64,000 nucleotides of DNA from Desulfobacterales bacterium (lineage in GTDB: Bacteria; Desulfobacterota; Desulfobacteria; Desulfobacterales; JAAELO01): NCBI GenBank assembly GCA_024226555.1, contig JAAELO010000494.1, forward strand, positions 1 through 64,000, written 5' to 3'. Positions 1 through 64,000 of the stretch are shown here, piece by piece. The position numbers and the translations under genes are program-made. The notes under the pieces are model-generated. The model saw only the letters and a list, made by a program, of their open reading frames with translations, searched no databases and had not been told where the DNA came from. How positions within the stretch are numbered: position 1 is the stretch's first letter; each line of letters begins with the position of its first letter.

Positions 1-3000
1 ACAGATAAACATATTCAAAAATTTCAAAATGAAGAAACTCAAAGTAAAAATGCTGACGAATATGTGAATAAAATTATCAGAAAAAAACTTTCAGAAACAT
101 TGAAAGTTCCTTCAGAAGATATTGAGAGTGATCAACCCATTGCAGATTATGGGATAGACTCTATTCTTGTGGTTACATTCATAAATGAATTAAAAAAAGC
201 ATTTGATGTTGATCTGAATACAACTGTTATTTTTGATTACTCAACAATTGATAAACTCTCTGACTATATGTTGAAAACCCATGGAGAGAAAATTGAAAGT
301 CATATTTTAAAAAACGATACTGTTCAAAACAAAAAATATACACCATTGGATGGACAGGATGAAGACACAAAAACTTCTGTTTTGTCCATAAATAAAAATC
401 GTTTTTCAAAAATCATAAAACCTTCTGTAAATAAAGATATAACAATAACAACTTCTATAGCTGTAACCGGTATATCCGGACAATTTCCAGGTGCTGAAGA
501 CATTGACGAGTTTTGGCATAATCTGATAAATAGTGTTGATGGTGTCCAGGAACTTCCTCCTGAATATTTAGATCAGAAAAAGTATAGCAGTAAAAAACAG
601 TCTGGAAAAACATATTGCAAGTGGGGTGGTATTTTAAAAGAGAAGGATTGTTTTGATCCTTTATTTTTTAACATTTCACCTCGTGAAGCAGAATCAATGA
701 ACCCCCATCAACGTCTGATTCTTCAGGAAAGCTGGAGAGCTTTGGAGGACGCCGGATATAATCCCGGTAGTCTGGCTGGGTCTAAAACAGGTGTTTTTAT
801 TGGTGCAGAGCCTACCGGATATATGCATGAAACATTTACTGGTTCTTCAGAAGCAATAGTTGCTTCCCGTTTATCATATTTCCTGGATTTAAGTGGGCCG
901 GCACTTGTTGTAAATACTGGTTGTTCATCTTCAGGAGTTGCCATACATCTGGCATGCGAAAGTTTACGAAATAATGAAACATCATTAGCTCTAGCTGGTG
1001 GTGTTTTTGCAGCTTTAGATCAAACAGCACTTATTACTCTTTCTGAAACTGAAATGTTGTCCTATTCAGGTAGATGCAGAACATTTGATGAATCCGGTGA
1101 TGGTACTGTTTTTTCGGAAGGTGTTGGTATTGTTGTATTAAAACGTTTAAATGAAGCTATTTCTGATGGCGACCATATTTATGGAATAATTGAAGCATCC
1201 GGAACAAATCAGGATGGTGCAAGTAACGGCATTACAGCACCAAATGGTGTCGCTCAGGAACGTTTAATAACCGATGTATATAAACAATACTCCATAAATC
1301 CTGAAGAAATAACATATGCTGAGGTGCATGGAACAGGTACAAAACTTGGTGATCCTGTTGAAGCAAATTCTCTGGTTCGGGCTTTTAAGCAGTTTACAGA
1401 TAAAAATAACTTTTGTGCAGTGGGGAGTTCCAAATCCAACATTGGTCACACAGCAGCGGCAGCAGCAGTTGCGGGTTTAATTAAAATCCTGTTGTCAATT
1501 CGTCATCATAAAATTCCGGGGCTTATTCATTTTAATAAATTAAATCCACTTATTGAACTTGAGAATTCAGCCTTTTATATGAATACAAAGTTGTCTGAGT
1601 GGCGATCTGAAAATAATAAACCCTTAAAGGCTGCTTTAAATTCATTTGGAAATAGCGGAACCAATGTACACCTTGTTGTGAAGGAGTATATTCCACACAA
1701 TGTTAATTTATCAAATTCAAAGATTTTAAATGAAGATTATATTGTTGTTATTTCTGCAAAAAATGAGGAACGGTTAAAAGCTTATGCTTTAAAATTTAAC
1801 AGTTTCCTGAAACAGTTCCCGGAAACAGATATGAAAGAACTTGCTTTTACCCTGCAGACAGGTCGAGAAATAATGACACATAGACTGGCTGTTGTTGCAA
1901 CAAGTATTGTTACATTATCCGAAAAGCTGACTGGATATTGTAAAGGTGAGTCTGACATTGAGAATTTATATATAGGAAATGTTAAAACAGACAGAAGAAA
2001 AAATGATATTCTTGTTTCTGGTAGTACAGGTAAACAATTTATTAATGCTGTTGTAGAAGAGAGGGATTTTAACAAAATAGCTCAACTCTGGGTTTCAGGC
2101 ATAAAAATAGACTGGAATCTTTTTTATCTCTCAGAGAAACCTAACCGTATTAGTCTTCCAACCTATCCTTTTACAAAAGAAAGGTACTGGAAATCAACGA
2201 CAGAGTTAGAAAATCAGATGTTAAACGTTCATGCTTTTGCATCAAAACTCCACCCCTTACTGCATCAAAATACATCGAATTTTGAGGAACAACGATACAG
2301 TTCAACATTTACCGGAAAAGAATTTTTCCTTTCCGATCATGTAGTAAAGGGACAGCGAATACTACCAGGGGTCGCATATCTTGAAATGGCACAAACAGCA
2401 GCCACGCATACAACAGGATCGTTGAGAGAAGGGAAAAATAGTATTTTGCTCAAAAACGTAGTTTGGATTCGGCCTATTGCAGTGGGAGACGAAAACGTTC
2501 AAGTACACATCGGATTGTTTCCTGAGGACAATGGAGAGATAGCCTATAAAATTTACTGCGATTCAGAAGAAGGAGATACCAAAGTATACAGTCAGGGAAA
2601 TGCCCTATTGTGTAAAACGCCGGAGTCTACCACGTTAGATATTAAAACAATACAAGAAGAGTGTAATAAAACAATTTTATCTTCCAGCCAGTGTTATGAT
2701 GTTTTTAAATCAATAGAACTGGAATACGGTCCTGCTTATCAAGGAATAGAAAAAGTATATGTAGGAGAAAATCAGGCACTTTCAAAGCTTGCTCTACCAT
2801 CAATAGTTTCAGATACCAAAAATCATTATATTTTGCATCCATGTATGCTTGATTCAGCATTTCAGTCATTAATAGGATTTATGCAGGGCTCTGCTGATAC
2901 AGAGAATAGAGGAAAGCCTGCACTTCCATTTGCCCTACAGGAGCTTCAAATATTAAGCAATTGTACAGCCAACATGTGGGCATGGTTAAGATACAGTTCT

Positions 3001-6000
3001 GGAAGTAAATCGGATGACAAGATTCAGAAACTCGATATAGATATGTGCGATGAAAATGGAAATGTTTGCGTACGAATGAAAGGATTTTCATTAAGGGTGC
3101 TTGAAGGTGATATAGGAACTGATAGTCTGCAAACAACAATCATTGAGACCTCTCCTCAACCATTCGTAGAGCTTGCTACACTGACACCAGTATGGGATTT
3201 TGTTTTTGTCGAAAAAGGTGAACAATTTCCGTCTCAAATAGATAAGGTTTTGGTTATCGGAGGTGTCAGGGAAAACGAAAATGCAGTGCAACAAATTTAC
3301 CCCAAAGCTCAAGCCATAGAAATTGGGGTTTCTGATTCTATTGATAATATAACTGAAAAAGTTAATAATTGTGGTGTAGTTGATCATATAGTCTGGATTG
3401 CTCCATATAACTCCTTGGAATCTTTAGCAGATGAATCTTTAATTGAAGAACAGGATTGTGGTGTTAATTTATTTTTTCGAACTATTAAAGCACTGCTTAA
3501 CCTTGGTTATGGAACAAAGGATTTAGGATGGAGTGTTATAACTATAGAAGCACAATCTGTCCATAAAGATAATCCCGTAAGTCCTGTTCATTCAAGTATC
3601 CATGGATTGGTTGGTTCTATGGCTAAGGAATTTCAAAATTGGAAAATTCGGCTTGTTGATCTTGAAAAAGATAGTGAATGGCCTCTTAACGAAATTTTTA
3701 AAATAGTGGCCGATCCTCTTGGTAATGCTATAGCTTATCGGGGACATGAGTGGTACAAACAACAACTAATACCATTTAATTCTTCTATAACTAATAATGT
3801 ATTATCATATAAAAAAGATGGTGTGTATGTAGTTATCGGAGGGGCTGGAGGAATTGGAGAAGTATGGAGTGAATACATGATCCATACGTATAATGCTCAA
3901 ATTATTTGGATTGGTAGACGGAAAAAGGATGCGGATATTCAGGCAAAACTGGACAAGCTTGCAGCATCAGGATCTATACCTCTATACATATCAGCAGATG
4001 CCACTGACTTAAAATCATTACAGGGTGCATATAAAAAGATTAAGCAGGATTACTCAAAAATCAATGGAATAATTCATACAGCAATTGTCTTATCCGATAA
4101 AAGCCTCGCAAATATGGAAGAAACACAATTTAAGTTATCACTCTCAGCTAAAGTTGATGTGAGCGTACGAATAGCTCAAGTTTTTGAAAAGGAACGCTTG
4201 GATTTTGTAATGTTTTTCTCTTCAATGCAATCTTTTTCGAAATCCCCGGGACAAAGCAACTATGCAGCAGGTTGTACTTTTAAAGATTCTTTTGCAAAGC
4301 AGCTTTCGAAGGAATGGACTTGTTCCGTAAAAATTATTAATTGGGGATACTGGGGCAGTGTTGGTATTGTTGCTTCTAAAGAGTATCAGGATCGGATGAC
4401 TAAGATAGGTTTGGGTTCTATTGAACCATTTGAAGCGATGGAGGCTTTGGAAAAACTTCTTTCGGATCAGATGGACCAGGTTATTTTTTTGAAAACAACA
4501 AAACCAAAGGTTTTGGAAGAAATTGCTTCCGATGATTTAATTACAATTTATTCTGAGAATGAGCCCATTAACTTCCAGAGTATATACAGTAATATTCCAA
4601 AACACGATTTACAGCATAAACGTATTGAGGACAGCGATATGTCCCAAATAAAGCATATGAATTTGCTTCTTTGCAGGTTATTGTGGGCCCAACTACAGTC
4701 CATTGGCTTATTTGATAAAAACAGTATGAGTATAACTGATCTTAAGACAGCAATAAACCTGCCGGATTTATATGACAGGTGGCTCGAAGAAAGCATTAAG
4801 GTTTTGATAAAGGAGAATTATATTTCATGCAGTGAAGATTTATACTCCGTTGTTAATAAGACCGTTGATGTTAATGCAATATGGAAAGAATGGGATAAGA
4901 AAAAGGAAATATGGCTGAAAAACAAAGATATGCATGCTATGGCAGTTCTTGTAGACACTACGATCCGTGCTTTACCGGAGATTCTTACCGGCAAAATTCC
5001 AGCTACGGATATCATGTTTCCTGATTCATCCATGAAACTGGTTGAAGGAATTTATAAGCAGAACCGGATTGCAGATTACTTTAATGAAGTGCTTGCAGAT
5101 ACAGTAGTTACCTATATTCAGGAACGAATAAAACTGGATGAGTCCGCCAAAGTCAGAATACTTGAAGTCGGAGCAGGAACAGGAGGAACCAGTGCTGTCA
5201 TTTTTCCAAGAATCAAACCCTATAGCAATCATATTGTAGAGTATTGTTATACAGATATTTCAAAAGCATTTTTAATGCATGCGGATAAAGAATATGGTCA
5301 CGACAATCCCTATCTTACTGGTAAAATCTTCAATGTTGAAAAACCCCTTGAAGGTCAGGGTATTGATGTTGGTAATTATGATATTGTAATTGCAACAAAT
5401 GTGCTGCATGCCACCAAAAATATCCGTCAAACACTGCGAAATTCCAAAGCTGCTTTAAAAAATAACGGAATGATTTTACTAAACGAAATAAGCAATAATA
5501 ACTTATCATCACACTTGACTTTTGGTCTTCTAGAAGGGTGGTGGTTGTATGAAGACCCAGCTTTGCGAATCAAAGGTAGTCCGGGACTGTTACCTGAAAC
5601 ATGGAAAAATGTACTGGAAATGGAAGGTTTTGGAGCTATCTTTTTTCCTGAGCAGGAATCCCATGATTTTGGTCAGCAGATTGTTGTAGCTAAAAGTGAT
5701 GGTGTGGTAAGGCAAAAGCGACAAATACAACCTGAAAGCCAGAGAGTTATTTCAAATGCTAACAGATCGTATGATAACGACAATATCTTACAAATATCCA
5801 CAACTCAGACTAAACCCCATATATCTAAAATAAAACCAATTCAGGATTCGAAAGTAACTGATCAGATGGCCTCCGATCATATCAGAGAAGTAATTTTGGA
5901 AAAGGTTTCTGAAGCATTGAAAGTGGATATTGATATACTTGAGATCGATGAATCATTTGCGGATTACGGGGTAGATTCAATTATTGGAGTTAATTTAGTT

Positions 6001-9000
6001 CAGGTTATCAATCAACATTTAAGAATAGAATTGGAAACCACAAGTCTTTTTGATCATAGCACGGTTAACCAACTAACAGCACACATTTTTTCTCAGTATA
6101 AAGATAACATTATTCCATTTTTAACAGGTAACACTGAACCAATTCAAGGTTCAAATGTAACTGATCAGATGATTGAAAATCATATCAGAGAAGTAATTTT
6201 AGAAAAGGTTTCTGAAGCATTAAAGGTGGACATTGATATACTTGAGTTTGATGAGTCATTTGCTGATTATGGAGTAGATTCTATTATTGGCGTTAATTTA
6301 GTTCAGGTTATCAATCAACATTTAAGAATAGAATTGGAAACCACAAGTCTTTTTGATCACAGCACTGTTAACCAACTAACAACATATATTTTTTCTAAAT
6401 ATAAAGAAAATCTCATTTTGTCTTTAACAGATAATGAAAAACAAATTGTCATGCATCATGATTTGCCATCAAATATAGTGAAGCAATCTGTTAATGCAAA
6501 TCCAAAGCGCTTTACAGGAAGGATACTACATAAATCAGGCACAAAAACCAAGGAAATTGATGCCGATGAATCGATTGCAATTATCGGTATGAGTGGACGG
6601 TTTGCAAAATCCAATACAATTAGTGAGCTTTGGGAACACCTGAAAAATGGGACCGATTTAGTTGAAGAAGTCAAACGGTGGAAACTTTCAGAATATTATC
6701 AGGAATTGTCTGAAGATCCCAATTATTGCAATCATGGTGGTTTTTTAGAAAATATTGATGAATTTGATCCCATGTTTTTCAATATTTCAGGTCTTGAAGC
6801 AACTTATATGGATCCTCAACAGAGGATTTTTTTAGAGGAATCCTGGAAAGCTTTGGAAGACTCAGGGTATGCCGGGATAGGTGCTCAAGGGATTAAATGT
6901 GGGATTTATGTAGGATGTGGTGGAGGAGATTACAAAAAATTGATTAAGGAAAATCCTCCGCCGCAATCCTTTTGGGGTAATGCTAGTTCTATAACTCCAG
7001 CTCGTATAGCCTATTATCTGGATCTTCAGGGCCCAGCAATAGCTGTTGATACAGCCTGCTCCAGCTCTTTGGTTGCCATTCATCTTGCCTGTCAGAGCTT
7101 ACGGACAGAAGAAACTGAATTAGCAATAGCTGGCGGCGTATTTGTTCAATCAACACCTGAATTTTATTTGGTCGCAAATAGAGGTCAAATGCTTTCACCA
7201 ACCGGACGATGCCATACCTTTGATGAGCGGGCGGATGGTTTTGTTCCCGGTGAAGGAGCCGGTGTGGTTGTGCTAAAACGACTTAAAGAAGCTATTTCTG
7301 ATAATGATCACATATATGGCATAATAAGAGGCTCAGGAATAAATCAGGATGGAAAAACAAACGGAATTACTGCACCAAGCGCAAAATCACAGGAACGATT
7401 GGAAAGACAGGTATATGATACCTTTAATATCAATCCAAAAAATATTCAGATGGTAGAAGCTCATGGTACTGGTACAATATTGGGAGATCCAATTGAGATG
7501 GAGGCCCTGACAAAGGCTTTTAAAAAGGACACAGATAAAAAACAATACTGCGCGATCGGATCCATTAAGACAAATATAGGACATACTGCTACTGCGTCAG
7601 GAGTTGCTGGAGTTATTAAGATTTTGTTATCCTTACAACACAAAAAGATTCCACCTTCATTGCATTATCAGTCATGTAATCCCAATATTCGATTTGATGA
7701 GAGTCCGTTTTATGTCAATACGAATCTTAAAGATTGGAATGTCGAGGCTGGATCTCCCCGTTGTGCAGCGATTAGTTCATTTGGCTTCAGCGGAACAAAC
7801 GCCCATGTTGTTATTGAAGAAACTCTAAATACTGAGCGGCAGCATTCGGAAAAACCTGGATATTTAATTGTTTTATCAGCTCGTAATTCCAAACAACTTC
7901 AGTGGAAAGTTAAACAATTAGTAGAATATTGTGAGCAAGATTCCGGATTAGATTGTGGAAATATAAGTTATACTCTTTTAATGGGAAGAAAACATTTTAA
8001 TTGCCGGTTCGCATGCGTGGTTCGTAATCAGCAAGAACTTGTCAAACTCTTTAAAAAATGGTTGGAAAAGGGCAAGGTTACCCAAATTTATACTTCAGAG
8101 TTTGATGAAAAAGATCATCGGGAGGAGGTCTCATTAAAACGCTTTGGGAATCGTTGTATTGAAGATTGTCAAAATACTGAAAATGCCAATTATCTGGAAC
8201 ATTTATCTACGATTGCGAACTTGTATATTCAGGGGTATACTCTGGAATATGAACAATTGTTTTCCAAAAACGAATATTCCAGAATTTCTCTTCCAACCTA
8301 TCCATTTGAAAAAGAAAAATACTGGATATCTGATTCCGGTTTAAAAGAAAGAAACCGGATACCCGATTTAGAATTAGAGGATATCGGCGACTATATAATC
8401 AAACTTCATCCCTTATTACATCAAAACACTTCAGATTTCTCAGAGCAACGGTTTTGCTCAACCTTTAATGGCCAGGAGTTTTTCCTGGCAGATCATGTAT
8501 TCAACGATCAACGAATATTGCCTGGAGTGGCATATCTTGAAATGGCATATGCAGCAATTAATCATGCAACAGGATCATTAAGAGAGGGGGCGACCGGTAT
8601 TCAGTTTAAAAACGTAGTTTGGGGTAGACCCATAGCAGTGGGAGATGAAAAAGTTCAGGTACATATAGGATTGTTTCCTGAAGACAATGGAGAGATCACT
8701 TATGAGATATACTGCGATTCAGGAGAAGATGGCTACACTGTGCACAGTCAGGGTAATGCTGTAATATGCAGATCTTCGGAATCTACCAGATTAGATATTA
8801 AAACAAAACAGAAAGAGTGTAGTCTAAAAGTTTTATCTTCCGCTCAATGCTATGAAGCGTTTAAATCGATGGGGTTAGAATACGGTCCAGGTCACCGGGG
8901 AATAGAAAAGGTATATGTTGGAGAAAATCAGGTACTTTCTAAGCTTGCTTTGCCACCAACGGTTTCGCATACCAAAGATCAATTTGTTTTGCATCCAAGT

Positions 9001-10671
9001 ATGCTTGATTCAGCACTTCAATCATCAGTTGGATTTATTCTGGGTTCAGTTGATACAAAGAATATAGCACAAAACAGGCCTCCACTTCCATTTGCTGTTG
9101 AGGATCTTGAAATACTTAGTAATTGTAGAGCTAACATGTGGGCATGGATAAGATACAGTACTGGAAGTAAACCGGAAGATAAAATTCAGAAACTCGATAT
9201 AGATATGTGCGATGGAGATGGAACTGTATGTGTAAGGCTGAAAGGATTTTCATCAAGAGTAATGGAAGATGAAGTTGAATTGTCAGAATCATCATCTATT
9301 GAAACATTGATGATAGAACCAAAGTGGAAAGAGCAGGAAATCATAATGGATATAGAAGTAGTTGAGTATACAGAACATCTTATAATACTCCTTGATCCTG
9401 AAAACATTGCACTTGAAAGCATTAAAAAGGACATAAAAGACGTTCAACTGCTTGTTATGCGCTCAAAAGAAAAAGGTATTGCTAATAAATTTCAAGAATA
9501 CTCACTTCAAATATTTGAAGAGATACAAAGAATCATCAAAGAAAAACCAAGTGGAAAAATATTGATTCAGGTTGTGATTTCTAATAGAAATGATGAAAAG
9601 CTTTTCTTCGGATTATCGGGACTCTTAAAAACAGCAGAACTGGAAAACCCAAAGATAACAGGACAGATAATTAATCTTGATAATTCGGAAGAGATAGTAA
9701 AAATATTGCAGAAGAATATTCAAACTCCCTATGACATGCAAATTAAATACGAAAATGGGAAAAGATATGCAGCAAGCTTTGAGGAGGTCAAATCTTCTGA
9801 GGAAGTAATTATTCCATGGAAGGATAAAGGGATCTATCTAATTACCGGAGGTGCAGGGGGACTTGGTCAAATATTTACGAAGGAAATACTTACTAAAGTA
9901 AAAAACACTACATTGCTTCTCACCGGACGATCAGAATTAGATGGAGATAAGCGAGCCCTGTTGAAGGAATTGGAGACATTGGGAGCAAAGGTTGACTACA
10001 GACAGGTTGATATAACAAATAAGCAATCTGTAATTTCCTTAATGCAAAGCATACAGGAAGAGTATAAAAAGCTTAACGGTATTATACATAGTGCAGGAAT
10101 AATTCGGGATAACTTAATTCTTAAAAAAACCAGAGAAGAGTTCGAAGAGGTATTATCACCGAAAGTAACAGGTCTTGTAAACCTTGATGAAGCAAGTAGA
10201 AATATACCCCTCGATTTCTTTATTTTCTTTTCATCGACAACCGGAGGTATGGGCAATATAGGCCAGTCTGATTATGCATGCGCAAATGCATTCATGGATG
10301 TTTATGCAGAATATAGAAACACTCTCGTATCATCAAATGATCGACATGGAAAGACTCTATCGATCAATTGGCCTTTATGGAAATATGGAGGAATGAGTGT
10401 TGATAAAGAAACAGAAAAGATGATGATGAAAAGTATGGGGATGATACCCATGCATACTGCGAAGGGTATCAACGCATTATATCAAAGTTTTTCATCTGGT
10501 AGAGATCAGGTTGCTATTTTGGAAGGCAATGTTGCGCTAATGAGAAATTCTATAGGATTAGATTTATTAGAACACGATAAATTTGATTATAAATTTTACA
10601 GGAAGCTTTCAGAAGAAGTATTAAAAGGCGAATTATCCGAAGAGCAAGTTGAAACAATAATTATGGCATAG
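1..10671 (+). CDS. Trans-AT polyketide synthase, protein 1 (5' end outside window)
   Basis: Multimodular PKS that extends and methylates a growing polyketide chain. The frame is open from base 1, and the first possible start (GTG at 64) lies inside an ACP helix, so the gene begins upstream. Domains by nucleotide: ACP 49-315 (Ser codon 160); KS1 454-1692 (Cys 922, His 1327, His 1447); flanking linker to about 2190; DH 2245-3110; KR 3170-4515; cMT 4650-5710; ACP 5869-6120 and ACP 6172-6420; KS2 6571-7824 (Cys 7057); DH 8398-9260; KR 9295-10590; C-terminal docking helix 10561-10668. No AT and no ER are present. The protein ends after a KR, so the ACP for KS2 must come from protein 2. The stop at 10669 is followed 11 bases later by the next gene. 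Family assignment is certain; substrate and product are not known. Confidence 0.96.
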   Translation, partial: TDKHIQKFQNEETQSKNADEYVNKIIRKKLSETLKVPSEDIESDQPIADYGIDSILVVTFINELKKAFDVDLNTTVIFDYSTIDKLSDYMLKTHGEKIESHILKNDTVQNKKYTPLDGQDEDTKTSVLSINKNRFSKIIKPSVNKDITITTSIAVTGISGQFPGAEDIDEFWHNLINSVDGVQELPPEYLDQKKYSSKKQSGKTYCKWGGILKEKDCFDPLFFNISPREAESMNPHQRLILQESWRALEDAGYNPGSLAGSKTGVFIGAEPTGYMHETFTGSSEAIVASRLSYFLDLSGPALVVNTGCSSSGVAIHLACESLRNNETSLALAGGVFAALDQTALITLSETEMLSYSGRCRTFDESGDGTVFSEGVGIVVLKRLNEAISDGDHIYGIIEASGTNQDGASNGITAPNGVAQERLITDVYKQYSINPEEITYAEVHGTGTKLGDPVEANSLVRAFKQFTDKNNFCAVGSSKSNIGHTAAAAAVAGLIKILLSIRHHKIPGLIHFNKLNPLIELENSAFYMNTKLSEWRSENNKPLKAALNSFGNSGTNVHLVVKEYIPHNVNLSNSKILNEDYIVVISAKNEERLKAYALKFNSFLKQFPETDMKELAFTLQTGREIMTHRLAVVATSIVTLSEKLTGYCKGESDIENLYIGNVKTDRRKNDILVSGSTGKQFINAVVEERDFNKIAQLWVSGIKIDWNLFYLSEKPNRISLPTYPFTKERYWKSTTELENQMLNVHAFASKLHPLLHQNTSNFEEQRYSSTFTGKEFFLSDHVVKGQRILPGVAYLEMAQTAATHTTGSLREGKNSILLKNVVWIRPIAVGDENVQVHIGLFPEDNGEIAYKIYCDSEEGDTKVYSQGNALLCKTPESTTLDIKTIQEECNKTILSSSQCYDVFKSIELEYGPAYQGIEKVYVGENQALSKLALPSIVSDTKNHYILHPCMLDSAFQSLIGFMQGSADTENRGKPALPFALQELQILSNCTANMWAWLRYSSGSKSDDKIQKLDIDMCDENGNVCVRMKGFSLRVLEGDIGTDSLQTTIIETSPQPFVELATLTPVWDFVFVEKGEQFPSQIDKVLVIGGVRENENAVQQIYPKAQAIEIGVSDSIDNITEKVNNCGVVDHIVWIAPYNSLESLADESLIEEQDCGVNLFFRTIKALLNLGYGTKDLGWSVITIEAQSVHKDNPVSPVHSSIHGLVGSMAKEFQNWKIRLVDLEKDSEWPLNEIFKIVADPLGNAIAYRGHEWYKQQLIPFNSSITNNVLSYKKDGVYVVIGGAGGIGEVWSEYMIHTYNAQIIWIGRRKKDADIQAKLDKLAASGSIPLYISADATDLKSLQGAYKKIKQDYSKINGIIHTAIVLSDKSLANMEETQFKLSLSAKVDVSVRIAQVFEKERLDFVMFFSSMQSFSKSPGQSNYAAGCTFKDSFAKQLSKEWTCSVKIINWGYWGSVGIVASKEYQDRMTKIGLGSIEPFEAMEALEKLLSDQMDQVIFLKTTKPKVLEEIASDDLITIYSENEPINFQSIYSNIPKHDLQHKRIEDSDMSQIKHMNLLLCRLLWAQLQSIGLFDKNSMSITDLKTAINLPDLYDRWLEESIKVLIKENYISCSEDLYSVVNKTVDVNAIWKEWDKKKEIWLKNKDMHAMAVLVDTTIRALPEILTGKIPATDIMFPDSSMKLVEGIYKQNRIADYFNEVLADTVVTYIQERIKLDESAKVRILEVGAGTGGTSAVIFPRIKPYSNHIVEYCYTDISKAFLMHADKEYGHDNPYLTGKIFNVEKPLEGQGIDVGNYDIVIATNVLHATKNIRQTLRNSKAALKNNGMILLNEISNNNLSSHLTFGLLEGWWLYEDPALRIKGSPGLLPETWKNVLEMEGFGAIFFPEQESHDFGQQIVVAKSDGVVRQKRQIQPESQRVISNANRSYDNDNILQISTTQTKPHISKIKPIQDSKVTDQMASDHIREVILEKVSEALKVDIDILEIDESFADYGVDSIIGVNLVQVINQHLRIELETTSLFDHSTVNQLTAHIFSQYKDNIIPFLTGNTEPIQGSNVTDQMIENHIREVILEKVSEALKVDIDILEFDESFADYGVDSIIGVNLVQVINQHLRIELETTSLFDHSTVNQLTTYIFSKYKENLILSLTDNEKQIVMHHDLPSNIVKQSVNANPKRFTGRILHKSGTKTKEIDADESIAIIGMSGRFAKSNTISELWEHLKNGTDLVEEVKRWKLSEYYQELSEDPNYCNHGGFLENIDEFDPMFFNISGLEATYMDPQQRIFLEESWKALEDSGYAGIGAQGIKCGIYVGCGGGDYKKLIKENPPPQSFWGNASSITPARIAYYLDLQGPAIAVDTACSSSLVAIHLACQSLRTEETELAIAGGVFVQSTPEFYLVANRGQMLSPTGRCHTFDERADGFVPGEGAGVVVLKRLKEAISDNDHIYGIIRGSGINQDGKTNGITAPSAKSQERLERQVYDTFNINPKNIQMVEAHGTGTILGDPIEMEALTKAFKKDTDKKQYCAIGSIKTNIGHTATASGVAGVIKILLSLQHKKIPPSLHYQSCNPNIRFDESPFYVNTNLKDWNVEAGSPRCAAISSFGFSGTNAHVVIEETLNTERQHSEKPGYLIVLSARNSKQLQWKVKQLVEYCEQDSGLDCGNISYTLLMGRKHFNCRFACVVRNQQELVKLFKKWLEKGKVTQIYTSEFDEKDHREEVSLKRFGNRCIEDCQNTENANYLEHLSTIANLYIQGYTLEYEQLFSKNEYSRISLPTYPFEKEKYWISDSGLKERNRIPDLELEDIGDYIIKLHPLLHQNTSDFSEQRFCSTFNGQEFFLADHVFNDQRILPGVAYLEMAYAAINHATGSLREGATGIQFKNVVWGRPIAVGDEKVQVHIGLFPEDNGEITYEIYCDSGEDGYTVHSQGNAVICRSSESTRLDIKTKQKECSLKVLSSAQCYEAFKSMGLEYGPGHRGIEKVYVGENQVLSKLALPPTVSHTKDQFVLHPSMLDSALQSSVGFILGSVDTKNIAQNRPPLPFAVEDLEILSNCRANMWAWIRYSTGSKPEDKIQKLDIDMCDGDGTVCVRLKGFSSRVMEDEVELSESSSIETLMIEPKWKEQEIIMDIEVVEYTEHLIILLDPENIALESIKKDIKDVQLLVMRSKEKGIANKFQEYSLQIFEEIQRIIKEKPSGKILIQVVISNRNDEKLFFGLSGLLKTAELENPKITGQIINLDNSEEIVKILQKNIQTPYDMQIKYENGKRYAASFEEVKSSEEVIIPWKDKGIYLITGGAGGLGQIFTKEILTKVKNTTLLLTGRSELDGDKRALLKELETLGAKVDYRQVDITNKQSVISLMQSIQEEYKKLNGIIHSAGIIRDNLILKKTREEFEEVLSPKVTGLVNLDEASRNIPLDFFIFFSSTTGGMGNIGQSDYACANAFMDVYAEYRNTLVSSNDRHGKTLSINWPLWKYGGMSVDKETEKMMMKSMGMIPMHTAKGINALYQSFSSGRDQVAILEGNVALMRNSIGLDLLEHDKFDYKFYRKLSEEVLKGELSEEQVETIIMA
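49..315 (+). other. ACP domain at the left edge, carrier of an upstream module
   Basis: Acyl carrier protein domain with the DYGIDSI phosphopantetheine motif; the Ser codon is at 160. It is closely related to the second of the tandem ACPs in protein 4 (37644-37920), which also precedes a KS of the same type. This suggests that an unseen module, perhaps KS-DH-KR-cMT-ACP, lies immediately upstream of the window. Confidence 0.93.
49..5700 (+). repeat. Duplicated PKS block, copy 1 (ACP-KS-DH-KR-cMT)
   Basis: This block matches 37644-43310 domain for domain, with nearly equal length and long stretches of near-identical DNA in the ACP, KS and cMT parts. Differences are scattered substitutions and a few codon-sized indels. 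It is a segmental duplication within the assembly line. Confidence 0.85.
454..6420 (+). other. PKS module 1: KS1-DH-KR-cMT-ACP-ACP
   Basis: Reducing and methylating extension module. KS1 has Cys in an unusual VNTGCSSSG context, plus HGTGT and NIGH histidines, so it should elongate. DH keeps HxxxGxxxxP (His 2338) and DxxxQ (Asp 2851). KR has GGAGGIG at about 3838, Ser 4222 and Tyr 4261. cMT has the SAM motif LEVGAGTGG at about 5161. Two almost identical ACPs follow (Ser 5977 and 6280). If all domains work, the product unit is an alpha-methyl alpha,beta-alkene. Confidence 0.9.
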
Positions 10672-11445
10672 TGGGATGAAAAATGAATAATCAATTAAAA
10701 CTTTTACATAAACAAATAACAGAAAAAAAAATAAATTTGGATGATGCTGCTAAAAAATATATGTTGTTAGCAACTAAAATGAAAAACAACAAGAATATTT
10801 CATTTAGTTCAAAAGATAAACATTATTTAACAGCAGAGTTTAATAGAAAAGATGATACACACATTTTACGAGATATTCAGTTTTATTTAAAACAAAATTT
10901 ATCGAAATTACTGAATATTGATATTGAAGATATCGATGTTGTAACTAATATAAATGAATATACTGAAGATATAGTAAAATTAACTGAATTTATAAGTATA
11001 ATTAACAAAGAATATAATCTGAATCTTAGTGTTATTAGTTTTAATGAATACCAATCCATAGAAACTTTCACTGAATATTTGGTTGAAAAATATAAAGAAA
11101 AACTTACACAACAACTAGAAGTTAAAAATAAAAAAGAATCTACCTTAAAAGAAGAAACGAAATCACTCCCTGAGATGGAAAACGATCAGTTTAAAGAAAA
11201 GGCAATAAATTATTTTAAAAAACTTCTGTCATCAGTTATTAAGCTCCCAGCTAACCGTATTGATGCTGGTGCTCCTATGGAAAAATACGGCATAGATTCG
11301 ATAATGGTAATGCAATTAACCAGTCAGTTGGAGAAATCATTCGGTTCTTTATCCAAGACCTTATTTTTCGAATATACAAACATAGAAGAATTAACAGGAT
11401 ATTTTATCAAATCGTATCGTAATCAGTTGATAAAGTTATTAGGGA
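6571..11445 (+). other. PKS module 2, split: KS2-DH-KR on protein 1, ACP on protein 2
   Basis: KS2 is complete (VDTACSSS at 7057, HGTGT, NIGH). In DH the motif HxxxGxxxxP reads HVFNDQRILP: the glycine is aspartate (codon 8506), while His 8494, Pro 8521 and DSALQ are kept. KR has GGAGGLG at about 9844. The only active ACP that can serve this module is in protein 2 at 11178-11445 (Ser 11298), so the intermediate must be handled across the docking interface. Confidence 0.85.
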
Positions 11446-14400
11446 CCGAAGAGAATGATCAAACATCAATTCAGAATCCAAAAAATTATGTAAATTCATC
11501 AATGCCAGTAAGTACTCTTGTGAGCACTCGCAAACGATCACGATTTGTGTCCATGAGCAGAAATTCTGTAAAAGAAAAAGAACTCAGTTCTCTGGATATA
11601 GCTGTTATAGGAGTATCGGGACAGTATCCTAAGGCGAGGAATGTTCAAGAGTATTGGAAAAACTTAAAAAATGGAAAAGATTGTATCACGGAAATACCTG
11701 AAGAGCGTTGGGATTACAAACTATTCTTTGATGAGGATAAAAACAAGTTTGGAAAGACATACTCCAAATGGGGCGGATTCATAGATGGAGTTGATGAATT
11801 TGATCCATTATTTTTTAATATATCACCACGGGAAGCCGAGTTTATTGACCCACAGGAGAGATTGTTTTTAGAATGTGTATTTGCAACAATTGAGGATGCG
11901 GGATATACACGAAAATCGTTAAGTATTGATCATGGATTCAACTCAGGATGTAGCGTTGGAGTATATGTCGGAGTTATGTACGAAGAGTATCAGCTTTACG
12001 GAGCTCAGGGACAAATCCAGGGAATGCCTTTTGCACTTTCTGGAAGTTCGTCATCTATAGCCAATCGTGTATCATATTTTTGTAATTTTCATGGACCGAG
12101 TATGGCAGTTGATACAATGTGTTCATCATCATTGACGGCAATACATCTTGCCTGTCAAAGTATACAGCAGAACGGATGCGAACTGGCAATAGCAGGCGGA
12201 GTTAATGTATCAATACATCCAAATAAATACCTGATGCTGTCACAGGGGAAGTTCGCATCAAGCAAGGGCCGATGCGAGAGTTTTGGAGATGGTGGAGATG
12301 GTTACGTACCTGGAGAGGGTGTTGGGGCAGTGTTGCTGAAGCCATTGAGTAAAGCTATTGATGATGGTGATCATATATATGGAATCATCAAAGCAACTGC
12401 AATAAATCATGGGGGTAAGACCAACGGATACTCGGTACCAAACCCCAATGCGCAAGTTGGAGTAATTGGGCAGGCATTTAAGGATGCTGGGATTGATGCA
12501 AAGACGATAAGCTACATTGAAGCACACGGTACAGGGACGTCCCTTGGTGATCCTATTGAAATAGCAGGATTAACTAAAGCCTTTGAACAGGATACTACAG
12601 AGAAACAGTTTTGTTCTATTGGATCTGCAAAGTCGAACATAGGACATTGTGAGAGTGCTGCTGGAATTGCAGGAATAACAAAGATATTGCTGCAGCTTAA
12701 GAATGGTCAAATTGCACCGTCACTTCATTCAAAGAGTTTGAATCCAAATATTGATTTTAGTAAAACACCATTTGTAGTTCAACAGGAACTCACTGAATGG
12801 AAACGACCTGTTATTGATGACCATGAAATGCCTCGTCGTGCAGGTGTATCAGCTTTCGGAGCTGGTGGATCAAATGCTCATGTAGTGATTGAGGAATATA
12901 TATCAAAAGAGGTATCTCCTTTTAAGATTGCAATTACCAGTAATAGCCCTGCTATAATTATACTTTCTGCTAAGAACGAAGAGCGCTTGAAGGAGCTGGC
13001 GAAGCAACTGCTTGAAGCTATATCCATTAGAGAATTCTCTGATAAAAATCTTTCTGATATAGCGTACACACTTCAGGTTGGAAGAGAGGCTATGGAAGAG
13101 CGCCTTGGTATGAGTGTGGTAAGTATAAAAGAACTTGAAGAAAAACTTATTGGATTTATGGATGGAAGTGATGATATTGAAGATATATATCGAGGTAAGG
13201 TTAAAGGGAATAAAGATGCATTGTCTGTTTTTGCGGCTGATGAAGAATTACAGGAAGCAATTGAGAAATGGATTAAAAGAAAAAAATATACAAAACTATT
13301 AGACCTATGGGTTAAAGGCCTTATTTTTGACTGGAATAAACTATATGGTGATACAAAACCCAGGCGTATCAGTTTGCCGACTTATCCATTTGCTCGTGAG
13401 AAATTTTGGATTCCTGAGAATACAACAATAGCAGATAATATGTCAGGTTCTGGAATTGCGTCATTTCTTCACCCATTGCTACATCAAAACACATCAAATA
13501 TTTCTGAGCAAAAGTTTAGTTCAACATTTACCGGAGAAGAATTTTTCCTTTCCGACCATGTAGTAAAGGGACATCGAATATTCCCTGGAATCGCATGTCT
13601 TGAGATGGCTCGTGCGGCAATAGAGGCGTCAACAGAAGCTTTGGAAAATAGCAACGTCAGAGTTCGACTTAAAAATGTAGTTTGGGGTAAGCCTATTGCA
13701 ATGGGAGACGAAAAAGCACAGGTACACATCGGATTGTTTCCTGAAAACAATGGAGAGATAGCCTATGAAATCTACAGCGATTCAGGAGAAGAAGATGTAG
13801 CAGTATACAATCAGGGAAAAGCAGTATTGTATATAACTGAGGATACTACAACATTAGATATTAAAGCAATACAGGAAGAGTGTAATCAAACAGTTTTATC
13901 TTCCGCCCAATGTTATGAAACATTCAAAGCGATAGGATTAGAATACGGTCCAGCCCATCAGGGAATAGAAAAAATATATGTGGGAGAGAATCAGATACTT
14001 TCAAAGCTTGTTTTACCCCCCACAGTTTTAAATACAAAAGATCAGTATATGTTGCATCCAGGTATGCTTGATTCAACACTTCAGTCATCAATAGGATTTA
14101 TGCAGGGGTCTGTTGATACAAAGACTACAGAGCAATGCAAGCTTGCTCTTCCATCTTCCTTGCAGGAGCTGGAAATATTAAGTAATTGTACAGCTAACAT
14201 GTGGTCATGGATTAGATACAGCAATGGAAGTAAACCGAACGACAAGATTCAGAAATTCGATATAGATTTGTGCGATGAAAATGGAGATGTTTGCGCGCGA
14301 CTGAAAGGATTTTCATCAAAAGTACTGGAAGGTGAAATTGAGTTGTCAGAATCATCTCCATCTATCGGAACATTGATGTTTGAGCCACAATGGCAAGCAC

Positions 14401-17400
14401 AGGAAATTTCAATGGTCATTGAATCAGTGAAGTATTCAGAGCATCTTGTAATACTCTGTGAACCAAAAGATGTTGCACTTAAAAGCATTGAAAAGAACAT
14501 GAAAGATATTCACCTGCATGTTATGCACTCAAAAGAAAAAGGTATTACTAAAAGATTTCAAGAATACTCTCTTCAGATATTTGAGGAGATACAAAGAATC
14601 ATCAAAGAAAAACCGAGTGGAAGAGTATTTATTCAGGTTGTTATTTCTCATGGAAATAAGGAAAAACTTTTCTTCGGACTATCTGGACTCTTAAAGACAG
14701 CAGAACTGGAAAATCCAAAGATCACAGGACAGGTCATTGAACTCGATAATTCGGAAGAGATCGTAAAAATATTGCAGGAGAATATTCGAACTCCCTATGA
14801 CGTACAAATTAAATACGAAAATGGGAAGAGATATGCAAAAAAATTTGTGGAGGTTAATTCTTCTGAAGAAATAAATATTCCGTGGAATGATAAAGGAGTT
14901 TATCTGATCACTGGGGGAGCAGGTGGTCTTGGTCAAATATTTGCGAAAGAAATACTTGCAAAAGTAAAAGATACCACATTGATTCTTACCGGACGATCAG
15001 AATTAGATAAAGATAAGCGAGCCCGTTTAAAGGAACTGGAGTCATTAGGAGCAAGGATAGATTACAGACAGGTTGATGTAACAAATAAAGAATCTGTAAT
15101 TAATTTAATTCAAAACATTCTGGAAAAGTTTAAAAAGCTTGATGGCATCATACATAGTGCAGGAATCATTCGGGATAACTTCATTTTTAAAAAAAACAGA
15201 GAAGAGTTCGAGAAGGTATTGGCACCCAAAGTAACAGGACTTGTAAATCTTGATGAAGCAAGCAAAAAAATACCCCTCGATTTCTTTATTTTCTTTTCAT
15301 CCATAGCTGGAGGCATGGGCAACATAGGTCAGGCAGATTATGCCTGCGCCAACGCCTTTATGGACGAGTATTCGGGATATAGGAACAACCTCGTATCATC
15401 AAATGTTCGATATGGAAAGACTCTGTCGATCAATTGGCCTTTGTGGAAAGATGGAGGAATGAGCGTTGATAAAGAAACAGAAAAGATTCTGATGCAAAGT
15501 ATGGGAATGATTCCTATGCAGACATTAAACGGGATTCAATTATTTTATACAGGTTTAATATCTGACCATAACCAGTTAATGGTTACAGAGGGAAAGATTC
15601 GAAGGATGCGTGAACGTATGTTTAACGTATCATCGAAGATTTATACAGATCAAACCAATCCATTCCCAGAAGTAGATTTAAAGCTGCTTAAAGAAAAGAT
15701 AGTACACAAAATTAAGGTTTTATTTGGAAGGATTACCAAGATAAATGTCTCGCAAATAGATATTGAAGAACCATTAGAATCCTATGGTATTGATTCTGTT
15801 ATGATAAGCATGCTTGATCAAAAATTAGAGGATATATTTTCCGGACTTTCAAAAACACTGTTTTTTGAATATCAGACATTAGAAGCACTATCTGAATATT
15901 TTATATCAGACCATAAGCATGAATGTGTTAAATGGACAGGGCTTGGAGGAGAAACATTTAATCTGTCCAGAAAATCTACAGAAAAAAAATATGATGTAAG
16001 TGAATTCCCAGTACTTGTGCCATTAAAAGCAGGTAAGAAAATTGGCCGCAATTTTACAGCAACAGCATCATATGGGAAAAGGGAGCCAATTGCTATAATC
16101 GCTATAAGCGGATGTTTTCCCCAGGCGAAAACGCTGAATGAATATTGGGAAAATTTAAAAGCAGGCAAAGATTGCATAACAGAAATACCAAAAGAGCGCT
16201 GGTCACTGGATGGATTTTATCATTCAGACCAGAAAGAAGCTACAGAAAAGTGGAAGAGCTATAGTAAATGGGGTGGTTTTATAGAAGAATTTTCTGAATT
16301 TGATCCACTCTTTTTCAATATGTCTCCAAGGGAATCTATGAATATAGACCCTCAGGAAAGGTTGTTTATAAAGTCCTGTTGGGAGGTTCTGGAGGATGCG
16401 GGCTACACCCGGGATCAACTAACTAAGCAGTTTAATAACAGAGTAGGAGTTTTCGCAGGAATCACTAAAACAGGGTTTGATTTGTACGGCCCTGATTTAT
16501 GGAAACAGGGGGAGGATGTGTATCCTCGCACATCATTCAGCTCATTAGCAAATAGGGTTTCATATCTATTAAATTTGCATGGTCCGAGCATGCCTGTTGA
16601 TACTATGTGTTCAGCATCATTAACAGCAATCCATGAGGCATGTGAACATCTTCACATGGGAGAGTGTGAGATGGCGATAGCAGGGGGCGTTAACCTTTAT
16701 CTTCATCCATCAAGTTATTTTTTGTTATGTTCACAACAAATGTTATCAACAGACGGTAAATGCAAGAGTTTTGGGCTTGGGGGTAACGGGTTTGTGCCAG
16801 GAGAAGGAGTGGGGACCGTTTTGCTGAAGTGCCTAACCCAGGCACAAAAGGATAAGGATAATATATATGCAGTAATTCGCGGGAGTGGTATCAACCATGG
16901 CGGGAAGACAAATGGTTATACAGTTCCTAATCCAAAAGCACAGACAGAATTAATCAGGACGACAATAGAAAAGGCAGGAGTTGATGCGAGGTCAATCAGT
17001 TATATAGAGGCCCATGGCACAGGGACATCACTTGGTGATCCCATTGAAATTACCGGGTTAACAAAAGCCTTTGAACAGGATACCACAGATAAGCAGTTTT
17101 GTACTATAGGATCTGTAAAGTCAAATATAGGCCATTGTGAGAGTGCAGCTGGGATTGCAGGTGTCGCAAAAGTAGTACTGCAATTAAAGAATCAGAAGTT
17201 AGTTCCGTCACTGCATTCAAAAACTCTGAATCCAAATATTGATTTTAGTAAAACACCATTTGTAGTTCAGCAGGAACTCACTGAATGGAAACGACCTGTT
17301 ATTAATGGTCATGAAGTAGCGCGGTGTGCAGGGATATCATCTTTTGGAGCTGGCGGATCAAATGCTCATCTTGTGATAGAGGAATATATATCAAAAAAAG

Positions 17401-20400
17401 AATCTTCTTCTCAGATTGTAATTTCGGATAATAACCCTGCAATAATTGTACTTTCAACAAAGAATGAAGAAAGTTTGAAAGCCCAGGCGAAGCAATTGCT
17501 GGAAGCCATTGCAAATAGAGAATTTCCTGACGCAAGTTTACCTGATATAGCGTATACACTTCAGGTTGGAAGAGAGGCCATGGGAGAGCGTCTTGCATTA
17601 AGTGTAGTAAGTATAAAAGAACTTGAAGAAAAGTTAAATGGATTTCTGGAAAATCGTGATGATATTGAGGGTCTATATCGTGGTCAGGTTAAGAGCAATA
17701 AAGATGCATTGTCTGTTTTTGCAGCTGATGAAGATATGGGTAATATAATAGATGTCTGGATAGCAAAAAGAAAATATCCAAAACTACTAAACCTGTGGGT
17801 TAAAGGACTTATTTTTGATTGGAAGAAACTGTATGGTGATGAAGTACCTAACCGTATTAGTTTGCCCACTTATCCATTTGCTCGCGAGAGATATTGGATC
17901 CCTGAGAATACAACAAGTACAGATAATATGGTCGGTACAGGTGTTGCTTCATTTCTCCACCCCTTATTGCACCAAAACACATCGAATCTGTCTGAACAAA
18001 AGTTTAGTTCAACATTTACCGGAGAAGAATTTTTCCTTTCCGGTCATGTAGTAAAGGGGCAACGAATATTGCCTGGGGTAGCATATCTTGAGTTGGCACG
18101 TACAGCAGTTGAGTATGCAACAGAAACATTGAGAGAAGGCGATACTTGTATTTTGCTCAAAAACGTAGTTTGGCTTCACCCTATTGCAGTGGGAGACGAA
18201 AAAGTTCAAGTACATATTAGATTACTTCCTGAAGACAATGGTGAGATAGCCTATGAAATCTACTGCAACTCCGGAGAAGGTGACGTTACAGTTTATAACC
18301 AGGGAAAAGCCCTGTTGTGTGCACCTACGAATATTGCCAAATTAGATATTAAAAAAATACAGAAAGAGTGTAATCAAAGAATTTTATCTTCTACTCAATG
18401 TTATGAAGCATTTAAAGCGATAGGGCTGGAATATGGCCCAGGCCATAAAGGAATAAAAAATATATATGTTGGAGAGAATCAGGTAATTTCAGAGCTTACT
18501 CTACCATCAATAGTTTCAGATACTAAAGATCAATATGTTCTGCATCCAGGCATGCTTGATTCTGCACTTCAGTCATCAATAGGATTTATACTGGGTTCTG
18601 TTGATAAAGAGAATGCCGCTCAAGTCAAACCTGCGCTTCCATTTGCTTTACAGGAACTTGAAATATTAAGCAATTGTACCACCAACATGTGGGCATGGAT
18701 TAGATACAGCAATGGAAGTAAATCGGACGATAAGATTCAAAAAATCGATATAGATTTGTGTGATGAGAATGGAAAAATTTGCGCGCAACTGAAAGGATTT
18801 TCATCAAGAATATTGGAAGGTGAAGTTGAATTGTCAGAATCATCAACAGCTATGGGAACATTGATTTTAGAGTCAAAGTGGAAAGAGCAGGAAGTTTCAA
18901 TAGATATTGAAGCAGTTGAGTATTCAGAGCACCTTGTACTCTGTATCCCGAAAGATATTGCACTTGAAAACATTGAAAAAGACATGAAAGATGTTAACCT
19001 GCTTGTTATGCACTCAAAAGAAAAAGGTATTACTGATAGATTTAAAGAATACTCACTTCAGATATTTGAGGAGATACAAAGAATCATCAAAGAAAAACCA
19101 AGTGGAAGAGTATTTATTCAGGTTGTGATTTCTAACGAAAATGAAGAAAAACTTTTTTGTGGGCTATCGGGGCTTTTAAAGACAGCGGAACTTGAAAATC
19201 CAAAGATCACAGGACAGATCATTGAGCTTGATAACCCTGAAGAAATAGTGAAAATATTGATAGAGAATCTTCGAACTCCATATGACAGGTACATTAAATA
19301 CGAAAATGGGAAGAGATATACATCAAGCTTTGTTGAGGTTGAATATTCTGAAGAAGTAAACATTCCGTGGAAGGAAAAAGGAATATACCTAATCACAGGA
19401 GGTTTAGGGGGGCTTGGGCAAATATTTGCAAAAGAAATACTTGCGAAAGTAAAAAATACTACATTGATTCTAACCGGTCGATCAGAGTTAAATGAAGATA
19501 AGCGAGCCCAATTAAAGACATTGGAGTCATTGGGAGCAAGGATTGACTACAGACAGGTTGATGTAACGAATAAAGGATCTGTAAATGATTTAATGCAAAG
19601 CATACAGGAAGAGTTTGGAAAGCTTAATGGTATCATACATAGTGCAGGAATAATTCGAGATAACTTCATTCTGAAAAAAAACAGAGAAGAGTTCAAGGAG
19701 GTATTGGCACCGAAAGTAAAAGGTCTTGTAAATCTTGATGAGGCAAGCAAAAATATGCCCCTGGATTTCTTTGTTTTATTTTCTTCGGTAGCTGGAAGTA
19801 TGGGTAACATGGGCCAAGCCGATTATGCTTGCGGTAATGCCTTCATGGACGCTTATGCCGAATATCGGAACACTCTCTTATCATCAAATGTTCGACATGG
19901 AAAAACACTATCGATCAATTGGCCTTTGTGGAAAAATGGAGGAATGAGCGTTGATAAAGCAACAGAAAATATGATGCAAAGTATGGGGATTATACCCATG
20001 CATACTAAGAGTGGCATCAATGCTTTGTATCATAGTTTTTCATCAGGTAGAGAGCATGTTGTTGTAATGGAAGGAAATGTCGATCTTATAAAGGAAAAGC
20101 AGCTTTTGATAAGAAAAGCAAAACCAATGAGTATTACTACATCATCTAAAATTAAACTCTCTGAAAAAGCCAGCATATCAGGTAATTCTTTTCAAGAACA
20201 TGTTGTAGATTTTATAAAAAATATATTATCAGATGCAATAAAGTTATCACCTGAAAGGATTCAATTAGAAACACCTTTTGAAAAATACGGGGTTGATTCT
20301 ATTATACAATTAAATATTATAAGAGAGTTGGAGAAGGTAACAGGAGAGGTTTCTAAAACACTTTTATTTGAATATAGCACTGTTCAGGAATTGGCAGATT

Positions 20401-22496
20401 ATCTTGTAAAAAATTATTCAGAAAAGTTTTTGGAATTTAGTGAAGTCGAAAAAGATGAAGTTGATAATTCAAAGGGTTCTATTTCTGTTAACAATACAGG
20501 TTTTCAGAAAAAAAATCGTTTTCAAAGGTTAAATCATTCAAACCAGATAACAAAAGGTAGTGAAACAGAAGATATTGCAATAATAGGAATTAGTGGGCGT
20601 TACCCCCTATCAAATACAATGGAAGAATTCTGGGCAAATTTAAAAGCCGGAAACAATTGTATTACTGAAGTCTCCAGCAATCGGTGGAATACTTTATTAC
20701 CTGGAAATGTATCTGAACTTGAATATCAATATCCGGATAAAAAGTATTATGGTGGTTTTTTAGATAATATTAATCGATTTGATCATAGTTTATTTGAAAT
20801 AAGTCAGGATCATGTAATGGAATTATCGCCGGAACTTCGTTTGTTTCTGGAGACTGCGTGGGAAACATTTGAGGATGCAGGATATAACAGGCTTGCAGTT
20901 CAGGATATACAAGCCAGATATCAGATGGGTGTTGGAGTATTTGTGGGTACTATGTACAGTCAGTATTTATGGAATATGCCTTCATTACAACAGGCAAAAC
21001 TGAATTCTAATATGACTGACTGGCAGATCGCTAATCGAACATCCCACTTTTTTAATCTTACTGGCCCAAGTATAATGGTCAACTCAGCTTGTTCAAGTTC
21101 GTTAACAGCAATTCATCAAGCATGCGAAAGTATTAAACTGAAAACATGTTCAATGTGCATTGCAGGAGGAATTAATTTGACTTTAGATCCTTCTAAATAT
21201 GATACATTGCAGCATTCGAATATTTTAGGAAGTGGCAATAAAAGCAAAAGTTTTGGAACCGGAGATGGATATATTCCTGGAGAGGGGGTTGGTGCAGTGT
21301 TATTAAAACCTCTTTCTATGGCTATTAAGGATCATGATCGAATTTATGCAGTGATTAAAAGTAGTTTTGTCAACCATAGTGGCGGACGTCAGATGTATTC
21401 AGCACCAGATCCGAAACAACAGGCACAACTAATTGTAAACTCAATTAAACGATCAGGAATAGATCCTGAAACAATAGGATATATAGAATCAGCAGCTAAT
21501 GGTTCTCCGCTTGGAGATCCGATTGAGATTATTGCTATTACTAATGCATTTGAGCAATATACTGATAAAAAACAATATTGTGCGATGGGTTCTGTAAAAT
21601 CCAATTTGGGACATTTGGAAGCAGCTTCCGGAATATCTCAACTCAGTAAAGTACTCATGCAATTAAAACATCAGACTCTTGTGCCAACGATTAATGCTAA
21701 TCCACAAAATCCAAGTATGACTTTAAAGAATTCTGCATTTTATCTTCAAGAAGAAACTGAATCATGGAATCAAATTAAAGATCAAACAGGAAAAGATTTA
21801 CCACGCAGAAGTATGATTAATTCATTTGGTGCAGGTGGATCATATTCTAATATAATTATTGAAGAATTCGAAAGTAAAACTATTCAAGAGAAGTCAGAGC
21901 TCTCATTTGAAGAGTATCTTATTGTTTTTTCGGCTAAAACTGAATGGAGTCTGATGAAGTATCTTGATAAAATCAGAGAGTTCATAGAAAAGAATTCAAA
22001 TATTGAGATAGCTGATATAGCCGGGACATTGCATAAAATCAACCATAATCTGGATCAAAGAGTAGCTATTGTTGCAACATCCATAAATGAGTTACTCAAA
22101 AAAATAAATCATATATTAGAAACAAGAGAAAGTTTAACGGAATCTATCTATATATCTTCTGATCAAAGGTCGTATTTAACTTCCCTATCTTCATCAACTA
22201 TTGATAAAGCATTGGAGAAAAGGAATTTACAACAATTGGCTGAGCATTGGATAGCTGGTGGCACAATTAATTTCAATCAACTCTATAAAGATTCAAGGAA
22301 TCAGTGGATTACTTTGCCTAAGTATTGCTTTGATCATAACATTGAGTTTGATTTTAAAGAGATTGAGCCTATTGAAAATAATATAGTGGAGTTAAATGAC
22401 GAATTTTATCAAAAACTTTTATTTGGAATATCAAATGGTGAATTATCTGAAGATGAATTTGAAGAAATACTAAAAATATCAGGAAGAGTGAATTAA
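10683..22496 (+). CDS. Trans-AT polyketide synthase, protein 2
   Basis: 3,937-residue modular PKS. Domains by nucleotide: N-terminal docking helices 10683-10790; ACP-like domain without serine 10857-11106; ACP 11178-11445; KS3 11592-12900 (Cys 12120); DH 13461-14340; KR 14370-15620; ACP 15669-15930 (Ser 15795); KS4 16077-17394 (Cys 16608); DH 17949-18820; KR 18860-20095; ACP 20187-20440 (Ser 20298); KS5 20568-21880; C-terminal docking helix 22380-22493. KS3 and KS4 share a VDTMCS active site, unlike the other KSs. KS5 keeps Cys 21090 but has lost the HGTGT histidine, so it should transfer and not extend. ATG at 10683 follows the previous stop by 11 bases behind a short GGGA. Protein 3 starts one base after the stop, consistent with one operon and coupled translation. 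Confidence 0.96.
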   Translation: MNNQLKLLHKQITEKKINLDDAAKKYMLLATKMKNNKNISFSSKDKHYLTAEFNRKDDTHILRDIQFYLKQNLSKLLNIDIEDIDVVTNINEYTEDIVKLTEFISIINKEYNLNLSVISFNEYQSIETFTEYLVEKYKEKLTQQLEVKNKKESTLKEETKSLPEMENDQFKEKAINYFKKLLSSVIKLPANRIDAGAPMEKYGIDSIMVMQLTSQLEKSFGSLSKTLFFEYTNIEELTGYFIKSYRNQLIKLLGTEENDQTSIQNPKNYVNSSMPVSTLVSTRKRSRFVSMSRNSVKEKELSSLDIAVIGVSGQYPKARNVQEYWKNLKNGKDCITEIPEERWDYKLFFDEDKNKFGKTYSKWGGFIDGVDEFDPLFFNISPREAEFIDPQERLFLECVFATIEDAGYTRKSLSIDHGFNSGCSVGVYVGVMYEEYQLYGAQGQIQGMPFALSGSSSSIANRVSYFCNFHGPSMAVDTMCSSSLTAIHLACQSIQQNGCELAIAGGVNVSIHPNKYLMLSQGKFASSKGRCESFGDGGDGYVPGEGVGAVLLKPLSKAIDDGDHIYGIIKATAINHGGKTNGYSVPNPNAQVGVIGQAFKDAGIDAKTISYIEAHGTGTSLGDPIEIAGLTKAFEQDTTEKQFCSIGSAKSNIGHCESAAGIAGITKILLQLKNGQIAPSLHSKSLNPNIDFSKTPFVVQQELTEWKRPVIDDHEMPRRAGVSAFGAGGSNAHVVIEEYISKEVSPFKIAITSNSPAIIILSAKNEERLKELAKQLLEAISIREFSDKNLSDIAYTLQVGREAMEERLGMSVVSIKELEEKLIGFMDGSDDIEDIYRGKVKGNKDALSVFAADEELQEAIEKWIKRKKYTKLLDLWVKGLIFDWNKLYGDTKPRRISLPTYPFAREKFWIPENTTIADNMSGSGIASFLHPLLHQNTSNISEQKFSSTFTGEEFFLSDHVVKGHRIFPGIACLEMARAAIEASTEALENSNVRVRLKNVVWGKPIAMGDEKAQVHIGLFPENNGEIAYEIYSDSGEEDVAVYNQGKAVLYITEDTTTLDIKAIQEECNQTVLSSAQCYETFKAIGLEYGPAHQGIEKIYVGENQILSKLVLPPTVLNTKDQYMLHPGMLDSTLQSSIGFMQGSVDTKTTEQCKLALPSSLQELEILSNCTANMWSWIRYSNGSKPNDKIQKFDIDLCDENGDVCARLKGFSSKVLEGEIELSESSPSIGTLMFEPQWQAQEISMVIESVKYSEHLVILCEPKDVALKSIEKNMKDIHLHVMHSKEKGITKRFQEYSLQIFEEIQRIIKEKPSGRVFIQVVISHGNKEKLFFGLSGLLKTAELENPKITGQVIELDNSEEIVKILQENIRTPYDVQIKYENGKRYAKKFVEVNSSEEINIPWNDKGVYLITGGAGGLGQIFAKEILAKVKDTTLILTGRSELDKDKRARLKELESLGARIDYRQVDVTNKESVINLIQNILEKFKKLDGIIHSAGIIRDNFIFKKNREEFEKVLAPKVTGLVNLDEASKKIPLDFFIFFSSIAGGMGNIGQADYACANAFMDEYSGYRNNLVSSNVRYGKTLSINWPLWKDGGMSVDKETEKILMQSMGMIPMQTLNGIQLFYTGLISDHNQLMVTEGKIRRMRERMFNVSSKIYTDQTNPFPEVDLKLLKEKIVHKIKVLFGRITKINVSQIDIEEPLESYGIDSVMISMLDQKLEDIFSGLSKTLFFEYQTLEALSEYFISDHKHECVKWTGLGGETFNLSRKSTEKKYDVSEFPVLVPLKAGKKIGRNFTATASYGKREPIAIIAISGCFPQAKTLNEYWENLKAGKDCITEIPKERWSLDGFYHSDQKEATEKWKSYSKWGGFIEEFSEFDPLFFNMSPRESMNIDPQERLFIKSCWEVLEDAGYTRDQLTKQFNNRVGVFAGITKTGFDLYGPDLWKQGEDVYPRTSFSSLANRVSYLLNLHGPSMPVDTMCSASLTAIHEACEHLHMGECEMAIAGGVNLYLHPSSYFLLCSQQMLSTDGKCKSFGLGGNGFVPGEGVGTVLLKCLTQAQKDKDNIYAVIRGSGINHGGKTNGYTVPNPKAQTELIRTTIEKAGVDARSISYIEAHGTGTSLGDPIEITGLTKAFEQDTTDKQFCTIGSVKSNIGHCESAAGIAGVAKVVLQLKNQKLVPSLHSKTLNPNIDFSKTPFVVQQELTEWKRPVINGHEVARCAGISSFGAGGSNAHLVIEEYISKKESSSQIVISDNNPAIIVLSTKNEESLKAQAKQLLEAIANREFPDASLPDIAYTLQVGREAMGERLALSVVSIKELEEKLNGFLENRDDIEGLYRGQVKSNKDALSVFAADEDMGNIIDVWIAKRKYPKLLNLWVKGLIFDWKKLYGDEVPNRISLPTYPFARERYWIPENTTSTDNMVGTGVASFLHPLLHQNTSNLSEQKFSSTFTGEEFFLSGHVVKGQRILPGVAYLELARTAVEYATETLREGDTCILLKNVVWLHPIAVGDEKVQVHIRLLPEDNGEIAYEIYCNSGEGDVTVYNQGKALLCAPTNIAKLDIKKIQKECNQRILSSTQCYEAFKAIGLEYGPGHKGIKNIYVGENQVISELTLPSIVSDTKDQYVLHPGMLDSALQSSIGFILGSVDKENAAQVKPALPFALQELEILSNCTTNMWAWIRYSNGSKSDDKIQKIDIDLCDENGKICAQLKGFSSRILEGEVELSESSTAMGTLILESKWKEQEVSIDIEAVEYSEHLVLCIPKDIALENIEKDMKDVNLLVMHSKEKGITDRFKEYSLQIFEEIQRIIKEKPSGRVFIQVVISNENEEKLFCGLSGLLKTAELENPKITGQIIELDNPEEIVKILIENLRTPYDRYIKYENGKRYTSSFVEVEYSEEVNIPWKEKGIYLITGGLGGLGQIFAKEILAKVKNTTLILTGRSELNEDKRAQLKTLESLGARIDYRQVDVTNKGSVNDLMQSIQEEFGKLNGIIHSAGIIRDNFILKKNREEFKEVLAPKVKGLVNLDEASKNMPLDFFVLFSSVAGSMGNMGQADYACGNAFMDAYAEYRNTLLSSNVRHGKTLSINWPLWKNGGMSVDKATENMMQSMGIIPMHTKSGINALYHSFSSGREHVVVMEGNVDLIKEKQLLIRKAKPMSITTSSKIKLSEKASISGNSFQEHVVDFIKNILSDAIKLSPERIQLETPFEKYGVDSIIQLNIIRELEKVTGEVSKTLLFEYSTVQELADYLVKNYSEKFLEFSEVEKDEVDNSKGSISVNNTGFQKKNRFQRLNHSNQITKGSETEDIAIIGISGRYPLSNTMEEFWANLKAGNNCITEVSSNRWNTLLPGNVSELEYQYPDKKYYGGFLDNINRFDHSLFEISQDHVMELSPELRLFLETAWETFEDAGYNRLAVQDIQARYQMGVGVFVGTMYSQYLWNMPSLQQAKLNSNMTDWQIANRTSHFFNLTGPSIMVNSACSSSLTAIHQACESIKLKTCSMCIAGGINLTLDPSKYDTLQHSNILGSGNKSKSFGTGDGYIPGEGVGAVLLKPLSMAIKDHDRIYAVIKSSFVNHSGGRQMYSAPDPKQQAQLIVNSIKRSGIDPETIGYIESAANGSPLGDPIEIIAITNAFEQYTDKKQYCAMGSVKSNLGHLEAASGISQLSKVLMQLKHQTLVPTINANPQNPSMTLKNSAFYLQEETESWNQIKDQTGKDLPRRSMINSFGAGGSYSNIIIEEFESKTIQEKSELSFEEYLIVFSAKTEWSLMKYLDKIREFIEKNSNIEIADIAGTLHKINHNLDQRVAIVATSINELLKKINHILETRESLTESIYISSDQRSYLTSLSSSTIDKALEKRNLQQLAEHWIAGGTINFNQLYKDSRNQWITLPKYCFDHNIEFDFKEIEPIENNIVELNDEFYQKLLFGISNGELSEDEFEEILKISGRVN
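10857..11106 (+). other. Degenerate ACP-like domain lacking the phosphopantetheine serine
   Basis: Between the docking helices and the first true ACP of protein 2 lies a stretch of ACP length with ACP-like helix spacing. Where active ACPs read YG(I/V)DS(I/V), this one reads YTEDIV, with Ile (codon 10971) at the serine position. It cannot carry a phosphopantetheine arm and may be structural, helping the split KS2-DH-KR reach the downstream ACP. The homology call rests on pattern and length only. Confidence 0.65.
11592..15930 (+). other. PKS module 3: KS3-DH-KR-ACP
   Basis: KS3 is complete (VDTMCSSS, EAHGTGT, NIGH). DH has HVVKGHRIFP and DSTLQ. KR has GGAGGLG at about 14910, Ser in FFSS and Tyr in DYACAN; the HSAGIIRD segment has Asp at the position typical of B-type KRs. 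The predicted unit is an alkene if DH is active. Confidence 0.88.
16077..20440 (+). other. PKS module 4: KS4-DH-KR-ACP
   Basis: KS4 has VDTMCSAS (Cys 16608), EAHGTGT and NIGH. DH keeps HVVKGQRILP and DSALQ. KR reads GGLGGLG at about 19398, a small change from the GGAGGLG of its siblings, with FSS and DYACGN retained. ACP Ser is at 20298. Predicted unit: alkene. Confidence 0.88.
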
Positions 22497-23785
22497 AATG
22501 AATGATAAAATTAAAGATTTGTATAAACTGATAAGAGAGCAGAAAGTAAGTAATGAAGATGCTATCAAACAAATTAAGTCTGCAATACATATTGATGATG
22601 AAATCACACCTTCATTGGATTTATGGAATGCAAACCCGACTGTATCTGAGATATACATATATGACGAACCTTATCTTCGTGATCACACTGTTTATGATGA
22701 GCAGGTTCTTTTAGGAGTAACTCATGGAAGCCTGGCGATCAATACATTTTTTAGCCTGTTTCCTGAAGAAAGCAGTGTTCATCTTCATAAGTTAACTTTT
22801 TTTAAACCCGTTGAAGTAAAAAAAGACCAACAAGTAGAAGTTATTGTTGATTCAATAGGAAAAGGTTCAGGAACTGATTTTCAGGTTCTTTATCGTTATG
22901 CGCCATCAGAGACATGGAATTTGACTGCTAACGGGAGTTTACAAAAAACTGTATTAGAAAACCAGGAAACAGATGTAGAGAATCTGAAAGAGAGCTTAAC
23001 AGAGTTCAATGATATCAATAAGATTTATACAAAAAATTCAGTGGTTGGATTGGGAGAAAGCTTCAAAACAATCACTCAGATTTTTACAGGAAATGATCAG
23101 GTTCTTGCGCGGGTTAAATTAAGTAAAACTTCACTGGAAGAAAATCATAGGTATGCTTTACATCCTCTTATTATTAATAGTGCTTTTCTTTCTTTATCTC
23201 CACTGCTGATTTTTATGGGACTTGAAGAAGGTTTCTTACCATTTGGAATAAAAAATGTCTTTTTTAAAAAACATAGTGCAGATGGAATAGAACAGTGCTG
23301 GTTGCTTACTAAATTAGTAAAAAAATCAGGAGAGATGATTCTCTTTGATGTTGATGTGATTAATGATGAATCAAAAGTTATAGCCAATTTTACAGGTTGT
23401 TCTATTAAACGGCTTCGCCCTGTGAATCAGGGTGTTGCAAATGATAGTAAAACCTCTGCTTTAACAGAGCTAAAGCCCCAACTTATGGAAAAGAATAATC
23501 CAATCAGAAATGCAACCAATTTAAGTGGCAAAATTCAAAAATACTTAATCAAAAAATTAGGTAAAATTGTATCTGATAGTTCAAAGTTATCTGACTTAAG
23601 TGTCAATCTAATGGACCTCGGAGTGGAATCAACTCAATTTGTTGCAATGGCTACTGAGATTGAAAAAGAAACAAAGATAGAATTGTACCCAACATTATTT
23701 TTTGAATACCCAAGCATTAAAGAGTTAATCGGGTATTTTGACCAGGAACACCAGGATTCATTTATTCAACTATTTGGAGTTTCAA
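20568..23785 (+). other. Split non-elongating module: KS5(0) on protein 2, EI-like and ACP on protein 3
   Basis: KS5 has VNSACSSS (Cys 21090) but reads ESAANGSPLGDP where other KSs read EAHGTGT; the His position is Ala (21492). Protein 3 opens with a DH-fold domain (about 22600-23420) in which His 22684 is kept, but the Pro of HxxxGxxxxP is Leu, the catalytic Asp is Asn (23176) and the Gln is Leu (23188). An ACP with a GVES serine (23629) follows. KS0 plus a DH relative with Asp to Asn is the known signature of double-bond-shifting (enoyl-isomerase) modules in trans-AT PKSs. Confidence 0.75.
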
Positions 23786-26700
23786 AAAAAACCAAGGTTT
23801 CTGATGCCGTAAACAAAACTGTAGGGATCACTTCACTTAAACCAGCACAGAATAATTCCAGAGTTTCTGATACAGGTTTGAAAAAAGTTGAACGGATACA
23901 AAAGGTTGCATCAAAACCGTCCCATTCAAATGATATAGCTGTGATAGGTTTGAATGGTAATTTTGCAGAAGCTTCTAATGTAAACCAGTTCTGGAACAAT
24001 TTACGTGATAAGAAAAATTTAATGAAGGAAATCCCCATAGATCATTGGGATTATCGCCCATGGTATAATGAAAATCCAAACACAACTAATATGACCTACT
24101 GCAAATGGGGAAGCTTTATTGATGATGTGGATAAATTTGATGCATCTTTTTTTAACATATCCCCTCGGGAAGCAGAGTGGATGGATCCCCAATTACGATT
24201 ACTACTGCAAAGTATTTATGCCACAGGGGAAGATGCTGGTTGTATTAATCAGTTGAGAGGAACGAACACAGGGGTGTTTATTGGGGTTTGTTTCCATGAT
24301 TATGGTGATAAAATTGCTGAGATGAATATTCCTGTTGATCCATATTCGGGAAGTGGAAATGCATCAACAGTAATTGCAAATAGGGTTTCATTTCTATTTG
24401 ATTTTACCGGCCCCAGTATTGCAGTAGATACAGCCTGTTCTTCCTCATTAGTTGCATTACATAATGCTTGTCAGGCCATACGAAATAATGAATGCGATAT
24501 GGCATTTGCAGGGGGGGCAAATTTGCTCCTGTCGTCCCTTCATTATCGATATTTTTGCAGTATTGGTGCATTATCTCCCACTGGTCGCTGTCATACTTTT
24601 GATAAAGATGCAGATGGTTATACTCCGGGAGAATGTATTGCAAGTGTTTTATTGAAACCACTTGATCACGCAAAAAGGGATGGTGATCAAATATATGCAA
24701 TCATCAAAGGTTCAGCTGCTTTACACGGAGGATACACCCCTTCCTTTACAGCTCCAAGTGTTGCCGGGGAAGAAAATGTTATTTTAAAAGCATGGGAAAA
24801 CGCAGGAATTGATCCTGAAACCATTAGCTATATAGAAGCACACGGTACAGGTACAAAGTTGGGAGACCCAATTGAGGTTAACAGTTTAAAAAAAGCATTT
24901 AAGCATTTTACCAAAAAAGAACATTTTTGCGCAATAGGTTCTGCTAAAGCTAATATCGGGCATACTGAAGGTGCAGCCGGAATTGCAGGTTTATTGAAAG
25001 TTATCCTCCAGATGAAGCATCAGCAAATTCCGGCATTACCATTTTTTAAAAAATTGAATCCGTATATTCAGCTGGATAAATCACCATTATATATAAACAC
25101 GGAGAATGGAGAGTGGCAAAGTCCTGAAGGTGTCCCAAGGCGTGCAGGTGTTAGTTCCTTCGGATTTTCAGGTGCCTATGCCCATGTTGTAGTAGAAGAA
25201 TATATATCAGAAAATACTACTCGAGATCAGATTTTTCTTACGAATGAAAATCCGGCATTAATTGTACTATCTGCAAAGAATGAGGATCGTTTAAAAGAAC
25301 AGGCTAAGCAATTGCAGGAAGCAATTATTGAGAGAGAATTTCCTGATGCAAGTCTGTCTGATATAGCGTATACGCTTCAGATTGGACGAGAGGCCATGGA
25401 AGAGCGTCTTGCAATGATTGTGGTAAACATAGAAGAACTTGAAGAAAAGTTAAATAGATTTCTGGATGGAAATGATGATGATATATATCGTGGTCAGCTT
25501 AAGCACAATGAAGATGCCATAACTGTTTTTGATGCTGATGAAGAATTACAGGAAGCAATTGAGAAGTGGATTATAAGAAAAAAATATACAAAACTATTAA
25601 GTTTATGGGTTAAAGGCCTTCTTTTTGATTGGAATAAACTATATGGTGATGTAAAACCCATTCGCATTAGTTTGCCCACTTATCCATTTGCTCTCGAAAG
25701 ATATTGGATACCTGAGAATACAACCAGTGCAGGTAATAAAGCAGGTACAGGTATTGCGTCATTTCTCCATCCATTGTTGCATCAAAATACATCGAATTTT
25801 GAGAAACAGCGATACAGTTCAACATTTACCGGAGAAGAATTTTTTCTAAAAGATCATGTCGTAAAGGGACAGCGAATATTGCCAGGGGTCGCATATCTTG
25901 AGATGGCACAGGCAGCAGTTAAGCAAACAACAGGAACATTGAATGAAGGCGAGACTGGCGTTTTGCTCAAAAACGTTGTGTGGATTCGTCCTATTGTAGT
26001 GGGAGACGAAAAAGTTCAAGTACACATCGGATTGTTTCCTGAAGACAATGGAGAGATAGCTTATGAAATCTATTGCGATTCAGGAGAAGGCGATGTCAAA
26101 GTATACAGTCAGGGAAATGCTCTGTTGTGTATACCTGCTGAAACTACCATAGATATTAAAACAATACAGGAAGAGTGTAATCAAAGTGTTTTTACTTCTA
26201 CTAAATGCTATGAAGCATTTAAATCGATGGGATTAGAATACGGTCCTGGTCATCAAGGGATAGAAAATGTATATGTGGGAGAGAATCAGGTACTTTCAAA
26301 GCTTGTTCTGCCATCCACAGTTTTGGACACCAAAGATCAATACGTCCTTCATCCAGGTATCTTTGATTCAGCACTTCAATCAGCAATTGGATTTATGTTG
26401 GGTTCTGTTGATACAGAGAATACACCGCAAGACAAGCCTGCACTTCCATTTGCCTTGCAGGAGATTGAAATACTAAGTAATTGTACAGCCAACATGTGGG
26501 CATGGGTGAGAGACAGCACTGGAAGTAAACCAGAACACAATATTCAGAAACTCGATATAGATTTGTGTGATGAAAATGGAATTGTTTGCGTACGAATGAA
26601 AGGTTTTTCATCAAGAGTACTTGTAGGTGAAGTTGAGTTTCCAGAATCGTCATCAACTGTTGGAACATTGATGATAGAGCCACAATGGAAAGAGCAGGAA

Positions 26701-29700
26701 ATTTCAATGGATATAGAAGTTGTTGAGTGTACAGAGCATCTTGTACTACTCTCTGATCCGGAATATTTTGCACTTGAAAGTTTTGAAAAGGATATGAAAG
26801 ACGTTAACATTATTGTTATGTGTTCAAAAGAAAAAAGTATTCCTGAAAGATTTGAAGAGTATGCATTTCAAACATTTGAGAAAATACAAAGAATCATCAA
26901 AGAAAAACCGAGTGGAAGAGTATTTATTCAGGTTGTTATTTCTCCCGGAATTGAAGAAAAACTTTTCTGCGGACTATCAGGGCTCTTAAAAACAACAGAA
27001 CTGGAAAATCCAAAGATAACAGGACAGATCATTGAGCTCGATAATTCGAAAGATATAGTAAAAATATTGCAGGAAAACATTCGTACTCCCTATGAAAGGC
27101 ACATTAAATACGAAAATGGGATGAGATACACAGCAAGTTTTGTGGAGGTTGAATCATCTGAAGAAGTAAAAATTCCGTGGAAGGATAAAGGAATCTATTT
27201 AATCACGGGAGGAGCAGGCGGTCTAGGTAATATATTTGCGAAAGAAATACTTACGAAAGTAAAAAATACTACATTGATTCTCACTGGACGATCAAAATTA
27301 GGTGAGGATGTAATAGACCGGTTAAAAGAGGAGTTATTGGGTGCAAGGATTGACTACAGACAGGTTGATGTAACGAATGCGCAATCTGTAATTGATCTAA
27401 AGCAAAGTATACAGGAAGAGTATGGAGAGCTTAATGGCATAATACATAGTGCTGGAGTGGTTCGAGATAACTTCATTCTGAAAAAAACAAGAGAAGAGTT
27501 CGAGGAAGTATTAGCACCGAAAGTAACAGGGCTTGTAAATCTTGATGAAGCATGCAAAAACATGCCCCTTGATTTCTTTATTTTATTTTCTTCTGTAGTC
27601 GGAAGTATGGGTAACATAGGTCAGGCTGATTATGCCTGCGCCAACGCCTTCATGGATGCTTATGCCAGATATCGTAATTTACTCGTATCATCAAATGTTC
27701 GACATGGAAAAACTCTATCGATCAATTGGCCTTTGTGGAAAAATGGAGGAATGAGTGTTGATAAAGAAACAGAACAGAAAATAATGCAAAGCACGGGGAT
27801 AATACCCATGTATACTGCAAGCGGCATAAATGCTTTATATCAAAGTTTTTCATCTGGCAGAGATCAGGTTGTTATTTTGGAAGGAAATGTTGATCTGATA
27901 AAGGAAAAGCAACTTTTGATAAGCACAGCAAAACCTATGCATGCTGTTACAGCATCCAATATTGAAATCACTGAAAAAATCAGTGTATCTGATAATTCTT
28001 TACAAGAAGAAGTGGTAGAATTTATAAAAAAAATAATATCAGAAGTAATAAAGATATCACCTGAAAAGATTCAATTAGAAACACCTTTTGAAAAATACGG
28101 GATTGATTCGATTTCGCAATTAAATCTGATACAAGAGTTGGAGAAGGTAACAGGAGAGGTTTCTAAATCACTACTATTTGAATATAGCACTGTTCAGGAA
28201 TTGGCAGATTATCTTATAAAATATTATTCAGAAAAGTTTTCGAAATTTAGAAAAGTAGAAAAAGGTGAAGCTCAAAATTCAAAAAAAAATATTCTTATAA
28301 ACAGTACAGGTTCTAAACATTCACATTTCCAGAAAAAAAATCGTTTTCAGAGATTAAATGAATCAAACCAGTTATCAATAGATAGTGAAACAGATGATAT
28401 TGCAATAATTGGAATTAGTGGTCGTTACCCCTTATCAAATACAATGGAAGAATTCTGGGCAAATTTAAAAGCAGGGAGCAATTGTATTACTGAAGTCTCC
28501 AGCAATCGGTGGAATACATTATTATCTGGAAAAACATCTGGATTGGAATATCAGTATCCGGAAAAAAAGTATTACGGTGGCTTTTTAGATAATATTAATC
28601 GATTTGATCATAGTTTATTTGAAATTAGCCAGGACCAGGTTATGGACTTATCGCCGGAACTCCGTTTGTTTCTGGAGACTGTTTGGGAAACTTTTGAGGA
28701 TGCCGGATATGCAAGACTTGCAATTCAGGATATACAAGCCAGATATGAGATGGGTGTTGGGGTATTTGTGGGTACTATGTACAGCCAGTATTCATGGAAT
28801 ATGCCTTCATTAGAAATGGCAGGACTACATTCCAATGGGAGTGACTGGCAGATTGCTAATCGAACATCCCATTTTTTTAATCTTACAGGTCCAAGTATTG
28901 CGGTAAATTCAGCCTGTTCCAGTTCTTTAACCGCAATTCATCTGGCGTGCGAAAGCCTTAAGCAGAAAACGTGTTCAATGTGTATTGCAGGAGGAATTAA
29001 TTTGACATTAGATCCTTCAAAATATGACGCATTGGGGCATTTAAATTTTTTAGGAAGTGGCAATAAAAGTAAAAGTTTTGGTACTGGAGATGGATATATT
29101 CCTGGAGAGGGAGTCGGTGCAGTATTATTAAAACCTCTCTCTATGGCTATTAAGGATCATGATCGAATTTACGCTGTCATTAAAAGTAGTTTTATAAACC
29201 ATAGCGGTGGACGGCAGATGTATGCAGCTCCTGATCCGAAACAACAGACACAACTAATTATAAACTCAATTAAACGATCGGGTATAGATCCTGAAACGAT
29301 CGGGTATGTTGAATCAGCAGCCAATGGTTCACCACTTGGAGATCCGATTGAGATTATTGCTCTTAATAATGCATTCGAGCAATATTCTGATAAAAAACAA
29401 TATTGTGCCATTGGTTCAGTGAAATCCAACTTGGGACACTTGGAAGCAGTTTCCGGAATATCTCAACTCAGTAAAGTACTTATGCAATTAAAACATCAGA
29501 CTCTTGTGCCAACGATAAATGCGAGTCCCAGAAATCCAGGAATAAATATTGACAATACTGCATTTTATTTTCAGGAAAAAACCGAGACATGGAATCAGAT
29601 TAAGGATCCACTATCAGGAAGCGCTCTACCCAGGCGAAGTATGGTCAATTCATTTGGCGCGGGAGGAGCGTATGGAAATCTCATTATTGAAGAATATGCA

Positions 29701-30321
29701 GGTGAAGTTGTAATACAGGAATCAAGTATATCTTTTTCACAGGAATTTCTCATTGTTTTTTCAGCAAAAACAGAATGGAGCCTGATGAAGTATATTGATA
29801 AAATCCGAGTATTCATAGAAAAGAATTCAAACCTGAAGATAGCTGATATAACAGCAGCTTTGCATAAAACCAACCATAATCTTGATCAAAGAGTGGCTAT
29901 TGTAGCATCATCCATAAGTGAATTGTTAGAAAAAATAAATTCTTTTCATGAACGAAGTACTTTCATAGATTCCGATATTTACATCTCTTTTAATCAAGAA
30001 ACCAATACGAATATTATATCTTCATCATCCATTAATCAAGCTCTGGAAAATAAGAATTTACGGAAACTGGCAGAGTATTGGGTAGCTGATGGAACAATTG
30101 ATTTCACTCATTTATATAAAGATTTAAGAACTCAATGGATTACTTTACCTAAATATTGCTTTGATCATAACATTGAATTTGATTTTAACCTCAATGAAGA
30201 ATTTGAAAATAATAGGGTAATGAAATTTGATGATGATTTTTTTAGAGACCTTTATGAAAGAGTATTAAAAGATGAATTATCTGAAGAGCAAGTTAAAAAT
30301 ATAATTATGGCGTCAGAATAG
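22498..30321 (+). CDS. Trans-AT polyketide synthase, protein 3
   Basis: 2,607-residue PKS. Domains by nucleotide: N-terminal docking helices 22498-22590; enoyl-isomerase-like DH relative 22600-23420; ACP 23524-23785 (Ser 23629); KS6 23929-25206 (Cys 24436, HGTGT and NIGH present); flanking linker to about 25710; DH 25759-26640; KR 26660-27905; ACP 27998-28260 (Ser 28108); KS7 28393-29695 (Cys 28915, HGTGT His replaced by Ala at 29317); C-terminal docking helix 30211-30318. The gene begins and ends inside non-elongating modules: it supplies the isomerase half of one and the KS half of the next. Only KS6 should add a ketide. ATG at 22498 is one base past the stop of protein 2; there is no clear separate ribosome site, so coupled translation is likely. 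Confidence 0.96.
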   Translation: MNDKIKDLYKLIREQKVSNEDAIKQIKSAIHIDDEITPSLDLWNANPTVSEIYIYDEPYLRDHTVYDEQVLLGVTHGSLAINTFFSLFPEESSVHLHKLTFFKPVEVKKDQQVEVIVDSIGKGSGTDFQVLYRYAPSETWNLTANGSLQKTVLENQETDVENLKESLTEFNDINKIYTKNSVVGLGESFKTITQIFTGNDQVLARVKLSKTSLEENHRYALHPLIINSAFLSLSPLLIFMGLEEGFLPFGIKNVFFKKHSADGIEQCWLLTKLVKKSGEMILFDVDVINDESKVIANFTGCSIKRLRPVNQGVANDSKTSALTELKPQLMEKNNPIRNATNLSGKIQKYLIKKLGKIVSDSSKLSDLSVNLMDLGVESTQFVAMATEIEKETKIELYPTLFFEYPSIKELIGYFDQEHQDSFIQLFGVSKKTKVSDAVNKTVGITSLKPAQNNSRVSDTGLKKVERIQKVASKPSHSNDIAVIGLNGNFAEASNVNQFWNNLRDKKNLMKEIPIDHWDYRPWYNENPNTTNMTYCKWGSFIDDVDKFDASFFNISPREAEWMDPQLRLLLQSIYATGEDAGCINQLRGTNTGVFIGVCFHDYGDKIAEMNIPVDPYSGSGNASTVIANRVSFLFDFTGPSIAVDTACSSSLVALHNACQAIRNNECDMAFAGGANLLLSSLHYRYFCSIGALSPTGRCHTFDKDADGYTPGECIASVLLKPLDHAKRDGDQIYAIIKGSAALHGGYTPSFTAPSVAGEENVILKAWENAGIDPETISYIEAHGTGTKLGDPIEVNSLKKAFKHFTKKEHFCAIGSAKANIGHTEGAAGIAGLLKVILQMKHQQIPALPFFKKLNPYIQLDKSPLYINTENGEWQSPEGVPRRAGVSSFGFSGAYAHVVVEEYISENTTRDQIFLTNENPALIVLSAKNEDRLKEQAKQLQEAIIEREFPDASLSDIAYTLQIGREAMEERLAMIVVNIEELEEKLNRFLDGNDDDIYRGQLKHNEDAITVFDADEELQEAIEKWIIRKKYTKLLSLWVKGLLFDWNKLYGDVKPIRISLPTYPFALERYWIPENTTSAGNKAGTGIASFLHPLLHQNTSNFEKQRYSSTFTGEEFFLKDHVVKGQRILPGVAYLEMAQAAVKQTTGTLNEGETGVLLKNVVWIRPIVVGDEKVQVHIGLFPEDNGEIAYEIYCDSGEGDVKVYSQGNALLCIPAETTIDIKTIQEECNQSVFTSTKCYEAFKSMGLEYGPGHQGIENVYVGENQVLSKLVLPSTVLDTKDQYVLHPGIFDSALQSAIGFMLGSVDTENTPQDKPALPFALQEIEILSNCTANMWAWVRDSTGSKPEHNIQKLDIDLCDENGIVCVRMKGFSSRVLVGEVEFPESSSTVGTLMIEPQWKEQEISMDIEVVECTEHLVLLSDPEYFALESFEKDMKDVNIIVMCSKEKSIPERFEEYAFQTFEKIQRIIKEKPSGRVFIQVVISPGIEEKLFCGLSGLLKTTELENPKITGQIIELDNSKDIVKILQENIRTPYERHIKYENGMRYTASFVEVESSEEVKIPWKDKGIYLITGGAGGLGNIFAKEILTKVKNTTLILTGRSKLGEDVIDRLKEELLGARIDYRQVDVTNAQSVIDLKQSIQEEYGELNGIIHSAGVVRDNFILKKTREEFEEVLAPKVTGLVNLDEACKNMPLDFFILFSSVVGSMGNIGQADYACANAFMDAYARYRNLLVSSNVRHGKTLSINWPLWKNGGMSVDKETEQKIMQSTGIIPMYTASGINALYQSFSSGRDQVVILEGNVDLIKEKQLLISTAKPMHAVTASNIEITEKISVSDNSLQEEVVEFIKKIISEVIKISPEKIQLETPFEKYGIDSISQLNLIQELEKVTGEVSKSLLFEYSTVQELADYLIKYYSEKFSKFRKVEKGEAQNSKKNILINSTGSKHSHFQKKNRFQRLNESNQLSIDSETDDIAIIGISGRYPLSNTMEEFWANLKAGSNCITEVSSNRWNTLLSGKTSGLEYQYPEKKYYGGFLDNINRFDHSLFEISQDQVMDLSPELRLFLETVWETFEDAGYARLAIQDIQARYEMGVGVFVGTMYSQYSWNMPSLEMAGLHSNGSDWQIANRTSHFFNLTGPSIAVNSACSSSLTAIHLACESLKQKTCSMCIAGGINLTLDPSKYDALGHLNFLGSGNKSKSFGTGDGYIPGEGVGAVLLKPLSMAIKDHDRIYAVIKSSFINHSGGRQMYAAPDPKQQTQLIINSIKRSGIDPETIGYVESAANGSPLGDPIEIIALNNAFEQYSDKKQYCAIGSVKSNLGHLEAVSGISQLSKVLMQLKHQTLVPTINASPRNPGINIDNTAFYFQEKTETWNQIKDPLSGSALPRRSMVNSFGAGGAYGNLIIEEYAGEVVIQESSISFSQEFLIVFSAKTEWSLMKYIDKIRVFIEKNSNLKIADITAALHKTNHNLDQRVAIVASSISELLEKINSFHERSTFIDSDIYISFNQETNTNIISSSSINQALENKNLRKLAEYWVADGTIDFTHLYKDLRTQWITLPKYCFDHNIEFDFNLNEEFENNRVMKFDDDFFRDLYERVLKDELSEEQVKNIIMASE
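23929..28260 (+). other. PKS module 6: KS6-DH-KR-ACP
   Basis: KS6 directly follows the first isomerase module. It has VDTACSSS, HGTGT and NIGH, but reads PGECIA where most KSs read PGEGVG, and LHGGYTPSF where siblings read NHGGKTNGY. KS8, which follows the second isomerase module, shares these variants, so they probably mark a KS clade that accepts the isomerised chain. DH (HVVKGQRILP, DSALQ) and KR (GGAGGLG at about 27205) look active. Confidence 0.87.
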
Positions 30322-30322
30322 T

Positions 30323-30330
30323 GGGGGAGG
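30323..30330 (+). promoter_or_regulatory. Strong Shine-Dalgarno that fixes the start of PKS protein 4
   Basis: GGGGGAGG ends five bases before ATG 30336. A GTG at 30321 that overlaps the preceding TAG is in frame, but it lies upstream of this ribosome site, so 30336 is the better start. It is the strongest ribosome site in the PKS operon. Confidence 0.8.
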
Positions 30331-30335
30331 AAAAA

Positions 30336-33300
30336 ATGGATAATCAATATAAATTACTTTATAAAAAAATAAATTCAGAAGATACAGTAACAAAATTATA
30401 TAAACAAATAAATGAAGAGAAAATAAATTCAGATGATGCTGTAACTCAACTATATAAACAAATAAAAGAAAAAATAATAAGTCCGGATGATGCAGTAAAA
30501 CAATTTAAATTACTTGCGATACAGAATGAAGATGAAATTATTCATTCATTAAGTTTGTGGAATGGAAATCCGGCTGTGCCCGAGATATACATATATGATG
30601 AACCTTACCTCCATGATCACACTGTTTATGATGAACAGGTTGTTGTAGGAGTAACTCATGCAAGTTTAGCCATAAATGCTTTTTTCAATATATTCCCTGC
30701 AGAAAGCAGTGTTCATCTTCACAAATTAACTTTTTTTAAGCCAATTGAAGTAAAAAAAGATCAACAAGTAGAAGTTATTGTTGATTCAATTGAAAAAGGT
30801 TCGGGAACGGATTTTCAGGTTCTTTATCGTCATGCTATATCAGAGACATGGAATCTGACTGCTACCGGGAGTTTACAAAAAACTATATTAGATCACCAGG
30901 AAATTGATGTAGAGAATATTAAAGAGAGCTTAACAGAATTTAACGATATCAATCAAATTTATACAAGAAATTCAGTGGTTGGAATGGGACCAAGCTTCAG
31001 AACAATCTCTCAACTTTATACAGGTAAAGATCAGGTACTTGCGCGAGTTGCTTTAAGTAAAACTTCACTGGAAGAAAACCATAAGTATGTTTTGCATCCT
31101 CTTATTATTAATAGTGCTTTTCTTTCTTTATCTCCTTTATTGATTCATATGGGGAACAATGAAGGTTTTTTACCATTTGGAATCAAAAATATCTTTTTTA
31201 AAAAAAATATTGCCGATGGAATAGAACTGTGCTGGTTGCTTGTTAAATTGGTAAAAAATTCTGGAGAGTTGATTATTTTTGATGCTGACGTGATTAATGA
31301 TGAGTCACAAGTAATAGCCAATTTCACAGGCTGTTCTTTGAAACGATTTCGTTCTGTGAGTCAGGGGGTTGCTAATGGATATGAAACTTCTGTTTTAACA
31401 GAACAACAACCTCAACGCCTGGAATTTAACAATCAAATTGATATTGATTCAATTGAAAAAGTAGCAGATCTAAGCGAAAAAATTCAAAAATATTTAATCA
31501 ATAAGCTTGGTAAAATTGTATCTGATCGTTCAAACTTATCCAATTTAAATGTTAATCTAATAGAACTCGGGGTAGAGTCAATTCAATTAGTTGAAATGGC
31601 TAATGATATCGAAAAAGAAACAAAGATAGAAATATATCCAACATTATTCTTTGAATACCCAAATATTAAAGAGCTTACCGAGTATTTTACAAAGGAACAT
31701 CGTGATTCATTTATTCATCTATTTGGAATAATTTCAAAGAAGGCCAAAGTTTCCAATGCTGTAAATAAGACACTGGAGATAACTTCACTCAAAGAAGTAC
31801 AAGAGAGTTCAAGACCCACAGATACTGGTTTGAAAAAAGTCAAACTATTGCAAAAGAGTAGTTCATTAAAACCGTCTAATTCAAATGATATTGCAGTGAT
31901 CGGTATGGATGGTAATTTTGCAGAAGCTTCAAATTTAAAACAGTTCTGGAATAATTTATGTGATAAAAAAGATTTAATGAAAGAAATTCCCTTAGATCAT
32001 TGGGATTATCGACCATGGTATAATGAAAATTCAAGCACAAATAATATGACCTACTGCAAATGGGGAAGTTTTATTGACGATGTGGATAAATTTGATGCAG
32101 CTTTTTTTAACATATCACCTCGGGAAGCAGAATGGATGGATCCCCAGTTGCGATTACTGCTGCAAAGCATTTATGCCACTGGGGAGGATGCGGGCTACAT
32201 CAACCAATTAAGAAGTACAAACACTGGGGTGTTTGTTGGAGTTTGTTTTCAGGATTATGCCGGTAAGATTGCTGAGATGAATTTTCCTGTTGATCCATAT
32301 ACGGGAAGTGGCAACGCATCAACTGTAATTGCAAATCGGGTTTCATTTATATTTGATTTTACCGGCCCCAGTATTGCAGTAGATACAGCCTGTTCTTCCT
32401 CATTGGTTGCTTTACATAATGCTTGTCAGGCTTTGCAAAATGAAGAATGTGATATGGCATTTGTAGGGGGAGTAAATTTGCTCCTGTCATCCGTTCATTA
32501 TCGTTATTTTTCCAGTATTGGTGCGTTATCTCCCACAGGTCGCTGTCATACTTTTGATGAAGTTGCAGATGGCTATACTCCGGGAGAGTGTATTGCAAGT
32601 ATTTTATTGAAACCGTTAGATCATGCAAAAAAGGATGGGGATCAAATATATGCAATCATCAAAGGCTCATCCGCTTTACATGGAGGGCACACTCCTTCCT
32701 TCACTGCGCCTAGTGTTGCTGGAGAAGAAAATGTAATTGTAAAAGCATGGGAAGCTGCTGGGATTCATCCTGAAACCATTGGTTATATAGAAGCACATGG
32801 TACAGGAACAAAATTGGGAGATCCAATTGAGATTAACAGTTTAAAAAACGCATTTAAGCGTTTTACCAAGAAAGAACAATTTTGCGCAATAGGTTCTGCT
32901 AAAGCAAATATTGGACATGCTGAAGGAGCCGCTGGAATTGTAGGGTTATTGAAAGTTATTCTCCAGATGAAGCATCAGCAAATTCCAGCATTACCATTTT
33001 TTAAAACATTGAATCCGTACATTCAACTGGATAAATCACCATTATATATAAACAGTGAGCATGAGGAGTGGAAAAGTCCAGAAGGTGTTCCAAGGCGCGC
33101 AGGTATAAGCTCCTTTGGATTTTCAGGTGCATATGCTCATGTTGTAGTTGAAGAATATATATCAGAAAATCCCGTGCAACATCAGATTCCTGTTACGAAT
33201 GAAAATCCCGCATTAATTGTGCTTTCCGCAAAGAATGAAGACCGTTTAAAAAATCAGGCGAAACAATTGCTGGAAGCGATTACTGAGAGAGGTTTTTATG

Positions 33301-36300
33301 ACAAAAATCTTACTGATATAGCGTACACACTTCAGGTTGAACGAGAGGCAATGGAAGAGCGTCTTGCAATGAGTGTGGTAAGCATTAAAGATCTTGAAGA
33401 AAAATTAAATGGATTTTTGGATGGAAGTGATGATGATATATATCGTGGTCAGATTAAACGAAATAAAGACATATTATCAGTTTTTACTGCTGATGAAGAT
33501 ATGGGTAAGATAATAGATGTCTGGATAATAAAAAGAAAATATACAAAGCTGTTAAATCTTTGGGTTAAAGGCCTTATTTTTGATTGGAATAAACTATATG
33601 GTGAAGCAAAACCCAGCCACATTAGTTTGCCCACTTATCCATTTGCTCGCAAGAGATATTGGATACCTGATAATACAACGAGTACAGGTGATATTGTTAT
33701 TGCATCATATCTCCATCCATTGCTGCAACAAAACACATCTGATTTTTCTGAGCAGCGGTTTAGTTCGACGTTTACCGGCCAAGAGTTTTTTCTTGTGGAT
33801 CATGTGGTTAGAGGGCAGCGAATTTTACCAGGAGTAGCTTATCTTGAAATGGCCTATGCAGCTGTAGAAAGAGCAACAGGAGCTTTGGAAGATAGCAATG
33901 TCAGAATTCGACTTAAAGATGTTGTTTGGATTAGACCTTTTGTTGTTGGAGACCAACCAGCGCAGTTACATATCGAACTTTCTCCAAATGAGAGCGGAGA
34001 AGTCATCTATGAAATCTATAGCAAATCGAAAGAAACAAATGCAGAGAAAATAGTGCACAGCCAGGGATTGGCACAGATAAACACAATTACCGAAGTGCCA
34101 ACACTGGATATAGAGTCTTTAAAGGAAGAATGTAGTGATAATATCTTTTCATCTGATCAATGTTATAAAACCTTTAAAAACATTGATATTAACTATGGTG
34201 TTGCATTTCAGGGGGTTGAAAAAATATATACCGGATTAGGAAAAGTACTGGCAAAACTTCATTTGCCATCCTCTGTTTCTGATACTTTGAATCAATATAC
34301 ACTTCATCCGGCTATAATGGATTCTGCTATACAGGCTTCAATTGGTTTGATTCTAGGGATTGATAAAGAAAATTTCGAACCAGCTCTGGCATATGCCCTT
34401 AATAAGATTGAAATATTTTCCAAATGTACCTCCCAAATGTGGGTTTTTATAAAACCATCTGAAAATTTTGAAAAAGATGGTCTGGTTCAAAAAATTGATA
34501 TTGAATTATGTGATGAATATGGCAATATCTGTGTTCAAATCAAGGATTTTTCATCAAGATTATTAAAAGATAATATTAGTAATCAGTCCGGTTTTATTTC
34601 TCAAAAAACAGCTAAACAAGTTGAGAATTTTATTTTAACACCTGTATGGGAACCGATTTCAGTAAAAAAAGAGTCCTTCCTTCCCCTTCCTACACAGAAG
34701 ATTGTGATTGTGGGAGGAAGTAATCATGAAAAAGCTGTTGGTGAGCTTTATATTAATGCCCATAAACTTGATCTACAAAGAGATGTGAGTATTGCCGATA
34801 TAACAGAAAAAATAAGTAGTTTTCATTCGATTGATCATATTGTTTGGATCACTCCTGAAATTCATTTTAAATTGACAGATGATAGATTGATTTCTGAACA
34901 TAATAATGAAGCTTTAAAAATGTATAGAATGATCAAATCATTATTAAATCTTGGATATAAAGAAAAGGAACTGGGCTGGAGTATAATTACTGTTCAGACA
35001 CAAAAGGTATGTAACAACGATATTGTAAATCCTCTTTATGCTGGTTTACACGGAATAGCAGGTTCAATGGCTAAAGAATATCCAAACTGGAAAGTCAGGA
35101 TTTGTGATATTGAAGAAAACTTTGACTTGCCTCTTGCAGATATTTTTACATTACCAGCCAATCCAGAGGGTAATGGATGGGGCTGGAGGAAAAATGAGTG
35201 GTATAAACAGCAGATGATTCCAATATCTCAACCCCCTGTGAAACATGAAATATACAGAGAAGGTGGGGTTTATGTTGTAGTTGGCGGTGCAGGTGGAATT
35301 GGAGAAGCATGGAGTGAATATATGATCCGTACATATAAGGCTCAGATTGTATGGATCGGCAGGCGAGAAAAAGATTCTGTTATTAATAAGAAAATGGAGA
35401 AATTATCTGCTTCAGGCCCTTCTCCTTTTTATATTTCCGCAGATGCAACAGATCATAAACAGTTACAGAGAGCAAAGGAAGAGATTAAATCTGAATTTAC
35501 TGAAATTAATGGTGTTATTCATTCTGCCATGGTGTTGTCGGATAGTACTTTTGCAGAGATGAAGGAGGAGCAGTTTATAACTTCTTTATCATCAAAAGTT
35601 GATGTAAGTGTGAATATTACCAGTACTTTTCATAATGAACCCCTTGATTTTTTATTGTTCTTCTCTTCAATTAATTCATTTTTAAAAGAAAAAGGTTCCA
35701 GTGCTTATGCTGCAGGTTGTTCTTTTAATGATGCTTTTGCTTATCAGCTTTCATTAGAATTACCTTTTCCAGTGAAAAATGTAAACTGGGGGTACTGGAA
35801 TAGAGATATCAGTGCAGACTCCAGTGATAATGAAAAGTACCAGGAGTTTCAAAACTGGATGGCTATGAAAGGTACCGGGTTCATAGAACCCAATGAAGGT
35901 ATTGATATTATAAAAACTCTTTTATCCGGGGCGGTAAATCAGGTTGTTTATATGAAAACAACAAAGCCATCTGGGATGAAGGGTATCAATTTGGTTCATG
36001 ATGAATTAATTACAATTTATCCTGAAAAGAGATCATCAAACATTAAAAGTATTCAAAATTATATTTTAAAGCAGGATACACAGCGCAAAACAGTTACTAT
36101 AGATCCACAAATAAACGAATTGAACAGTTTTCTATGTCGATTTTTATGGTTACAGCTACAATCCATTGGATTATTTACTGAAAAAAGTTTAATTGCAGAT
36201 ACATTAAATACAGAAGGAAAGTTGAATTCTCTATATGATAGATGGTTTCAAGAAAGTATAGCAATTCTTACCAGGGAAAATTACCTTTCAAATAGTGATG

Positions 36301-39300
36301 ATGATTTGACTATAATCAACAATAATCAAGTTGATATTGATACGTTATGGAAAGAGTGGGATGAGAAGAAAATATCATGGTTAGAAAATCCAGACATTCA
36401 AGCCAAGGTGGGACTTGTTGAAACAACAATACGGGCTTTACCTGAAATTCTTACAGCAAAAGTGCTGGCAACAGATATTTTGTTTCCAGATTCTTCAATG
36501 GAACTTGTGGAGGGAATTTATAAAAATAATCCTATCGCAGATTTTTTTAATGATGTGCTTTCTGATGCAGTAATAGGTTATATTAAGGAGCGATTAAAGC
36601 AAAACCCCTCTTCTGAAATTAAAATTCTTGAAATTGGTGCTGGAACAGGTGGTACCAGTGCTGTTGTTTTTTCAAAGTTAAAACCGTTTGAAAACTCCAT
36701 GAAAGAATATTGTTATACAGATTTATCCAAAGCTTTCCTAATCCACGCAGAAAAAGAGTATGGTGCTGAGAATCCTTATATTACTGGTCAAATATTTAAT
36801 GTGGAACAACCCGTTGATCAACAGAGTATTCAAACAGATGCATATGATATTGTTATAGCTGCAAATGTTTTACATGCCACTAAAAATATTCGCCAAACAT
36901 TGAGAAATGCAAAAGCAGTATTAAAGAAAAACGGATTGATTCTATTAAATGAGATGAGTTGTAACAACATGTTTTTTCACCTGACCTTTGGACTTCTCAA
37001 AGGATGGTGGCTTTACGAGGATTCTTCCTTAAGAATTCCAGGATGCCCTGGCTTATATTCTGAAACATGGAAAAATGTAATGGAAACAGAAGGGTTTCAA
37101 AATGTTTTCTATCCTGCGCATCGAGATCATGGGATGGGGCAACAGATTATTATTGGGGAAAGTGATGGAATAGTAAGGCAGAAGAAACAGCAGCTAAAGT
37201 CAGTATCTGAACAAAAGATTGGAGAAGAAGCCATAAAAGTAAAGGGTAAACAGATTCAAAAATCTCAAAATAAAGGTGCTCAAAGTAGAAACACTGAAGA
37301 ATTTGTGAATAAATTTATCACAAAAAAACTGGCTAAAACATTAAAAGTTCTTTCAAGTGATATTGATGGAGATCAACCCATTGCAGACTATGGGCTGGAC
37401 TCTATCCTTGTGGCAACTTTTATAAATGAATTGAAAAAAGAGTTTGATGTTGATCTGAATACAACTGTTATTTTTGATTATTCAACAGTTGATAAACTCT
37501 CTGACTATATATTGAAAACATACGGGGATAAAATTGAAAGTCATATCTTAAAAAAGATATCAGAACGAAAGACTATTAAAAAAAGCATAGAAGTAACAGG
37601 TAAAAGTAAGCAAAAATCTCAAAGTAAAGGCACTCAAAGTAGAAATGTTGAAGAATGTTTAAAAAAAATTATCACAAAAAAACTTTCTGATGCTTTGAAA
37701 GTTCTTCCAGAAGATATTGATGGAGATCAACCCATTGCAGACTATGGGCTGGACTCTATTCTTGTGGTAACTTTCATAAAAGAATTAAAAAAAGCATTTG
37801 ATGTTGATCTGAATACAACCATTATTTTTGATTATTCAACAATTGATAAACTCTCAGCCTATCTGTTGAAAACCCACGGAGAGAAAATTGAAAGTCATAT
37901 CTTAAAAAACAAGACAGTTCAAAATAAAAAAAATACACCATTGTATGTACAGGAAGAAGAGGAAATAAATACTTCTGTTTTATCCATAAATGAAAATCGT
38001 TTTTTAAAAAAAATAAAGCCTTCTGTAAATAAAGATATAACAACTTCTATAGCAGTAACCGGTATATCCGGACAATTTCCAGGAGCTGAAGACATTGATG
38101 CATTTTGGCATAATCTGGTTAATGGTGTTGATGGTGTCCAGGAACTTCCTCCTGAATATTTAGATCAGAAAAAGTTTTATAACAAGAAAAAACATTCTGG
38201 AAAAACATATTGTAAGTGGGGTGGTATTTTAAAAGAAAAAAATTGTTTTGATCCTTTATTTTTTAACCTTTCACCTCGTGAAGCAGAATCGATGAACCCC
38301 CATCAGCGTCTGATTCTTCAGGAAAGCTGGGGAGCTCTGGAGGATGCCGGATATAATCCCGGAGATCTGTCTGGCTCTATGACAGGTATCTTTATTGGAG
38401 CAGAGCCTTCCGGATATATGCATGAAACATTTACCGGTTCTTCAGAAGCAATAGTTGCTTCCCGTTTATCATACTTCCTGGATTTAAGCGGACCAGCACT
38501 TGTTGTAAATACAGGTTGTTCATCTTCAGGGGTTGCCATACATCTGGCATGCGAAAGTTTACGAAATAATGAAACATCATTAGCTCTTGCTGGCGGTGTT
38601 TTTGCAACTTTAGATCATGCAATGCTTTCTATTCTTTCGGAAATTGAAATGTTATCCTATTCAGGCAGATGCAGAACATTTGACGAATCAGGTGATGGCA
38701 CTGTTTTATCGGAAGGTGTTGGTGTTGTTGTATTAAAACGTTTGAATGATGCTATTTATGATGGCGACAATATATATGGAATAATTGAAGCATCAGGAAC
38801 AAATCAGGATGGAGCCAGTAACGGCATTACAGCACCAAGCGGTATCGCTCAGGAACGCTTAATAACCGATGTCTATAAACGGTACTCCATAAACCCCGAA
38901 GATATAACATATGCTGAGGTGCATGGAACAGGAACAAAGCTTGGTGATCCTGTTGAAGCAAATTCATTGGTTCGGGCGTTTAAGCAGTTTACAGATAAAA
39001 ATAACTTTTGTGCAGTGGGTAGTTCCAAATCCCACATTGGGCATACAGCAGCTGCTGCTGGAGTTACCGGTTTAATTAAAATACTGTTGTCTATCCGCCA
39101 TCATAAAATTCCGGGGTTGATTCATTTTAATAAATTGAATCCACTTATTGAACTTGAGAATTCAGCCTTTTATATGAATACAGAGTTGTCTGAGTGGCGA
39201 TCTGAAAATAGCAAACCCTTAAAAGCTGTTCTAAATTCATTTGGACATAGCGGAACTAATGTACACCTTGTTGTGCAAGAGTATATTCCACCCAAAGATA

Positions 39301-42300
39301 ATTTATCAAATTCACATATTATAAATGAAAATCATGTTGTTGTTATTTCTGCAAAAAATGAGGAACGACTGAAAGCTTATGCTTCAAAATTTGTTCGTTT
39401 TCTTAAAAAGTTCCCGGAAACAGATATGAAAAAACTTACTTTTACCCTGCAGACAGGTCGAGAAGCAATGGCACGTAGACTGGCTGTTGTTTCAACAAAT
39501 ACAGTTGTATTATCTGAAAAGCTGGCTCGATATTGTAAGGGTGAGTCTAATATTGAAAATTTATATACAGGGAATTTTAAAACTGACAGAGGAAAAAATG
39601 ATATTCTTGTTTCAGGTAGTGCTGGTGAACAGTTCATTAATAATGTTGTAGAAGAGGGAGAGTTTAACAAAGTAGCTCAACTCTGGGTTTCAGGTATAGA
39701 AATAGACTGGAATCTTTTTTATCCCTCAGAGGAACCCAGTCGTATTAGTCTGCCAACTTATCCTTTTGCAAAAGAAAGATACTGGAAACCAACCACAGCC
39801 ACAGAAAATCCGACGCAAGAAGCTTGTGCTTCTGTATCAAAACTCCATCCATTGTTGCATCAAAACACATCTAATATTGAGGAACAACGATACAGTTCAA
39901 CATTTACCGGAGAAGAATTTTTCCTTTCTGATCATGTAGTAAAGGGTCAAGGCGTTTTACCAGGAGTGGCATATTTAGAGATGGCTCGTGTTGCAATTGA
40001 GCATGCAACATTGAGAGAAGGAGATACTGGTATTTTACTCAAAGATGTTGTATGGATTCGCCCTATTACAGTAGGAGACGAAGAAGCTCAAGTACACATC
40101 GGATTGTTTCCTGAAGACAATGGCGAGATCGCTTTTAAAATCTACAGTGATTCAGGAGAAGATAATGTCATCACATACAGTCAGGGAAAAGCCGTATTAT
40201 GTAATTCCGCAGGTACGACTACATTAGATATTAAAACTATTCAAAAAGAGTGTAATCGAACAATTTTATCTCCCGCTCAATGCTATGAAGCATTTAAATC
40301 GGCAGGAATAGAATACGGCCCTGGTCATCAGGGAATAGACAAAGTATATATAGGGGAAAATCAGGTTTTTTCAAAGCTTGTTCTACCATCCACGGTTTCG
40401 GATACCAAAGATCAATATGTTCTGCATCCGGGTATGCTTGACTCAGCACTTCAGTCATCAATAGGATTTATTATTGGTTCTCTTGATACAGATAATACAG
40501 CGCAAGGCAAGCCCGCACTTCCATTTACTCTGCAGGAGCTTGAAATACATAGTAATTGTACAGACAACATGTGGGCATGGTTAAGATACAGCACCGGGAG
40601 TAGTGCAGAAGACAGAATTCAAAAACTCGATATTGATTTGTGTGATGAGAGTGGAAATGTTTGCGTACGAATGAAAGGATTATCAGCAAGAGTACTGGAA
40701 GGGGATATCGAGACTGAGAGTCAGATTGAAGCGATTGAGAACCCTCCTCAACCAAAGGCTGATCTTGCTACACTGATACCAGTATGGGATTCAGTTTCTG
40801 TAGAAAAAGGAGAACAATTTCCTTCTCAAGCAGATCAGGTTTTGGTTATCGGTGATAATAATGAAAATACGATTTGGCAAATGTATCCCAAAGCTCAAGC
40901 CATAGAAATTGGTGGTTCAGATTCTGTAGCTAATATAGCTGAAAAACTAAATAATTGTGGTGTAGTTGATCATATAGTCTGGATTGCTCCGCATAACCCC
41001 CTGGAATCTTTAACAGATGAAGCTTTAATTGAAGAACAGAATTGTGGTGTTCTTTTGTTATTTCGAATGATTAAAGCTTTGCATAATCTTGGTTATGGAG
41101 CAAGGTCTTTAGGGTGGAGTGTTGTAACGATACAGGTACAATCTGTTTGTAAAAATGATGTTGTAAATCCTTCTCATTCAAGTATCCATGGGTTAATAGG
41201 TTCTATGGCTAAGGAATATCATAATTGGAAAATTCGGCTTGTTGATCTTGAAACAGATTGTGAGTGGCCTCTTGACGAGATTTTTAAAATGAAGACTGAT
41301 CCTCTTGGAAATGCCAGAGCTTATCGGGGACATGAGTGGTATCGACAGCAATTGATTCCATTAAATTCTCCTATAACCAGTGATGTAACATCATATAAAA
41401 ATGATGGTGTGTATGTAGTTATTGGAGGGGCTGGAGGTATTGGAGAAGTATGGAGTGAATATATGATCCGTTCTTATAATGCTCAAATCATTTGGATTGG
41501 CAGACGAGAAAAGGATACGGGTATTCAGGCAAAACTGAACAAGCTTGCAAATTTAGGTCCTGTACCTCTTTACATTTCAGCAGATGCTACTGATTTAAAA
41601 TCCTTACAGAGGGCATATGAAAAAATTAAGCAATATTCTAAAATTAATGGAATAATACATTCAGCAATTGTTTTGTCCGATAAAAGTCTCGCAAATATGG
41701 AAGAAGAACAATTTAAATCATCACTTTCAGCAAAAGTTGACGTGAGTGTGCGTATGGCTCAGGTTTTTAAAAAGGAAAGTTTGGATTTTTTAATGTTTTT
41801 CTCTGCATTTCAATCATTTGCTAAATCTCCTGGACAAAGCAACTATGCAGCAGGTTGCATTTTTAAGGATACTTTTGCAAAGCAGCTTTCGAAGGAATTG
41901 CCATGTGCCGTAAAAATTATAAACTGGGGATATTGGGGCAGTGTTGGTATTGTTGCATCTAAAGATTATCAAGACCGCATGGAGATGGCAGGTTTTGGTT
42001 CTATAGAACCGTTTGAAGGTATGGAAGCTTTGGAAGAACTCCTTACAGGTCAGATGGACCAAACTGTTTTTATGAAAATTACTAAACCGAAGGTTATGGA
42101 AGAAATCGGTTCTGATGAGTTAATAACGATCGGTTCTGAAAATGGGTCCATAAATATCCAGAGTATATACAACAATATTCCAAAACACGACTTACAACTT
42201 AAACGTATTGAAGAAAGTATGTCACAAATAAAGACGATGAATGAGCTTCTTTGCCGGTTATTATGTGCTCAATTACAGTCGATAGGTTTATTCACTAAAA

Positions 42301-45300
42301 ACAATTTGGGTATAACTGATCTTAAGACAACAATTAAACTACCGGATTTATATGACCGATGGCTTGAAGAAAGTATAAGGGTTCTGAAGCTGGAAAATTA
42401 TATTACATGTAGTGAAAATTTATATTCCGTTATTGATAAACCAGCGGTTGATATAAGCACAATATGGAAAGAATGGGATGAGCAAAAGGAGATATGGCTG
42501 GAAAATCATGATATGCTTGCCAAGGTAAATTTAGTTGAGACAACGATCCGGGCTTTACCGGAGATTCTTACCGGTAAAGTACCAGCAACGGATATCATGT
42601 TTCCTGATTCGTCTATGAAGCTTGTTGAGGGTATTTATAAACAGAATCTGATTGCAGATTACTATAATGAAGTGCTTGCTGATACTGTAGTTACCTATAT
42701 TCAGAAACGAATCGAATTGGATGAATCTGCCAAAATCAGAATACTTGAAATTGGAGCAGGTACAGGGGGAACGAGTGCTGTTGTTTTTTCAAAAATTAAA
42801 CCATACAGTGAGCATATCGAAGAATATTGTTATACAGATCTTTCAAAAGCTTTTTTGATGCATGCGGAAGAAGAATTTGGTCACGACAATCCCTATTTGA
42901 TTGGTAAAATCTTTAATGTTGAAAAAAACCTGGAAAGGCAGGGAATTAAAGCTGGTAATTATGATATAGTAATTGCTGCAAATGTTCTGCATGCCACTAA
43001 AAATATCCGTCAAACATTACGAAATGCTAAAGCTGCTTTAAAAAAGAATGGGTTTGTATTATTAAATGAAATAAGCAGTAATAATTTATTTGTACATTTA
43101 ACTTTTGGTCTTCTTGAAGGGTGGTGGTTGTCTGAAGACCCTGCCTTACGAATCCAGGGTAGTCCGGGATTGTTGCCTGAAGCATGGAAGAATGTACTGG
43201 AAACAGAAGGTTTTGGGTCTATCTTTTTTCCTGAACAGGAATCCCATGGTTTTGGTCAGCAGATTGTTGTTGCCAAAAGTGATGGTGTGATAAGGCAAAA
43301 ACAATTAAATAAACCAGCAATGGCGCCGATTAAGCAAAATGTCAAGGTGAAAACATTGAAGAAGTTGTCTTCAGAACAAAAATTACCCACAGCACAAGCT
43401 GGAAAAATAACAGACGAAGTACTATGGGATAAGAGCATTTTATATTTAAAAAAAATGATTGGTGAAACATTAAAAATACCAAGTCATAAAATAGATTCAA
43501 CCGAATTGTTGGATAAATACGGAATAGATTCAATTTTAGCAGTTCAACTGACAAACAATTTGAGCACAGTTTTAGACAATGTAAACACAACTCTGTTTTT
43601 TGAATATCAAACAATTGATGCACTAACAGGATATTTTATAAAAACTCAAAAGGATTCATTAATTAAGCTTATTGATGAACAACAGTTAGTTGAAGAAGTT
43701 TCCACTAAAGAAAAAATTTACCCTAAACCAAGTCTTGTGACTCCTCAAAGAATATCTAGAAAATCCAGAGCTTCTAAGAAATTAAATGATTTAGAAAATA
43801 CAAGATCAGAATCACCTTTTCCAAATGTTCAGGATGTCGCGATTATTGGTATGAGTGGTCGGTTTCCCATGTCCAAGGATTTAAATGAGTTCTGGAATAA
43901 TATTGTTGATGGTAAGGATTGCATTACAGAAATTCCAATAGAGCGATGGGATTGGCGAGAATACTATGGAGATCCTTCAGAAGAAAATAACAAAACCCAT
44001 GTTAAATGGGGAGGATTTATCACGGATGTTGATAAATTTGATCCGTTATTTTTTAGAATATCTCCAAAAGAAGCAAGGTCACTCGATCCACAATTAAGGT
44101 TAATGTTAATGTATGTTTGGAAAGCAATTGAAGATGCTGGCATAAGTCCAAAAAGACTGTCACATGACCGTACAGGAATTTTTATTACTGCTGCCAATAA
44201 TGAATATGCAAATTTTGTATTATCAAATTCAGATAATAAAAATATTTCTGTTACAGGTTTGGTTTCATCAATGATTCCAAATCGTATTTCACATACTCTA
44301 AACTTACAAGGTCCCAGCGAATATTGTGACACTGCTTGTTCATCAACTTTTGTCGCTTTACATAGAGCTATTCAATCTATTAAGAACAATGAGTGTGAAC
44401 AGGCGATTGTTGGTGCAGTAAACTTAATTCTTTCTCCAATGCCATTCACTGTACTTGAGTCGCAAGGATATCTAAGTCTGAAAGGTCAAGCTAAATCTTT
44501 TCAAGAAGATGCCGATGGGTTAGTACGATCTGAAGGAGTTGGTGCATTGATTATAAAACCATTGCAAAAAGCCATTGAGAATCAAGATAATATATATGCA
44601 GTTGTAAGAGGTACTGGAGTAGCCCATGGTGGAAGAGGGTTGTCTACGACTGCTCCTAATGCAAAAGGAATGAAAGCGGCCATGAAACAGGCCTATCAGT
44701 CTGCCAATATTGACCCTAGAACTATATCATTTATTGAAACTCATGGGATGGGGTCTCCTCTTACTGATGCCATAGAAATAAATGCATTAAAAACAGGGTT
44801 CCATGATATTGCAAATTCATTGTTTTCAATGAATCCACCAACAGAAAATCCATGCTATATCAGTAGCCTAAAGCCAATCATCGGACATGGGGAATTTGTA
44901 TCGGGAATGGCAGAATTGATTAAAGTTGTTTTTTCCATACGTAATAAAGTTATACCAGGTATTTCTGGATTCACTAAACTCCATGAGCAAATTTCTTTAA
45001 ATGAAAGTACCTTTGCTATAACTGCAGAAAATCATAATTGGGATTCCTTGCAGGATTCTGATGGGTATAATACACCAAGACGAGCCAGTATCAATAGCTT
45101 TGGGTTAAGTGGTGTAAATACACATGTTATTATAGAAGAATACATAGAATCTAATGATGAACAAAATATCAATATTTCTACAAATTCACAAATTATAGTT
45201 TTTTCGGCAAAAACTCCAGATTCTTTATATGTTCTTGTTCAACAAATGCTTGATTTTGTTGAACAACAAGTTGAATTGCCCTTATCTAACCTTGCTTTTA

Positions 45301-46955
45301 CGCTTCAAAGCGGACGTGAAGCTATGGAATGTCGATTGTCAATAGTAGTCCAAAACAAAGAAGATTTAATAAAATATATGAAAGAATATCTGGAATCCAG
45401 TAAAAATGAAAATAATTCTTTATCAGTATTCTCCTCTAATTTAAAAGATAAAAATTTTAAAATTAATGAATTATTAGAAGGGAATATAGCAAAAGCTGTT
45501 CTTGATATATTAATATTGGAGAAAAACTTAAAAAAGATTGCTTCTCTCTGGGTACAAGGTTTTGATATTCCATGGAAACAGCTGCATGAAGGGAACCATG
45601 TCCGTGTTATGTCTTTACCTACATACCCATTTGAAAGACAACGATATTGGGTAGATTCCAAAGTGGAATTTAATTTAGTTGATGAAAAAGACAAATCCCT
45701 TAAAAAAAATTCTCATTCCAATGGGAATTCTAATTTATCTACAAAGAATAAGGTAATTGCGATTTTATCTCCAATGTTAGATATATCACCATCAAAATTA
45801 AATAAAAATACCCCCCTGGAAACTTACGGGTTTGACTCTATTCTTTTATTACAATTATTACGTCAATTACAAAACCAAATAAATAAATCAATTGATTTAC
45901 TTCATTTAAAAGAATGTAAAACAATACTTGATATTATTAAAGTAATTGAATTACAGCCTAACGATAAACTATTAGTTCAGGAAAAAGAGAATATTGATAT
46001 TAAAACTAACTGGCCTCAGTTTCCTGAGCTTTACCATCTTAATAAAAGTTTAGTGGGTCGTCCAGTGTTTTGGATTCATGGGGGGTTAGGTGGAGTTGAA
46101 GTATATATAGATTTAGCATTATCAATTCAACGACCTTTTTTTGGAATACAATCAAAAGGATGGATGTCTGAACGAGTACCAATACATGGAATTAAGGCAA
46201 TGGCGGAATATTATGTAAGCATTATCCAATCCGTACAACCTGAAGGCCCATATGATATTGGTGGATATTCTTTAGGTGGAATTATTTCATATGAGATTGC
46301 CTTTCAGTTGCAAAAATTGGGTCAAACAGTTAGCAGTATTGTCATGATTGACTCTACAGACTCTCCTGTAGAACTTGTAGAGCCTATTGAGCCTACTGAG
46401 CCTACTGATCAAGATGGTAACCTTATAATTTATGGTATAATAAATTACTTGTTATTGGGAAGAATTAACAATGGGGAAGAAATATCATTAATTCATCGGG
46501 ATGAATTGAATTTCAATATGACTAGTGACGAATTTTTTAAACAACTGTTTGGATGTGTAAGAGCACATGGTGTGAAACTAAATCAAACCGACGATGATTT
46601 ACGTAGTGTAATTAAAAAATCGATAAATGTACAATCTGATTATGGGGTGAATGATTATTTAAATGTGCCATTTCCTATTTTACCAAATCCTCAAGAGGTG
46701 ATGTGTTATTATTTCCGTAATAAAAGTGGAAGTTTTTTTGGAGAATTAGAACCTTACTTTTTTATTAAAAATTTTATTAGCCCGGTAAATTACTGGAAAG
46801 AATGGGAAAAGTTACTTCCAAATTTCAGTTTAATTGATGTGGAGTCTTCAAACCACTTTCAGATATTAAATGAGGCAAAATCATCTGAGGCAATATTGGA
46901 TTTTTGTAAGACATTGTATGTGCAACCAGATGAAACATGCGTATCCATCAAATAA
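30336..46955 (+). CDS. Trans-AT polyketide synthase, protein 4, with terminal thioesterase
   Basis: Final PKS protein, about 5,539 residues. Domains by nucleotide: triplicated docking helix 30336-30510; EI-like 30540-31350; ACP 31476-31740; KS8 31884-33155 (Cys 32391); DH 33702-34580; KR 34620-36000; cMT 36110-37190; ACP 37281-37560 (Ser 37401) and ACP 37644-37920 (Ser 37755); KS9 38043-39300 (Cys 38517); DH 39834-40710; KR 40760-42130; cMT 42240-43300; ACP 43410-43680 (Ser 43530); KS10 43830-45150 (Cys 44337, His 44742); ACP 45738-45960 (Ser 45837); thioesterase 46020-46940 (GYSLGG, Ser 46269; His 46854). The KR of the KS9 module has Ala (41805) in place of the catalytic Ser. The terminal module has no DH, KR or cMT. 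The TE marks the end of the assembly line and releases the chain as an acid or a ring. Confidence 0.96.
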   Translation: MDNQYKLLYKKINSEDTVTKLYKQINEEKINSDDAVTQLYKQIKEKIISPDDAVKQFKLLAIQNEDEIIHSLSLWNGNPAVPEIYIYDEPYLHDHTVYDEQVVVGVTHASLAINAFFNIFPAESSVHLHKLTFFKPIEVKKDQQVEVIVDSIEKGSGTDFQVLYRHAISETWNLTATGSLQKTILDHQEIDVENIKESLTEFNDINQIYTRNSVVGMGPSFRTISQLYTGKDQVLARVALSKTSLEENHKYVLHPLIINSAFLSLSPLLIHMGNNEGFLPFGIKNIFFKKNIADGIELCWLLVKLVKNSGELIIFDADVINDESQVIANFTGCSLKRFRSVSQGVANGYETSVLTEQQPQRLEFNNQIDIDSIEKVADLSEKIQKYLINKLGKIVSDRSNLSNLNVNLIELGVESIQLVEMANDIEKETKIEIYPTLFFEYPNIKELTEYFTKEHRDSFIHLFGIISKKAKVSNAVNKTLEITSLKEVQESSRPTDTGLKKVKLLQKSSSLKPSNSNDIAVIGMDGNFAEASNLKQFWNNLCDKKDLMKEIPLDHWDYRPWYNENSSTNNMTYCKWGSFIDDVDKFDAAFFNISPREAEWMDPQLRLLLQSIYATGEDAGYINQLRSTNTGVFVGVCFQDYAGKIAEMNFPVDPYTGSGNASTVIANRVSFIFDFTGPSIAVDTACSSSLVALHNACQALQNEECDMAFVGGVNLLLSSVHYRYFSSIGALSPTGRCHTFDEVADGYTPGECIASILLKPLDHAKKDGDQIYAIIKGSSALHGGHTPSFTAPSVAGEENVIVKAWEAAGIHPETIGYIEAHGTGTKLGDPIEINSLKNAFKRFTKKEQFCAIGSAKANIGHAEGAAGIVGLLKVILQMKHQQIPALPFFKTLNPYIQLDKSPLYINSEHEEWKSPEGVPRRAGISSFGFSGAYAHVVVEEYISENPVQHQIPVTNENPALIVLSAKNEDRLKNQAKQLLEAITERGFYDKNLTDIAYTLQVEREAMEERLAMSVVSIKDLEEKLNGFLDGSDDDIYRGQIKRNKDILSVFTADEDMGKIIDVWIIKRKYTKLLNLWVKGLIFDWNKLYGEAKPSHISLPTYPFARKRYWIPDNTTSTGDIVIASYLHPLLQQNTSDFSEQRFSSTFTGQEFFLVDHVVRGQRILPGVAYLEMAYAAVERATGALEDSNVRIRLKDVVWIRPFVVGDQPAQLHIELSPNESGEVIYEIYSKSKETNAEKIVHSQGLAQINTITEVPTLDIESLKEECSDNIFSSDQCYKTFKNIDINYGVAFQGVEKIYTGLGKVLAKLHLPSSVSDTLNQYTLHPAIMDSAIQASIGLILGIDKENFEPALAYALNKIEIFSKCTSQMWVFIKPSENFEKDGLVQKIDIELCDEYGNICVQIKDFSSRLLKDNISNQSGFISQKTAKQVENFILTPVWEPISVKKESFLPLPTQKIVIVGGSNHEKAVGELYINAHKLDLQRDVSIADITEKISSFHSIDHIVWITPEIHFKLTDDRLISEHNNEALKMYRMIKSLLNLGYKEKELGWSIITVQTQKVCNNDIVNPLYAGLHGIAGSMAKEYPNWKVRICDIEENFDLPLADIFTLPANPEGNGWGWRKNEWYKQQMIPISQPPVKHEIYREGGVYVVVGGAGGIGEAWSEYMIRTYKAQIVWIGRREKDSVINKKMEKLSASGPSPFYISADATDHKQLQRAKEEIKSEFTEINGVIHSAMVLSDSTFAEMKEEQFITSLSSKVDVSVNITSTFHNEPLDFLLFFSSINSFLKEKGSSAYAAGCSFNDAFAYQLSLELPFPVKNVNWGYWNRDISADSSDNEKYQEFQNWMAMKGTGFIEPNEGIDIIKTLLSGAVNQVVYMKTTKPSGMKGINLVHDELITIYPEKRSSNIKSIQNYILKQDTQRKTVTIDPQINELNSFLCRFLWLQLQSIGLFTEKSLIADTLNTEGKLNSLYDRWFQESIAILTRENYLSNSDDDLTIINNNQVDIDTLWKEWDEKKISWLENPDIQAKVGLVETTIRALPEILTAKVLATDILFPDSSMELVEGIYKNNPIADFFNDVLSDAVIGYIKERLKQNPSSEIKILEIGAGTGGTSAVVFSKLKPFENSMKEYCYTDLSKAFLIHAEKEYGAENPYITGQIFNVEQPVDQQSIQTDAYDIVIAANVLHATKNIRQTLRNAKAVLKKNGLILLNEMSCNNMFFHLTFGLLKGWWLYEDSSLRIPGCPGLYSETWKNVMETEGFQNVFYPAHRDHGMGQQIIIGESDGIVRQKKQQLKSVSEQKIGEEAIKVKGKQIQKSQNKGAQSRNTEEFVNKFITKKLAKTLKVLSSDIDGDQPIADYGLDSILVATFINELKKEFDVDLNTTVIFDYSTVDKLSDYILKTYGDKIESHILKKISERKTIKKSIEVTGKSKQKSQSKGTQSRNVEECLKKIITKKLSDALKVLPEDIDGDQPIADYGLDSILVVTFIKELKKAFDVDLNTTIIFDYSTIDKLSAYLLKTHGEKIESHILKNKTVQNKKNTPLYVQEEEEINTSVLSINENRFLKKIKPSVNKDITTSIAVTGISGQFPGAEDIDAFWHNLVNGVDGVQELPPEYLDQKKFYNKKKHSGKTYCKWGGILKEKNCFDPLFFNLSPREAESMNPHQRLILQESWGALEDAGYNPGDLSGSMTGIFIGAEPSGYMHETFTGSSEAIVASRLSYFLDLSGPALVVNTGCSSSGVAIHLACESLRNNETSLALAGGVFATLDHAMLSILSEIEMLSYSGRCRTFDESGDGTVLSEGVGVVVLKRLNDAIYDGDNIYGIIEASGTNQDGASNGITAPSGIAQERLITDVYKRYSINPEDITYAEVHGTGTKLGDPVEANSLVRAFKQFTDKNNFCAVGSSKSHIGHTAAAAGVTGLIKILLSIRHHKIPGLIHFNKLNPLIELENSAFYMNTELSEWRSENSKPLKAVLNSFGHSGTNVHLVVQEYIPPKDNLSNSHIINENHVVVISAKNEERLKAYASKFVRFLKKFPETDMKKLTFTLQTGREAMARRLAVVSTNTVVLSEKLARYCKGESNIENLYTGNFKTDRGKNDILVSGSAGEQFINNVVEEGEFNKVAQLWVSGIEIDWNLFYPSEEPSRISLPTYPFAKERYWKPTTATENPTQEACASVSKLHPLLHQNTSNIEEQRYSSTFTGEEFFLSDHVVKGQGVLPGVAYLEMARVAIEHATLREGDTGILLKDVVWIRPITVGDEEAQVHIGLFPEDNGEIAFKIYSDSGEDNVITYSQGKAVLCNSAGTTTLDIKTIQKECNRTILSPAQCYEAFKSAGIEYGPGHQGIDKVYIGENQVFSKLVLPSTVSDTKDQYVLHPGMLDSALQSSIGFIIGSLDTDNTAQGKPALPFTLQELEIHSNCTDNMWAWLRYSTGSSAEDRIQKLDIDLCDESGNVCVRMKGLSARVLEGDIETESQIEAIENPPQPKADLATLIPVWDSVSVEKGEQFPSQADQVLVIGDNNENTIWQMYPKAQAIEIGGSDSVANIAEKLNNCGVVDHIVWIAPHNPLESLTDEALIEEQNCGVLLLFRMIKALHNLGYGARSLGWSVVTIQVQSVCKNDVVNPSHSSIHGLIGSMAKEYHNWKIRLVDLETDCEWPLDEIFKMKTDPLGNARAYRGHEWYRQQLIPLNSPITSDVTSYKNDGVYVVIGGAGGIGEVWSEYMIRSYNAQIIWIGRREKDTGIQAKLNKLANLGPVPLYISADATDLKSLQRAYEKIKQYSKINGIIHSAIVLSDKSLANMEEEQFKSSLSAKVDVSVRMAQVFKKESLDFLMFFSAFQSFAKSPGQSNYAAGCIFKDTFAKQLSKELPCAVKIINWGYWGSVGIVASKDYQDRMEMAGFGSIEPFEGMEALEELLTGQMDQTVFMKITKPKVMEEIGSDELITIGSENGSINIQSIYNNIPKHDLQLKRIEESMSQIKTMNELLCRLLCAQLQSIGLFTKNNLGITDLKTTIKLPDLYDRWLEESIRVLKLENYITCSENLYSVIDKPAVDISTIWKEWDEQKEIWLENHDMLAKVNLVETTIRALPEILTGKVPATDIMFPDSSMKLVEGIYKQNLIADYYNEVLADTVVTYIQKRIELDESAKIRILEIGAGTGGTSAVVFSKIKPYSEHIEEYCYTDLSKAFLMHAEEEFGHDNPYLIGKIFNVEKNLERQGIKAGNYDIVIAANVLHATKNIRQTLRNAKAALKKNGFVLLNEISSNNLFVHLTFGLLEGWWLSEDPALRIQGSPGLLPEAWKNVLETEGFGSIFFPEQESHGFGQQIVVAKSDGVIRQKQLNKPAMAPIKQNVKVKTLKKLSSEQKLPTAQAGKITDEVLWDKSILYLKKMIGETLKIPSHKIDSTELLDKYGIDSILAVQLTNNLSTVLDNVNTTLFFEYQTIDALTGYFIKTQKDSLIKLIDEQQLVEEVSTKEKIYPKPSLVTPQRISRKSRASKKLNDLENTRSESPFPNVQDVAIIGMSGRFPMSKDLNEFWNNIVDGKDCITEIPIERWDWREYYGDPSEENNKTHVKWGGFITDVDKFDPLFFRISPKEARSLDPQLRLMLMYVWKAIEDAGISPKRLSHDRTGIFITAANNEYANFVLSNSDNKNISVTGLVSSMIPNRISHTLNLQGPSEYCDTACSSTFVALHRAIQSIKNNECEQAIVGAVNLILSPMPFTVLESQGYLSLKGQAKSFQEDADGLVRSEGVGALIIKPLQKAIENQDNIYAVVRGTGVAHGGRGLSTTAPNAKGMKAAMKQAYQSANIDPRTISFIETHGMGSPLTDAIEINALKTGFHDIANSLFSMNPPTENPCYISSLKPIIGHGEFVSGMAELIKVVFSIRNKVIPGISGFTKLHEQISLNESTFAITAENHNWDSLQDSDGYNTPRRASINSFGLSGVNTHVIIEEYIESNDEQNINISTNSQIIVFSAKTPDSLYVLVQQMLDFVEQQVELPLSNLAFTLQSGREAMECRLSIVVQNKEDLIKYMKEYLESSKNENNSLSVFSSNLKDKNFKINELLEGNIAKAVLDILILEKNLKKIASLWVQGFDIPWKQLHEGNHVRVMSLPTYPFERQRYWVDSKVEFNLVDEKDKSLKKNSHSNGNSNLSTKNKVIAILSPMLDISPSKLNKNTPLETYGFDSILLLQLLRQLQNQINKSIDLLHLKECKTILDIIKVIELQPNDKLLVQEKENIDIKTNWPQFPELYHLNKSLVGRPVFWIHGGLGGVEVYIDLALSIQRPFFGIQSKGWMSERVPIHGIKAMAEYYVSIIQSVQPEGPYDIGGYSLGGIISYEIAFQLQKLGQTVSSIVMIDSTDSPVELVEPIEPTEPTDQDGNLIIYGIINYLLLGRINNGEEISLIHRDELNFNMTSDEFFKQLFGCVRAHGVKLNQTDDDLRSVIKKSINVQSDYGVNDYLNVPFPILPNPQEVMCYYFRNKSGSFFGELEPYFFIKNFISPVNYWKEWEKLLPNFSLIDVESSNHFQILNEAKSSEAILDFCKTLYVQPDETCVSIK
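30357..30503 (+). repeat. Triplicated docking-helix repeat at the N-terminus of PKS protein 4
   Basis: Three in-frame units lie in tandem: a shorter one at 30357-30395 (13 codons, LYKKI..NSEDTVTK), then 18-codon units at 30396-30449 (LYKQINEEKINSDDAVTQ) and 30450-30503 (LYKQIKEKIISPDDAVKQ). Proteins 2 and 3 each have only one such unit at their N-termini. The DNA of the last two units is also clearly related, so this is a small tandem duplication. Confidence 0.85.
31884..37920 (+). other. PKS module 8: KS8-DH-KR-cMT-ACP-ACP
   Basis: KS8 is complete with the PGECIA variant. DH has HVVRGQRILP and DSAIQ but is the most divergent DH of the set (NYGVAF where the others read EYGP). KR has GGAGGIG at about 35280, FFSS and SAYAAG. 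cMT has LEIGAGTGG at about 36627. Tandem ACPs follow. Predicted unit: alpha-methyl alkene. Confidence 0.88.
37644..43310 (+). repeat. Duplicated PKS block, copy 2 (ACP-KS-DH-KR-cMT)
   Basis: Partner of the block at 49-5700. Copy 1 is followed by two tandem ACPs, while copy 2 is followed by one ACP of a different type (43410-43680), so the similarity ends at the end of the cMT. The KR serine is lost only in this copy. Confidence 0.85.
38043..43680 (+). other. PKS module 9: KS9-DH-KR(Ser to Ala)-cMT-ACP
   Basis: KS9 has VNTGCSSSG (38517), EVHGTGT and HIGH. DH looks intact. KR keeps GGAGGIG (about 41421) and the YAAG tyrosine, but the catalytic Ser thirteen residues before Tyr is Ala (codon 41805-41807; FFSAFQSF against FFSSMQSF in module 1). 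cMT is intact (about 42744). If the KR is inactive, the unit is an alpha-methyl beta-ketone and the DH has no substrate. Confidence 0.82.
43830..46940 (+). other. Terminal PKS module: KS10-ACP-thioesterase
   Basis: KS10 is divergent: CDTACSST (44337), ETHGMGS with the His kept (44742), and IIGH. The flanking linker ends at about 45650 and leads straight to an ACP and a type I thioesterase with Ser 46269, an Asp in MIDSTD and His 46854. No reductive domain is present, so the last ketide should stay a beta-ketone before release. The TE carries a short Pro-Glu-Thr repeat near 46370-46410. Confidence 0.88.
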
Positions 46956-46992
46956 AAGTTTTATTTTTACTAATTTTAATAAAAATTGCAGG

Positions 46993-47009
46993 AATACTTC
47001 GAGAGTATT
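46993..47009 (+). terminator. Weak hairpin after the PKS operon
   Basis: AATACT and AGTATT pair around a five-base loop, followed by a short T-rich run. It lies 38 bases after the PKS stop. The stem is short and AT-rich, so a terminator role is only possible. Confidence 0.3.
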
Positions 47010-47124
47010 TTATGAAAACCTTTGAAAATTGCCTTTTGAGCAGCTAAACTAAATAAGTGAAGAATTACGAAAATGGCTTTAAACAGAACTATTTACATAG
47101 AAAAATTATATTGAAAGGGAAGGT

Positions 47125-50100
47125 ATGGAACAACTTAGGATTATTGATAAGCGTAATGAAAGTATAGATCTAAAACAAGTAGAAATTCGATTGCATTCGA
47201 GAGGACAGGAATTTTCAAATATAGCAAATTATTTCCCTTCACCAATAGGTGAAAAATTTCAACAACAAATCAACTGGTATTTTAATGAGTACTTGTTACA
47301 ACCATATGGAAAACAACGAAAAATCGCTCAACGAGTTGTAAGTAATATTAGTGAGTATGGTAATGTTATGGGTGAGAAGCTTTTTGGTGAACGTAACTCT
47401 CAAAATTCTATATTGAATGATATTGATGAAATTGGATTACAAAATATTATCGTAACGATTGAATCGAATCATCCTGATTTTTTTGATGAACCCTGGGAAA
47501 TTTTAACACTACCTGGTTCAAAACAAAATCTTGCAACATCATGTTCAGGATTTATTAGAACAAAACCTTCTGATCTAAGTCCTGAAATCAGGTTGGAAGT
47601 AAATATTGAAAATCCATTACGAATTTTGATGGTTATTTCAAGACCAAAATCGGACAAAGATGAATATTCAGATTATAAAACAAAATCGCATGATATCTTT
47701 AACCATCTGCTTGGATATAACAAGTCTTTTGAAGTTGAAGTATTATCTTTGGCAAATATGGATAATCTTCAAGAACGATTGAAGAAAAAAGATAAGCCTA
47801 TCCACATCTTACATTTCGATGGACCCGTCAGTCTTTCACAAGGTGTAGAGAATAACAGATCTGGTCAATTAATATTTGAAGACAAAAACAGAAATGCAAA
47901 ACCTCAGAGGGTTGAAAATATATGTAAATTAGCTGTTGAAAATGGTATTAATATCATTATGCTCGATAGCATCAATGATGCTACCAACAACTCTTTAAGT
48001 AATCAGTCAAACATTGCAATTGATCTAATACAAAATGGCGTTAAAGGTGTCATTACTTTAGCAAATTCCACATATACATTTAGTAACACTCAAATTTTCC
48101 AAATAATATATTCCCAAATTGCTCAAGGAGATTCACTTTCACAAGCTCTTGTAAAAGCACGCAAATTCATGAAAGATAATTGTGAGCAAAACTCTCTTAC
48201 TGCTGAAAAACAAGATTTTCATGACTGGCTACTCCCCATACATTACGGTCTCCAGGATATAAGTTTATTTTCTGAAAGTCAGGAAGGTGTCCCCTTTATT
48301 CAATCAAACAAATTTACTGATCTATTAAGTAATCTTGTGGGCTTTACATTTGATTATCTTCCTCCAAATGAGTTCTTTGGGCGAAATCCTGAACATCATA
48401 CAATTGAACAGTTACTATTCAATAATAAAGCAGTTGTTATTCATGGAGAATCCGGAATTGGCAAAACACACTTTATACATCAATTTGCTTACTGGTCGAT
48501 TGTTAAAAAAAATGTTGAAAAAGTATTTTATTTTAACTTTGGATTAAACCCTATAGATAGTGAACAAATCCTTAATTTGATAGGTCAAGTCATAGATGGT
48601 GATTCTGCTGATATTGACAGAACAAAAGAAAAAATAAAAAGTCAAAATTTTCTTATTATTTTTGATGGGTTAGAAATAAAAGAATACAGTGAAGAGTTCA
48701 AAAATTTCCTCAAAGAAATTGAGAACGGCAGTTCCGGTTTATTGATTGGAAAAAGAGATCAGGACAAGCCAGAATTTTTAAATGATATTAGTATGGTCCA
48801 TTTAGAAGGACTCTCAACACAGGAAAGAAGACAATATGGAGTACGGGTTCTTCAGAAAAATCAGAAAGAGGATGAGGAAGGAAATCCAGATTATCTAAAA
48901 CTACTTGATACTCTGGAAGGACACCCTGCTGCTACTGAAACACTTCTTTCTCAATTAGGACAAAAACAAGCTGATGATATTTTGATTGATCTCAATAAAG
49001 AAAGGGATCTAATAAAAAGAAATTCAACTAATATTTCAGAAATATCTTTGGCTTTGTTAGAGCTTGGCTGGAAAAAGCTATCAATAGATTTTCAACATAT
49101 TATGGCTGCATTTGCTGATTTAAATGGATTTATTTCCGATGCATTGTCTATTGCTTTTGATATGAAAAATGAAAATGCCCTTTCATCTGGTGACGAGTTT
49201 TTTGAAATACTCGATATTAAGAGAATCCCGATGTATGATCTTTTCAAAGCAGGTGTGAACGCAGGTTTCTTTGTCCAGAAACCTTTTGGCTTGGAAATCC
49301 AGGGATTAACACCTGAGTACCTGAAGTTAAAGCAAAGAGAACTAGGTTGGTCAGAAGAAAAACAGGAAAAAATAAACTTTTTATTAAAAAAAATATTTTG
49401 TTCAGAGTTGAATGTTTTATTACCATTTTTATCACATAATCCAAATCCTGCGCTCTTTCATAAAATTATTCAAAATAAAAAACGATGGTTCAATAGCCTT
49501 GAGAGTATGTGGGAACATGAAGAGTATTCACTTTTTACAAATGGTAGATATTTTTTTTCAAACTTACTTGAAAAAGCAGGTCTTAAAAATGAATATGAAA
49601 AATGGCTTTTTGAATTAGTCTTAAATTATGATTTCTCAAAAATTAATGATTCCTCTACATCAGAACAAACAATAACATGGTTAAAGGCAGCCGGTGATGG
49701 TATACGATATATAAAAGCATTAGATTCTGATTCTATCATTGAATGGGTTGAATATTGGGAATCATGGATAAAGGATCAGGATAATAATGATGAAAATATT
49801 TTTAATAATACTATGATGTTTCTGGAAACGTACTATCGGTTAAAAATGGATTGGAATTCTCGCAAGAATCTGAGTTTTATAGGATTGAAATTCTACGAAA
49901 AAAATGAAAACTATGAGCAAGTTATAACAACTATGAAATCCATAGCTAGGTGCGAAGAAGCATTAGGAAATATGAAAGAATGCTATGACTATGAAGAAAA
50001 AATGATGAACCAGATTCCATTTGAAAAACTAAAAGAAGGGATTAAGCAGAATACAATTCTTGATGTAATTTTTTGTAAAATGAATCGAAAGGAATATGAT

Positions 50101-50433
50101 GAAGTTCAAACTCTAATTAATGATTTTAACATTTTGCCAAAAGTGGGTGATCTACCAAAAGTTGGAGAAATGGTTCAGGGAGATTTATACATAAAATTAG
50201 ATCGAGTGGAAGATGCAATGGCTATTTATAGCAGACTGTGGGCTGGTGTCATTAAAAAAGAACATGTAGTTAATCCAGAAAAAATTGTAAAAACACTGAA
50301 TGATTTAGAATCAGAAATGGAAAGTGAGCGTTTTAATGAGATATTTAAAGAAAATGCACCTGGAGTTGATACGCCTTCAGAATTATCAAAAAAACAACAG
50401 GAAATGGCTCAGATGCCTCAAATGTTGAACTAA
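47125..50433 (+). CDS. CHAT-like domain and P-loop NTPase protein (STAND-type architecture)
   Basis: 1,102 residues, no signal peptide. The N-terminal third resembles a CHAT (caspase-like) domain, but both catalytic positions are changed: where CHAT proteins read HFxGHG this reads HFDGPV (Pro at 47824), and where they read LNACQSA this reads LDSINDA (Ile at 47971). From about residue 415 there is an NTPase: Walker A GESGIGKT (48445-48468, residues 441-448), Walker B-like FLIIFDGLE (about residues 508-516) and a GKRDQ sensor-like strand. The C-terminal half is helical and TPR-like (about residues 860-1060). This layout, sensor or effector plus STAND NTPase plus helical repeats, is typical of signalling or defence proteins, with the CHAT part here probably a non-catalytic pseudo-protease. 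ATG follows a good ribosome site (GGGAAGG). It is co-directional with the PKS genes but 169 bases away; a functional link is unproven. Confidence 0.7.
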   Translation: MEQLRIIDKRNESIDLKQVEIRLHSRGQEFSNIANYFPSPIGEKFQQQINWYFNEYLLQPYGKQRKIAQRVVSNISEYGNVMGEKLFGERNSQNSILNDIDEIGLQNIIVTIESNHPDFFDEPWEILTLPGSKQNLATSCSGFIRTKPSDLSPEIRLEVNIENPLRILMVISRPKSDKDEYSDYKTKSHDIFNHLLGYNKSFEVEVLSLANMDNLQERLKKKDKPIHILHFDGPVSLSQGVENNRSGQLIFEDKNRNAKPQRVENICKLAVENGINIIMLDSINDATNNSLSNQSNIAIDLIQNGVKGVITLANSTYTFSNTQIFQIIYSQIAQGDSLSQALVKARKFMKDNCEQNSLTAEKQDFHDWLLPIHYGLQDISLFSESQEGVPFIQSNKFTDLLSNLVGFTFDYLPPNEFFGRNPEHHTIEQLLFNNKAVVIHGESGIGKTHFIHQFAYWSIVKKNVEKVFYFNFGLNPIDSEQILNLIGQVIDGDSADIDRTKEKIKSQNFLIIFDGLEIKEYSEEFKNFLKEIENGSSGLLIGKRDQDKPEFLNDISMVHLEGLSTQERRQYGVRVLQKNQKEDEEGNPDYLKLLDTLEGHPAATETLLSQLGQKQADDILIDLNKERDLIKRNSTNISEISLALLELGWKKLSIDFQHIMAAFADLNGFISDALSIAFDMKNENALSSGDEFFEILDIKRIPMYDLFKAGVNAGFFVQKPFGLEIQGLTPEYLKLKQRELGWSEEKQEKINFLLKKIFCSELNVLLPFLSHNPNPALFHKIIQNKKRWFNSLESMWEHEEYSLFTNGRYFFSNLLEKAGLKNEYEKWLFELVLNYDFSKINDSSTSEQTITWLKAAGDGIRYIKALDSDSIIEWVEYWESWIKDQDNNDENIFNNTMMFLETYYRLKMDWNSRKNLSFIGLKFYEKNENYEQVITTMKSIARCEEALGNMKECYDYEEKMMNQIPFEKLKEGIKQNTILDVIFCKMNRKEYDEVQTLINDFNILPKVGDLPKVGEMVQGDLYIKLDRVEDAMAIYSRLWAGVIKKEHVVNPEKIVKTLNDLESEMESERFNEIFKENAPGVDTPSELSKKQQEMAQMPQMLN

Positions 50434-50532
50434 TGTATTGAAGTTAACGAGGCATTTAGTGAAATAATTAGATTGTAAAAAACATACTTATTTTTAAAAT
50501 GAGATTTTGAAAAATTCCTGTTTTCCAATTAT

Positions 50533-50550
50533 ACGATTGTTGAAAATCGT
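50533..50550 (-). terminator. Hairpin between the convergent CHAT-like and ankyrin genes
   Basis: ACGATT and AATCGT form a six-base stem just beyond the ankyrin stop codon. The flanks are T-poor on the minus strand, so terminator activity is uncertain. Confidence 0.3.
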
Positions 50551-52539
50551 CTAATCAGCAGAACTATCTGTTTCTTTGAATAATTTCAATATCTCATTTT
50601 TTTTTAACTCTTTTGCACGATCAAATGAGGATTTGCCTTTGGGAAGGTATGGGTTAGCTCCATTTTTAAGAAGAAGTTTTATAAATTTCAGGTTATTACT
50701 ATTCACAGCACTATAAAGCATAGTTTCACCATAATTTGTTATGTGGTCTATATCTGAACCGCTGTTTATCAATACCTGAAAAGCTTCAAGTTTATTATAT
50801 CTTAATGCGTAGAAAGCAGGAGTTTCTCCATATTTATTCTGTGATTTAACAGATGCTCCTTTTTTGATCATGAATTCAACAGATTCAGGGGCATATTCAA
50901 TTGCTTTAAAAAGAGGAGTTTTACCATCTTTTGAATTGGTTATATTAATGTCCATTCCCATATCTGTAAGCTTATTAATCCCCTCTTTAAAACCCCTTGA
51001 TGCAGCGATATGAAGAGTGGAATTGCCACTACCATCAACATAGTTAATATCTGCACCAAATTCAATCAGCATAGTCATTAAATCATTACTGTCATTGCTT
51101 AATGCACTAATTAGAGGCGGAGATCCATATTTTGGATTGTTTAGATCTGCTCCCCTTTTTAAAAGTAGAAGTGAAACAACTATTCGTCTGAAAGAAACAG
51201 CCTCAGAAAGAGCTTTAGTAATATCTGTTATTTTGTTGCTATTACTTTTGTCAATTTTAACAATATATTCTGAAAGCGGCCATTTTAAATTCTTTGCATA
51301 TAAAGGGCTATGGCCTTGTTTATCTTTTATATTTTGATCAGCCCCATTTTTTAAAAGATATTTGGTCAGTTCAAGATTTCGGTTTCGTGCGGCGTAGTGC
51401 AGAGCTGTACACCCTCTTCCATCTTTTAAATTGATATCAACTCCATTTTTAAGAAAAATCTTTATAAGACCAGAGTGGCTATTCTGGGCAGCTAAATGCC
51501 AGGCTGTTTTTCCCTCTTTATCTCTTATTTTATTTTTAGATTTGTATTTTAGCAGTAATTCAACTGTTTTTTCATTCCCACTGATAGTTGCAAGATGGAG
51601 GGCCGTATAGCCAGCTTTATTTTTTTTGTTAACAACCTTAACCCCGGTTTCAAGAAAATATTTAAGAGTTTTGTACATATCTTTTGGTTTTAAAACAGAA
51701 CCAACTCTTTTGCCATTCTGCTTAATATCGATTTGCCTCAAAGGCATGCCATATCCCCGGGAATATCTATAGTAAAAACTTATTATTTTCTTATACCTGT
51801 TACTACTTTTAAGTTTCTCTAATGATAAATGAAGAAGAGTATTATTAATATAATCTTTCAGATCTGTTTTAGCTCCGCCTTTTATCAGAAGTTCTGCAAT
51901 TTGTGTATTTCCGGTTATTGCTGCTAAATGGAGGGCTGTATATTTGTGATTGTAACCATATACGCCATTAATATCTATTCCACTTGAGATAAGTAATCGC
52001 ACCATAGAATCATATCCATAAAAAGTTGCAATATGCAGGATAGAGGTTGAATCTTTACCATTATGACGAAGATTTAGTTCAACACCCTTTTCAATTAAAT
52101 ATCTTGCAACTTTAACATGGTTATTAGCAACTGCTTCATGTAGCGGTCCTGTTCCATAGTTTTTTAATATTGACTGGCCATTTAATATTAAAAGCTTTAC
52201 CATCTCAAGATGTCCACCTCTTGCAGCTAACAATAATGGAGATCTGGTCATGGATCTTTGAATCCTGACATTATTTTCAAAAAGAAGTTTTGCAATTTCA
52301 ACATGCCCAAGACGAGCTGCATCCTGAAGTGCAGTTTCCCCATAACCATAACCATCATTAGCATGGTAAGGGTTTTTCTTAAGCATGGACCTGACTTTCT
52401 CCAAATCTCCTAAAAGAACTGCCTTACAAAACTCAGATGGTGGGGCATAATATTGCTCCGATTTTTCTGCATGTAACGAAATAGTATTACTCCCTAAAAT
52501 AATAACAGTAATCAATAAAACTCTAATCATAAATTTCAT
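50551..52539 (-). CDS. Exported ankyrin-repeat protein
   Basis: 662 residues. The first 24 residues form a signal peptide (basic start, hydrophobic core, cleavage after LHA), so the protein is exported to the periplasm or beyond. The rest is ankyrin repeats from about residue 60 to the C-terminus: about sixteen units, most with G-x-T-x-LH-x-A and G-A-D-I-N signatures. One stretch (about residues 235-300) has an insert rich in Lys and Tyr that breaks the repeat register. Ankyrin arrays bind other proteins; no enzyme domain is seen, and the target is unknown. The gene is convergent with the CHAT-like gene and divergent from the permease gene. Family assignment is secure, function is not. Confidence 0.88.
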   Translation of the reverse strand: MKFMIRVLLITVIILGSNTISLHAEKSEQYYAPPSEFCKAVLLGDLEKVRSMLKKNPYHANDGYGYGETALQDAARLGHVEIAKLLFENNVRIQRSMTRSPLLLAARGGHLEMVKLLILNGQSILKNYGTGPLHEAVANNHVKVARYLIEKGVELNLRHNGKDSTSILHIATFYGYDSMVRLLISSGIDINGVYGYNHKYTALHLAAITGNTQIAELLIKGGAKTDLKDYINNTLLHLSLEKLKSSNRYKKIISFYYRYSRGYGMPLRQIDIKQNGKRVGSVLKPKDMYKTLKYFLETGVKVVNKKNKAGYTALHLATISGNEKTVELLLKYKSKNKIRDKEGKTAWHLAAQNSHSGLIKIFLKNGVDINLKDGRGCTALHYAARNRNLELTKYLLKNGADQNIKDKQGHSPLYAKNLKWPLSEYIVKIDKSNSNKITDITKALSEAVSFRRIVVSLLLLKRGADLNNPKYGSPPLISALSNDSNDLMTMLIEFGADINYVDGSGNSTLHIAASRGFKEGINKLTDMGMDINITNSKDGKTPLFKAIEYAPESVEFMIKKGASVKSQNKYGETPAFYALRYNKLEAFQVLINSGSDIDHITNYGETMLYSAVNSNNLKFIKLLLKNGANPYLPKGKSSFDRAKELKKNEILKLFKETDSSAD

Positions 52540-52695
52540 GATACAGGTTGCCTTTTATTTTCATATTTTTTTACTTGCTACCACATAATCACAAATTTCT
52601 CTGTGAGCAGGGTCACATTTTAAACATTGCATATTTATATTTAAGATTTTATATTAACCTCTGATTTCAATAGTAACCAATTATAGGATTTATAA
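52540..52695. promoter_or_regulatory. Divergent intergenic region between ankyrin and AEC permease genes
   Basis: 156 AT-rich bases must hold the start signals for both divergent genes. AGGAT lies upstream of ATG 52696. I could not pick out convincing -35/-10 pairs by eye. Confidence 0.4.
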
Positions 52696-53616
52696 ATGGG
52701 CATTACAATAGCTACAGCACTTGCACCAATTGTTTTTCTAATAGTTTTAGGTTATTTCCTAAAGCATTCCAGATTTTTGCCAGTAGAAACCTGGCCTGGA
52801 ATTGAGAAATTAACATATTTTATTCTTCTTCCTGCCCTTCTTGTAAAGGTTATTAGTAACCAGACTATCACAGATACCCAGTGGCCATTGATGTTCATCG
52901 TTATTGCAGGAACTCTTTTAACCTCATCATCACTCCTGACGATATGGTTTAAAACAGACAGGTCGATAGAAGGTCCAACATTTACGTCTATTTTCCAGGG
53001 AGGAGTTCGTTTTAACACATACATAGCTTTAGCTGTGGCTAACTCATTTTATGGTGAGGAAGGCCTTGCTTTAAGTGCTGTTGCCGCAGGATTTATGATC
53101 ATAATGATCAATTTTCTCTGTATTTCAGCTTTCGCAATCTGGGGTAAAGCTAAAACAAATGGCTTCAAACCATTTATGAAGGAGATACTATACAATCCTT
53201 TAATTATAAGCTGTATCATTGGATGGACAATAAGCTTAGGTAATATTGAACTTCCAACTATAATGTTAGATATACTTGGAATTATTGGAAGAGCTGCTCT
53301 TTTATTAGGGCTATTAGCCGTTGGTGCATCTCTCAATCTTTCAGCTGTAAAAGGACATATAAAGCCAATATTTGCATCAACAACAGCTCAGTTCTTTATA
53401 AAACCATTATCTGTTTTTACTCTTCTCTACTTCACAGGTTTAAATGGCGTTGCAGCATATGTTGTTACAATCTTTTTTATGACTCCAACAGCCTCATCAG
53501 CCTGCATCCTTGCAAGGCAACTTGGTGGGAATGTTGAAGTGATGTCTTCCATTATAACATTTCAAACCATACTGGCATTTCTTACCATGCCTCTCATAGC
53601 ATTTTTAATGCTATAA
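52696..53616 (+). CDS. AEC-family permease (auxin efflux carrier / malonate transporter fold)
   Basis: 306 residues, almost entirely hydrophobic, with about ten membrane segments arranged as two five-helix halves. The N-terminus (ALAPIVFLIVLGYFLK) and the internal break helices (FRFNT-like VRFNTYIALA near residue 100; TPTASSACILARQLGG near residue 265) are characteristic of the AEC family (Mem_trans). Bacterial members export or import small carboxylates, including malonate in some malonate-decarboxylase systems. The substrate cannot be told from sequence. It stands alone, divergent from the ankyrin gene. A role in malonate supply for the PKS is tempting but has no direct support. Confidence 0.85.
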   Translation: MGITIATALAPIVFLIVLGYFLKHSRFLPVETWPGIEKLTYFILLPALLVKVISNQTITDTQWPLMFIVIAGTLLTSSSLLTIWFKTDRSIEGPTFTSIFQGGVRFNTYIALAVANSFYGEEGLALSAVAAGFMIIMINFLCISAFAIWGKAKTNGFKPFMKEILYNPLIISCIIGWTISLGNIELPTIMLDILGIIGRAALLLGLLAVGASLNLSAVKGHIKPIFASTTAQFFIKPLSVFTLLYFTGLNGVAAYVVTIFFMTPTASSACILARQLGGNVEVMSSIITFQTILAFLTMPLIAFLML

Positions 53617-54165
53617 CTATTTAAAGATGTGGAAAGGTAATCTCTAATCTAATAAAATCTATCTCAAAAATAAGATAAGAAAGAAAAAAATCTCCTGCAA
53701 GCGAATAAAAGAGACTCTTTTTCAACGTTTAACAAACATATATTAAAGAAATGTTTTTAAGTAAACGATTGACCTTGTCTGGTGCTTTCCTCCACCAATA
53801 AAACCAACGTCATTTTCGAGAATAATTTTACAAACGCTTTTCCTGTAAAAATATGAGTCGTGAACAGGTAGAGCGCAGCGAAACCCGACAAATTAGATAC
53901 AAACCGAAATATCAATATTATCCAATATTGATGAGCTAAGACATTAGTTTCGTAGTCAACTATAATACAATTAATTAAACTCAATTGAAATTCTTCAATT
54001 GTAATTATATTGAGGAATATTCTTAAAACACGTTTAATAAATAAGAAACATTTTTTATTGTTTATTTTTTATTATTATAATACAAATCAAGCCGATTTGC
54101 TATTTGGAAAATTGGCCTATAATTATGTGTTAGACTAAATCATTTTTTAACCAAGGAGTAACAAC
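53617..54165. other. Non-coding region with half of a REP-like palindrome
   Basis: 549 AT-rich bases without a credible gene; the only longish frame (minus strand, 53757-53984) has no ribosome site or family features. At 53866-53890 it holds GTAGAGCGCAGCGAAACCCG, which recurs in altered form at 54674-54693. The last 150 bases are very AT-rich and end in a strong AAGGAG for the next gene. Confidence 0.6.
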
Positions 54166-54615
54166 ATGAAAGGTACAGTCTTAGAGTTTAATGAAAGTTC
54201 TCGCAATGGGGTGATATCTGGAGATGATGGTAACCGCTATAATCTAAATATTGAGGAGTGGAAAGGAACTTCTTTGCCTAAAGCAGGAAACAAAGTCGAT
54301 TTCTCCGCCAAAGGAGAGAATGCTGAAGCTATTTATGAAGAATCTTCAATAGCTGGAACTGGAGGCGCATCTAAAAAAATAGCTGCAGCATTATTTGCCT
54401 TCTTTCTTGGTTCATTTGGTGCACATAAATTTTATCTTGGGTACACAAAACAAGGTGTAATTATGCTAGCAGTATTTATACTCGGATTTATATTATTAGG
54501 GATTCCATCAATGATTGTAGGGGCAATTTCATTTGTTGAGTTTATTCTCTATCTCGTAAAATCTGATGAAGAGTTTGAGCAAATTTACGTTCTTAATAAG
54601 AAAGCCTGGTTCTAA
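54166..54615 (+). CDS. TM2-domain membrane protein
   Basis: 149 residues. Residues 1-65 form a small hydrophilic domain with beta-strand pattern (starting KGTVLEFNESSRNGVISGDD), resembling a cold-shock-like OB fold. Residues 72-140 are a TM2 domain: GSFGAHKFYLGYTKQG followed by two hydrophobic helices, typical of small bacterial membrane proteins of unknown role. AAGGAG at 54153-54158 and ATG at 54166 give a confident start. It stands alone between repeat-rich spacers. The fusion of an OB-like domain with TM2 is known from other bacteria; function is unknown. Confidence 0.83.
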   Translation: MKGTVLEFNESSRNGVISGDDGNRYNLNIEEWKGTSLPKAGNKVDFSAKGENAEAIYEESSIAGTGGASKKIAAALFAFFLGSFGAHKFYLGYTKQGVIMLAVFILGFILLGIPSMIVGAISFVEFILYLVKSDEEFEQIYVLNKKAWF

Positions 54616-54662
54616 AGAATCTTTCAACCGGAGTAGTTTGCGACACTCCGTTTTGCAGTGCC

Positions 54663-54735
54663 GTAGGCCGGGAAGAGCGCAGCGAAACTCGACATATAAT
54701 AACTATCGTGTTTCAAGCTGCTCTACACGACCTAC
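54663..54735. repeat. REP-like imperfect palindrome
   Basis: The left arm (54663-54693, GTAGGCCGGGAAGAGCGCAG and on) and the right arm (54705-54735, ending GCTGCTCTACACGACCTAC) pair imperfectly over about 30 bases. The core AGAGCGCAGCGAAACYCGAC also occurs at 53866-53890. This sequence type, GTAGGTCGGGTAGAGCGCAG followed by CGAAACCCGAC, is a common interspersed repeat in many bacteria (recalled from memory). Confidence 0.7.
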
Positions 54736-55017
54736 ATCACTGCTCTTCGTTATATTCAAAAAAAATATTTTAATATTGAGACATTCCTTTTTTCCTTCTA
54801 AATATTTCAGTTCCTTAGTTGAAAATAATTGATTAAACTTAAAATACAATATTAATTGTATTCAAATTTCTCAATTACTTACATTGTAGGTGTTTTGCTA
54901 AATAGATTTAAAACCCTTTGCCTGATTTTAACGATATTTATATTAAATAAACATTAAACCACCAGCTCTGCTGGTGCGAACCTGAAAGGCTCTGTCGGTC
55001 AGGCGTAATTTGTGTTA

Positions 55018-55061
55018 TACCTTCTCCTCGAGAGCCCCGGGGTAAATTTGAGGAGAAGGTA
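55018..55061 (+). promoter_or_regulatory. Hairpin sequestering the tnpA ribosome site
   Basis: TACCTTCTCCTC (55018-55029) is perfectly complementary to GAGGAGAAGGTA (55050-55061), which contains the Shine-Dalgarno sequence just before ATG 55064. Folding would block translation of transposase; IS200 is known to limit its own expression in this way. Confidence 0.8.
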
Positions 55062-55063
55062 AT

Positions 55064-55492
55064 ATGAGAAATTACCAGAGTTTATCCCATATAAGGTGGG
55101 ATTGTAAATACCATATTGTTTGGGTTCCCAAATACAGAAGGAAAAAACTATATGGAAAAGTTCGCAAGATGTTTGGTGCAATTGTAAGAGATTTATGTAA
55201 GCAAAAGGGCGTGGACATTCTTGAAGGGCATGCAATGTCAGATCATGTTCATGTTTGCTTAAGTATTCCACCAAAATACAGTATCTCTCATATAGTAGGT
55301 TTTTTAAAAGGAAAAAGTGCAATAAGGCTACACCGTGAATTGTACAATAAAATGAGAGACGGAAAGTCCTTTTGGGCACGAGGGTATTTTTTAAGTACCA
55401 TTGGCTTGGATGAAAAGACTATTAGAAACTATATAAAGCATCAAGAACAGTCCGATAAGCAACAGTTGGAATTAGACTTTGACATAAACTAA
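55064..55492 (+). CDS. tnpA: IS200-type transposase TnpA (Y1 HUH)
   Basis: 142 residues, full length for the family. It shows the HUH motif as HVHVCLS (about residues 65-71) and the catalytic tyrosine in IRNYIKHQ (about residue 126), plus the family blocks YHIVWVPKYR and SISHIVGFLKGKSA. It nicks and joins single-stranded ends at the flanking hairpins. The gene is intact, so the element may still be mobile. A REP-associated transposase (RAYT) was considered because a REP-like palindrome lies nearby, but the size and the flanking hairpins fit IS200 better. Confidence 0.93.
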   Translation: MRNYQSLSHIRWDCKYHIVWVPKYRRKKLYGKVRKMFGAIVRDLCKQKGVDILEGHAMSDHVHVCLSIPPKYSISHIVGFLKGKSAIRLHRELYNKMRDGKSFWARGYFLSTIGLDEKTIRNYIKHQEQSDKQQLELDFDIN

Positions 55493-55508
55493 GCCCCTTT
55501 TAGGGGCT
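55492..55508 (+). terminator. Hairpin at the end of tnpA
   Basis: AGCCCC and GGGGCT pair around TTTTA, starting at the last base of the stop codon. No T-run follows, so it may act as a translational or structural element of the IS instead of a classic terminator. Confidence 0.5.
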
Positions 55509-55700
55509 CTCCTCAAGCTACCAGCTCTGCTGGTAGTTATTGACTTTGTGAGTTGGAGTAAAAGAATAACAAATGTGGATTCCTTCTAAGATTACTTTAG
55601 ATTCTAATAACTTTTTTATTAATAGGCACCTTCTTTCAAATACGCTGGATCGATGTAATTAAGAAGAATATACAGTTAAACTATTATCTAAGGATTATTA

Positions 55701-56417
55701 ATGCGCTATACACCCCAATCAATTACTGATGATGCACTTGAATCTTTTGAAATTGTTAAAAGCAATCCTCTAATTGATATTAGAGGTAATTATGCGAATT
55801 TGTTACTGTTCAATGATACACCAGTAGCAATAGACTGGGCAGATTGCCAAGGAAGTATTGGTAGACACCTTGCACGATCAGGACAATTTTGTCTTAATGA
55901 TGAACTTGAATCTCTTAGATATACATTGGATGGTAATCTTTTTAAGGGGACTCCAATTAGCCAACTACTCTATCCCGCTCTCAATCTGCTGGCACCGGGG
56001 CATTACGAATTAAAATATCATGAGTTGCCTGAAAACTACTGTTATATCGATTTCGAAGAACCACAAAATTCATCTAATTTGTACGATGCTTTCTATCCGT
56101 ATGACTGGACGCTACTTTTTACTCAACCGCGCAATCAGATTAATCCAGATCAGGTGAATCGCTATATCAACTTAATCAAGGATGGAAAGCGTCCTATCTG
56201 TATCATAATAAATACAGAGCGTTCTCGAATATCATACGTTTTAGATGGACATCATAAAATACTCGCATATTGGTCAAACACTGAACCATCACCTCATGTA
56301 ATCCAAATCTGTAGGATTGGCTCACCAAAATTGCCAATCGATACTTTTGATAGATATTTTGCTGATAACCCAAAGCTGGCAGAGCATTACCGAAAGTATG
56401 GAAGAGACGATGCATAA
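55701..56417 (+). CDS. Unrecognised protein with a ParB/sulfiredoxin-like DGHHK motif
   Basis: 238 residues, soluble, no signal peptide. I do not recognise a named family over the full length. In residues 150-195 a segment with the pattern of a ParB-type nuclease domain appears: a helix (VNRYINLIKDGKRP), a strand (ICIIINTE) and VLDGHHKILAYW, resembling the DGHHR motif of ParB-like proteins. The N-terminal half (residues 20-100) contains IDWADCQGSIGRHLA, with Cys and Asp that might be functional. ATG 55701 follows AAGGAT. It stands alone next to an IS element, with no operon partners. DNA binding or nuclease activity is possible but unproven. Confidence 0.55.
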   Translation: MRYTPQSITDDALESFEIVKSNPLIDIRGNYANLLLFNDTPVAIDWADCQGSIGRHLARSGQFCLNDELESLRYTLDGNLFKGTPISQLLYPALNLLAPGHYELKYHELPENYCYIDFEEPQNSSNLYDAFYPYDWTLLFTQPRNQINPDQVNRYINLIKDGKRPICIIINTERSRISYVLDGHHKILAYWSNTEPSPHVIQICRIGSPKLPIDTFDRYFADNPKLAEHYRKYGRDDA

Positions 56418-56689
56418 CCCCATAAGAGAGCGTTAACGCCTTATAAACAGACATTTACAAGATTTATAAAATAAAAATACTAAAATATAGAAATTATATT
56501 TATTTACTTTTACTGATATTAACGGTGCGTTGGAAGACCATTAACACACCCTATGAAAATCATATCAATACTTTTTTATTATAAAATCTGTTTTTTAAAC
56601 TTTTCAAATGTTTAGCTCTCGGCAGAGGATTTTTTTTTGAGATAGCTTCTAAAAAAGTTTAGGTTTTATCAGCAACGCTATTTAAAGTA
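56418..56689. other. Non-coding spacer with short palindromes
   Basis: 272 AT-rich bases. It contains the perfect palindrome GCGTTAACGC near 56428 and an imperfect hairpin formed by GGTGCGTTGG and CCATTAACACACC near 56524. The second could end transcription of ycaO from the other strand but lacks a T-run. Confidence 0.4.
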
Positions 56690-58420
56690 TTATGCCCCAG
56701 CAATCAAAGCACTTATGTTTCTTTCGTAAAGTTTTATAAATTTTATATAATTATTACTTTCAATATTGAAGTTAAAAAGAGATTTAACGGAAATCTCACC
56801 ACTTATGATTTTAGTTACTTCCAGATAAAAATCTTTTCCATAGGCATTATTTAAGTATTCTTTATAATCATCTATATTTTTATCTTCTTTTTCCATATTT
56901 AGAAGTATTTCCATGCATGAATATATCTTTGCTCTATCAGGATCTGTTGCATCTAAAGAAAGCATTTCAAACCACATTAGAGTTTCATCAAATTCCTGAA
57001 TAGAAATTGAAAGTAGTAATAAAAACTCGCAGATTGAAACGGGGTATTTTGAGTCAGTAATAACTCCTGTTATCTCATATATGCTTTCATTGTAATCAAA
57101 CTCTTCATCCATGATAAACTCATAGAGTTCCTTAGATGAGGCCTTATCTTCAAAATCAATTCTTAATAGTTTATCTCTTAATAGAGCTCTTCTGTTTTTA
57201 TTTTCATAAGTCAGATCTGTAAGGGGATATATCTCAGAAAATCCTGGTATAATAATTCGACAGCAGTAGATTCCTAAATGATCATAATCTGCAATATAGA
57301 TCTCTTTATCCTCGTTATTAATAGTGTTTAAGAGATATTCATATTGCTCTTTTGTATTCCCCTCAAAATTAATGAAAGAGTATTCGAAATCTTTCTTTTC
57401 TGAAATTGAGTCTATTAAAATGTATCCTGTGGAATCTATAAAATGCTCTTCAAGATTTGAAGGGCTTTGTACGAGTTCTTTATCAAAACTTGGTTTTTTG
57501 AGATCGTTTAATTTATCAAGGTCTCTTCCCTGTAGTAATTCAGTAAGTGTTCTTTCAATGGATGTTTCAAGAAAAGGGTGTGCTCCATATGCTGAAAAAA
57601 CAGCTCCTTCTTTGTTTATCAGATTGATATTTATTACAGGGAATTTTCCACCAAGGGAGGCATCATTAACTTTTATTATGAAACCGTGAGATTCCAGTTC
57701 AGTGATTGATTTTTGAATATTGGGGAATTTTTCAAGAACTTCATAGGGTACTTGTGGTAAAGAAATTCCATTTGAGATAATTCGAAATTTAATATTTCTT
57801 TCTATTATTTCAGACAGAGCCTGAACTCTTGCTTCATAAACAGAGTTTCCGGCAGCCATTCCATTACTGACGTATAGATTATCGAGAATATTAACCGGGA
57901 AATATACCTTTGATTTGGTATTAATTGCTTCAAAAGGAATTGCACAGATTTTTTCAGAGTCTGTATTGTAATCAACAAGGTCTTCAGGGCTTAGCTCACC
58001 ATAGAACTCCCATAAGGATTCATTTAAACATCTTTTTTTAATATCATCAGAGGATTGTGATAGCCAGGTCTCATCAGGGTGGAAAACAAAAGAACTGTTT
58101 TTTTTAAGGTAGTAATCGCAAAACAGGTAGTTGCATGAAATTCTTTCAAAAAATTCCCCTAAACCACTTGTTATTGCAGCTTCCCTGGTCGCACCTTTTC
58201 CATTGGTATATATGAAATGGGAAGATTTTTCTCTTATGTGAACTGAATAGATTCCAGATACTGGATTGTTCCATGATCTCTCCTCAATATCAAAACCGTG
58301 TTTTGAAAGAAGGGATCGCATTTTTGAGATTGTAACTTCGTAAGATTCATCCTTGTCTATTGGAGTTTTAACCATTTGTTTTTTGTACTTTGGATCTTTA
58401 TCATTTAAATCTTTATTCAT
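56690..58420 (-). CDS. ycaO: YcaO-domain protein, E. coli YcaO type
   Basis: 576 residues, close to the 586 of E. coli YcaO and alike along the whole length. Residues 1-60 lead into the YcaO fold: FTNGKGATREAA-type loop as YTNGKGATREAA (about residue 75), LGEFFERIS, and NGMAAGNSVYEARVQALSE with acidic ATP/Mg ligands (about residues 185-205), then TELLQGR and EIYIADYDHLGIY. Residues 430-576 are a helical, TPR-like tail as in E. coli. YcaO enzymes activate amide carbonyls with ATP; E. coli YcaO is linked to methylthiolation of ribosomal protein S12, with RimO. There is no RiPP precursor or partner cyclodehydratase here, so a housekeeping role is likelier than natural-product synthesis. Its ATG overlaps the stop of the CULT-domain gene by four bases (ATGA), which suggests translational coupling. 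Confidence 0.92.
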   Translation of the reverse strand: MNKDLNDKDPKYKKQMVKTPIDKDESYEVTISKMRSLLSKHGFDIEERSWNNPVSGIYSVHIREKSSHFIYTNGKGATREAAITSGLGEFFERISCNYLFCDYYLKKNSSFVFHPDETWLSQSSDDIKKRCLNESLWEFYGELSPEDLVDYNTDSEKICAIPFEAINTKSKVYFPVNILDNLYVSNGMAAGNSVYEARVQALSEIIERNIKFRIISNGISLPQVPYEVLEKFPNIQKSITELESHGFIIKVNDASLGGKFPVININLINKEGAVFSAYGAHPFLETSIERTLTELLQGRDLDKLNDLKKPSFDKELVQSPSNLEEHFIDSTGYILIDSISEKKDFEYSFINFEGNTKEQYEYLLNTINNEDKEIYIADYDHLGIYCCRIIIPGFSEIYPLTDLTYENKNRRALLRDKLLRIDFEDKASSKELYEFIMDEEFDYNESIYEITGVITDSKYPVSICEFLLLLSISIQEFDETLMWFEMLSLDATDPDRAKIYSCMEILLNMEKEDKNIDDYKEYLNNAYGKDFYLEVTKIISGEISVKSLFNFNIESNNYIKFIKLYERNISALIAGA

Positions 58421-58818
58421 TCTATTCCTTCAAATATTCTATCTGCAATAATTCCAAAAAAACTGCTTGATTGTGACCCAAAATACCATCCCATATGTAT
58501 TAAACAATTCCCGCATACAGCTATCTTCCAGCTGTAACCAGTAAACCATGTAAACTCACCTGAAAAAGGACCTTCCAGTGCACATCCATCTGCTGTTCTA
58601 TATATTCCTATCTCAAAAAGCAACCCGTGCGGATTAGCAAATGTATGTATATGAATATCATCCACTGTTGTTTTTTCAGAAACAGTTGAGATTTGATAAT
58701 TACAGTTTTTACAGGCAATGATTCGCTTTTCTTCCTGTTCTGTTTCATCTGCTGTCTGAACAGCAGTTGAACCTTCTGTATCTTCTTTAAAAAGTGTTGT
58801 TTTCTCAAGCGTTATCAT
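58417..58818 (-). CDS. CULT-domain protein (cereblon-type ligand-binding domain)
   Basis: 133 residues. After a polar 30-residue leader comes a single CULT domain, the fold that in human cereblon binds thalidomide-type drugs. Seen here: zinc ligands Cys36-Cys39 and Cys102-Cys105; HTFANPHG (residues 58-65); and three tryptophans W91, W97 and W111 in the EFTWF, YSWKI and HMGW motifs. The 6 and 14 residue spacing equals that of the human drug-binding cage (W380, W386, W400) and of the bacterial homologue MsCI4 (W79, W85, W99). No other domain is attached. Proposed natural ligands include cyclic imides at protein C-termini and uracil-like compounds; the bacterial role is unknown. It is the first gene of a two-gene unit with ycaO. 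No clear Shine-Dalgarno precedes ATG 58818. Confidence 0.9.
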   Translation of the reverse strand: MITLEKTTLFKEDTEGSTAVQTADETEQEEKRIIACKNCNYQISTVSEKTTVDDIHIHTFANPHGLLFEIGIYRTADGCALEGPFSGEFTWFTGYSWKIAVCGNCLIHMGWYFGSQSSSFFGIIADRIFEGIE

Positions 58819-59247
58819 ATTAATGTTTTATACCAAAATTAAAACTTTTACAATTGGCAACCATAATTCGCGACTTAAATTTAGTAAAAAAAACAAAATT
58901 TTTTTAGGATGTTTCACACATAGAAAAGATAGTAAAAACTTATGGATTCCTGATACTTCCCAAAAAACAAGTTTCTTGTGAAGTTCTGGAATGACGACCA
59001 ATAGAGTGACGACTCCGTTGGAATAACAAGCTCCAATCTTAATTTTTAAAATGTGTTTGTTAAACCAATAATAAAAATGTCGTTGTTCAGCATTTTTATG
59101 TGCCTCTTTAGTTTTGCTGAGTATGAAGGAAGTCGAATAAAAAAGGTTTTTATTTTTATGCAATGCTTTTTGAAGCAAAAGTTTAGCTTCATATAAAACA
59201 AAAAGGATTTTGTTTTGTTTGCTTTGCAGGAGGTTTTTTTAGTTTGT
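58819..59247. other. Non-coding region upstream of the CULT gene
   Basis: About 430 AT-rich bases without a credible gene. Minus-strand frames exist but are low in complexity (poly-Phe/Lys) and lack ribosome sites. A promoter for the CULT-ycaO unit should lie within it. The stretch 58930-59030 is less AT-rich than its surroundings and may be the remnant of a repeat. Confidence 0.5.
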
Positions 59248-59394
59248 AGGGAACCTCTAATAACTGATCTTTTTACGAAACACAGATATATCAAAAATAA
59301 AACTGCAGTAAAATCAACCCGTTGTTTTTTGTTATGCCTTGTTTTTTGTTATGCCTTGTTTTTCATCAAAAATTCTAATTATTAGAGGGTCCCT
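59248..59394. mobile_element. MITE-like element, copy 1
   Basis: About 147 bases bounded by inverted repeats: left GGGAACCTCTAATAACTG, right TAATTATTAGAGGGTCCC. The ends and parts of the interior (AACTG...GTAAAA...GCCTTGT...TCAAAA) match the element at 63381-63510. No coding capacity. A 14-base tandem repeat (TTTTTTGTTATGCC) lies inside near 59325-59358. No obvious target duplication. Confidence 0.72.
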
Positions 59395-59407
59395 GTATCT
59401 AAAGAAT

Positions 59408-59446
59408 AAAAAACCCCAAAGGTAAATAATAAGAATACCTTTGGGG
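59408..59446 (-). terminator. Rho-independent terminator after the zinc-ribbon gene
   Basis: CCCCAAAGGTA (59414-59424) and TACCTTTGGGG (59436-59446) form a perfect 11-base stem; on the minus strand it is followed by TTTTTTATTC. It lies eight bases past the stop of the minus-strand gene. Confidence 0.88.
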
Positions 59447-59453
59447 ACAGATA

Positions 59454-59822
59454 TTAACCCTTAAAGAAGAAGTTTTTTACTCTTTTAAAAAAACATGGAT
59501 TTAAAGAGTCTTTGAATTCTCCGGCATCATAAAATGCACCGTAACACACAGAACATGATTCATATGATATATTTGGTTGATCTTTATCAACCATCTTAAT
59601 CATAAGTGTTCTGCACTTAGGGCAATTAATTCTGTCAATTTTGTTGAATTCTTTTCCTTCTGTGGGCGAGCCTGAATCCAGTCGTTCAGAGTTTCTGATT
59701 TTTTTTAACTCTTCATATTCAAGTGAATCGAACCAAATTCCTTTACAACTGTTGCAGCGGTCAATCTCTATCGTCTGAAATACAATTTTTTCCATTTCAG
59801 ATTCACATTTTGGACAAATCAT
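59454..59822 (-). CDS. Small protein with two TFIIB-type zinc ribbons
   Basis: 122 residues. It holds two zinc-ribbon units of the zf-TFIIB kind: CPKCxxEM...CNSCKGIWFD (residues 3-32) and CPKCRTLM...CSVCYGAFYDAGE (about residues 68-102). Each pairs two CxxC knuckles with the aromatic (I/A)(W/F)(F/Y)D signature that is typical of small bacterial proteins of unknown function. The tail is basic and aromatic. A strong GGGAGG precedes ATG 59822, and a clear terminator follows, so it is a single-gene unit. Likely a nucleic-acid or protein-binding accessory protein; role unknown. Confidence 0.85.
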   Translation of the reverse strand: MICPKCESEMEKIVFQTIEIDRCNSCKGIWFDSLEYEELKKIRNSERLDSGSPTEGKEFNKIDRINCPKCRTLMIKMVDKDQPNISYESCSVCYGAFYDAGEFKDSLNPCFFKRVKNFFFKG

Positions 59823-59939
59823 TTAAAAAACCTCCCAAAAACTTAACTTTTTTCTATTATAACAAAAATAATTATCCAATAGAATAGAAAATTGGGTGAT
59901 CTATTTCACAGGTTATTTAAACATTTGAGTTCTCTATTG

Positions 59940-60539
59940 TTACCAATTTATTTTTTTAAAAAATGACTCATATTTGATACTTTTGAAAAAATCATCAGTC
60001 AAAGATTCAAAATTTCTCATTAAATCTTCTTTTTGTGCTTTTTGTGAAATAAATAATTTAATCACAATATTTTTATTCTTTGGGTGCCTTAAAAAAATTG
60101 AGTTTGATTCAACCGATCTAAAATAAGTGCCTTTTGGGTCAGTTGAATAGTCTCTATATTTGAAACATGTTTTATAGAGAAAATAACCATTAATAGAAAT
60201 TTTTCTAAAGGAAGCTCTGATGTTCTTGTACCTTTTATTATTTTCTAAACTAATAATTCTCTTCTCTGATTCAGAGTATAATTTGTGATCTGAAATACCT
60301 GGTAGATTGTGAACAGATACTTTCGCAAATATCAATTGTCCCTTTTTACCTTTTTTAATAAGGTCTATTTTTAAATCATTTTTTTTTAGTAAGTAAAGGT
60401 TTTCAATTTTAGGTGGTAAAATTGAAAACCCTTTAAGATGAAGTCTTTCTGATGGTTTATTAACATCTATCTGGTTAGATCTATCTGAGGAACATGAAGT
60501 TAAAAAAGAGAAAAATATTAGTATGAATATTTTCTTAAT
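59940..60539 (-). CDS. Lipoprotein, apparently with an ATT start codon
   Basis: Read from TTG 60335 the protein would lack a sensible N-terminus. The frame continues upstream without a stop, and from an ATT at 60537-60539 it reads (M)KKIFILIFFSFLTSC, a complete lipoprotein signal with lipobox LTSC (Cys about residue 16). GGAG lies seven bases before that ATT, inside the end of the upstream gene, whose stop is only two bases away. This gives 199 residues and a tight pair with the phosphofructokinase gene. The mature part is basic, beta-rich and unrecognised; it should be anchored in the envelope. ATT starts are rare, so a sequencing error or an unusual initiation event must be considered. Confidence 0.62.
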   Translation of the reverse strand: MKKIFILIFFSFLTSCSSDRSNQIDVNKPSERLHLKGFSILPPKIENLYLLKKNDLKIDLIKKGKKGQLIFAKVSVHNLPGISDHKLYSESEKRIISLENNKRYKNIRASFRKISINGYFLYKTCFKYRDYSTDPKGTYFRSVESNSIFLRHPKNKNIVIKLFISQKAQKEDLMRNFESLTDDFFKSIKYESFFKKINW

Positions 60540-60541
60540 TT

Positions 60542-62623
60542 TTATGCTCCGATTGAATTTAAAACAAGAGTAATAGGCCTGTCCTCTTCTATATTTCCAG
60601 TGAAGCGAATGGGACCTGATTTTCTGAAATGATCAAGCCCTGGATTTGCTCCCAGCCATGTATTTCTCATCTCCTTAACAACCCTAAAAGCATTGGAATT
60701 TAAGTCAACTATGCTTTTTTCAATAACAAGAGAGAGTTTACCTCCTCTGTCTTCAAGGTGCATCAGTGGAGCTATTGGAATACCTATCGGTTCCCAAAGT
60801 TCAAATCCTTTTTCCAGATTTCTGATCGCTGCCATCTGCCCGGTTGAGCCTCCTGCAATAAGGCTAAAAACTGTCATTCCAAGATTATATGTATATTTAC
60901 AATCAAATTTTGTAGGGTCAGATCCTCTTCCATCGTAACCATAGAAATGAGACTGTGTGGAAAATTTGGGTATGGATTTTTCGTATATGCCTAAAACAGG
61001 TTCAGGAATTTGTTCTTCTCCAAGTGATCTTTCGAAGGTTTTCCTAAGAGTTTTCTTAGACATTATCTCTTTTTTCATAACCATATATTCATCATTTTGT
61101 TTCTCATCGAAATTATCAAAGAGAACGGGTCCATAGATTGACGGGTCCACACCATCAGATTCAAGAAATTTTATAAAATATGATTTTTTTATACCCTTTT
61201 TGTAGATACCTTTCTCTTTAAGAATATTCAGATAATCCTGAACAAGATTCATAATAATTTTATCAGTATCTATCTGTGAAAACTGAAAATTACCATGACT
61301 ATCCCTTTCAATCAGAAGGCCTTCCTTGAAAAAATCCGGGATATCATTAAAAAGACCATTGTCTCTGGAGTTCCATATTGAAAATGAGTTCTGTTCTCGT
61401 TCTAAACGCCTTAAAAACTCTAATTTTTCATCAAGTCCATGGAATTTTGTATGGAAATTTGTATCGTGTGTATCATTATAATTGGCTATGATAGTGTTTA
61501 GTTTTGTAATAAATACCTGGATTTCATTAATAAACTCAAGAATACCCTCGGGGATGATAATGACACCATAATTCTTCCCAACCGCAGCTCTTTTTACTAT
61601 GCTTTTACAAATGAGACGTGAGAGATGTCTTAAAGTCATTCCATATGCACTGTAATCGACAACACCTTCCTTTTCGGCTTTTTCAAGTCTTTTTGTATCT
61701 GTATAATCTGCAAGGTCCTCACCAATTAAAGTAATATTTGGGTGGGTCTGAAGAGATACTTCAAGTGCAAGGTGGCTGGCAACTCTTCCCATAACCTTGC
61801 AAATATGCCAGTATTTGATATCGGAATTACAATCTGTACACAGATTACTAATGTTTTCAGAAAATGCTCTTGCAGCTGTATGAAACCCAAAAGACATTGC
61901 ACATAATATTGTACCGTCATCGGATTTAACCTGAAGATCGCCATCAATAGTCTTTGGAACACCTATAACCTGAATATTTGAATCATAAAGATCCTGGGCA
62001 AGAAAAGCAGCATTTGTGTTTGAATCATCACCGCCAACTATTACGATTGCATCCAGACCAAGGTTTTGACAGGTTTCTTTAGAAAATTTCTTCTTTCTAT
62101 CAGAATCTATCTTGGTTCTTCCCGTTTTAATCATGGAAAAACCACCTAAATTTCTGTATTTATCGACAATTTCCTTTGTTATTTCAATTGTTTCATTTTC
62201 GATAATACCATCAGGTCCAAGTAAAAAACCAAATATCTTATTCTCTGGATTTGCATTTTTTGCAGCATCAAAAATTCCTGCTATTACGTTATGTCCACCG
62301 GGAGCGGGACCACCTGAAAAAACCACTCCGATTTTTCTTAGCTTTACAAATTTTTCTTTATCAGTTGAATTGGAGTCATTTGAACCAATAACCTGTTGAA
62401 CATTATTTCCTATAATAGCAGGGAGCTTTTTCTCTGCCTCTCTATCAATTTTAAAAGGGTATTGGGGCGCTTCTTCAAGGAATGTAAAATCATTCTTAAA
62501 TGCATCACATTTTGCAGGTTTGTATCTTCTTCTCTCATAAACTTCCTGGCTAACATTGTTTATTGCTTTGTCTACACTTTTATTTTTGAAAAGTTCTTCG
62601 ACTGATATAAATTGTCGCGTCAT
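60542..62623 (-). CDS. pfp: Diphosphate-dependent phosphofructokinase
   Basis: 693 residues. It interconverts fructose 6-phosphate and fructose 1,6-bisphosphate using pyrophosphate. Seen here: GGPAPGGHN in the N-terminal Rossmann part (about residue 105), GGDDSNTNA (about residue 197) and PKTIDGDL (about residue 223). Asp in GGDDS and Lys in PKTIDGD mark the PPi type rather than the ATP type, which has Gly at both places. MGRVASH and the IPEG block complete the sugar-phosphate site. The length exceeds the usual 550 residues of long PPi enzymes; an N-terminal extension of about 90 residues and extra helical segments between residues 370 and 530 account for it. A strong GGAGGA precedes ATG 62623. 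It lies downstream of trmB with the lipoprotein gene behind it. Confidence 0.93.
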   Translation of the reverse strand: MTRQFISVEELFKNKSVDKAINNVSQEVYERRRYKPAKCDAFKNDFTFLEEAPQYPFKIDREAEKKLPAIIGNNVQQVIGSNDSNSTDKEKFVKLRKIGVVFSGGPAPGGHNVIAGIFDAAKNANPENKIFGFLLGPDGIIENETIEITKEIVDKYRNLGGFSMIKTGRTKIDSDRKKKFSKETCQNLGLDAIVIVGGDDSNTNAAFLAQDLYDSNIQVIGVPKTIDGDLQVKSDDGTILCAMSFGFHTAARAFSENISNLCTDCNSDIKYWHICKVMGRVASHLALEVSLQTHPNITLIGEDLADYTDTKRLEKAEKEGVVDYSAYGMTLRHLSRLICKSIVKRAAVGKNYGVIIIPEGILEFINEIQVFITKLNTIIANYNDTHDTNFHTKFHGLDEKLEFLRRLEREQNSFSIWNSRDNGLFNDIPDFFKEGLLIERDSHGNFQFSQIDTDKIIMNLVQDYLNILKEKGIYKKGIKKSYFIKFLESDGVDPSIYGPVLFDNFDEKQNDEYMVMKKEIMSKKTLRKTFERSLGEEQIPEPVLGIYEKSIPKFSTQSHFYGYDGRGSDPTKFDCKYTYNLGMTVFSLIAGGSTGQMAAIRNLEKGFELWEPIGIPIAPLMHLEDRGGKLSLVIEKSIVDLNSNAFRVVKEMRNTWLGANPGLDHFRKSGPIRFTGNIEEDRPITLVLNSIGA

Positions 62624-62704
62624 TAATCTCCTCCGTTACTCATATAAATTAAATACTTTGTATTTTTAACCTGATTTTATGAACTCTTCAAGTGAAAAGC
62701 TTTC

Positions 62705-63358
62705 CTATTCAATAGAAAACCTTATGTATTTTATGGTTTTATTCTCTTTTAGATATTTCATTTCGTAGGTTGTTTGTATAGAAGTCAGATCATTCAGATA
62801 TTTTGAATTATACAGATCATCAGTTGCAGCATGGATCTTTGCACCTGTCTCTTCAAGGGTCTCCATTGTAAAATTAAACAGAGTATCATCATCTGTTTTC
62901 AAATGAAGAGTCGCCCCTTTTTTTAATACTTTCCTGTAAATATTCAGAAATCTTTCAGATGTTAATCTTTTTTTTCCATTTTTCTTTGGTCTTTTGAGGT
63001 ATGGATCGGGAAAAGTTATCCAAAGCTCTGAAACAGAATCCCGGGATAAAAATTTGTCTAAATGTTCTATCTGCATCCTTAAAAAAAGAGCATTATCAAT
63101 ATTCTCTTCAAGCGCTATCTTTGCCCCATGCCAGAGACGTGCACCTTTTATATCAACACCAATAAAGTTTTTATCCGGATATTTCCTTGCAAGGTTTACA
63201 CAATAGTCTCCCTTACCACAACCAAGCTCGAGTATAATATCTCTATCCTGATTACAGAAATCCTTAAGCTCTTTTATATCTGTTTCTTCCTCTCTACAGG
63301 GCAAAACATTTGAAAAGGTTGCAACTTCACTATATTTTCTTAATTTATTTTTTCCCAC
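62705..63358 (-). CDS. trmB: tRNA (guanine-N7-)-methyltransferase TrmB
   Basis: 217 residues, normal for the family. It methylates G46 in the variable loop of tRNAs with SAM. Seen here: SAM motif I ELGCGKGDYCVNLA (about residue 43), GVDIKGARLWHGAK (about residue 67), and the family signature FPDPYLKRPKKNGKKRLT (about residue 115) with TDDD further on. The start is GTG at 63356-63358; the N-terminal RKYSE block just after it agrees with the usual family start, although the ribosome site is weak. It is the first gene of the trmB-pfp-lipoprotein run on the minus strand, with 81 bases before pfp. Confidence 0.94.
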   Translation of the reverse strand: MGKNKLRKYSEVATFSNVLPCREEETDIKELKDFCNQDRDIILELGCGKGDYCVNLARKYPDKNFIGVDIKGARLWHGAKIALEENIDNALFLRMQIEHLDKFLSRDSVSELWITFPDPYLKRPKKNGKKRLTSERFLNIYRKVLKKGATLHLKTDDDTLFNFTMETLEETGAKIHAATDDLYNSKYLNDLTSIQTTYEMKYLKENKTIKYIRFSIE

Positions 63359-63380
63359 ACAACACTCATAATTTAAAAGT

Positions 63381-63510
63381 GGAACCTCTAATAACTGCCT
63401 TTTGACCGAATTACTGCGTTATTCCCAAAAAAGAACTGTTGTAAAAACCGATTCGTTATTTTTTTCTATAGCCTTGTATTTCAATCAAAATCCTAATTAT
63501 TAGAGGTTCC
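63381..63510. mobile_element. MITE-like element, copy 2
   Basis: 130 bases bounded by perfect 14-base inverted repeats, GGAACCTCTAATAA and its complement. The interior shares blocks with copy 1 at 59248-59394 in the same orientation. It sits 22 bases upstream of trmB. It does not code for protein and would need a transposase from elsewhere. Confidence 0.75.
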
Positions 63511-63581
63511 TATTAATTAAAGAACAGGAATACTTATCAATCTGTTTAATAAAAATCCAGTATTATTTCAAAAACATAAAA

Positions 63582-63616
63582 AAGGTTAATCAAAACATCT
63601 CGTTATGATTAACCTT
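63582..63616 (-). terminator. Rho-independent terminator for the ugpE operon
   Basis: AAGGTTAATCA (63582-63592) and TGATTAACCTT (63606-63616) form a perfect 11-base stem around a 13-base loop. On the minus strand the stem is followed by TTTTATGTTTTT, as expected for termination of the leftward ugpE transcript. Confidence 0.78.
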
Positions 63617-63677
63617 AAATTTAAATAAAAATTATTAGATCTTTTCTAAAAAATAAGATTTTGGTTATAGTTCAAGG

Positions 63678-63740
63678 CTAATCCAAATTTTATACCGCAG
63701 GCATACTCGTAGTATGTTGAGGATTTTAAGTTTGGATTAG
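63678..63740. repeat. Nested palindrome downstream of ugpE
   Basis: The outer arms CTAATCCAAA (63678-63687) and TTTGGATTAG (63731-63740) pair perfectly; an inner hairpin CATACTCGTAGTATG is centred at 63709. The whole would form a long, partly bulged stem-loop between the ugpE stop and its terminator. It may be an interspersed repeat or an RNA structure in the ugp 3' untranslated region. Confidence 0.55.
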
Positions 63741-63774
63741 ACGTAGAAACTGGACCAAAAGATATTTTTGAGAT

Positions 63775-64000
63775 CTATTTTTCTGCGTCTACTAACCCCT
63801 TAATAAACCACCTCTGCATAAATAGAACCACAAGAATTGGCGGCAGCATTACAAGTAGTGCAGCAGCTAATGCTATATTCCATTCAGGAATATCATCTGC
63901 CTGGGGAATAAGGTTTTGAAGTCCGATAACAGCTGTTATCATTTTTGGGTTTGTAGTTATTAAAAGTGGCCATAGATACTGATTGTAACCATAAACAAAT
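63775..64000 (-). CDS. ugpE: ABC transporter permease, UgpE-like (C-terminal fragment)
   Basis: Only the last 75 residues are in the window; the 5' part lies beyond the right edge. They read FVYGYNQYLWPLLITT, then a hydrophobic helix with EWNIALAAALLVMLPP, and end MQRWFIKGLVDAEK. The same blocks close E. coli UgpE (EWN...LIPP...MQR.F..GLVDSEK), the inner-membrane permease of the sn-glycerol-3-phosphate importer. Other sugar permeases of the MalG family share the fold, so the exact substrate is less certain. TAG is at 63775-63777. A nested palindrome and a strong terminator follow, so it is the last gene of its operon. Confidence 0.85.
   Translation of the reverse strand, partial: FVYGYNQYLWPLLITTNPKMITAVIGLQNLIPQADDIPEWNIALAAALLVMLPPILVVLFMQRWFIKGLVDAEK

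What the first reader, a model, noticed from the sequence alone, without database searches (positions are those of the whole stretch)
20568..31740. Two KS0/enoyl-isomerase modules, each split across a protein boundary
KS5 and KS7 keep the active Cys but have Ala for the HGTGT His. The next proteins begin with DH-fold domains in which catalytic Asp is Asn, Gln is Leu and the motif Pro is Leu or Val. KS0 plus such a DH relative is the known mark of double-bond-shifting modules in trans-AT PKSs. Having two, both divided between proteins, is unusual. A difficulty: if all upstream DHs work, the isomerase meets a conjugated polyene, so either some DHs are silent or the domain does something else, such as E/Z or vinylogous shifting. 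A pyran-synthase-like role is a weaker alternative.
Basis: partly seen in the sequence, partly recalled or inferred. Interest (0 to 1): 0.8.

Follow-up and report, generated by a model that had tools for sequence, protein, structure and literature searches.

The report
Two split double-bond-shifting polyketide modules
Two steps of this bacterial polyketide assembly line move a carbon-carbon double bond by one position instead of lengthening the chain, each done by enzyme parts made on two separate proteins; this is a known trick, apparently doubled here by one duplication, so it is a sound but fairly ordinary example.

Summary
KS5 (end of ORF2) and KS7 (end of ORF3) keep the active Cys and second His but read ESAANGS for EAHGTGT. 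ORF3 and ORF4 each begin with a DH-fold domain: His kept, Asp→Asn, Gln→Leu, Pro→Leu/Val.

Both domains are enoyl-isomerases (EI) by homology: best solved relative is PksEI of bacillaene (4u3v, E 5e-61 and 6e-60; EI1 model Z 32.3), and they fall in an EI clade apart from all DHs. KS5/KS7 fall in a fully supported KS0 clade; 12 of 13 KSs found with this motif precede an EI or EI-like domain. KS6/KS8, just downstream, fall with other KSs that follow an EI.

Being split is not unusual: 6 of those 12 pairs are split, and two shifts per line are reported for rhizoxin, necroxime and lasonolide. Here one DH-KR-ACP-KS0|EI-ACP-KS block seems duplicated, boundary included. And the polyene difficulty probably dissolves: KS4 belongs to a clade fed mostly by modules without a working DH, so EI1 likely meets a 5-hydroxy-2-enoyl chain.

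New member of a known kind; catalysis and product untested.

The parts
13458..14339 (+). DH3 (module 3), catalytic residues intact but probably bypassed
   Evidence: HVVKGHRIFPG and HPGMLDSTLQ; sister of DHc which also feeds a KS4-type KS; omega 0.45 for that pair
16083..17396 (+). KS4, of the kind fed mostly by modules without a working DH
   Evidence: five-row clade 100/100; 94% identical to KSb of contig C313
17946..20426 (+). DH4-KR4-ACP4, source of the 2-enoyl chain for KS5
20565..21878 (+). KS5, non-elongating KS0 (NSACSSS / ESAANGS / KSNLGH), C-terminal in ORF2
22380..22493 (+). C-terminal docking-like helices of ORF2
   Evidence: pattern shared with ORF1 and ORF3 ends; function inferred
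22498..22593 (+). N-terminal docking-like helices of ORF3
   Evidence: pattern shared with five other N-termini, three of them at split KS0|EI junctions elsewhere; function inferred
22633..23421 (+). EI1, enoyl-isomerase domain
   Evidence: 4u3v E 4.7e-61; model Z 32.3 to 4u3v; EI clade
23533..23757 (+). ACP of module 5 (LGVES)
23926..25215 (+). KS6, KS of the kind that follows an EI
   Evidence: 97/81 clade
25756..26634 (+). DH6, intact dehydratase of module 6
28393..29703 (+). KS7, non-elongating KS0, C-terminal in ORF3
30211..30318 (+). C-terminal docking-like helices of ORF3
30345..30536 (+). N-terminal docking-like helices of ORF4, in 2.6 tandem copies of an 18-residue unit
30567..31355 (+). 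EI2, enoyl-isomerase domain
   Evidence: 4u3v E 5.8e-60; EI clade; sister of EI1
31476..31706 (+). ACP of module 7 (LGVES)
31881..33170 (+). KS8, KS of the kind that follows an EI
   Evidence: 97/81 clade

Best explanation
These are two double-bond-shifting modules (KS0|EI-ACP) of a trans-AT polyketide synthase, alternating with ordinary elongating modules. KS5 takes the chain from ACP4 onto its Cys and hands it to the module-5 ACP without elongation, because the HGTGT His needed for decarboxylative condensation is gone. EI1, on the next protein and held there by terminal docking helices, uses its one catalytic His to move the 2,3-double bond to 3,4. KS6 elongates the shifted chain. Module 6 adds two carbons, reduces and dehydrates, giving a 2,5-diene with a doubly allylic CH2 at C4. 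KS7/EI2 repeat the shift, giving a 3,5-diene, which KS8 elongates. EI1 most likely meets a 5-hydroxy-2-enoyl chain, because KS4 is of a type fed mostly by modules without a working DH, so DH3 is probably bypassed. The two split modules arose by tandem duplication of one DH-KR-ACP-KS0|EI-ACP-KS block that already held the protein boundary. Shown: domain order, residues, phylogeny, fold match, repeated block. Inferred: the reactions, substrates, docking partners.
For: Nearest solved relative of both domains is PksEI 4u3v by about 40 orders of magnitude. AlphaFold2 model of EI1 best matches 4u3v, Z 32.3, 1.8 A over 241 residues. EI clade of 12 rows, SH-aLRT 97. KS0 clade of 8 rows, 100/100; 12 of 13 KSs with the AANGS motif precede an EI or EI-like domain. 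KS6/KS8 group with KSs that follow an EI. KS4 groups, 100/100, with KSs after KR-only modules. Duplicated block with dS 0.41, 0.45, 0.43 for EI, KS0 and next KS, omega 0.13-0.23.
Against: No compound is known and no activity was measured. DH3 keeps all catalytic residues, so its silence is inferred from KS4's clade, which itself holds two members after modules with an intact DH (KS4 and KSd). KSa, which follows the loading ACP, is the next relative of the post-EI KS clade, so that clade may not be specific to shifted double bonds. The docking profile found no solved docking domain.
Confidence: 0.88

Rival explanations
1. All upstream DHs are active, the chain at EI1 is a conjugated polyene, and EI1 performs a remote (vinylogous) or E/Z isomerisation instead of a simple 2-ene to 3-ene shift.
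For: DH1 to DH4 all keep His, Pro, Asp and Gln. KS3 groups with a bacillaene KS that follows a DH-KR module.
Against: KS4's clade is fed mostly by modules without a working DH. Other DHs of this cluster are already lost: a remnant in module a and one without its His in module b. EI1 and EI2 are 81% identical with the same active-site letters, so a special reaction in one is unlikely.
Confidence: 0.07
2. KS5|EI1 and KS7|EI2 are dehydrating bimodules: the DH-like domain removes the hydroxyl made by the preceding module, as at the two split KS0|DH junctions of bacillaene.
For: Same split layout, KS0 at one end and DH-like domain at the other, in bacillaene PksJ/PksL and PksL/PksM.
Against: Modules 4 and 6 have their own intact DH. 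The bacillaene bimodule KS0s carry EANGSG[ST], keep D in the DH, and form separate clades in both trees. EI1/EI2 lack the catalytic Asp and motif Pro.
Confidence: 0.02
3. The domains are pyran synthases or other DH-like cyclases.
For: Same double-hotdog fold.
Against: The sorangicin pyran synthase 6b2v is far down the structural list (Z 23.2 against 32.3) and not among sequence hits at E up to 1e-3. Pyran synthases need not come with a KS0 of this clade.
Confidence: 0.01
4. One or both modules are silent relics that only pass the chain along.
For: Silent domains occur in this cluster: a DH remnant, a DH without its His and ACP-like domains without Ser.
Against: EI1/EI2 omega 0.23 and KS5/KS7 0.18 at dS above 0.4; EI residue set intact; matching KS types downstream in both places.
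Confidence: 0.02

Closest known systems
Bacillaene PKS, PksR/BaeR KS0-EI module (PksEI, PDB 4u3v)
   Same: KS0 with ESAANGS, EI with His kept, Asp to Asn, Pro to Val, Gln to Leu; about 38% identity to EI1 and the same fold
   Different: One shift only, KS0 and EI in line on one protein, after an MT-bearing module
KS0|EI junctions of an Acidobacteria gp11 MAG (contigs C497, C286) and of Thermoflavimicrobium dichotomicum
   Same: KS0 ends one protein, EI (or EI-like) begins the next, with like N-terminal docking helices; the C497 EI is the nearest found, 58-62% identical
   Different: Fragmented contigs; the second acidobacterial domain keeps Asp (HPAVFDAIH) and has a long branch
Rhizoxin PKS
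   Same: Two consecutive alpha,beta to beta,gamma double-bond shifts (title of Kusebauch 2010 as cited in PMC11672594)
   Different: Sequence not compared here
Necroxime PKS
   Same: DHs of modules 9 and 11 in the double-bond-shift clade, one module between them as here (PMC7318616)
   Different: Sequence not compared here; [quoted passage not shown]
Lasonolide PKS
   Same: Two double-bond-shifting domains, LasM DH1 and LasN DH1, each the first DH of its protein; KSs LasL KS4 and LasM KS5 called inactive (PMC9600693)
   Different: Several modules between the two; sequence not compared here

Membership tests
trans-AT PKS enoyl-isomerase (EI) domain | Closest to PksEI among solved DH-fold domains | tested here: met
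   E 4.7e-61 and 5.8e-60 against 4e-17 and 4e-20 for the next; Z 32.3 against 28.6
trans-AT PKS enoyl-isomerase (EI) domain | His kept, Pro of HxxxGxxxxP to hydrophobic, Gln/His of DxxxQ/H to Val/Leu (PMC11672594, PMC9600693), Asp to Asn as in 4u3v | tested here: met
trans-AT PKS enoyl-isomerase (EI) domain | Groups with known EIs, apart from DHs | tested here: met
   12-row EI clade, SH-aLRT 97, quick tree
trans-AT PKS enoyl-isomerase (EI) domain | Moves 2-enoyl to 3-enoyl on ACP | not testable with these tools
   needs an enzyme assay
Non-elongating KS (KS0) of double-bond-shift modules | Cys kept, HGTGT His lost | tested here: met
   NSACSSS and ESAANGS in both
Non-elongating KS (KS0) of double-bond-shift modules | Groups with KS0s that precede an EI | tested here: met
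   8-row clade 100/100, careful tree
Dehydrating bimodule (KS0|DH) | Preceding module has KR but no DH, and the DH keeps its catalytic Asp | tested here: not met
   modules 4 and 6 have intact DHs; EI1/EI2 have Asn
Pyran synthase | Groups with pyran synthases | tested here: inconclusive
   only 6b2v seen, Z 23.2; no pyran-synthase clade built
Four-helix (double-helix-pair) docking domains of trans-AT PKSs | About 25-residue helical pairs at both sides of a subunit junction | tested here: inconclusive
   conserved terminal patterns fit PMC9113145, but no match to a solved docking domain

The most novel reading that the evidence does not exclude
EI1 acts on a conjugated polyenoyl chain and performs a remote (vinylogous) or E/Z isomerisation not known for EI domains, while EI2 does the ordinary shift.
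Probability: 0.07. Interest if true: 0.6.

Novelty: new member of a known kind. Interest (0 to 1): 0.33.

Why it matters
It is a clear natural example of how an assembly line can gain a second double-bond shift: one block, running from about one post-KS linker to the next and including a protein boundary, appears to have been duplicated. The catalytic parts stayed about 80-90% identical while the docking ends fell to 27-39%. That raises a testable question: did the docking ends diverge so that the middle protein is neither skipped nor repeated? It also shows that KS types around a module (a beta-hydroxy KS upstream, KS0, a post-EI KS downstream) predict the shift without a product in hand. The polyketide is unknown, and no other EI was found in 394 other genomes of the host's phylum.

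Tried and rejected
Dehydrating bimodule: rejected on residues, KS0 motif and trees. Pyran synthase: no positive support. Chance or misread motif: excluded by recurrence in other lineages. DH3 silence: catalytic residues intact and the omega signal (0.45 for DH3/DHc) modest, so it stays an inference. Docking profile against solved structures: only spurious hits. Rfam: no match in the window. EI search in the host's order (96 genomes) and phylum (395 genomes) found no other genome with an EI at the thresholds used. The paper describing PksEI is not held, so residue rules are taken from papers citing it and from the 4u3v sequence.
Full report
OBSERVATION. The window carries four consecutive PKS proteins without AT domains. 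ORF2 ends with KS5, ORF3 begins with a DH-like domain and ends with KS7, and ORF4 begins with another DH-like domain. KS5 and KS7 read NSACSSS, ESAANGS and KSNLGH where elongating KSs read DTxCSSS, EAHGTGT and KSNIGH: Cys and second His kept, first His replaced by Ala. The two DH-like domains keep His but have D for Gly and L or V for Pro in HxxxGxxxxP, and NSAFL for DxxxQ. The seven ordinary DHs of the window keep His, Pro, Asp and Gln. The finding's description is correct at its coordinates.

MODULES. M1 KS1-DH-KR-MT-ACP-ACP; M2 KS2-DH-KR | (ACP-like, no Ser)-ACP; M3 KS3-DH-KR-ACP; M4 KS4-DH-KR-ACP; M5 KS5(0) | EI1-ACP; M6 KS6-DH-KR-ACP; M7 KS7(0) | EI2-ACP; M8 KS8-DH-KR-MT-ACP-ACP; M9 KS9-DH-KR-MT-ACP; M10 KS10-ACP-TE (TE read from the sequence, no profile run). 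The window starts inside a gene. Contig C313 of the same genome ends with exactly the first 141 bases of the window, a typical assembly-graph overlap, so C313 most likely precedes it. C313 carries a protein that reads as AT-AT-ER, an AMP-ligase-ACP start, then KSa-(DH remnant)-KR-ACP, KSb-DH(no His)-KR-ACP(no Ser) | MT-ACP, KSc-DH-KR-ACP and KSd-DH-KR-MT-ACP. The AT-AT-ER and ligase assignments rest on reading motifs.

THE DH-LIKE DOMAINS. The best solved relative of both is 4u3v, the enoyl-isomerase PksEI of bacillaene, at E 4.7e-61 and 5.8e-60; the next, a CurJ dehydratase, is at 4e-17 and 4e-20. The AlphaFold2 model of EI1 (mean pLDDT 83) aligns best with 4u3v (Z 32.3, 1.8 A over 241 residues), then CurJ DH (28.6), GphF DH1 (about 27.6), the ambruticin DH-cyclase (25.9) and the sorangicin pyran synthase (23.2). 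In a quick tree of 66 DH-like domains EI1 and EI2 sit in a 12-row EI clade (SH-aLRT 97) with the bacillaene EIs and those of Nostoc, Thermoflavimicrobium, Paenibacillus and an acidobacterial MAG; the split DHs of bacillaene's dehydrating bimodules fall elsewhere.

THE KSs. In a careful tree of 75 KSs KS5 and KS7 fall in a clade of eight KS0s with 100/100 support. Of 13 KSs found with an AANGS motif, 12 precede an EI or EI-like domain, in line or at the start of the next protein; the exception is a Klebsiella plasmid KS whose next recognised domain is an ACP. KS6 and KS8, directly downstream of EI1 and EI2, form a 97/81 clade with KSs that follow an EI in Nostoc, Paenibacillus and Thermoflavimicrobium. 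So the KS before, the EI and the KS after point the same way. One caution: KSa, the first KS of the line, which follows the loading ACP, is the next relative of that clade, so the clade may recognise a CH2 next to the thioester more generally.

IS THE SPLIT UNUSUAL? No. Of the 12 KS0-EI pairs, six are split (two here, two in the acidobacterial MAG, one of them with an Asp-keeping EI-like domain, one in Thermoflavimicrobium, one in genome G415) and six are in line (B. spizizenii, genomes G102, G103, G239 and G249, and Nostoc). This is a small, relatedness-biased sample. Bacillaene itself has two split KS0|DH junctions. A review states that split modules such as KS/DH are typical of trans-AT PKSs and often held by helical docking domains (PMC9113145). 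Two shifts in one line are reported for rhizoxin (title cited in PMC11672594), necroxime (modules 9 and 11, PMC7318616) and lasonolide (LasM DH1 and LasN DH1, PMC9600693).

ORIGIN BY DUPLICATION. Aligned with each other, the stretch from the linker after KS4 to KS6 and the stretch from the linker after KS6 to KS8 are mostly 60-93% identical through DH-KR-ACP-KS0, drop to 35-44% at the protein ends, are 69-92% identical again through EI-ACP-KS, and lose similarity within the DH after KS8. The edges lie near the LPTYPF linker that PMC11260071 proposes as the natural exchange site. Synonymous divergence is alike in the three pairs tested (EI 0.41, KS0 0.45, following KS 0.43), with dN/dS 0.13-0.23. 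This reads best as one tandem duplication that copied the protein boundary, so the two splits are not independent. The DH-KR part is less telling, since all DH-KR pairs of this cluster resemble each other, and other KS pairs of the cluster have like dS (0.39-0.44). The docking ends are 27% (C-terminal) and 39% (N-terminal) identical, far below the catalytic domains; selection for separate partners is an attractive inference, but linker drift would also do it.

MECHANISM AND THE POLYENE DIFFICULTY. KS0 passes the chain without elongation; EI moves the 2,3-double bond to 3,4 by proton transfer through its His (known for PksEI from the literature; inferred here). For EI2 the difficulty does not arise: a chain shifted by EI1 and extended by M6 is a 2,5-diene with a CH2 at C4, which becomes a 3,5-diene. 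For EI1 the question is whether M3 leaves a hydroxyl. KS4 lies in a five-row clade (100/100). Two members, in Paenibacillus and the acidobacterial MAG, follow modules with KR and no DH; KSb of C313, 94% identical to KS4, follows a module whose DH is reduced to a remnant. The other two, KS4 and KSd, follow modules with an apparently intact DH. Those DHs, DH3 and DHc, are sisters (SH-aLRT 96) and have the highest omega of the DH pairs compared (0.45), but keep their catalytic residues. The most likely substrate of EI1 is therefore a 5-hydroxy-2-enoyl chain with an sp3 gamma-carbon; I put this at about 0.7.

VERDICT. The rarity claim is not supported and the stated difficulty has a likely answer. 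It is a new, clean member of a known kind, in a genome whose phylum showed no other EI among the 395 genomes searched, with an unknown product.

Noticed in passing
window 30363-30505: The N-terminal docking-like helix of ORF4 is repeated in tandem: period 54 bases (18 residues), 2.6 copies, 78% matches.
   Followed up: partly
window 10878-11102: ORF2 begins with an ACP-like domain without the phosphopantetheine Ser (EDIVKL), followed by a normal ACP; C313 has another ACP-like domain with Gln for Ser (GFDQIM).
   Followed up: no
window 1-141 and genome contig C313: The reverse strand of contig C313 (26 kb) ends with exactly the first 141 bases of the window, so the start of the cluster (AT-AT-ER protein, AMP-ligase loading, four modules) lies there.
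   Followed up: partly
L042 (acidobacterial MAG contig C286), first protein: A KS0 of the EI kind is followed, on the next protein, by an EI-like domain that keeps Asp (HPAVFDAIH) and has Met for the motif Pro; a possible intermediate or a different activity.
   Followed up: partly
L038-L039 (Paenibacillus sinensis), protein 10046-25771: An EI domain (HKVGGEPVLI, Tyr-Asn for the Asp region) lies in a module whose KS keeps HGTGT, that is, an EI without a KS0.
   Followed up: no
genome contigs C452, C453, C386, C754, C847: The same genome holds further PKS modules on other contigs, some with lower GC (0.29-0.31), so probably more than one PKS cluster.
   Followed up: no
window 47125-52539: Directly downstream of the PKS lies a CHAT-NACHT protein, then an ankyrin-repeat protein on the other strand.
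   Followed up: no
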